This document shows positions 1 to 20,978 of a stretch of DNA of 20,978 bases, piece after piece. Source of the DNA: a virus; IMG/VR virus record IMGVR_UViG_3300030430_004844, positions 1 through 20,978 of that record. The stretch is one strand, 5' to 3'. Positions within the stretch are counted from its first letter, which is position 1, and every line of letters starts with the position of its first letter. The translations under genes were made by a program, and so were the position numbers. The notes beneath the pieces are model-generated. The model did no database searches. It was not told the DNA's origin and saw only the letters and a program-made list of their open reading frames with translations.

Positions 1-20
1 ATTGTCTTTTGTTTTGCCAT
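1..20 (-). CDS. 5' end of a leftward gene, product unknown (partial)
   Basis: Read on the minus strand, an ATG lies at 20-18 and is followed by an open frame giving MAKQKT before the window ends. A purine-rich AGAGGA sits about 5 bases upstream of this ATG, a well-placed ribosome binding site. Only six codons are visible, so no function can be given. It would be divergent from the rightward gene at 123, with the 21-122 interval as a shared promoter region. Confidence 0.5.
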
Positions 21-70
21 AATATCCTCTGTATCATTTTTGTAACAGTATTATATATTATGAAAATAAA

Positions 71-101
71 CGTTTACATTCTCAAAAAAATATAATAGAA
101 T
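71..101 (+). promoter_or_regulatory. sigma70-like early-type promoter
   Basis: TTTACA at 73-78 and TAGAAT at 96-101 are separated by exactly 17 bases and lie 22 bases before the ATG at 123, which has AGGAG at 111-115. The same arrangement, with the same extended GTTTACATTC around the -35 box, occurs again at 894-924. From memory, T4 early promoters also carry a GTTTAC-type -35 region. I infer recognition by the unmodified host polymerase early in infection. Confidence 0.65.
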
Positions 102-122
102 ACTATTATAAGGAGATAATAA

Positions 123-365
123 ATGCCAAAATATCGTAGAAAATTTTTAAAGCCAACAAGATTTAATCCTAAGGGACATATGTACGTTGGTGTTGTTTGG
201 CCAGTCGAAGGTAGCACTGGAAAGAAATATGATGTCGAATTAACTGATGAAGGATTTGAATGTAATTGTTATGGATTTGGATTCCATGGATACTGCAAGC
301 ACTCAAAGGCAGTTATGAAAAAAGTAGAACAAACAACATTTGATAATTTTGTGAGGATACTATGA
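123..365 (+). CDS. small SWIM-type zinc finger protein
   Basis: This 80-residue basic protein has the SWIM signature CxC-x(n)-CxH: Cys47-x-Cys49, then Cys58-x-His60, in a short beta-rich context. SWIM domains bind zinc and are known in DNA-binding and protein-interaction proteins; here the domain is nearly the whole protein. The start is fixed by AGGAG seven bases upstream and by a promoter directly before it. It is the first gene of the small-gene block, and its stop overlaps the start of the next ORF (ATGA). By position it could be an early protein acting on host DNA-binding machinery, but that role is inference. Confidence 0.75.
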   Translation: MPKYRRKFLKPTRFNPKGHMYVGVVWPVEGSTGKKYDVELTDEGFECNCYGFGFHGYCKHSKAVMKKVEQTTFDNFVRIL

Positions 366-511
366 GCAAAGGAATTAAAGGAAGAGGAAAGATCTCTTCA
401 ACATCTAGGTCTTGGGAAAAGGCTTTAAAAAAGAATGGCAACAAAAAAATTAGACAACAAGGAAAGAAATATGTTAAATCAAAGTCAGCAGCAAGCTCAA
501 CAATGGATTGA
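362..511 (+). CDS. very small basic protein, unknown
   Basis: This 49-residue ORF begins MSKGIKGRGKISSTSRSWEK and ends KSAASSTMD. Its ATG overlaps the stop of the zinc-finger gene (ATGA), the same coupling used throughout the window. The composition is strongly Lys/Arg/Ser rich without hydrophobic segments, suggesting nucleic acid binding or disorder. It overlaps the following gene in another frame by about 40 bases if that gene starts at 471, or by 77 bases if it starts at 435, so one of the two starts may be wrong. I do not recognise a family. Confidence 0.5.
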   Translation: MSKGIKGRGKISSTSRSWEKALKKNGNKKIRQQGKKYVKSKSAASSTMD

Positions 512-764
512 TGAAAAATCTGGCCAAAAAGTTGGTATATGGCCTGATCGTACGAATGGAGGATATATTCCTAGATTTTTTGTTGATGATTATCAACCTA
601 AAGACAAAAAGCATTCTCAAAGAAGCTATAGAAAATTTAAAACAGCAAAAGAAGCTAAAAAATTCTGTCGTGATATCTGTGAATTATTAACACCTGAAAC
701 GGCTGGTAAGGAAAAAATAATTACAGCAATAGTCAAAACTTATTTTAAAGAAAACAAATCATGA
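471..764 (+). CDS. hypothetical protein, small-gene block
   Basis: I prefer the ATG at 471 because AAGGAAAG at 459-466 is a well-spaced ribosome binding site. An in-frame ATG at 435 would add 12 residues but has a poor site and a larger overlap with the preceding ORF. From 471 the product is about 97 residues. It starts with a Gln-rich stretch, followed by a likely compact domain: a beta-type segment around KVGIWPDRTNGGYIPRFFVD and a helical C-terminus. I do not recognise a family or function. The stop overlaps the next small ORF (ATGA). Confidence 0.75.
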   Translation: MLNQSQQQAQQWIDEKSGQKVGIWPDRTNGGYIPRFFVDDYQPKDKKHSQRSYRKFKTAKEAKKFCRDICELLTPETAGKEKIITAIVKTYFKENKS

Positions 765-886
765 CTGATATAGGCTGGTTAGTTGTGATGTATATTATAG
801 GTGTACTATATATTTTATCACCGTGGATAGCTGTTACATATATGTTACAGTCTGATAAAAAAAGTGAAAAAAGTGAAAAAAAGTAA
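761..886 (+). CDS. small single-helix membrane protein
   Basis: This 41-residue ORF has an ATG that overlaps the stop of the preceding gene (ATGA). Residues 4-29 are hydrophobic (WLVVMYIIGVLYILSPWIAV and following), enough for one membrane-spanning helix. A short Lys/Glu/Ser tail follows (SDKKSEKSEKK) that would lie in the cytoplasm if the N-terminus is outside. The size suits a phage membrane micro-protein that modifies the host envelope or excludes other phages; no function can be assigned from sequence. Confidence 0.6.
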   Translation: MTDIGWLVVMYIIGVLYILSPWIAVTYMLQSDKKSEKSEKK

Positions 887-893
887 AAATAAT

Positions 894-924
894 CGTTTAC
901 ATTCATGTGTTTTTATGGTAGATT
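894..924 (+). promoter_or_regulatory. sigma70-like early-type promoter, second copy
   Basis: TTTACA at 896-901 and TAGATT at 919-924 have a 17-base spacer. The flanking CGTTTACATTC is identical to that of the promoter at 71-101. It lies in the only noncoding gap of this block, just before the gene at 957, whose ribosome binding site AAGGAAG is at 947-953. The repeated motif in two intergenic gaps supports a real promoter class. Confidence 0.65.
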
Positions 925-956
925 AATAGTATAAGGTAAATAAAAAAGGAAGATAA

Positions 957-1268
957 ATGTCAAACGAATCAATATTTTTAGAAGCAGATAACGGCGGAAT
1001 CGCTGTATACGAAGGTCCTGGTAACAGAGTTGACTGGGCAAAGAATGTTCTTTCACTTTCAACTGTTATCGAAAACTGGGATCTTTTAGACAGACCTAAC
1101 GTTTTCTTCACTAGCTCAATGGACTTTGCTAGTGAGTACGGTTTCAAAAGAGACCAAGACGCCAGAATTCTTTTTGGCGAAGCTTCAACAATCGTTCTTC
1201 AAAGAGAAGCCGATGAAGAAAGACTAAGAAGAAAAATGAATAGAGCAATTATTGATGGAGTTATATAA
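957..1268 (+). CDS. hypothetical acidic protein, small-gene block
   Basis: This 103-residue protein begins MSNESIFLEADNGG, with a charged C-terminal helix (LQREADEERLRRKMNRAI). The start is supported by AAGGAAG just upstream and by the promoter at 894-924. Its codons include more C-ending choices in places than many neighbours, but nothing clearly foreign. No catalytic motif is visible and I do not recognise the family. It is the first of five genes joined end to end by TAATG overlaps (957 to 2281), so they are probably translated as one coupled unit. Confidence 0.8.
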   Translation: MSNESIFLEADNGGIAVYEGPGNRVDWAKNVLSLSTVIENWDLLDRPNVFFTSSMDFASEYGFKRDQDARILFGEASTIVLQREADEERLRRKMNRAIIDGVI

Positions 1269-1570
1269 TGAGAAAAGATTTAGCAGATATGGTAGTAACT
1301 ATCTCTCAAATGTCAGATAGGTCAGACTTAAAAGTTTTGAACGACGCACTTTTCAGACAGTTCAAATACTTACAACAGCTTGAAGCTAAAAAGGCTAAAA
1401 TCAAATTTAAAGTTGGTATGCCTGTTTCTTTCCACTCAAAAGTAAGTGGTAAGTTCCCACATGTCGGTACGATTAAAAAGATCAACCGAACAAAAGCTAT
1501 TGTTGCAATTCCTGGCGAATTTGACTGGAATGTACCATTAGAAAAACTTAAGTTAGAAGGAGCTGCTTAA
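1268..1570 (+). CDS. small protein with KOW-like beta domain
   Basis: This 100-residue protein has a helical N-terminal half (about 1-45). Its C-terminal half reads FKVGMPVSFHSK, then GTIKKINRTKAIVAI, then WNVPLEKLK. The pattern KVG-x-VSF ... GTIxKINRTKAxV ... WNVPLxxL resembles a small conserved protein I associate with cyanophage and pelagiphage myoviruses, and it looks like a small SH3/KOW-type barrel. Such folds often bind RNA or ribosomal partners, which would suit an early regulator, but that is inference. The start ATG overlaps the preceding stop, and the next ORF begins in its own stop. Confidence 0.75.
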   Translation: MRKDLADMVVTISQMSDRSDLKVLNDALFRQFKYLQQLEAKKAKIKFKVGMPVSFHSKVSGKFPHVGTIKKINRTKAIVAIPGEFDWNVPLEKLKLEGAA

Positions 1571-1725
1571 TGCAAGTACTCTATGAAGTACATTATGAAG
1601 ATATCTCTGGCTGGAAATACCAGTTCATAAAGCTTACTGTAAAGCAAGCCGCAGAGATTGCAATGAGATTAGAAAAAGACGCAAGAACCGTAAACGTACG
1701 GGTTATTCAGGAGGAATATGTATAA
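1570..1725 (+). CDS. very small hypothetical protein
   Basis: This 51-residue ORF (MQVLYEVHYEDISGWKYQFI, a helical stretch TVKQAAEIAMRLEKD, then TVNVRVIQEEYV) fills exactly the space between its neighbours. Its ATG overlaps the preceding TAA, and its own TAA overlaps the next ATG. The beta-helix-beta pattern suggests a small folded domain rather than noise. No function is recognisable. Confidence 0.65.
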   Translation: MQVLYEVHYEDISGWKYQFIKLTVKQAAEIAMRLEKDARTVNVRVIQEEYV

Positions 1726-1940
1726 TGAAATGTAAATACAAATATAAATTTCCTGTAGACGAATTTGGTCGTCCAGGTGCTATGTACAGCTTAGCAGATC
1801 TACCAGTAGTTGGTTATAAAGTACTCGAAAGAACTGGTACGCTTAAAAAGCGTGATAGTAAAAAAGAACTTTATGAACTTAAAGATGATGAAAAGAATTG
1901 GAAACTTGTTGTTCCTTTTGCAGATGTGGAGATAATATAA
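1725..1940 (+). CDS. small hypothetical protein
   Basis: This 71-residue protein starts MKCKYKYKFPVDEFGRPG and is mostly beta in character (VVGYKVLERTGTLKKRD, WKLVVPFADVEII). TCAGGAGGA at 1707-1715 provides a strong ribosome binding site about 9 bases upstream. It shares a TAATG overlap with genes on both sides. It has no recognisable motif or membrane segment. By position it belongs to the promoter-894 transcription unit. Confidence 0.75.
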   Translation: MKCKYKYKFPVDEFGRPGAMYSLADLPVVGYKVLERTGTLKKRDSKKELYELKDDEKNWKLVVPFADVEII

Positions 1941-2281
1941 TGGGATTTGCATTTGATGATAAAAGAAACTCAAACTACTTAGGTAGGTTTGATAGAACTA
2001 ATCAATCTGATATGATGGAACTAAACATCGCTAAAAAAATGGTAAAGCATTTCAATAGAGATCAAAGAAATAATAAATCCTTTGACAAAAGTGGTAAGCC
2101 AATCAAAACAACTCCATATAAATGGAGAATTGAATACCGAGGACGTGAAGTCTTTGAGAAGGTAGTAGTTCCAGGATTTAGTAAAGGACCTGTCAAATTT
2201 GGTCCTTGGGGCAATATTGCTGGTGGCATGAAAAACGCCAAAGTTGTAGATGCCTACATTTATAGAAGATACGAATACTAG
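1940..2281 (+). CDS. hypothetical basic protein, last gene before the terminator
   Basis: I place the start at 1940 (MGFAFDDKRNSNYLGRFDRT) rather than the upstream in-frame ATG at 1898. The 1940 ATG forms the TAATG overlap with the previous stop that is standard here and has GTGGAGAT close upstream. The product is 113 residues, rich in Lys, Arg and aromatic residues, with a probable beta sheet region (KWRIEYRGREVFEKVVVPGF) and a C-terminus of VDAYIYRRYEY. I do not recognise a family. A strong terminator follows within 50 bases. Confidence 0.75.
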   Translation: MGFAFDDKRNSNYLGRFDRTNQSDMMELNIAKKMVKHFNRDQRNNKSFDKSGKPIKTTPYKWRIEYRGREVFEKVVVPGFSKGPVKFGPWGNIAGGMKNAKVVDAYIYRRYEY

Positions 2282-2283
2282 AA

Positions 2284-2323
2284 TTTCTCGGTATCTTCCT
2301 TTTATTTCCTTATAGCCGAGAAA
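2284..2323 (+). other. inverted repeat next to the terminator
   Basis: TTTCTCGG at 2284-2291 is the exact reverse complement of CCGAGAAA at 2316-2323, giving an 8-bp stem with a 24-base loop. The loop contains two TTCCTT runs that could instead pair with AAAGGAAA at 2321-2328, which also supplies the left end of the terminator stem. It may be an accessory 3'-end hairpin stabilising the upstream mRNA. Confidence 0.5.
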
Positions 2324-2325
2324 GG

Positions 2326-2355
2326 AAAGGGCCCCACGTGGGCCCTTTTTGTTTT
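2326..2355 (+). terminator. strong intrinsic terminator
   Basis: AAAGGGCCC (2326-2334) pairs perfectly with GGGCCCTTT (2340-2348) across a five-base loop, CACGT, and is followed by a T-rich run to 2355. The GC-rich core in an otherwise AT-rich sequence is conspicuous. It ends the rightward small-gene block just before the late promoter at 2362. The stem is symmetrical, but there is no adjacent leftward gene for it to serve. Confidence 0.92.
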
Positions 2356-2361
2356 AAACTA

Positions 2362-2369
2362 TATAAATA
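2362..2369 (+). promoter_or_regulatory. T4-type late promoter
   Basis: An exact TATAAATA lies 22 bases before the ATG at 2392, directly after the terminator. TATAAATA is the T4 late promoter -10 element, recognised by the phage sigma factor gp55 with gp33 and the sliding clamp; no -35 element is needed. The gene's ribosome binding site, AGGAGG, is at 2379-2384. Confidence 0.85.
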
Positions 2370-2391
2370 GTACTACTTAGGAGGATTTCAA

Positions 2392-3207
2392 ATGATTGAT
2401 TTAAATAAACTAGACAAAGCGTTCTTAGCTGAAGCTCAGAAACAGTATATATTCAATCTTACTTCTCAAGATTTTGGATCTAAGACTCATAAAAAAGAAA
2501 TACAATATTTGTTTAATTCAAATATATTTCCTAAATTTGATATGAATGATGCCATTGATGGCGTACCAAGAGATGCAGAACAACTTAATAAACTCATAAG
2601 AGAATTAAAAGGATATGGTAACGCAACATTTGAAAGAATATACAAATATCCCATGACAGGAGTTGGTCCTGGAGAGATAATGCTTTATTTCTTATTAAAT
2701 GATTGTACACTTGGTGGAGGTGGTTCTGCCGGAGTTGATATTAAGATTAGAGGTAGGAACTTTGAAGTTAAGTCAGTACTAAATCCTCAAGAAGAAAATT
2801 ATTCTTTTGTAAAAGGATTTAAGATTGGTGGAACAATGAATACTTCTGCCATGGTTTCTGCGGCGTTAAGTATAAAGAATCAAGCTATGGAGGCCAAAGA
2901 CATTGATAGAAATGATGAAGCATCTGGCGTTAGTAGTAAACAGATAAAACAAATTAGAAAAAATCCTACTTGGGGAAAGATGTGGAAAGAAAAAGTTGAA
3001 GGACCCTATGGAAAGATAGCAGGAAGATATATGTCAGCAAATCCAGTTATATTCATGATTAATACCTCACCAAAACCTAAACTTGGAGAAGTAGTTCACT
3101 TTGGCGCTGTAGAACCAGAGAATGTATTTTTAGATGTTGTCACTCAAAATGTTATTAAACCAGTTGTAAGAATAAAGGGACAGAAAGGTAAGGCTCCAGC
3201 TTCATGA
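2392..3207 (+). CDS. PD-(D/E)XK nuclease-like protein with possible capsid-targeting N-terminus
   Basis: This is a 271-residue protein. A restriction-endonuclease-like core is visible: Glu95 in GPGE, then a Gly-rich loop, Asp116 in GVDIKIRGRNFEVKSV, and Glu125-x-Lys127. That is the D-x8-ExK spacing and strand-loop-strand pattern of PD-(D/E)XK enzymes, which cleave DNA with metal ions. The N-terminus MIDLNKLDKAFLAEA contains Leu12-Ala-Glu14 followed by Ala, matching the (L/I)-x-E cut site of the T4 prohead protease gp21, so the protein may be packed in the head and trimmed. It is the first gene after a late promoter, and its stop overlaps the start of the ligase-like gene (ATGA). The target is unknown; host or competitor DNA, or phage DNA processing, are possibilities. 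The fold call is moderately firm, the packaging call is inference. Confidence 0.72.
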   Translation: MIDLNKLDKAFLAEAQKQYIFNLTSQDFGSKTHKKEIQYLFNSNIFPKFDMNDAIDGVPRDAEQLNKLIRELKGYGNATFERIYKYPMTGVGPGEIMLYFLLNDCTLGGGGSAGVDIKIRGRNFEVKSVLNPQEENYSFVKGFKIGGTMNTSAMVSAALSIKNQAMEAKDIDRNDEASGVSSKQIKQIRKNPTWGKMWKEKVEGPYGKIAGRYMSANPVIFMINTSPKPKLGEVVHFGAVEPENVFLDVVTQNVIKPVVRIKGQKGKAPAS

Positions 3208-4439
3208 TCGATTTTGATGAATTTATAACTGATCTTAATGAATCTAAAAACACTCATATGACTCATATTGAGGATAGAGTCATTTATGGTGGTGTCAATG
3301 GTACTCGTGAAGCTATATTTGCTCTTAGAGATTTAAGGGATATGTTAGGTGGTGTCAAAGATGGAAGTGTCAGCGTTAAGTGGGACGGAGCGCCTGCAAT
3401 ATTTTGTGGTACTGATCCATCTGATGGAAAGTTCTTTGTGGCAAAGAAAGGTATCTTTAATAAAAATCCAAAGATATACAAAACAAATAAAGATATTGAT
3501 GATGATACCTCAGGCGCTTTGAATAAAAAAATGAAGTTAGCATTACAATACTTGCCAGATCTTGGAATTAAAGGTGTTATACAAGGAGACTTTTTATACG
3601 GTCCTGGCGATTTGTCAAAACAAAAGATAAAAGGAAAGAAGTATGTAACTTTCCATCCAAATACTATTGTCTATGCCGTTCCAGATAATACACCATCAGC
3701 TATGGAAATTAAAAGAGCTAAAATTGGAATAGTATGGCACACAACTTATACAGGCAATTCGTTTGAAAGTATGAGAGCTTCATACGGTGTTGATGTTAAA
3801 AGACTTAGGAAGTCTCCAAACGTTTGGTCACAAGATGCTATGTTAAGAAACGCCATGAATGCAACTATGTCTAAAAAAGATACTGACACTGTGAATGAAT
3901 ATTTAAGTGAGATAGGACGAGTGTTTAATAGAATAGCAGGATCCACATTGAGACAACTTGAAGCTAACAAAGACTTAGCCCAACACATTGAACAACATTC
4001 AAATACTTTCGTAAGAGCTGGGCAAATACCACCAAATCCAAAGAGAAGAGTTGCGGCTCTAATAAGATTTATTAATACCAAGTATAAAAAAGAAATTGCT
4101 TCAAGAAAAACTGAAAAAGGAAAAGCTGGACAACAGAAAAAACTTGATGCTTTATTAGATTTCTTTTCACCACGCAATAGATCAAGTCTAGAACAAATGT
4201 TTGACCTACAAAGACTTATTGTTCTTGTAAAATTAAAACTTATAAATATACTAAATCGTCTTAATAAATTAGATACTTTTGTTAAGACAAGAAATGGATT
4301 TAAAACAACAGGGCAAGAAGGCTACGTAGCAATAGACAGACTTGGTGGTGATGCGGTAAAGATTGTTGATAGATTAGAATTTTCATACAACAACTTTTCG
4401 CCTAATGTATTAAAAGGATGGGACAAAGCCGGGAGATAA
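3204..4439 (+). CDS. KxDG adenylyltransferase / RNA-ligase-like protein
   Basis: This 411-residue protein has the signatures of the covalent nucleotidyltransferase (DNA/RNA ligase) superfamily. Motif I is Lys59-Trp-Asp-Gly62 in SVSVKWDGAPAIF, with Lys59 the expected AMP-accepting residue. A motif III-like segment is IQGDFLYG (about 127-133, Asp in place of the usual Glu), motif IV is Glu372-Gly-Tyr-Val375, and motif V is Val385-Lys386 in AVKIVDR. A long, mostly helical insert (about 200-360) separates III from IV, unusual for a minimal ligase. The N-terminus MIDFDEFITDLNES has an L-N-E site and resembles the neighbouring head-targeting sequences. It is translationally coupled to the nuclease-like gene. 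It could seal RNA or DNA, or be a repurposed AMP-transferring cargo; the substrate cannot be deduced. Confidence 0.72.
   Translation: MIDFDEFITDLNESKNTHMTHIEDRVIYGGVNGTREAIFALRDLRDMLGGVKDGSVSVKWDGAPAIFCGTDPSDGKFFVAKKGIFNKNPKIYKTNKDIDDDTSGALNKKMKLALQYLPDLGIKGVIQGDFLYGPGDLSKQKIKGKKYVTFHPNTIVYAVPDNTPSAMEIKRAKIGIVWHTTYTGNSFESMRASYGVDVKRLRKSPNVWSQDAMLRNAMNATMSKKDTDTVNEYLSEIGRVFNRIAGSTLRQLEANKDLAQHIEQHSNTFVRAGQIPPNPKRRVAALIRFINTKYKKEIASRKTEKGKAGQQKKLDALLDFFSPRNRSSLEQMFDLQRLIVLVKLKLINILNRLNKLDTFVKTRNGFKTTGQEGYVAIDRLGGDAVKIVDRLEFSYNNFSPNVLKGWDKAGR
4241..4248 (+). promoter_or_regulatory. intragenic TATAAATA, possible late start
   Basis: An exact late-promoter octamer sits inside the 3' part of the ligase-like gene, about 190 bases before the next start at 4442. 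T4-like late promoters need little beyond this octamer, so it could boost the downstream genes. Chance occurrence in AT-rich coding DNA is a serious alternative. Confidence 0.3.
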
Positions 4440-4441
4440 AA

Positions 4442-5011
4442 ATGAGTTTACCTAAGAACTTAAAACTGACTGATTTGATTCTAAAAGAACCTGTAGACTT
4501 CAAAGCTATGGGTCAAGATGATCAGATTAAATATCAAAGACATCGCAGAAGAACCAGTTATACCGGTGGAGAATCTGTTGAGTTCAGTGTTAATAACAGT
4601 AAAAGAAAAATAAATCCAGAAAACCTTACTCGAGAAGATATAAAGTTTCTTAAACAGATGTCAAAAGACGATCTGAGAGAAGCACTTACACTTATTCAAA
4701 GAATAAGACGAGGAAGGATGCTAAAAAGAATTAAATCTAAAATACAAAGAGGAGCAAGATTAGCAAGAAGAAGAGTCGCTAGTTTGGCAACCCTAACTAA
4801 AAGAGCAAGAAGAGCTGCTCGTAACCTAATCATTCAAAAAATTACAAAAGGCGTTTCAAAAGGAGATCTTCCTTTTGCACGTCGACAAGAATTAGAAAGA
4901 AGATTAGAAAAACCTGCTATTTCAAGAAGACTAGCTACAATAGCAAAGAGGTTGATACCGCAAATGAGAAAAGCCGAAGTACAAAGAAAACAAGCAGCGA
5001 GGGCAAAATAA
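4442..5011 (+). CDS. Arg/Lys-rich putative head-associated protein
   Basis: I place the start at 4442 (MSLPKNLKLTDLILKEP), which has GGGAG about 7 bases upstream and lies just after the previous stop; an in-frame ATG at 4418 overlaps the previous gene and has no such site. The product is 189 residues. The N-terminal quarter contains SYTGGESVEF; the rest is a long, highly basic helical region with repeated RR/KR runs (RRGRMLKRIKSKIQRGARLA) ending RKQAARAK. It resembles basic proteins common near head genes of marine myoviruses. DNA binding in the capsid is likely from charge, but no enzyme motif is present. L-K-E at 14-16 could be a processing site. Confidence 0.75.
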   Translation: MSLPKNLKLTDLILKEPVDFKAMGQDDQIKYQRHRRRTSYTGGESVEFSVNNSKRKINPENLTREDIKFLKQMSKDDLREALTLIQRIRRGRMLKRIKSKIQRGARLARRRVASLATLTKRARRAARNLIIQKITKGVSKGDLPFARRQELERRLEKPAISRRLATIAKRLIPQMRKAEVQRKQAARAK

Positions 5012-5013
5012 TA

Positions 5014-6168
5014 ATGATAAAAGGTTTTAGTCAATTTTTAGTTGAGGAAGAAAAGAATGTTTTCTTTACGTTCGGTAGAATGAATCCACCAACGATAGGT
5101 CATGGTTTACTTGTTGACAAACTTGCTTCTATGTCTGGCCGTAACCCTTATAGAATTTATCTTTCACAATCACAAGATTCTAAAAAGAATCCTTTGTCAT
5201 ATAATGATAAAGTTAAGTTTTCTAGGAAGATGTTTCGAAAACATGCTAGATCAATAATGATGAATAAAAAAGTTAAGACTGTTATGGACGTCGGTACAGC
5301 ACTTTATGATGAAGGATTTAGAAGTATAACAATGGTAGTTGGTAGTGATAGAGTAAGAGAGTTTAAAGTATTATTAGGTAATTATAATGGTAAAAAGAGT
5401 AGACACGGATTTTATAATTTTAAAGATATTAATGTCATGTCTGCTGGCGAAAGAGATCCGGATAGTGATACAACATCAGGTGCCTCTGCAACAAAACAAA
5501 GACAAGCAGCAGCGGATAATGACTTCGTTAAATTTTCACAAGGTCTTCCAAAAGATTCTTCTAATAAAGATGCAAAGGCCTTGTTTAATGCAGTGAGAAA
5601 AGGAATGGGATTGAAAGAAGAAACAGATTTTAGAAACAACGTAAAACTTGATTCTGTATCTGAAATTAGAGAAAAATTTGTCAATGAAAAAATTTACAAT
5701 GTTGGCGATCAAGTAGTAATTAAAGAAACAGATGAAGTTGCAACAATATCTCACAGAGGATCAAACTATGTGATATTAGAAAAGAGCGATAATACTATAG
5801 TTCGTAAATGGATAGATGCTATTGAAGCATTAGATGCAAAAGAAATACAAGCGATAGGATGGAATAACTACAAAAAAGATAGCAAAAAGAGTATGTATCC
5901 CGACTATCCAGACAGAGGAACTGATGCATCCGCAATGAAGGCTATGAGTATTACACCAGGACAAGCAATGGCGACAATAATGCCAGGAAAAAAATTAAAC
6001 TTTAAAAAGTTTACTGAAGTTCAAGATCCTGTTAAGTTAGCCAAAGATAGAGCGGCAAGAAGAAGTGCAGTCGCTGATAGGAGAAAAGCTGCCGTTGATA
6101 GAAGAAATGATGCTGCTATTGACAGAGCAATAATGGTAAAAGCAAGAATGAAGACAAGGAATAATTAA
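5014..6168 (+). CDS. HxGH-type nucleotidyltransferase fused to a beta module and a basic tail
   Basis: This is a 384-residue protein. Residues 1-11, MIKGFSQFLVE, form a capsid-targeting-like start with an L-V-E site. Residues 15-200 form a cytidylyltransferase-like domain: GRMNPPTIGH (21-30, the T-x-G-H form seen in phosphopantetheine adenylyltransferase), TMVVGSDRVREF (about 106-117) and SATKQR (158-163), equivalent to the ISxTxxR nucleotide-binding motif. Residues 227-272 (KIYNVGDQVVIKETDEVATI ... WIDAIEAL) look like a small SH3/KOW-type barrel. The tail (about 340-384) is a basic helix with repeated DRR/DRA. Enzymes with this fold transfer nucleotides to phosphorylated substrates such as NMN or choline-phosphate; the acceptor here is unknown. 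It starts three bases after the Arg-rich gene and may be delivered in the head. Confidence 0.78.
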   Translation: MIKGFSQFLVEEEKNVFFTFGRMNPPTIGHGLLVDKLASMSGRNPYRIYLSQSQDSKKNPLSYNDKVKFSRKMFRKHARSIMMNKKVKTVMDVGTALYDEGFRSITMVVGSDRVREFKVLLGNYNGKKSRHGFYNFKDINVMSAGERDPDSDTTSGASATKQRQAAADNDFVKFSQGLPKDSSNKDAKALFNAVRKGMGLKEETDFRNNVKLDSVSEIREKFVNEKIYNVGDQVVIKETDEVATISHRGSNYVILEKSDNTIVRKWIDAIEALDAKEIQAIGWNNYKKDSKKSMYPDYPDRGTDASAMKAMSITPGQAMATIMPGKKLNFKKFTEVQDPVKLAKDRAARRSAVADRRKAAVDRRNDAAIDRAIMVKARMKTRNN

Positions 6169-6179
6169 GGGAGAAAATT

Positions 6180-6989
6180 ATGTCTAAACTAAATATATTT
6201 GAGGAGTATGCAGATCTTTTTGAAGCAGAAGATATCGATCCAAAAGAATATGATTACGAAGGAGAGATGGCAAAGGACCAATTGGTAACAATGGCTGATG
6301 CTGCATCGGAACTGCATGATATGTTAGATGATACTGAAAATCTCCCAGAATGGTGTCAGAATAAAATATCAAAAGCAACAGATTATATCGATACAGTTAG
6401 AGACTATATGCTAGCAAAGAAGACTAAAGCTGGTGGAGCTGAACTTGATGATATTGAAAAAGATATGAAAGAGTATAAAGAACTGAATCCTACAAAAGCT
6501 GTTAATAAAATGGTTAATACTTTAGCTAAAAAAGTAAAGAGTATGAAAAAGAACGAAGGTAACGTTGATGAAATCTCAGTAGGAATGAGAAACAAATATT
6601 ATGATGCCGCTAAAAAATCACATGATAGAGCAGGAAATTCAGCTTTTGCCAGACATCTTAGAAAAGAACCTGGTATAGAAAAAGATTTAGATACAATGCG
6701 TAAAAGAAAAGCCGGTATAAAAATAGCTAAGAATCAAGCTATCAAAAATATCAGAAGAGAATTGTATCCAAAGAAAAAGAAAAATGAAAACGTCGATCCT
6801 ACATTAGAGCAATGGAAGCAAAAATTATCTGAATCTGTTGTTATAGAAAAATTAAAAGTTTCTGATGGAATGGGTGCATGGGTAAAGGACTTTCAAAAAA
6901 GTGATGCACCTCAATTCAAAGGAAAAGACGATAAAGAACGAAGAGATATGGCAATAGCCGCTTACTTATCAGCTAAAGAAGGGAATTAA
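6180..6989 (+). CDS. modular putative internal head protein (three modules)
   Basis: This 269-residue protein starts MSKLNIFEEYADLFEAED, in which Leu13-Phe-Glu15 followed by Ala fits the gp21 cleavage rule. Three segments follow, separated by charged linkers. Residues 23-83 (YDYEGEMAKDQL ... LPEWCQNKI ... DYIDTVRDYM) form a helical module; 128-190 (VDEISVGMRNKYYDAAKKS ... RKAGIKIAKNQAI) a second; and 224-269 (KLKVSDGMGAWVKDF, SDAPQFKGK, DMAIAAYLSAK) a third. I recognise all three as recurring modules in uncharacterised marine myovirus proteins, where they occur in varied orders. No enzyme motif is seen. GGGAG lies 5-8 bases before the ATG. The role as packaged internal protein is inferred from the N-terminus and context. 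Confidence 0.75.
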   Translation: MSKLNIFEEYADLFEAEDIDPKEYDYEGEMAKDQLVTMADAASELHDMLDDTENLPEWCQNKISKATDYIDTVRDYMLAKKTKAGGAELDDIEKDMKEYKELNPTKAVNKMVNTLAKKVKSMKKNEGNVDEISVGMRNKYYDAAKKSHDRAGNSAFARHLRKEPGIEKDLDTMRKRKAGIKIAKNQAIKNIRRELYPKKKKNENVDPTLEQWKQKLSESVVIEKLKVSDGMGAWVKDFQKSDAPQFKGKDDKERRDMAIAAYLSAKEGN

Positions 6990-6990
6990 A

Positions 6991-7188
6991 ATGATTGATA
7001 ATGAAGATAATGAAATTAATAATAAAATTTATGCAGCGTATAAACTAGCAACTCAAGGTTCAACAGTTGATCAGCAAAGAAGTGAGATTGAAGAAAAGAT
7101 CAAAGGGTTACAAGCAGAACTCGATACTTTAAATAAAGTTGAACCACCAGTAGAAGCAGCACCAGAGGAAAGTGATGAAAACATTTAA
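6991..7188 (+). CDS. small acidic coiled-coil protein
   Basis: This 65-residue acidic protein has a predicted coiled-coil stretch (SEIEEKIKGLQAELDTLNKV, about 33-52) and a Pro/Glu-rich tail (EPPVEAAPEESDENI). It contrasts in charge with its very basic neighbours and could act as an oligomerising or chaperone-like partner. It starts one base after the preceding stop, and its 3' end overlaps the next gene in another frame. The family is not recognised. Confidence 0.7.
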   Translation: MIDNEDNEINNKIYAAYKLATQGSTVDQQRSEIEEKIKGLQAELDTLNKVEPPVEAAPEESDENI

Positions 7189-7417
7189 ATCTTTTTTAGA
7201 AGGCACAGGTAAGAAAAAAGGCGAAACGTGGGAAGCCGGTTATAAGCGTAGGGTTGTAAAAACTACAAAGCCTGAGCACAAAGATAAAGGTTACAATTGG
7301 AGAATCAAGGGTAAAGAAAGACCTGAGATTTCAATAAGGTTATACAAAGAAAAGCCATCACAGGCTCAGTTTAACAAACAAATGAGAAGGGTAGCAGGTC
7401 ATGAATTCGGAGGTTAA
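7175..7417 (+). CDS. small basic protein with capsid-targeting-like start
   Basis: I prefer the ATG at 7175, with AGAGGAA at 7164-7170 upstream, over the GTG immediately before it. The product of 80 residues begins MKTFKSFLEG, very close to the T4 internal protein start MKTYQEF. The body (KKKGETWEAGYKRRVVKTT ... YNWRIKGKERPEISIRLYKE) is basic and probably beta-rich, with a short helical end. Strictly, the residue at P3 before the Glu is Phe, not Leu/Ile, so protease cleavage is less certain than for its neighbours. It overlaps genes on both sides by a few bases. Confidence 0.72.
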   Translation: MKTFKSFLEGTGKKKGETWEAGYKRRVVKTTKPEHKDKGYNWRIKGKERPEISIRLYKEKPSQAQFNKQMRRVAGHEFGG

Positions 7418-7760
7418 AAAATTTAAGAGTTACTTAAGGATAGATGAGTATTGCGAAGAATGTAATTTATATGAGGACCTAGAGATAACTGAAGCGGAAT
7501 ATCAAGGAAAAAAAGTAACACTTAATGACCCTATTCGCGCCAATGATGGAAAGAAAAAATTTCATGTATACGTTAAAAATGAAAAAGGTAATGTAATAAA
7601 ATTAGGATTTGGCGATCCAAATATGGAAATAAAAAGAGACGACCCTGCAAGGCGTCGATCATTTAGAGCAAGGCATAACTGTGATAATCCAGGACCAAAA
7701 TGGAAAGCAAGGTACTGGTCATGTTATCAATGGAGAGCCGGTGCAAAGGTAGATAATTAA
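7401..7760 (+). CDS. putative internal head protein with internal ITE/A site
   Basis: This is a 119-residue protein. The N-terminus contains KKFKSYLRIDEY, then an acidic Cys-containing linker (YCEECNLYEDLEI), then Ile-Thr-Glu followed by AEYQGKKVTL, a near-perfect gp21-type cut site. The domain after that site (VTLNDPIRANDGKKKFHVYV, GFGDPNMEIKRDDPARRRSF, RARHNCDNPGPKWKARYWSC) is one I recognise as highly conserved in marine T4-like phages, including the RHxCDNPGPKxKARYWSC block. It may bind metal or nucleic acid through its Cys/His residues, but no function is known to me. The start overlaps the end of the preceding gene. Confidence 0.78.
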   Translation: MNSEVKKFKSYLRIDEYCEECNLYEDLEITEAEYQGKKVTLNDPIRANDGKKKFHVYVKNEKGNVIKLGFGDPNMEIKRDDPARRRSFRARHNCDNPGPKWKARYWSCYQWRAGAKVDN

Positions 7761-8119
7761 TGTTAACATTTAAAACATATATTTCAGAAGATGGTCCTTG
7801 TTGGGATAGCCACAAACAAGTTGGCATGAAGAAAAAAGGAAACCGAATGGTTCCTAACTGTGTACCAAAAGAAGAACGTGCAGATAGACAACGTGAAGAT
7901 CCAGATATTGGTGATAGAAAAGGTTCGCAACCTGCAATATATCATAAAGGAATGTCTAAATCAAAAAAGTTAGCGAGAGATAGACAATTTAAGAAACAAA
8001 CTAAATTACCATCGCACATGGCTAAGGATGCGCCAGGCGATAAAGCTGCTCGAAAGAAACCAATGCCAAAGTCTAAACATACATTGGCATATCATAGAAA
8101 GTTTGGAAACAAGAAATGA
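7760..8119 (+). CDS. basic modular protein with capsid-targeting-like start
   Basis: This 119-residue protein starts MLTFKTYISED, a clear F-K-T-Y-I-S-E targeting-like sequence with an I-S-E site. Two small modules follow. One (CWDSHKQVGMKKKGNRMVPN, then CVPKEE; about 14-37) recurs in phage structural proteins. The other (GDRKGSQPAIYHKGMSKSKK ... DAPGDKAARKKPMPKSKHTL) resembles short basic modules in marine phages and giant viruses. The protein is extremely Lys-rich, consistent with binding DNA in the head. The start shares a TAATG overlap with the preceding gene, and its stop overlaps the next start (ATGA). Confidence 0.75.
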   Translation: MLTFKTYISEDGPCWDSHKQVGMKKKGNRMVPNCVPKEERADRQREDPDIGDRKGSQPAIYHKGMSKSKKLARDRQFKKQTKLPSHMAKDAPGDKAARKKPMPKSKHTLAYHRKFGNKK

Positions 8120-10269
8120 CCATAAAAAAGAAAACTGTAGATGAGGGAACTTACAAAGTAGAGATAGAAGGTCTTCCCAAGATGTACATCGATACAGATA
8201 ATCCAGGAGAACTTAGAAGAGACCTTAGAAAGATCGTAAGAAAAGTTGATATGGTTAAAAACGTTGAAAGAGTTCAAAAGTCTGAAGTAAGAAAAGATTT
8301 GCAGTTAAAAATACAAGGAAAAGACGACATGGAAGAAAATAAGAGACCAGGATTATGGGCTAATATGCATGCGAAGAAAAAACGTGGAGAGGCACCAGCT
8401 AAAAAAGGCGATAAAGACTATCCAAGTGATGACGCTCTAAAAAGAGCTCGTGGAGAGAATGTAGATGAACTTGCAATGGGTCAAGGAGTAGAAATTAAAA
8501 AAACAGCAGTTGGAGACAGACCAAAAGGTATTGGTTGGAGTCTCAAAAAATCAGGTCAACAGACTGGAAAAGATCATGACGTCTGGCATAGAGTAACAAA
8601 GCCAGTTGCACAACCAAAAATAAGAGCGGGGTCAACAATGTACAGCAGTAAGAACGAATCATTTTTCTTTGTAACAGAAGATCAAATTAAAAGAGATGGC
8701 GCAAAGATTAAGAAAGCGTATGCAGCAATAGCTACAGAAGATATGAATGTAATAACTAAACATCTTAAGAAACAAGGTATAGATCACGATCATGACAAAG
8801 GTGAATTATATGTAAGAAGACAAGATCATAGAGATGTTATGAATCATCTTAACGACTTGATGAAAAAGAAAATGATCAAGAGTAAACCTCCTGTAACTGC
8901 AGAAAAGTTAGACAAAGATGATGAACCATTTATAAAGAATTTAATAAAGAATCTTAGAAAGGGTTCAAAAACTCACGGTGGTCAGGCTGATGATTTAGAA
9001 AAGGCAATGAAAGAATCAGTAACTCAGACACCTGGTGATAGTTATCATCACTTACAAAAAGCAAAAAGACTAGCTTCAGCTGACGGCCATGATTATGATA
9101 AGCTTCCAAAGTATCACAGAGGAAAAGATGTACCTCATCAAGCTCATTACGATGATAAAGCTAAAAATGAAGCAAGAGGTGTACCCAGAAATTATACAAA
9201 GAAATTTTCAAATTTGAATTTGAAGAAAGCAAGAGAACTCATGAGCCCTGCAAAACATAGACAGGACGGTATTGATCGTATAGCAAAAGGTATGGGTATC
9301 AGTAAAGCTAGGGCAGCTAAACATCACGATGATGTTATGAAGTCTTATGGATTTAAAACTGAAGATAAAGGTCGTGGACCTACAGGAATAGCTTATTCTC
9401 TTCCAAAAGGTCATCCAGACGCAGAAAATCCTGCAACAGGAAAAAAATACCCTGAAAGACAGACTGATAAGTATAAAGCAGATTATGCAAAGAACAGTCC
9501 TCTAAAGTTAAGTGGAAAATTTGCAAAGAATGAATCTGATGACTATCACTATTCAACAGGCGAACCACTTAATAAAAAGTTATCACCTAAAGCGCAAAAA
9601 GCAAAAGATGCTCAAGCAAGAATAGACAAGAAGTTTGCACCTGGTGGAAGTTACTCAAAAGGTGCTGATCAAATTAGAAAAGTTATTGCTAAAAATGAAG
9701 CTATGGATCCAGTAACATTAGGAAAAATGCAGGCTCAAGCTGCGGCCACTCAAAGAGCGAATCAAAAGAAAAGAGATGAAAAAGAAAAAAAAGATATGGC
9801 CAAAAAAGCAACTCATGAAATGGTAACACGTAGAGGCAAGCCGATATTTCAACCAAAGCCGGGTGATTCACCTGAAAGAACTGCAATGATCAAGTCAACT
9901 CAAGCTAGTTTACAAAAAAGAAAAGACAGACTAGCAAAAGCAAAAAAAGACAGGGCAGCTGCTTATAAGGCAGGTAAACCATTTGATATGGTAAGAGCAC
10001 TAGGTTATGGTAAATCAGTAGAAGCAAATGAAGAAAAAAAGAAGAAGAAAGGTCTTGCCGCAAAAGCTGAAAAGTCTGGAATGCCACTTGGTATATTAAG
10101 GCAAGTATACAATAGAGGAATGGCTGCGTGGAAAACTGGTCATAGGCCTGGAACCACACCTCAGCAATGGGCAATGGCTAGAGTAAATTCATTCGTAACA
10201 AAATCCTCAGGTACTTGGGGTAAAGCCGATAAAGATTTGGCCGCTAAAGTAAGAGCAGCTAAAAAATAA
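8116..10269 (+). CDS. giant Lys-rich modular protein, putative head cargo
   Basis: This 717-residue, very basic protein is built as beads on a string. Residues 1-70 form a compact domain (GTYKVEIEGLPKMYIDTDNP). Residues 79-103 (GLWANMHAKKKRGEAPAKKG and following) match a short module common in marine phage proteins. Residues 210-250 carry a GIDHDHDKGELYVRRQDH module that recurs in the protein at 10590. Linkers repeatedly contain K-N-E or similar (AKNEAR, AKNESD, AKNEAM, EANEEK). The last 75 residues (LGILRQVYNRGMAAWKTGHR ... TTPQQWAMARVNSF ... WGKADKDLAAK) resemble what I remember as DUF5824. No enzyme motif is evident. It begins in the stop of the preceding gene (ATGA) and is followed by a late promoter. 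It may be a processed polyprotein or a DNA-condensing internal protein; both are inference. Confidence 0.75.
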   Translation: MTIKKKTVDEGTYKVEIEGLPKMYIDTDNPGELRRDLRKIVRKVDMVKNVERVQKSEVRKDLQLKIQGKDDMEENKRPGLWANMHAKKKRGEAPAKKGDKDYPSDDALKRARGENVDELAMGQGVEIKKTAVGDRPKGIGWSLKKSGQQTGKDHDVWHRVTKPVAQPKIRAGSTMYSSKNESFFFVTEDQIKRDGAKIKKAYAAIATEDMNVITKHLKKQGIDHDHDKGELYVRRQDHRDVMNHLNDLMKKKMIKSKPPVTAEKLDKDDEPFIKNLIKNLRKGSKTHGGQADDLEKAMKESVTQTPGDSYHHLQKAKRLASADGHDYDKLPKYHRGKDVPHQAHYDDKAKNEARGVPRNYTKKFSNLNLKKARELMSPAKHRQDGIDRIAKGMGISKARAAKHHDDVMKSYGFKTEDKGRGPTGIAYSLPKGHPDAENPATGKKYPERQTDKYKADYAKNSPLKLSGKFAKNESDDYHYSTGEPLNKKLSPKAQKAKDAQARIDKKFAPGGSYSKGADQIRKVIAKNEAMDPVTLGKMQAQAAATQRANQKKRDEKEKKDMAKKATHEMVTRRGKPIFQPKPGDSPERTAMIKSTQASLQKRKDRLAKAKKDRAAAYKAGKPFDMVRALGYGKSVEANEEKKKKKGLAAKAEKSGMPLGILRQVYNRGMAAWKTGHRPGTTPQQWAMARVNSFVTKSSGTWGKADKDLAAKVRAAKK

Positions 10270-10270
10270 C

Positions 10271-10278
10271 TATAAATA
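10271..10278 (+). promoter_or_regulatory. T4-type late promoter
   Basis: An exact TATAAATA lies in the 32-base gap between two genes, 23 bases before the ATG at 10302, a spacing almost identical to that of the promoter at 2362. It would start the second late transcription unit. Confidence 0.85.
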
Positions 10279-10301
10279 GTAACTAGTAAAAAGGTATTAA
10301 C

Positions 10302-10577
10302 ATGGAAGTTTTAGGACAACGACTAGATCGTATAGAAGATAAATTAGATAAGTTGGCAGACGCTATGGTCGCAATGGCACGTGCAGAAGAAAAGTTAGAG
10401 GCTCTACAGAACGAGCATAACAAGATGTATGAACGTGTCAATCGTTTGTCCGCAAAACTTGATGATATCGAAAGTGGAGTTCAAGAGAATTCTAAGACCG
10501 TTCAGGTCATCAACAAACTATTCTGGGTCGCTATTGTTGCGGCTTCTGGCGCTATAGCCGCAAACATTTGGATGTAA
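10302..10577 (+). CDS. XhlA-like coiled-coil protein with C-terminal membrane helix
   Basis: This is a 91-residue protein. Residues 3-70 form a long amphipathic coiled coil (LGQRLDRIEDKLDKLADAMV ... EKLEALQNEHNKM). Residues 72-91 (LFWVAIVAASGAIAANIWM) form one membrane helix at the C-terminus. This architecture matches XhlA-type haemolysin/holin-accessory proteins, which sit at the inner membrane during lysis. It has its own late promoter, so it may be expressed strongly. A structural role, for example in tail or head assembly at the membrane, is a possible alternative. The lysis assignment is inferred from architecture. Confidence 0.7.
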   Translation: MEVLGQRLDRIEDKLDKLADAMVAMARAEEKLEALQNEHNKMYERVNRLSAKLDDIESGVQENSKTVQVINKLFWVAIVAASGAIAANIWM

Positions 10578-10589
10578 AAGGAGAAAAAA

Positions 10590-12404
10590 ATGGATCATTC
10601 TGATATAGATCACGGAAACATGACCAGCGCCTATCTTAAGGTCATTCGTGGTGAAAAACAAGAAACATTAAAAGAGATTGTTACTCCCGGAGGGGAACAA
10701 TTAGATGAAGCAAGACTCGTAACAAGAGATGGTAAGTTTATTGTCATGACTGATAACGATACCGAAGCAGCAACTTTTGAAGACAGAGAGTCAGCTTTAG
10801 AATATATTAAAAACAATAAAGAAAAGCTAATGGTACGCGATGATAAAGCCAAACCAGCCACTACCGATAAGATAGAAGCTAAAGAAGGAAAAGAAGTATT
10901 TATCGTCCCAGAAGAAATTGTTGATACAAAAGAAAGAAATGCTTTCATGGGTGCTGCTGCCGCCGCTCATAAAGCGGGTAAGTCTCATTTTAACTTTGCT
11001 GGTAAAAAACATAAAGTTACTATGAGTAAAGATACAGCGAAAGCTATTAATAACAGCGTTAAAGAAGATGCAAGAGATCATTGTCATTCAAAAGATCATG
11101 ATTGTGCCACTATAGTACATCATCCAAAATGGGGTATAGGCAAACCAATATATGAAAGCCACGCGATACCAACTGATGATGGATATGTAGCATGGTATGA
11201 TGTAGAGTTTGATCATGGAATCGAAAGAGAAGTTCCTACTAAAGATATGACAGTTTATACAACTGAAAAGCATAAGATGAATGCGGCTAAAAAAGTAAAA
11301 GAGGAAATGAAATGTGGTCCTGGGCAGTACTATTGTAAGTCTTCAGGTACGTGTAAGCCGATTCCAGATGGCATGAAGGTAGATGATAATGGAGATCTTG
11401 TGAAGGAAGCTGTAAAATATCCTCATGCAATGTATGATCCAAAGACTGGAGAAAAGGTTATGGCTAAAACTCCAGCTGATCATAACAAGTACGATAAAAT
11501 GGGATACACTCATGAAAAGCCAAAGATTGATGAAAACAATCCTGCTCATTTTGCCGCTATAGCAAAAGCTAATGCTAAAAGAGATAAAGAAATGGGTAGA
11601 TCACCTACACCTAATATGAATGATCCTAAGTTTAAGATGACAAAAAGGGATGGAACCAAAGATCGTATGAATCCTACAGGAGCTTTAACTGGTTATCGAT
11701 CAAAAATAGAATCTGCAAATCCAATGTCTAAGTTAACACCAACTCAAAGACAAGCTCTTTCAAGAATGAAAGTTAAGAAGAAGGGTGATGTAACTTTACC
11801 AGGTATGGATCTTTTAAAGAAAACTGAAAAACCGAAGATGAAACCTGGAAGACAGAGTCAGATAGTAAAGTATGAAGGATATGAAGCTGATGTATCAAAG
11901 TTCATGAATAAGCACGGAATTGATCATCATTGGTCTGGTGGTAAACTACACGTGGATAAAAAAGATCATGCTCGTGCAGATAAGAAACTAGAGAAAAAAT
12001 ATGGTGGTTATGGACCACGTGGTGCAAAGATGAAACCACAGCTACACATCAATAAGGAGTCAACCTCGGTTACAAGATCAAACTGGCTAGAAAAGTTTTA
12101 TGAAAAAAGAAATAGCATGAATGAAGACTATAAACAATCTCCACATGCTGGTAGTGATGATACAAAAGATTCTTTCGCAAAACAATTATCTACTAGGAAA
12201 GGCGAGGAAGCATTTGTAAAGGCTCACGAAATTCAAACTCCTGAGTACGCTGATGGTCCAACCGTTAATATCAAGACATTTAAAGCTATGACAGCAGGTG
12301 TCAATGGTCCTAAGTACAGATCAAATGATAATAGCCAAGGAGATAAAACACCAGTTGAACCTGTTAATGTAGGAAAAGCTGGGCAAGTAGGAGCAAAGGA
12401 TTAA
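10590..12404 (+). CDS. second giant modular protein, putative head cargo
   Basis: This 604-residue protein has Leu38-Asp-Glu40 followed by Ala, a gp21-type site, before a compact domain (ARLVTRDGKFIVMTDNDTEA, 41-85). A helical module follows (VFIVPEEIVD ... HFNFAGKKHKVT, 103-158). Next come a probable His/Cys-containing beta domain (DHCHSKDHDC ... YVAWYDVEFDHGIEREVPT, 163-218), a short Cys-rich module (Cys242, Cys249, Cys255), an MYDPKTGEKVMAKTPADHNK segment (281-300) and a GIDHHWSGGKLHVDKKDH module (443-460) shared with the protein at 8116. I recognise several of these as recurrent in marine myovirus proteins. No catalytic motif is seen. GGAG lies 8-11 bases upstream of the start. The packaging role is inference. 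Confidence 0.75.
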   Translation: MDHSDIDHGNMTSAYLKVIRGEKQETLKEIVTPGGEQLDEARLVTRDGKFIVMTDNDTEAATFEDRESALEYIKNNKEKLMVRDDKAKPATTDKIEAKEGKEVFIVPEEIVDTKERNAFMGAAAAAHKAGKSHFNFAGKKHKVTMSKDTAKAINNSVKEDARDHCHSKDHDCATIVHHPKWGIGKPIYESHAIPTDDGYVAWYDVEFDHGIEREVPTKDMTVYTTEKHKMNAAKKVKEEMKCGPGQYYCKSSGTCKPIPDGMKVDDNGDLVKEAVKYPHAMYDPKTGEKVMAKTPADHNKYDKMGYTHEKPKIDENNPAHFAAIAKANAKRDKEMGRSPTPNMNDPKFKMTKRDGTKDRMNPTGALTGYRSKIESANPMSKLTPTQRQALSRMKVKKKGDVTLPGMDLLKKTEKPKMKPGRQSQIVKYEGYEADVSKFMNKHGIDHHWSGGKLHVDKKDHARADKKLEKKYGGYGPRGAKMKPQLHINKESTSVTRSNWLEKFYEKRNSMNEDYKQSPHAGSDDTKDSFAKQLSTRKGEEAFVKAHEIQTPEYADGPTVNIKTFKAMTAGVNGPKYRSNDNSQGDKTPVEPVNVGKAGQVGAKD

Positions 12405-12408
12405 TACT

Positions 12409-12849
12409 ATGAAAAAATTTAAAGCTTTTTTAGAGGAAGAACTTAATTCATATATGGCGACCACTAAAACAATGCAAGGCGTAGTTCATGCTAGAGATGA
12501 AGATCATGCAAGAGAGATCATGAGAAAGAAACATGGTGCTAAAGGAGATATTAGTTTAAGGTTAAAAGGACCTGTAAGTAAAACTCAAAGAGTAGCTCAT
12601 GGTGCAAGACCGAGGCGTGAAGGCACTGAAGTTAAAGAAATATCAAAGAAGACAGTAGGTAGTTATATTAAGAAAAGAGTTTATGATGTTGGCTCTGCCG
12701 CTGGTAGAATGACAGGAGATTACGGAATAGGTCCTGAAGAAAAGAAAAAAAATAGATCTAAAGCTGTTAGTCAATATGTGAAATATCAAAAAGGCACTAA
12801 TAGAGCTGTAGATAAATTAACAGGAAAGGCTAGAGTTCCTGCAACTTAA
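12409..12849 (+). CDS. putative internal head protein with capsid-targeting-like start
   Basis: This 146-residue protein starts MKKFKAFLEEEL, with L-E-E as a possible cut site. Residues 15-60 form a small alpha/beta segment (MQGVVHARDEDHAREIMRKK). Residues 77-146 carry a module starting EISKKTVGSYIKKR and ending GTNRAVDKLTGKARVPA. The module has the same beginning (EIS) and ending style (R/K-x-x-G-x-x-x-A-x-x-K) as the middle module of the protein at 6180, suggesting shared cargo domains. Basic composition. It starts five bases after the previous stop. Confidence 0.72.
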   Translation: MKKFKAFLEEELNSYMATTKTMQGVVHARDEDHAREIMRKKHGAKGDISLRLKGPVSKTQRVAHGARPRREGTEVKEISKKTVGSYIKKRVYDVGSAAGRMTGDYGIGPEEKKKNRSKAVSQYVKYQKGTNRAVDKLTGKARVPAT

Positions 12850-12863
12850 TTAGTACATTTATT

Positions 12864-13232
12864 ATGCAATTATTTGATAAGTTAACTGAAGACAATCTTT
12901 TGTTATATGCCGCAAAGCAGTATTACAACCCGACTTGTATAGATCCTGAAGAATTTTATGAAGATCTAAATCGGTTTAAGTATATTAAAAGATTAGTCAA
13001 CAAGTATTTAGAAACTGGTAAGATATCAGAAAGATTGATATTGAATCATATGATAACAGTTTTTAATGCCTTTGATATAAAACCAACTCTAAAAATATTA
13101 GAGTTTAAATTTGATGGAAGACAGTGGGAGGTTTTAAAACCTTTCTTAGTGTTTTTAAAACATATAAAGAATGATGAGTATGTTGAAATAAAAATGGATA
13201 AACACGTAATAGAACAACTGAGGAAGATTTAA
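12864..13232 (+). CDS. conserved T4-like phage protein of unknown function
   Basis: This 122-residue protein begins MQLFDKLTEDNLLLYAAKQY, with YNPTCIDPEEFYEDLNRFKY and a hydrophobic core around LILNHMITVFNAFDI. I recognise it as closely resembling a strongly conserved cyanophage/pelagiphage protein that normally has a partner like the next gene. It is all-helical in appearance and lacks the Lys-rich bias of the cargo proteins. The first residues include L-T-E followed by D, but given the conserved hydrophobic context this may simply be part of the fold. Function unknown; the next gene starts after a one-base gap. Confidence 0.75.
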   Translation: MQLFDKLTEDNLLLYAAKQYYNPTCIDPEEFYEDLNRFKYIKRLVNKYLETGKISERLILNHMITVFNAFDIKPTLKILEFKFDGRQWEVLKPFLVFLKHIKNDEYVEIKMDKHVIEQLRKI

Positions 13233-13233
13233 A

Positions 13234-13815
13234 ATGGGAATGATTAAAAGAGCAGCGGATCTTGTATATACTTTTAGATTCTTAACTTTATTAGTTACTC
13301 CATTTGAAAAGACCGAAGCTTTTAAATTAGGTTTGCTTGACGCAAAAGGAAAGAAACTTAAGAAAGCAAAAACCGCTGAAGAAAAAAACGCATACACACC
13401 TTTTCACAGATTAGTATTCAATATTAAGAGACTGATGGAAAAAGTTCCAGGTGGTTCTTCTTCTGTTGCCTCATATGCTGCAGCATTGTATCTCATCAAA
13501 GAACAAAATGGTTTAAAAGAAAAAGATATAAAACAAATCGTTGAAAAGTCTGGATTTGAAACTTATGATTTCTTAGCAGAAAAAAGCGATTGGTTTATTT
13601 TAGAAGATGGAATGATATCGCCAGGAATGTATAAAGTTAAGTATAGTAAGATCGTAAATAGTACATACGAAGAGTTAGTACAAAAAGGAGATAGAGTTAG
13701 AATACATGACAATGCATATCCAGTAGGAGAAGTATTTGGACTTCCGATATATGAAGCAACTCATGATAAATCAAATCAAAAGATTTATCTAGCATCAGAG
13801 GAGTTGTTAGCGTAA
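13234..13815 (+). CDS. conserved T4-like phage protein, partner of the preceding gene
   Basis: This 193-residue protein starts MGMIKRAADLVYTFRFLTLL. The ATG at 13234 has AGGAAG seven bases upstream; the ATG two codons later has none. Recognisable conserved blocks are FEKTEAFKLGLLD, YTPFHRLVFNIKRLMEKVPG and SSVASYAAALYLIKE. A C-terminal beta-rich part (GDRVRIHDNAYPVGEVFGLP) follows. It resembles a conserved but unnamed marine myovirus protein found beside homologues of the preceding gene. The paired conservation suggests a shared structural or assembly role, but no motif proves it. Confidence 0.75.
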   Translation: MGMIKRAADLVYTFRFLTLLVTPFEKTEAFKLGLLDAKGKKLKKAKTAEEKNAYTPFHRLVFNIKRLMEKVPGGSSSVASYAAALYLIKEQNGLKEKDIKQIVEKSGFETYDFLAEKSDWFILEDGMISPGMYKVKYSKIVNSTYEELVQKGDRVRIHDNAYPVGEVFGLPIYEATHDKSNQKIYLASEELLA

Positions 13816-14411
13816 TGGCAGATCCAAAAGTTGGAACAGGTAAAAAACCAAAGGGTTCAGATAGAAGATTATATACTGATGAGAATCCTGATGATACCGT
13901 AAGAATTAAGTTTGCTACTAATGCAGATGCAAAAGCTACAGTGGCTAAAGTAAAAAAAGTAAAAAAACCTTTTGCTCGAAAGATTCAAATATTAAATGTC
14001 GGTCAACAAAGGGCTAAAGTTATGGGTAAGAAAGCGGTAGTAAATACATTTGAAAAAGGTAAAAATCAGATAAGAGCAAAAGAAATGGCGAAGAGAGAAA
14101 AGAAGAAGGAAACAAATGAAATGTCAAATAGAACCAGAGATGGACATAATCAAAGGGCCTATGATAGACAAATAGGCCAACTTAAAAAGTTTCTCGATAG
14201 AAAGAAAAGATTATTTCCTGAAAGACCAAAAGATAAACCAACACAAAAAGAAGAAGTTCCTGGAAATGCTATTGCACGTGGAGGAGTCGACATGGCTCCA
14301 AACATGGGACCAAGATTTAAAGCTCATGATGTTACAGATAAAAGATATAAAAAAGATAAAATTCCAAGAGTACTTAGAAGATTTAAGTCATACATAACAG
14401 AGCCTCAATGA
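13815..14411 (+). CDS. basic modular protein with a targeting-like motif at its C-terminus
   Basis: This 198-residue protein begins with a module KPKGSDRRLYTDENPDDTVR ... IKFATNADAKATVAKVKKVK, which I recognise from marine phage and giant-virus proteins (SGRRLYTDExPxDTVxIKF type). A highly basic middle and a segment VPGNAIARGGVDMAPNMGPR follow. The last residues are RRFKSYITEPQ: FKSYITE is exactly the form found at the N-termini of neighbouring proteins (FKTYISE, FKTYVVE), here at the C-terminus. GAGGAG lies upstream and the start overlaps the previous stop (TAATG). The stop overlaps the next start (ATGA). Confidence 0.75.
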   Translation: MADPKVGTGKKPKGSDRRLYTDENPDDTVRIKFATNADAKATVAKVKKVKKPFARKIQILNVGQQRAKVMGKKAVVNTFEKGKNQIRAKEMAKREKKKETNEMSNRTRDGHNQRAYDRQIGQLKKFLDRKKRLFPERPKDKPTQKEEVPGNAIARGGVDMAPNMGPRFKAHDVTDKRYKKDKIPRVLRRFKSYITEPQ

Positions 14412-14869
14412 TTAAATTTAAAACATATGTAGTTGAAAAATGGAAAGATCCACACCATAGTGAAGAGCATGATGAAGTTCATACTCAACTTGGTGTACCA
14501 AAGCACGTATTTCCAGATCATGTTAATAAACAGCTCAAGCATCTTTCTAATAAATCTAATTTTGAAAAGGCAATGAAATCTGCTAAGACAACTCATATTC
14601 ATCATTCTGATAAGAACCTTCATAAGATGGGTAATACAGACGCTGCTGACAAAAGAGGAATAATGCATAATCCAGAGATTGATGATTCCAAAAGAAAAAG
14701 AGTGTCAAGTCAGTACGATAAAGCATCATCTAAAAATAAAATGACGAAACCAATAATATTACATCATAAAGCAAGTGGTCATAAACATCTATTGGCTGGA
14801 AATACCAGGTTGACACATGGTGTACAAGATAGAAAAGAAAAAGTTCCAGTCCACACAATAGAGTATTAA
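14408..14869 (+). CDS. ParB/sulfiredoxin-like protein with capsid-targeting-like start
   Basis: This 153-residue protein starts MIKFKTYVVEKW, a targeting-like sequence. The C-terminal 40 residues read KPIILHHKASGHKHLLAGNT, then RL, and finish VPVHTIEY. This matches the core of the ParB/sulfiredoxin fold: a strand, then (H/Y)-L-(L/I)-A-G-x-x-R (Gly131 to Arg134), a helix, and a final VPVxxI strand. Members bind or hydrolyse nucleotides (CTP in ParB) and some cut DNA. The His-rich middle (HHSEEHDEVH, THIHHSDKNLHKM) is unusual. It starts within the stop of the preceding gene. The fold call is moderate; the substrate is unknown. Confidence 0.68.
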   Translation: MIKFKTYVVEKWKDPHHSEEHDEVHTQLGVPKHVFPDHVNKQLKHLSNKSNFEKAMKSAKTTHIHHSDKNLHKMGNTDAADKRGIMHNPEIDDSKRKRVSSQYDKASSKNKMTKPIILHHKASGHKHLLAGNTRLTHGVQDRKEKVPVHTIEY

Positions 14870-14872
14870 ATT

Positions 14873-15304
14873 ATGGCAAGACTTTACGGTATATTATTAA
14901 TCCTTGGGATACTAGGTGTAGTTGGATACGCATGTTATTCATACTATACGTCAACACAAGAACGAATCGCAGTTCTCACATCCAACAACGCTAAATTAGA
15001 AACGGCCTTATCATCTACAAAGGTCGCTTTTGAAACATATCAAAATAACGTAAAAGATGAGATTGAAAGATTCAAAGCAGAAATCAAGAGACAACAAGAA
15101 TTAAATGATGAGTTAAACAATAACTTACAAAAAGTGAAAGCCAACAATAAAGTAATAACAGACTTGTTAGCAGAAAACGATATAATTAAAAATAGTCTTG
15201 CAGACCCGCAAGCAACAGAGGATAAAATAAATGAAGAAGTGGACTTATTTTTTGGCGCTATTAATTGTGCCTCTAATAGTAAATGCGTGCAGCAAAGCGA
15301 CTGA
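14873..15304 (+). CDS. i-spanin (Rz-like inner-membrane spanin)
   Basis: This 143-residue protein has a short N-terminal membrane anchor (residues 5-26, YGILLILGILGVVGYACYSY) followed by a long periplasmic coiled coil (about 28-120, rich in heptad Leu/Ile with KLETAL, RFKAEIKRQQELNDEL). That is the Rz/i-spanin architecture. Its 3' end overlaps by 74 bases the start of a lipoprotein gene in another frame, the typical overlapping spanin arrangement. Spanin pairs bridge and fuse inner and outer membranes in the last step of lysis, so the host is inferred to be Gram-negative. The C-terminus has a Cys pair (INCASNSKC) that may form a disulfide. Confidence 0.85.
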   Translation: MARLYGILLILGILGVVGYACYSYYTSTQERIAVLTSNNAKLETALSSTKVAFETYQNNVKDEIERFKAEIKRQQELNDELNNNLQKVKANNKVITDLLAENDIIKNSLADPQATEDKINEEVDLFFGAINCASNSKCVQQSD

Positions 15305-15617
15305 AAAAGAAATCGTAACTGTTCCTCAGGTAGTGGAGACTCCTAAGATTGATGCTCCACAAATACGTATAGTACAAAGGCCTATACCAATTGAGATGAA
15401 GAACGCAGACATTATTGTCGTAACTGAAAATAACATAGATGAAGTAATTGATAGGGTTGTTAACACTCAAGGTGAATTTGTTTTATACGCAATGACAGCT
15501 CAAAGTTTCGAATCATTAGCTTTAAACTTTGAACAAATTAAAAGATTCATAGAAGCTCAGAATCAAGTAATATTATATTATGAAAAATCTGTTATAATCG
15601 AAAAGGATTTAGAATGA
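15231..15617 (+). CDS. o-spanin (Rz1-like outer-membrane lipoprotein)
   Basis: This 128-residue protein has a lipoprotein signal: MKK, a hydrophobic stretch, then Val17-Asn-Ala-Cys20 as the lipobox. A Pro-containing segment follows (VPQVVETPKIDAPQIRIVQR), typical of o-spanins, and then a folded C-terminal part (ADIIVVTENNIDEVIDRVV ... FVLYAMTAQSFESLAL). It is longer than lambda Rz1. The 5' end lies in another frame inside the i-spanin gene. The lipid-anchored protein would sit in the outer membrane and bind the i-spanin coiled coil. The extra C-terminal domain is a feature I recall in marine myoviruses. Confidence 0.8.
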   Translation: MKKWTYFLALLIVPLIVNACSKATEKEIVTVPQVVETPKIDAPQIRIVQRPIPIEMKNADIIVVTENNIDEVIDRVVNTQGEFVLYAMTAQSFESLALNFEQIKRFIEAQNQVILYYEKSVIIEKDLE

Positions 15618-15808
15618 AATTAAAAGATATGTTTAAAGTACTCAAGAAACCAACTGAAGAGACTGAAGCACTACAAAACATGGGTGTTATAAAAAAGTTT
15701 AATCACAGAGTACGTAAAGACGGCGAGAAAATGAGCGATAAAGAAAAAATGGACAAAGGATTCAATGGAAAAACATACAGCATTAATGGTCTTGAGTGGG
15801 ACTTTTAA
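15614..15808 (+). CDS. small hypothetical protein after the spanins
   Basis: This 64-residue basic protein starts MKLKDMFKVLKKPTEETEAL and ends GKTYSINGLEWDF. Its ATG overlaps the o-spanin stop (ATGA), so it belongs to the same coupled unit. No membrane segment or motif is seen; an adaptor to the lysis proteins is possible only by position. Confidence 0.65.
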   Translation: MKLKDMFKVLKKPTEETEALQNMGVIKKFNHRVRKDGEKMSDKEKMDKGFNGKTYSINGLEWDF

Positions 15809-15920
15809 AAGTCTTATGATACTACTTATGTTTATTATGTTTTTTGCAGATGATGACGAATTAATAAGACCTAGGCCAACAGGACTAGGAGCTAGAGAAC
15901 AAATAATGAAAGGTGATTAA
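15786..15920 (+). CDS. very small membrane or signal-anchored protein
   Basis: This 44-residue ORF runs from ATG 15786 to TAA 15920. A likelier functional start may be the ATG at 15816, giving MILLMFIMFFADDDELIRPR, then PTGLGAREQIMKGD. A short, very hydrophobic N-terminus is followed by a charged soluble tail, as in a signal-anchored or cleaved secreted peptide. Ribosome binding sites are weak for both starts. It fills the gap between two small genes in a region of membrane/lysis genes. Confidence 0.5.
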   Translation: MVLSGTFKSLMILLMFIMFFADDDELIRPRPTGLGAREQIMKGD

Positions 15921-15921
15921 T

Positions 15922-16119
15922 ATGTCAGTTATGTTTTTAATGTTCTTAGGAATAACATTTCATGAATTAAATTCTGAATTTATAGAAACTGTAAAAGAGT
16001 ATGAAAAGAAAGGATACGTATGGAAGTACGATCCAGATTTTATATCAAAAGATAGTTTAGCTATAGCACTCGAAGGAAATGGAAAAAGACTAGTTATACA
16101 AAAAATGAAAAAGGAGTAA
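15922..16119 (+). CDS. small hypothetical protein
   Basis: The ATG at 15922 is preferred over an in-frame GTG at 15913 because AAAGGTG lies about 7 bases upstream of it. The product is 65 residues: MSVMFLMFLGITFHELNSEF, then IETVKEYEKKGYVWKYDPDF, then a beta-type end (SLAIALEGNGKRLVIQKMKK). The hydrophobic N-terminus could be a short signal or anchor, but is also compatible with a buried strand. Unknown function; it lies just before a membrane protein gene. Confidence 0.65.
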   Translation: MSVMFLMFLGITFHELNSEFIETVKEYEKKGYVWKYDPDFISKDSLAIALEGNGKRLVIQKMKKE

Positions 16120-16121
16120 AC

Positions 16122-16403
16122 ATGTGGGAAATGATTGAACGTATGGCTGGTGACAGACTTTGGATTTATACTGCTATTGCAGGATCATTACTTGGTGCAG
16201 CTTTTTTAGCATGGTTTCAAGGAACAAGAATGGGAATATGGGCTTATGGAATATTTGATAACACATTAAATTTTCTTGTCGAAAGATGGGGTTGGACTTG
16301 GTTCAAAACTGATCATGATGCATGGAGAAAAAAATATCCTCATATAACAAAAAAGTTAGATGAGGTTGATGAGAGAATCAGTAGACTTGAAGATGACAAT
16401 TGA
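16122..16403 (+). CDS. small membrane protein, holin candidate
   Basis: This 93-residue protein has one hydrophobic helix (about 13-32, LWIYTAIAGSLLGAAFLAWF), possibly a second weaker amphipathic Trp-rich segment (MGIWAYGIFDNTLNFLVERW), and a charged C-terminal coiled coil (KKLDEVDERISRLEDDN). AAGGAG lies 6 bases upstream. A small, late, single-helix membrane protein near spanins could be a holin or lysis regulator, but the sequence alone does not establish this. Confidence 0.65.
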   Translation: MWEMIERMAGDRLWIYTAIAGSLLGAAFLAWFQGTRMGIWAYGIFDNTLNFLVERWGWTWFKTDHDAWRKKYPHITKKLDEVDERISRLEDDN

Positions 16404-16920
16404 CTGTTTGATAGTTGTTGATGCATTTGATAGTTGGCCGGAAGAAGATCTTAAAAAATATCCATTTCTTGACAAAGAAACTAAATTATTTGGTCAATAT
16501 TTAAATCATACTATAAATTTAATTAGACCAAACTGTAGAATTTTTCATGCAAGGACAATTCCAGATAGGCCTCTTATGAAAGAAATCGATACCAGTCAAG
16601 ATACGATAATTGATGAAGATCAGCCTTCTATTTCGGTACTACCAAATTTTGATAATTATTATATCTGTGGATATCATCTTAGTAGATGTATCCAACACAA
16701 AGCCGATAAATTGTTTAAACAAGGAAAACCTTTTGAATCTATCAGAATAGTTCTTAATATGTCTATGATGTTTCCTGGAGATACTCTTACACAATGTTTA
16801 AGGCATCTTAAAGCTGAAAACACTTATATGTATAATCATGGAGTTGGATTTCAAAAACTTTATGATTCATTGTCCCCAGGAAATATTATTCATAGCTTTT
16901 TTGAACTAAAAAATGTATAA
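16393..16920 (+). CDS. possible isochorismatase-fold (cysteine hydrolase-like) protein
   Basis: I place the start at 16393 (MTIDCLIVVDAFDSWPEEDL), where the conserved domain begins; an in-frame ATG at 16360 would add 11 residues overlapping the previous gene. The product is about 175 residues. DCLIVVDAFDSW resembles the first strand of isochorismatase-like hydrolases, which have a catalytic Asp there. FDNYYICGYHLSRCIQHKAD resembles the later strand-G-x-x-x-x-C-V element that holds the catalytic Cys. The middle Lys of the usual triad is not obvious. The call is tentative: it may be a non-enzymatic relative. It is the last gene before the fibre promoter. Confidence 0.6.
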   Translation: MTIDCLIVVDAFDSWPEEDLKKYPFLDKETKLFGQYLNHTINLIRPNCRIFHARTIPDRPLMKEIDTSQDTIIDEDQPSISVLPNFDNYYICGYHLSRCIQHKADKLFKQGKPFESIRIVLNMSMMFPGDTLTQCLRHLKAENTYMYNHGVGFQKLYDSLSPGNIIHSFFELKNV

Positions 16921-16923
16921 ATA
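16916..16923 (+). promoter_or_regulatory. T4-type late promoter for the tail-fibre genes
   Basis: An exact TATAAATA overlaps the stop codon of the preceding gene and lies 18 bases before the ATG at 16942, with AAAGGAG in between. It would give the host-recognition genes their own late start. Confidence 0.82.
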
Positions 16924-16941
16924 GACGAAAGGAGTTCATTT

Positions 16942-18591
16942 ATGGTTTCAAGAACGTTTAAAGTAGCAAAAGCATTTGGATCGGCTGGAGTTCTTTCAAA
17001 GGCAACTCAAGCAGTTCCGGAAGCAGTAGGAGGTGTAACAACTGCTGACTCAGCTAACGTACTTGGAACTGCTGATGCTGGTGTGTCGAAGTTTAGTACT
17101 AATGATAAGAAATTGTTTGTTTATAATGGTACTGCTTGGGATAAAATATTGTCAGGTACTGATGGTCCACCTATTTGGGATAGTGGAGGAAGTGCTGTTA
17201 CAGTTCCAAAAGCTCTGTCGCGGAACTACAACTTTAACACGAATTTAGCAACTTTAGATTCTCAAAGAGTTACTCTTAGTGTAAGCGCTTCAGATCCTGA
17301 TGGATTTCCTATAATTTATTCTTCTGATCAACATCCGGCATCAAACAATTTAATAGACAGTGTCACACAAACATCTTCAGGCGTGTTTAGAGTTACACCA
17401 AACATCATGAGTGGTGAGAGTAACGCAAACGATACTGTAAGTTTCAGAATACTTGCTTCAGATGGAGCGCGTGTTGCTACTGGATCAACTGTTTTTAGTA
17501 TTAGTTACTCTAAATTTACTATTTACAAGAAAGGTGCGGCTTCAAATGGATTTTGGGGAAGTACTTATGGTGCTAACTGGAACTATGGTGTTGATGGTCA
17601 ATCAGGTATAGGTGGCGAAATTGCTGATGACGGAACGACTCAAATATTAAACAAGTTTGGAGAGTACTGGTTATTGCCAAGCACAAACTTTACAGCTGAC
17701 TTAAAGATGTGGGGAGCTGCAGGATCAACAGCTTCAGATGGTGTAGCTGGTAGTGGTACTGATACTGATGCAGGTTTAAGTGCCTATAGTGGCTTTGGCG
17801 GATATACGTACGCAAGAATGGCATTTACGGCAGGACAATACTACACTATCATCGTAGGACAAGGTGGTGCGTTTGGTACTGGAAGTGGAAATAGTCATGG
17901 TCCTCCAGCATCATTTGGTGGAGGAGGTCATGCAGGTAGAGCAAACAATGGTGGTCATCAACACGGTCGTGGAGCTGGTGGTGGACTTACCGGTATATTT
18001 CTAGGAAAAGAATTCGCTGATGTCAACGCCGTGCATACCGCATCACTATTAATCGCAGGTGGTGGCGGAGGAGGATATGGTCAACAAGGTGGCGGTGGAT
18101 CAGGTGGTGGAACAAGTGGATCAAACTCTGGCGCATCAAGAGGCGGCGGTGGCGGAACACAGTCTGCTGGTGGTGCTGCCGGAGGTGGATCTTATGGTTC
18201 CGGAACTAAGTCTGCAGGCGGCAAAATATTAGGTGGTTCTAGTTCTAATAGAACCGGAGTATACTCACCATCTGGAGGAGGTGGTGGATACTATGGTGGT
18301 GGTTCAGGTGCACCTAATAACTATGCAGGTGGTCCAGGTGGTGGTGGATCTGGATATGTCAAGTCAGACGCAAGTATAACAAACAGTGGAATGAACACAG
18401 CTACTGCTTGGAATTCTGATGGTCCCTCACCGGGAAGAGATGAATCAGAATGGGGTGATGATGCTGGTGTTGGAAATTTTGATCATAATTCAACAACAGC
18501 AAATCCATATAGTGGTAGTGCACCTGAAACAGATATTGCAGGCTGGAGAAGAGTGAAGCCTGGTAGATTTGCAATTATTCCGGTAGAATAA
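16942..18591 (+). CDS. tail fibre/adhesin with Ig-like and glycine-rich receptor-binding domain
   Basis: This is a 549-residue protein. Residues 1-29 (MVSRTFKVAKAFGSAGVLSK and following) form a conserved attachment module shared with the next fibre. Residues 45-71 (FSTNDKKLFVYNGTAWDKIL) form a short beta repeat found in phage fibres. Residues 88-195 are Ig/cadherin-like (LSVSASDPDGFPIIYS). From about 238 (FGEYWLLPSTNFTADLKMWG) to the end there is a Gly-rich domain with many GGGG runs, a GQYYTIIVGQGG strand and LLIAGGGGGG. This closely resembles the glycine-rich fold of ALK/LTK-type receptors and the polyglycine-helix adhesins of some T4-like phages (for example S16 gp38). It probably binds a host surface molecule. 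It lies directly after a late promoter. Confidence 0.85.
   Translation: MVSRTFKVAKAFGSAGVLSKATQAVPEAVGGVTTADSANVLGTADAGVSKFSTNDKKLFVYNGTAWDKILSGTDGPPIWDSGGSAVTVPKALSRNYNFNTNLATLDSQRVTLSVSASDPDGFPIIYSSDQHPASNNLIDSVTQTSSGVFRVTPNIMSGESNANDTVSFRILASDGARVATGSTVFSISYSKFTIYKKGAASNGFWGSTYGANWNYGVDGQSGIGGEIADDGTTQILNKFGEYWLLPSTNFTADLKMWGAAGSTASDGVAGSGTDTDAGLSAYSGFGGYTYARMAFTAGQYYTIIVGQGGAFGTGSGNSHGPPASFGGGGHAGRANNGGHQHGRGAGGGLTGIFLGKEFADVNAVHTASLLIAGGGGGGYGQQGGGGSGGGTSGSNSGASRGGGGGTQSAGGAAGGGSYGSGTKSAGGKILGGSSSNRTGVYSPSGGGGGYYGGGSGAPNNYAGGPGGGGSGYVKSDASITNSGMNTATAWNSDGPSPGRDESEWGDDAGVGNFDHNSTTANPYSGSAPETDIAGWRRVKPGRFAIIPVE
16964..17018 (+). repeat. direct repeat copy 1 (fibre attachment module)
   Basis: These 55 bases are identical to 18635-18689 and encode the middle of the shared N-terminal fibre module (AKAFGSAGVLSKATQAVP). 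The identity extends through wobble positions, so it reflects a recent duplication or gene conversion rather than protein constraint alone. Confidence 0.9.
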
Positions 18592-18612
18592 TGAGTTTAA
18601 AAAGGTAAAGAA

Positions 18613-19848
18613 ATGACATCGAGATCAAGAAAAATAGCAAAAGCATTTGGATCGGCTGGAGTTCTTTCAAAGGCAACTCAAGCAGTTCCTGAAGAAGTAG
18701 GAGGTACGGTTGCTGTTAGTGATACTCCACCAAGTAATCCGAATAATGGTAAGTTCTGGTGGGACTCAACAACAGCTAAACTATATGTTCGTTATGAAGA
18801 TGGCAGTTCTAATCAATGGGTAACTGTAAACGGTGCCGACGGTGCTGATGCTACTGTTACATCTTACAGTAATTTAGCTGGTTTTCCTAGTTCTGGTAAT
18901 AGTGTAGGAGATTTTGCTTTTGCACAAGATACAAAAGCAATATATCTCTGGGACGGTACCGAGTGGGATAGAATTAGCTCAGGTGGTGATGAAATTCCTA
19001 CATTGACTACAACACCATCATCAACTCATAGTTTAAATAGTAATGGAACAACATCAACGATAACAATTGCCGCTTCAGATCCAGATGGTTTTCCAATCAC
19101 GTACTCGCACGACACGAATCCATCAAGTCCTAATCAAGTAACAAATATCACAAATTCTGGTGGTACATTTACATTGACACCTTCAACAAACTCAGCCCAC
19201 GCCGGCAACTTTACATTAAGACTTAAAGCAAGTGATGGTGTTAGTATTAAATCTCATTCAATAAACGTGGCGTTATCTTTCAATACTACATTTACTTTTG
19301 ATACTTCTGAGTCTACTATTAATACTAATTATACTGCTGATAATAAAGTAGAAGTGGTAGTGTCGGCAGGTAGTGCGGCGGCAACAGCACAACAGTCTGG
19401 TAAACTCGGTAAAGGATATCTTGAATATAAAATGATTAATATAATGAGTACACTTATGGTAGGTGTACAAGTCGGAACAAATACAGGTGGTTACAACGCT
19501 TCAACTGGACATTACACTTATGCTAATAATGGTGGTGGATACCCAGGAGGTTATGGTGCAACGGTAGGAGGTAGTGGAGGATTTACTAATAATGATATAA
19601 TAATGATAGCTTATGATACAGACGCCGGTTCAAATGGACAAATTTGGTATGGTAAAAATGGAACTTGGAGATCTGGTGTAGTGCCAGGAGTTAATGCAGG
19701 AAACGATCTAGGCACAGATGCAAGTTCGGTTGGACTTCAGCCTGCTTTTCATAATGGTTCTAGTAGTTCTGGTACTGCTCAAGTAGAAATCATAAGTCAT
19801 ACTCAAGGCGCACAATATACAATACCAACTGGTTGGAGTTTAGCATAA
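18613..19848 (+). CDS. tail fibre/adhesin with Ig-like and SPRY-like domains
   Basis: This is a 411-residue protein. It starts with the same attachment module as the first fibre (AKAFGSAGVLSKATQAVPE). Next come a beta repeat (SNPNNGKFWWDSTTAKLYVR), a second repeat (FPSSGNSVGDFAFAQDTKAI ... LWDGTEWDRIS) and an Ig-like domain (TITIAASDPDGFPITYS, about 150-225). The C-terminal domain (about 228-411) has the SPRY/concanavalin-like order: GKGYLEYKM, VGVQVG, NDIIMIAYDTDAGSNGQIWY then GKNGTW, and a final LQPAF plus EIISHTQGAQYTIPTGW. SPRY-type domains bind proteins or glycans, suiting host recognition. It has a different tip from the first fibre but the same base. Confidence 0.85.
   Translation: MTSRSRKIAKAFGSAGVLSKATQAVPEEVGGTVAVSDTPPSNPNNGKFWWDSTTAKLYVRYEDGSSNQWVTVNGADGADATVTSYSNLAGFPSSGNSVGDFAFAQDTKAIYLWDGTEWDRISSGGDEIPTLTTTPSSTHSLNSNGTTSTITIAASDPDGFPITYSHDTNPSSPNQVTNITNSGGTFTLTPSTNSAHAGNFTLRLKASDGVSIKSHSINVALSFNTTFTFDTSESTINTNYTADNKVEVVVSAGSAAATAQQSGKLGKGYLEYKMINIMSTLMVGVQVGTNTGGYNASTGHYTYANNGGGYPGGYGATVGGSGGFTNNDIIMIAYDTDAGSNGQIWYGKNGTWRSGVVPGVNAGNDLGTDASSVGLQPAFHNGSSSSGTAQVEIISHTQGAQYTIPTGWSLA
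18635..18689 (+). repeat. direct repeat copy 2 (fibre attachment module)
   Basis: This is an exact copy of 16964-17018, offset by 1671 bases, again in the N-terminal module of a fibre gene. Homologous recombination between the copies would fuse the first fibre's promoter and start to the second fibre's tip. Confidence 0.9.
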
Positions 19849-20954
19849 TGGCCATAAATTTTCCAGATAGTCCAAGCAATGGAGATGTTGCACACGGATT
19901 TACTTATGATTCTACTAAAGGTGTTTGGAATTCAGCAGGAGTTGCTGATACCGCTGTAACAGTGTACGCAAACTTGGCCGCATTTCCGAGTTCAGGTAAT
20001 ACTGCTGGTGATTATGCTTTTGCTACAGACACAAAAGCGTTGTATGTTTGGGACGGAGCAGAATGGGACAGAATAAGCACTGGTAATAACGAAACACCAA
20101 GACTTACTACAACACCAGCATCAACACATAATTTAAGTGGTAGTGGATCGACTACACAGATAACAATTGCCGCCTCAGATCCTGAAGGATTTCCGATTAC
20201 ATACTCATATGATACAAATCCAGCAAATCCAAATCAGATAACCAATGTTGCAGAGAATAATGGTGTATTTACACTAACACCTTCAACTAATACTGCACAT
20301 GCTGGTAACTTTACATTAAGACTGAAAGCAAGTGATGGTATTTCTACTATTTCTCACCCTATAGCTGTGTCGTTAAATTTTAATACCACATTTACATTTG
20401 ATACATCTAGTGGTGTTATTAATAGTAATTATACTGCTGATAATAAACTTGAAGCTTATGTGCAGAACTCTGATGCACCTGCGGTATCATCACAATCTGG
20501 TAAACTTGGTAAAGGCTACCTCGAAATCAAATTTATTAGTACTACTAATGCCGCAGATCCAATGTTAGGTTTACAAGTCGGAACAAGTACAGGTAAATAT
20601 CATCAAGGCGGTGCATGGATTCACGTTGTCAATGGTAAAGGTTGGCCCAGTAACGATTATGCATATGGACTTGGTGGATCCGGATCCAACTCTATTGCCG
20701 TTAATGATATATTAATGATAGCTTATGATACAGCTGCAGGTTCGAACGGACAAGTTTGGTTTGGTAAAAATGGAACTTGGGGTAGGAATCCAGCATCTAC
20801 TACAGGATATGGTGTTAATGCCGATGCAAGTTCGGTTGGATTTCGTGTTGCGGTTGATGGGACAAATGCTTCAAAACAAACGCATCAAATAGAAATAATA
20901 AGTCATACACAAGGCGCTCAGTATACAATACCAACAGGTTGGGCTTTAGCATAG
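19848..20954 (+). CDS. tail fibre/adhesin paralogue with SPRY-like tip
   Basis: The start at 19848 gives MAINFPDSPSNGDVAHGFTY and a TAATG overlap with the preceding fibre; an in-frame ATG five codons earlier lies inside that gene. The product is 368 residues. The N-terminus is a different base module (MAINFPxSPSNGD type, common at fibre N-termini). It is followed by the same FPSSGNTAGDYAFATDTKAL repeat, Ig-like domain (ITIAASDPEGFPITYS) and SPRY-like tip as the preceding fibre, ending EIISHTQGAQYTIPTGWALA. Parallel DNA similarity with 18613-19848 in the tip points to tandem duplication and divergence. Likely an alternative host-binding fibre. Confidence 0.85.
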   Translation: MAINFPDSPSNGDVAHGFTYDSTKGVWNSAGVADTAVTVYANLAAFPSSGNTAGDYAFATDTKALYVWDGAEWDRISTGNNETPRLTTTPASTHNLSGSGSTTQITIAASDPEGFPITYSYDTNPANPNQITNVAENNGVFTLTPSTNTAHAGNFTLRLKASDGISTISHPIAVSLNFNTTFTFDTSSGVINSNYTADNKLEAYVQNSDAPAVSSQSGKLGKGYLEIKFISTTNAADPMLGLQVGTSTGKYHQGGAWIHVVNGKGWPSNDYAYGLGGSGSNSIAVNDILMIAYDTAAGSNGQVWFGKNGTWGRNPASTTGYGVNADASSVGFRVAVDGTNASKQTHQIEIISHTQGAQYTIPTGWALA

Positions 20955-20963
20955 GAGAGAAAC

Positions 20964-20978
20964 ATGGTATCAAGATCG
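20964..20978 (+). CDS. start of another fibre-family gene (partial)
   Basis: An ATG at 20964 with GGAG upstream gives MVSRS before the window ends. This matches the first residues of the fibres at 16942 (MVSRT) and 18613 (MTSRS), so the fibre array probably continues with at least one more member carrying the shared attachment module. Confidence 0.6.

Follow-up and report, generated by a model that had tools for sequence, protein, structure and literature searches.

We consider it quite probable that the region between positions 2,392 and 14,869 of the window, the whole stretch of 20,978 nucleotides analysed here (IMG/VR record IMGVR_UViG_3300030430_004844), belongs to a marine T4-like phage and serves as its cargo island; the tagged proteins would be packaged, cut by gp21 and ejected. 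Since a shared, removable tag of the T4 type stands on unrelated proteins, what this virus delivers alongside its DNA is probably a changing set of enzymes and small proteins.

Results

Six window proteins, all encoded on the plus strand, share the N-terminal tag F-x-x-(F/Y)-(I/L/V)-x-E or a near variant of it, and the N-termini quoted for them in the initial annotation were all found in place. The tag reads MIKGFSQFLVE (5014..5046) in the cytidylyltransferase-like protein 5014, MKTFKSFLE (7175..7201) in a small basic putative cargo protein of 80 residues (7175..7417), MNSEVKKFKSYLRIDE (7401..7448) in a 119-residue putative cargo protein with a phrog_7595 domain (7401..7760), MLTFKTYISE (7760..7789), immediately followed by DGPCWDSHKQVG, in another small basic one (7760..8119), MKKFKAFLEE (12409..12438) in protein 12409 (12409..12849) and MIKFKTYVVE (14408..14437) in protein 14408 (14408..14869). 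The reading frame of 7175 opens with a GTG at 7172, one codon ahead of the ATG. Relatives with the same body as 7175 read FLEE or the variant FREIREG, and the relative of 7401 in phage C48C1 starts MKKFKQYIDE. Protein 7760 showed a weak, below-cut-off match to the N-terminal half of DUF5824.

The strict pattern ^M.{0,7}[FY]..[FY][ILVM].E, outside which 7175 (FKSFLEG) and 7401 (FKSYLRIDE) fall, matched 4 of 35 window gene calls, against a shuffle mean of 0.07, and none of 300 shuffles reached four. A profile ranked the six proteins first to sixth of 35; the number of shuffled window genes expected to equal their scores was 0.00 for five of them and 0.06 for 7401. This ranking is not fully independent: at the 5014 protein, the training loci L013-L021 share 90-93% identity with the window. 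The arrangement of a capsid-targeting sequence (aromatics at positions 4 and 7, an aliphatic residue at 8, E at 10) was found in all six. Protein 7175 reads FLE-G and the DUF6267 protein of the window has D10; some sites are therefore non-canonical.

This DUF6267 protein (3204..4439, Pfam E 3e-102, orthologues labelled T4-GC71) bears a diverged tag (3204..3242; F4, F7, I8, D10) with a candidate junction LNE-S at residue 13. It had been overlooked before, and the tag is conserved in orthologues. A fair tally for the window thus appears to be six clear tags and one diverged one, short of the approximately ten tagged products initially claimed for a single phage. At most five strict tags occurred in any of the 116 related loci that hold DUF6267, many of which are short. 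The statement that the cargo goes far beyond that of T4 holds for its diversity across the family and fails for the count within the window. Proteins 2392, 6180 and 10590, too, had been listed with the cargo on account of (L/I)xE sites. We do not retain them: such a site alone is no evidence, being present within the first 45 residues in about half of all genes (636 of the 1,302 that are at least 100 residues long; 97 of 1,302 for (L/I)xE-A). Their profile scores were weak, 3.7 for 2392 (0.26 expected) and −2.8 for 6180 (2.78 expected), and 10590 was not among the best 16 listed of the 35 window genes.

Outside the window, strict tags were found in 130 of 2,065 genes from 178 related loci, with 3.3 expected and 4.0 given by internal stretches. 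Gene calls were mechanical (reading frames of at least 40 residues, longest first), so that some of the genes counted are false; N-termini identical at 18 of 25 residues were treated as redundant and removed, some contigs yielded several overlapping loci, and the sample leans to close relatives because it stems from two scans that took the best 80 of 596 and the best 80 of 594 relatives. Between the 29 clusters into which the bodies of the tagged genes fell, no similarity was detectable at E 1e-4; one cluster is a doubtful minus-strand reading frame, and 129 of the 130 genes lie on the plus strand. Relative to DUF6267, they are concentrated at gene positions −2 to +4, with none at −12 to −4. 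A de novo search for N-terminal triples of residue classes in 1,790 related genes returned F..F..E (F standing for F or Y) as the most enriched, 127 against 7.4 expected. No such enrichment was found for the motif at C-termini (3 of 1,862, 4.3 expected); a C-terminal tag on window protein 13815, which ends FKSYITEPQ, was rejected on this ground.

The profile was built from the tags of the related loci, with T4 left out of the training and the underlying pattern written with knowledge of the T4 tag. Applied to 282 T4 gene calls, it placed gp61.1, IPIII, IPII and IPI first to fourth (shuffle expectation 0.80 for IPI, 0.00 for each of the others). The cytidylyltransferase of S-SM1 ranked first of 230 (0.02 expected), and the top six of 234 gene calls in C48C1 fall within one 11-kb stretch. 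HTVC008M had no strict tag among 209 gene calls and a best score of 6.6 (0.36 expected). Controls gave no strict tag in 60 P-SSP7 and 75 lambda gene calls; one of the 60 P-SSP7 genes scored 9.2, and none of the 75 of lambda reached at least 8.

The DUF6267 tags were gathered without requiring a tag. At the junction, 74 of 79 N-termini have E and 72 of 79 have I or L at P3; in the 77 left after those shorter than 8 were dropped, conservation falls on the columns P1 E, P7 F, P2 T/S and P3 I/L, and less on P4 F/Y. The Pfam domain begins past the tag, at residue 16. In IPIII, experiments assigned targeting to residues 4 and 7 and processing to residues 8 and 10, according to passages of PMC9026906. 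These positions, equivalent to P7, P4, P3 and P1, coincide with the conserved columns; P2 is conserved in DUF6267 tags yet lies outside the IPIII positions reported there as critical. The tag of the window protein itself scored weakly (3.0, 0.36 expected). DUF6267 was untagged in four of five cyanophages compared, the fifth, S-WAM2, being annotated from within the domain; S-PM2 and S-SM1 showed no clear tag. Its body conserves KWDG, EG(Y/F)V and VKxVDR stretches, which we take to be motifs resembling those of ligases and covalent nucleotidyltransferases. Profile and fold gave no support for an assignment as ligase: neither a comparison with the profiles of two T4 ligases nor Pfam yielded a ligase match, and the structural model was poor (pLDDT 51). 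The only PDB chain related in sequence was a transaminase at E 0.23.

Protein 5014 (5014..6168, T4-GC190 family) is predicted to belong to the nucleotidylyltransferase superfamily. Its CTP_transf_like match of 20.1 bits is slightly below the cut-off of 21, its relatives in C48C1 (26.5) and S-SM1 (30.4) are above it, and the comparison with the PHROG cytidyltransferase gave 1.7e-64; the alignment had no PDB relatives at E 0.01. The S-SM1 protein carries the tag MKKFSAFLNE, and those of P-HM2, ACG-2014h and S-WAM2 are without tag. In the portion of PMC3037559 consulted, the T4-GC190 cytidylyltransferase is recorded as detected by mass spectrometry in purified S-SM1 virions, with no mention there of a tag or of cleavage.

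Several genes of the island are untagged in the window. Protein 2392 (2392..3207) resembles a PD-(D/E)xK nuclease, with a D116...E125-x-K127 motif that is invariant in 8 sequences. Its AlphaFold model (mean pLDDT 85) had three VIA matches only, all restriction endonucleases (NhoI twice, DpnI; Z 3.5-3.9), the best being NhoI 8q5n (Z 3.9, rmsd 4.3, 116 aligned); Foldseek returned nothing at E 0.001. The FLAE/A site sits within its conserved body, where relatives read FISKA, FLQRA and others, and several of these relatives have a true tag upstream of the equivalent site. The following ones are a very basic 197-residue protein (4418..5011), with a loose-pattern tag in 8 of 95 locus relatives, a modular protein (6180..6989), a basic 717-residue protein with a DUF5824 stretch at its end (8116..10269) and a modular 604-residue protein (10590..12404), tagged in 1 of 29 locus relatives. 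Several window proteins are strongly basic. The stretch that ends 8116 is elsewhere a separate small tagged protein, for example in L066. A reading of 8116 as a polyprotein was discarded, with no (L/I/V/F)xE-(A/S) sites and four NE(A/S) stretches only.

The cargo turns over quickly. Tagged genes were gained, swapped or re-tagged between relatives, and the backbone is 85-93% identical in all aligned pieces but one. Tagged bodies were also found untagged, with tags and domains swapped between relatives. In the near relative L014, the place of 12409 is taken by another tagged protein, the C-terminus of which may be related, and the 6180-type gene contains a stretch that matches the second half of window 12409. 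Gene 14408 is absent from L014 and had no relatives in the fetched loci.

A T4-type late promoter motif, TATAAATA, lies on the plus strand at 2362..2369, 22 bases upstream of the 2392 ATG at the head of the cluster, and another at 10271..10278 (plus strand), upstream of 10302. The window contains four copies, not above chance (mean 2.58), and only their strand and position are informative. In related loci, 428 were on the plus and 22 on the minus strand, and a motif occurred at most 150 bases from only 43 of 252 tagged genes, and from 137 of 1,854 untagged ones. The window genome is a 21-kb fragment, and no head genes lie within it. Its relative C48C1 has a gp21-family gene (Peptidase_S77, E 1.9e-39) and gp23 by Pfam and gp22 by annotation; its gp23 has GFLTE at the position where that of T4 is cleaved.

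Discussion

The T4 internal proteins IPI, IPII and IPIII and their capsid-targeting sequence were described by Mullaney and Black 1996, as cited in the sections seen of PMC9026906 and PMC9391042. The marine tags share with them the four key positions, the (L/I)xE junction and unrelated bodies behind one tag. The likeness to a capsid-targeting sequence, suggested from the start, gains from the de novo enrichment, the ranks of the T4 internal proteins, the DUF6267 junction, gp21 in C48C1, the late-promoter motifs and the mass spectrometry of S-SM1 virions. As a mechanism, we propose that the island genes are transcribed from T4-type late promoters and that at least six, probably seven, proteins would enter the prohead core through the tag, targeted by the aromatics at positions 4 and 7. 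Cleavage after (I/L/V)xE by a gp21-family prohead protease would follow, so that the mature protein stays with the DNA inside the head. Upon infection the cargo may be ejected and act immediately, its most likely targets being host nucleases and further first-line defences, or the nucleic acid and nucleotide metabolism of the host.

The same tag logic would equally suit helpers of the prohead core or scaffold that serve head building rather than act as injected effectors. IPIII is proposed to act with gp22 and its mutants disturb head assembly, in the account given by passages of PMC9026906, and the basic character of several window proteins would agree. We nevertheless regard such a role as rather improbable: T4 IPI inhibits a restriction enzyme, IPIII is required for infecting strain ECOR17, and the enzyme families among tagged relatives and the fast turnover fit arms-race cargo better. 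The families found among tagged relatives include adenylate kinase, Zeta-toxin/AAA kinase, HAD-type phosphatase and nucleotidylyltransferase; ten other tagged bodies gave a single Pfam match, below its cut-off. In all, Pfam covered 19 representatives of the 29 body clusters. PADLOC, run on ten proteins, had no match for seven window proteins, L143 or L083, and two weak ones for L108 (VakA 0.00029, GajA 0.0031). The functions of individual cargo proteins are speculative.

It is very unlikely that the motif is a peptide that docks to some other machine of the phage, such as the replisome, and resembles the T4 tag by convergence. The island does adjoin replication genes in HTVC008M, S-PM2 and S-SM1. 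However, the (I/L)xE rule of gp21 is kept at the junction while the rest of the tag varies, within T4 only gp61.1 outranks the internal proteins, one tagged protein is known from virions, and late-promoter motifs are present. Chance, or shared ancestry of a single gene family, is already refuted: the motif is short and many N-termini come from orthologues (45, 19 and 18 of the 130 in three clusters), but 130 genes against 3.3 and 4.0, the 29 body clusters and the lack of strict tags in P-SSP7 and lambda decide against it.

T4 gp61.1, the best T4 match to the tag, can be aligned with gp23 without gaps over 37 residues that span the gp21 cleavage site; it would then be a copy of the gp23 junction that stands on its own. 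Three of 11 pairs tested for this likeness were clear and P-HM2 GC538 was marginal (19 of 500 shuffles); for the genes of P-HM2 and P-RSM6, the comparison was with the gp23 of S-SM1 and not with their own. The C48C1 61.1-like protein, window 13815, L149 and HTVC gp142 and gp143 were not significant, nor were the controls (61.1 with gp24, IPII with gp23). We tentatively suggest, as a doubtful but possible scenario, that the tag descends from the gp23 processing site and that junction pieces were recruited as portable tags, which load rapidly exchanged virion enzymes across ocean T4-like phages and hit host defences before phage gene expression.

In the text seen of PMC3012670, the T-even internal proteins are a highly diverse defence set of which the capsid-targeting sequence alone is conserved; one tag on varied proteins, as in the marine family, is thus described for T-even phages. 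Unlike T4 internal proteins, the marine family includes probable enzymes and modular domain proteins and swaps tags and domains, and its cargo forms an island at the DUF6267/cytidylyltransferase locus that varies between close relatives. Ejection proteins of the SPN3US/phiKZ type, likened here by description from partial sources, likewise combine many head proteins with prohead protease cleavage in another lineage. No description of cargo islands in marine Kyanoviridae was found in the literature searched.

Conclusion

Read from sequence, the tag with its junction, the unrelated bodies over which it has spread, its turnover, the protease gene of a relative and the promoter motifs outline a marine form of the internal-protein system of T4 that changes fast and bears enzymes; for the phage of the window we infer the packaging, cleavage and ejection. 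From this comes a sequence rule by which unannotated genes of marine T4-like phages can be picked out as likely virion cargo. The counter-defence interval gp41-gp61 of T4 (dmd, tifA, adfA) is linked with the cargo island of its marine relatives, and an origin for the tag is proposed. A curiosity of T4 would thereby become a general delivery route with enzyme cargo, and which proteins are injected becomes testable.

Distribution of the tag

The six tagged N-termini quoted in the initial annotation were all present in the sequence of the window, a 20,978-base IMG/VR fragment. For the tag, F-x-x-(F/Y)-(I/L/V)-x-E, probably a T4-type capsid-targeting sequence, a strict pattern (^M.{0,7}[FY]..[FY][ILVM].E) matched 4 of 35 window gene calls against a shuffle mean of 0.07. 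In C48C1 (Kyanoviridae), the closest annotated complete phage among the 60 matches listed (DUF6267 protein 65% identical), it matched 6 of 234 gene calls (0.18 by shuffling), all within a single 11-kb stretch around DUF6267. The T4 part gave 3/163, namely IPII, IPIII and 61.1, and the S-SM1 part 1/86; there was no match among 209 gene calls of HTVC008M or 48 of the S-PM2 part. The sites additionally read at FLAE/A (gene 2392), DLFE/A (6180) and QLDE/A (10590) proved unremarkable, an (L/I)xE motif occurring within the first 45 residues of 636 of 1,302 genes and (L/I)xE-A in 97.

Four scans, two of them covering the best 80 of 596 and the best 80 of 594 relatives, yielded 178 loci, some overlapping, with 2,065 N-terminally non-redundant genes. 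The tag was found on 130 of these, compared with 3.3 by shuffling (200 shuffles, maximum 9) and 4.0 from internal stretches, and 129 of the 130 lay on the + strand. Their bodies, without the tag, fell into 29 clusters at E 1e-4, one of which (a 40-aa minus-strand ORF) is probably due to chance. When N-terminal residue-class triples were counted with no input from T4, F..F..E was enriched most strongly, ahead of FK.F and F...I.E (classes: F, F/Y; K, K/R; I, I/L/V/M). Counted from DUF6267, tagged genes lay at gene positions -3 to +9 and, in a few cases, at +13 to +16; positions -12 to -4 had none. Over the 116 loci with DUF6267, the number of strict tags per locus was zero in 6, one in 23, two in 34, three in 28, four in 22 and five in 3.

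The next DUF6267 relatives among the 60 matches listed, at 34-45% identity, came from Stenotrophomonas phage DLP_6, Methylophilales Melnitz phages, cyanophages and Pelagibacter phage HTVC008M. In DLP_6 (L197), a soil phage with T4-like replication genes, DUF6267 was tagged (MMKFTQFLAE), so that the tag also occurs outside marine phages. Many proteins encoded in the related loci (e.g. L028:1794, L024:5940, L158:8694) carried a second N-terminal class, MK(T/S)Fxx(I/L)RE; its pattern matched 47 of 2,065 genes versus 6.6 by shuffling. About 12 of the 47 form, by eye, one DUF7207-like family, and the body of window gene 7175 bears this class in locus L028.

Nature and possible origin of the tag

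A glutamate preceded xKNTH in 74 of 79 DUF6267 N-termini, with I or L at P3 in 72 (positions are counted back from this junction E). The Pfam DUF6267 match started downstream of the tag, at residue 16 (window), 14 (C48C1) or 11 (HTVC008M). DUF6267 of P-HM2, ACG-2014h and P-RSM6 was untagged and began with M-(S/A)-KNTH or M-A-KNTH, the predicted start of the cleaved protein; S-CRM01 had MAKDGKNVH, and the S-WAM2 annotation begins within the domain. The cytidylyltransferase was tagged in S-SM1, P-RSM6 and, in diverged form, S-CRM01, and carried no tag in P-HM2, ACG-2014h and S-WAM2. Since both proteins occur with and without it, and untagged DUF6267 starts where the cleaved protein would, the tag looks like a removable appendage.

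Locus L014 aligned with the window in pieces of 85-93% identity, except one at 74% (7175-8067). It lacked 14408, the flanking genes being joined directly, and had a different protein, beginning MKSFKTHILE, in the 12409 slot; the second half of window 12409 (216 bases, 88%) matched the interior of its 6180-type gene. The 7760 body (DGPCWDSHKQVG) was kept behind a different tag, an additional gene began with MKTFSQIRDDLNE, and the gene at the 2392 place was, by eye, a strongly diverged relative. Tags, domains and bodies are swapped on a short time scale.

In a ranking of 282 T4 gene calls, a tag profile trained on environmental loci alone placed 61.1 (19.8) first, followed by IPIII and IPII (13.4) and then IPI (6.6), with 0.00 expected by shuffling at the scores of the top three and 0.80 at that of IPI. 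The S-SM1 cytidylyltransferase ranked first of 230 (0.02 expected). The pattern selecting the training set was composed with knowledge of the T4 tag, a bias from which the de novo triple count and the DUF6267 columns are free. Across 77 DUF6267 tags, entropy was lowest at P1 (E, 0.41), P7 (F, 1.03), P2 (T, 1.27) and P3 (I/L, 1.36), P4 (F/Y) reaching 2.32 and P5, P6, P8 and P9 more than 3 bits. P7, P4, P3 and P1 correspond to IPIII residues 4, 7, 8 and 10, of which amber-suppression experiments assigned 4 and 7 to targeting and 8 and 10 to processing, aspartate at 10 permitting targeting but blocking processing (PMC9026906). P2 lies outside this set. Window DUF6267 has D10, then LNE three residues further.

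T4 gp61.1 (NC_000866 18966-19130, L012), the best tag match in T4, resembled the N-terminal processing region of gp23: an ungapped alignment of its residues 2-38 with gp23 57-93 spanned the cleavage site and scored 82, versus 29.3 (sd 4.7) for shuffles, of which 0/500 reached this score. In both S-SM1 (L010 27805-28353) and P-RSM6 (L204 14406-14783), a small gene carrying the annotation 'major head protein' matched S-SM1 gp23 just past the cleavage site (0/500 each) and, like 61.1, lies near gp61. Five of six other candidates showed no gp23 likeness and P-HM2 a marginal one (19/500); the gp24 and IPII controls were negative. These alignments suggest that, at least for T4 61.1, tag and gp23 processing site share one origin. 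As a query, the 54-aa gp61.1 matched 1,386 phage records, some possibly through gp23 itself.

Head genes, expression and virion content

C48C1 contained portal, gp21 (Peptidase_S77, 1.9e-39), gp22 and gp23 (3.1e-141) in T4 order, gp23 having GFLTE-T where T4 has SFLTE-A. The T4-type late promoter motif TATAAATA occurred in related loci 428 times on + versus 22 on -, most commonly starting 30-39 bases upstream of a gene, and lay within 150 bases of 43/252 tagged and 137/1,854 untagged genes. The window held four, all on +, a number not above chance by itself; three were directly upstream of the 2392, 10302 and 16942 starts, and the fourth (4241) lay inside gene 3204. Behind the motif at 16916, three long proteins in a row (16942-20954), with N-terminal or middle parts alike by eye, are perhaps virion or fibre proteins. 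Directly after the cargo island, an overlapping gene pair (14873-15617) had Rz-like spanin PHROG matches.

Purified S-SM1 virions contained 41 proteins, including the cytidylyltransferase T4-GC190 (PMC3037559), a label carried by the tagged gene in the S-SM1 record; T4-GC190 was not detected in S-PM2. The contrast is weak, because the S-PM2 protein, untagged as annotated, has a doubtful start (its first part overlaps a DUF6267 match) and seven T4 structural homologues were likewise missed there (PMC3037559).

Probable cargo and its possible role

Five of the 19 body clusters submitted to Pfam passed the curated cut-off: cytidylyltransferases, DUF6267, adenylate kinase (1.7e-43), a Zeta-toxin/AAA_33-type kinase and a HAD-type protein (DUF2608); the other 14 had no match above it. 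Gene 5014 encodes a nucleotidylyltransferase-like protein with a GRMNPPTIGH motif. In the product of 2392 a D...ExK motif is invariant, and its predicted structure weakly resembles NhoI and DpnI (Z 3.5-3.9). Possible ligase-like motifs in DUF6267 are a lead only. DUF5824, seen in the window at the C-terminus of 8116-10269 and, by a weak match below the cut-off, in 7760-8119, takes several forms: a C-terminal stretch, two halves on separate proteins and, in other phages, a small protein with a tag. The C-terminal half of 14408-14869 (PIILHH...LAGNTRL...VPVHTIE) looked by eye like a ParB/sulfiredoxin-type domain, with no Pfam match.

The tag system is already known from T4 and T-even phages; for marine, enzyme-rich, modular tag islands our searches of an open-licence library, which covers only part of the literature, returned no description. 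T4 IPI inhibits a restriction enzyme (PMC3012670), and IPIII is required on strain ECOR17 and functions in the cytoplasm without its tag (PMC9391042). The interval between gp41 and gp61 contains the island in HTVC008M, S-SM1 and S-PM2 (not in C48C1); in T4 it contains dmd, tifA and 61.2, a region termed a possible anti-toxin island (PMC9391042). By analogy with these T4 roles and this region, we favour early counter-defence or host take-over as the role that the cargo may have.

Follow-up and report, generated by a model that had tools for sequence, protein, structure and literature searches.

The internal head proteins of bacteriophage T4 form a highly diverse defence set whose members have the targeting sequence alone in common (PMC3012670). 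The first ten residues target these proteins to the head, with positions 4 and 7 serving targeting and positions 8 and 10 serving processing. During head processing, cleavage takes place after [LI]xE, and an aspartate at position 10 prevents processing while leaving targeting intact (PMC9026906). Staphylococcal nuclease and EcoRI have been loaded into T4 heads through the targeting peptide as engineered CTS fusions, built on IPIII or its CTS (PMC3012670, PMC9026906). Targeted cargo in T4-like heads is already known, and nucleases have so far been put there by engineering. T4 and KVP40 have TATAAATA as their late promoter, and the cyanophage form is NATAAATA (PMC2984593).

The window, by which the whole analysed virus record of 20,978 bases is meant, contains two intact open reading frames on the plus strand that encode a nuclease-like protein of 271 amino acids (2392..3207) and a ligase-like protein of 411 amino acids (3204..4439). 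The stop codon of the first gene and the start codon of the second overlap in the sequence ATGA at 3204..3207, which bears out the coupling proposed in an earlier sequence-only reading of this DNA. The pair described in that reading largely holds and is partly confirmed. Relatives of the nuclease, grouped here as family A, were collected by a profile scan of viral contigs with 80 loci kept. The ligase-like protein belongs to DUF6267; of the 67 family-A loci whose downstream sequence extends for 2.5 kb or more, 55 also contain a DUF6267 gene. Among 50 distinct family-A nuclease/DUF6267 pairs, 32 overlap, the overlap measuring 1 base in 18 and 4 bases in 14.

A T4-type late promoter, TATAAATA, lies on the plus strand at 2362..2369, 22 bp before the ATG of the nuclease gene. 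Upstream of the operon, a terminator-like element, in which a T run comes after a GC-rich inverted repeat (2322..2350, plus strand), is recognizable by inspection in the GGGCCCCACGTGGGCCCTTTTTGTTTT region; a pattern scan did not list it. Within the window alone, the four late-promoter matches are not significant against the 2.6 expected. Across the family, a late promoter is found within 90 bp upstream of 42 of the 52 distinct family-A nuclease genes, compared to 2.05% of background windows. The genes of other families that take the place of family A upstream of DUF6267 show the same feature within 120 bp (42 of 51). DUF6267 seems to depend on the transcript of the nuclease gene, since a late promoter of its own is rare (5 of 119 genes). 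At the level of sequence, these features support a nuclease-like and a ligase-like protein that are translationally coupled in a late operon and whose association is conserved.

The genes downstream of the pair include a small basic protein with 28% K+R and a weak match to PHROG 23027 (4442..5011, plus strand), located between the ligase-like gene and a gene for a cytidylyltransferase/NMNAT-like protein (5014..6168, plus strand). The latter has a targeting-like start, MIKGFSQFLVEEE, and matches PHROG 395 with an E value of 1.7e-64. It also matches positions 419-754 of PHROG 455, in which the cytidylyltransferase-like part is fused to DUF6267. A run of mostly basic proteins follows (6180-14869), several of them with targeting-like starts (7760, 12409, and 14408), and is probably an internal head protein cluster. 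Within this run, 8116-10269 carries DUF5824 and 12864-13232 carries DUF7207. Two overlapping genes for membrane-anchored and lipoprotein-like products (14873-15304 and 15231-15617) resemble an Rz/Rz1 spanin pair. Three fibre-like genes occupy 16942-20954, two of which have the N-terminal stretch FGSAGVLSKATQAVPE in common, with a late-promoter match at 16916 ahead of the first.

The nuclease-like protein shows the pattern E95, D116, and E125-x-K127 at the positions given in the sequence-only reading, and each of the four residues is found in all 46 of 46 distinct homologues, down to ∼20% identity. In a 42-row alignment of family A, 16 columns are invariant, and the only charged ones are those of E95, D116, E125, and K127. 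An AlphaFold model, built like the other structure models from alignments that left out rows from phage records, is confident (pLDDT of 89.5 and pTM of 0.86). In this model, E95 opens a helix (residues 95-101), D116 is followed by a strand (117-119), the ExK motif lies in a strand comprising residues 122-130, and a helix (152-167) and a further strand (219-223) come next. The predicted order of secondary-structure elements fits that expected of a PD-(D/E)XK core. A Foldseek search of the PDB gave no usable match (best E value of 1.6), and a search of viral models returned uncharacterized phage proteins only (best E value of 6e-4). In the fold search that the sequence-only reading had named as a check, a PDB match was obtained for neither protein. 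The nuclease is therefore termed PD-(D/E)XK-like here. Searches of Pfam, NCBIfam, and PADLOC with the window nuclease gave no match, and its PHROG match is at chance level; one family-A homologue shows a weak match to PADLOC REase_II (E=0.004). The phage-record matches are limited to six Vibrio phage records with ∼30% identity, and a pattern-based scan of 84,980 genomes found no cellular relatives. Judged by its conserved residues, the protein is very probably an active nuclease.

The ligase-like protein is a clear member of DUF6267 (PF19782), with an E value of 3e-102 and 343 bits (cutoff of 27) over residues 16-400, and also matches PHROG 455. At least 467 of the searched phage records, mostly of cyanophages, encode DUF6267, and the closest named DUF6267 match is Phage C48C1, a Kyanoviridae record with 65.5% identity. 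The motifs named in the sequence-only reading, K59-x-D61-G62, E372-G373-Y374-V375, and V385-K386, are found at their positions, and across 125 DUF6267 sequences their conservation is 98% or higher, the putative nucleotidyl-accepting lysine included. The same conservation applies to Q127-G-D129, and the only exception is the fourth-motif aromatic, which varies between Y and F. The active-site residues on which the earlier reading depended are therefore conserved among the homologues of both proteins. Short cyanophage DUF6267 proteins of ∼300 residues, whose helical insert between the motifs is largely missing, retain KxDG, QxD, EGxV, and the later lysine. The order and nature of these motifs are those of ligase-type nucleotidyltransferases. 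The structure model is weak at the C-terminal motifs IV and V (pLDDT below 50); it found no match in the PDB by Foldseek and is too poor for a judgment on the fold. Comparison with a T4 RNA ligase 2 profile, using both the single sequence and a 32-row alignment, detected no similarity, the window has no match to PF09414, and DUF6267 matched no ligase profile or fold. The conserved motifs nevertheless make it likely that DUF6267 is a nucleotidyltransferase of the polynucleotide-ligase type. DUF6267 is not named in the literature searched, in which coverage of subscription papers is thin, and no description of its nucleotidyltransferase motifs, targeting peptide, or nuclease partnership was found there.

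A survey starting from DUF6267, for which 80 contigs were taken in, shows that the gene upstream of it is mostly not of the window's family A but belongs to one of about ten other families. At 42 of the 47 DUF6267 loci with enough upstream sequence, a member of a PD-(D/E)XK-like family lies within 1.4 kb upstream, and one more locus (L041) was added by eye as the 43rd. The families were first grouped by reading the D...[SE]xK pattern, and this grouping was then tested by alignment. Family B (21 sequences with a median identity of 27%) has near-invariant residues that include E87, D190, and S229-L-K231, and family J shows conserved E45, D122, and S136-L-K138. Two of the families match PADLOC models of Type II restriction enzymes: of 53 slot proteins, 7 match PDLC03459 and 3 match PDLC03438, with best E values of 7e-14 and 3e-11 for the two models. 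None of the slot proteins matched Pfam. Common ancestry of the window nuclease with the other slot families is not claimed, because hhalign of the window nuclease found no link to them. A restriction-like slot that changes beside a constant partner suggests that the target of the nuclease varies while the task of the ligase-like protein stays constant.

A few loci hold other putative enzymes in the slot, assigned by reading the sequences: an ATP-grasp-like protein in L080 and a HAD-like protein in L073. By eye, the ATP-grasp-like protein near DUF6267 (L080 2031-3446) has a targeting-like start, and HAD-like and PAP2-like proteins are found near or in the slot of L073, L076, and L088. A structural-looking gene of the MAISRYMEG.. 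type is found in many DUF6267 loci, where it separates the nuclease-like gene from DUF6267 (L010, L011, L036, L038, and L041, among others).

The N terminus of the ligase-like protein contains a predicted T4-type capsid-targeting peptide, MIDFDEFITDLNE (3204..3242, plus strand), with a possible prohead-protease site, L-N-E|S, after residue 13. Its sequence, MIDFDEFITDLNES, shows F4, F7, and I8 and carries D10 in place of E10, with LNE|S as a possible alternative site. Of 106 distinct DUF6267 N termini, 80 fit the pattern [FYL]..[FYH][IL].E; the first aromatic is residue 4 in 49 of them and residue 3 in 28. A strict pattern is matched by 71% of the N termini compared to 0.1% of shuffled sequences, and a loose one by 87% compared to 2.4%. 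As a control, a T4 IPII query matched the T4 records, in which a propeptide of ten residues is annotated. Of 7 related records tested for the T4-type prohead protease (PF03420), 4 have it, namely the four largest, C48C1 among them. The peptide is not found in all branches of DUF6267. The 80 contigs of the cyanophage-type clade (L203-L282) all start with MSKNT or MAKNT and lack it, and targeting has therefore been gained or lost within the family. Because many cyanophage copies have no such peptide, packaging of DUF6267 cannot be universal.

The sequence-only reading had assigned targeting-like starts to both proteins of the window, which is upheld for the ligase-like protein by its fit to the T4 rule and fails for the nuclease. 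In the window nuclease, MIDLNKLDKAFLAEAQ marks the conserved beginning of the domain and aligns with ...VADLDTEFLKRAQ in homologues, which have an additional peptide of the MQRFRSFIKEMA type ahead of it. Since, moreover, the 'LAE' of the window nuclease aligns onto 'LKR' in the peptide-bearing relatives and no in-frame start exists upstream, the 'MID' common to both window proteins is coincidental, and a shared targeting start is ruled out by the homologue alignment. In the 50 distinct family-A pairs, the peptide is found on both proteins in 29 and on the ligase-like protein alone in 19, and the window pair belongs to the second group. Two further contigs (L100 4962-5765 and L123 4436-5239) encode a family-A nuclease with a targeting peptide and have no DUF6267 within reach; here, the nuclease gene sits 3' of homologues of the window genes 12864-13232 and 13234-13815.

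Published virion data cover several members of this gene cluster. Two adjoining gene products of S-SCSM1, the family-B nuclease-like SSCSM1_90 and the NMNAT-like SSCSM1_91, are annotated as virion proteins, in agreement with the mass spectrometry of its authors (PMC9602691). SSCSM1_90 has no obvious targeting peptide, and DUF6267 is absent between the two genes. In S-SZBM1 virions, the cytidylyltransferase _140 was detected, but neither DUF6267 (_141) nor the product of the upstream gene (_142) was (PMC9146016); the DUF6267 protein of this phage (L090 5478-6671) starts with MAKNTH and lacks a targeting peptide. T4-GC190, the cytidylyltransferase orthologue, is present in S-SM1 virions (PMC3037559), and an orthologue was also found in S-CREM2 virions (PMC10665884). 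The authors of such studies caution that highly expressed proteins may survive CsCl purification (PMC10665884, PMC9602691). The virion data searched yielded no detection of DUF6267. Packaging is thus supported for the cluster neighbours and one slot nuclease and predicted for DUF6267. The targeting peptide makes it probable that the ligase-like protein of the window is packaged, and for the window nuclease the case for packaging is nearly balanced, leaning slightly to the negative.

The best explanation of the whole is proposed tentatively, at somewhat less than an even chance: the locus would encode a variable restriction-like nuclease and a conserved ligase-like partner as injected head cargo. 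The two genes would form a late unit of a marine T4-like phage, composed of a PD-(D/E)XK endonuclease from an exchangeable set and the DUF6267 nucleotidyltransferase. The ligase-like protein would enter the prohead core by means of its targeting peptide, be trimmed by the prohead protease, and be injected with the genome. In many relatives, the nuclease would be loaded alongside by its own targeting peptide, and in the window phage it may be loaded by binding to its cotranslated partner. Late expression together with targeting peptides would place the action early in the next infection and not in the producing cell. In the new cell, the nuclease would cut unprotected DNA, such as the host chromosome, a plasmid, or a rival phage, and the ligase-like protein would protect or repair broken strands of the incoming genome. 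We infer here both catalytic activities, packaging in the window phage, complex formation, the target, and the benefit. The weakest step is the purpose; attack on non-self DNA is possible and somewhat doubtful. A stronger form of the proposal appears rather unlikely. In this form, the capsid-targeted ligase-like protein and interchangeable restriction-type nucleases of different specificities would make up a natural polymorphic head weapon of marine T4-like phages. The nucleases injected with the genome would destroy host or rival DNA, while self-DNA would be protected or resealed.

Among the alternatives, a late role of the pair in the infected cell, with the phage's own DNA as its substrate, survives best, and it is unlikely. 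Here, the nuclease would trim or debranch concatemers and the ligase-like protein would seal them before or during packaging, with the targeting peptide merely concentrating the latter at the prohead. The late promoter, the motifs of a DNA-end type, the T4-type head pathway, and the position of the pair in a cluster of late, virion-linked genes are all consistent with such processing. A common housekeeping step is, however, a poor fit for many unrelated slot families, some of them like Type II restriction enzymes, and many of the nucleases bear targeting peptides themselves.

Two further readings are less probable still, and equally so. In one, the ligase-like protein would be an injected RNA ligase that repairs RNA, such as tRNA, after its breakage by host defences, with NAD+ supplied or restored by the NMNAT-like neighbour and with the nuclease as a separate counter-defence protein. 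T4 RNA ligase 2 has the EGYV of motif IV as well (AEGYVLKP), the nearby NMNAT-like protein is a virion protein in relatives, and a counter-defence cargo role is known for T4 internal proteins (PMC3012670). DUF6267 nevertheless has no profile similarity to Rnl2 or PF09414, its partners include DNA-restriction-like enzymes, and neither an RNA kinase nor a phosphatase was recognized among them. In the other reading, the adjacency reflects a conserved gene order in T4-like marine phages, and the two products would be independent cargo proteins with separate roles. This would accommodate the unrelated ATP-grasp-like (L080) and HAD-like (L073) enzymes in the slot, the S-SCSM1 nuclease that precedes the NMNAT-like gene without DUF6267, and the nuclease located elsewhere in L100-type contigs. 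The overlaps of 1 or 4 bases that 32 of the 50 distinct pairs show and the rarity of a separate late promoter for the ligase-like gene (5 of 119) argue against it. Finally, it is very improbable that both are catalytically dead internal head proteins binding packaged DNA, since the SxK in place of (D/E)xK in many slot families and the wealth of basic putative head proteins in the cluster are set against a complete E-D-ExK in 46 of 46 family-A sequences and a nucleotidyl-accepting lysine kept in at least 98% of DUF6267.

For the preferred reading, a variable nuclease and a constant ligase-like partner carried in the head, several known systems offer partial parallels. The window ligase-like protein is a clear member of the group described as DUF6267, PHROG 455, or T4-GC 71. 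Its motifs follow one another as in T4 RNA ligase 2 and other polynucleotide ligases: a motif I of the KxDG type, EGYV, and then a motif with a lysine. It differs from these ligases in the long predicted helical stretch (∼224-353) between motifs III and IV, in the D that replaces E in the putative motif III, and in showing no detectable profile similarity. Type II restriction endonucleases (PADLOC REase_II) share the E/D/[ES]xK pattern with the slot proteins, 10 of 53 of which match the two stronger models; family A of the window has no match. No DNA methyltransferase is recognized in the window.

If the preferred reading is true, a marine phage gene cluster that is widespread and contains DUF6267 would gain a function. 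Such cargo would also mean that phages naturally deliver nucleases by the capsid-targeting route and that a large supply of uncharacterized candidate restriction-like enzymes and targeting peptides exists. The literature searched, with subscription papers thinly covered, describes neither natural capsid-targeted nucleases nor a coupled exchangeable nuclease/ligase-like cargo. The engineered T4 CTS-nuclease fusions are laboratory constructs, whereas a nuclease cargo of the window type would be natural. By analogy, the closest precedent for the proposed cargo is the set of T4 internal head proteins (IPI, IPII, IPIII, and Alt). Like DUF6267, they combine an N-terminal peptide, with aromatics at 4 and 7, I8, and E10, with variable cargo, and the large relatives of the window phage likewise have a T4-type prohead protease. 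The functions known among them are those of an inhibitor and of an ADP-ribosyltransferase, with no nuclease/ligase-like pair among the ones reviewed, and the window ligase-like protein departs from their pattern in the D at position 10, which is followed by an alternative LNE site.
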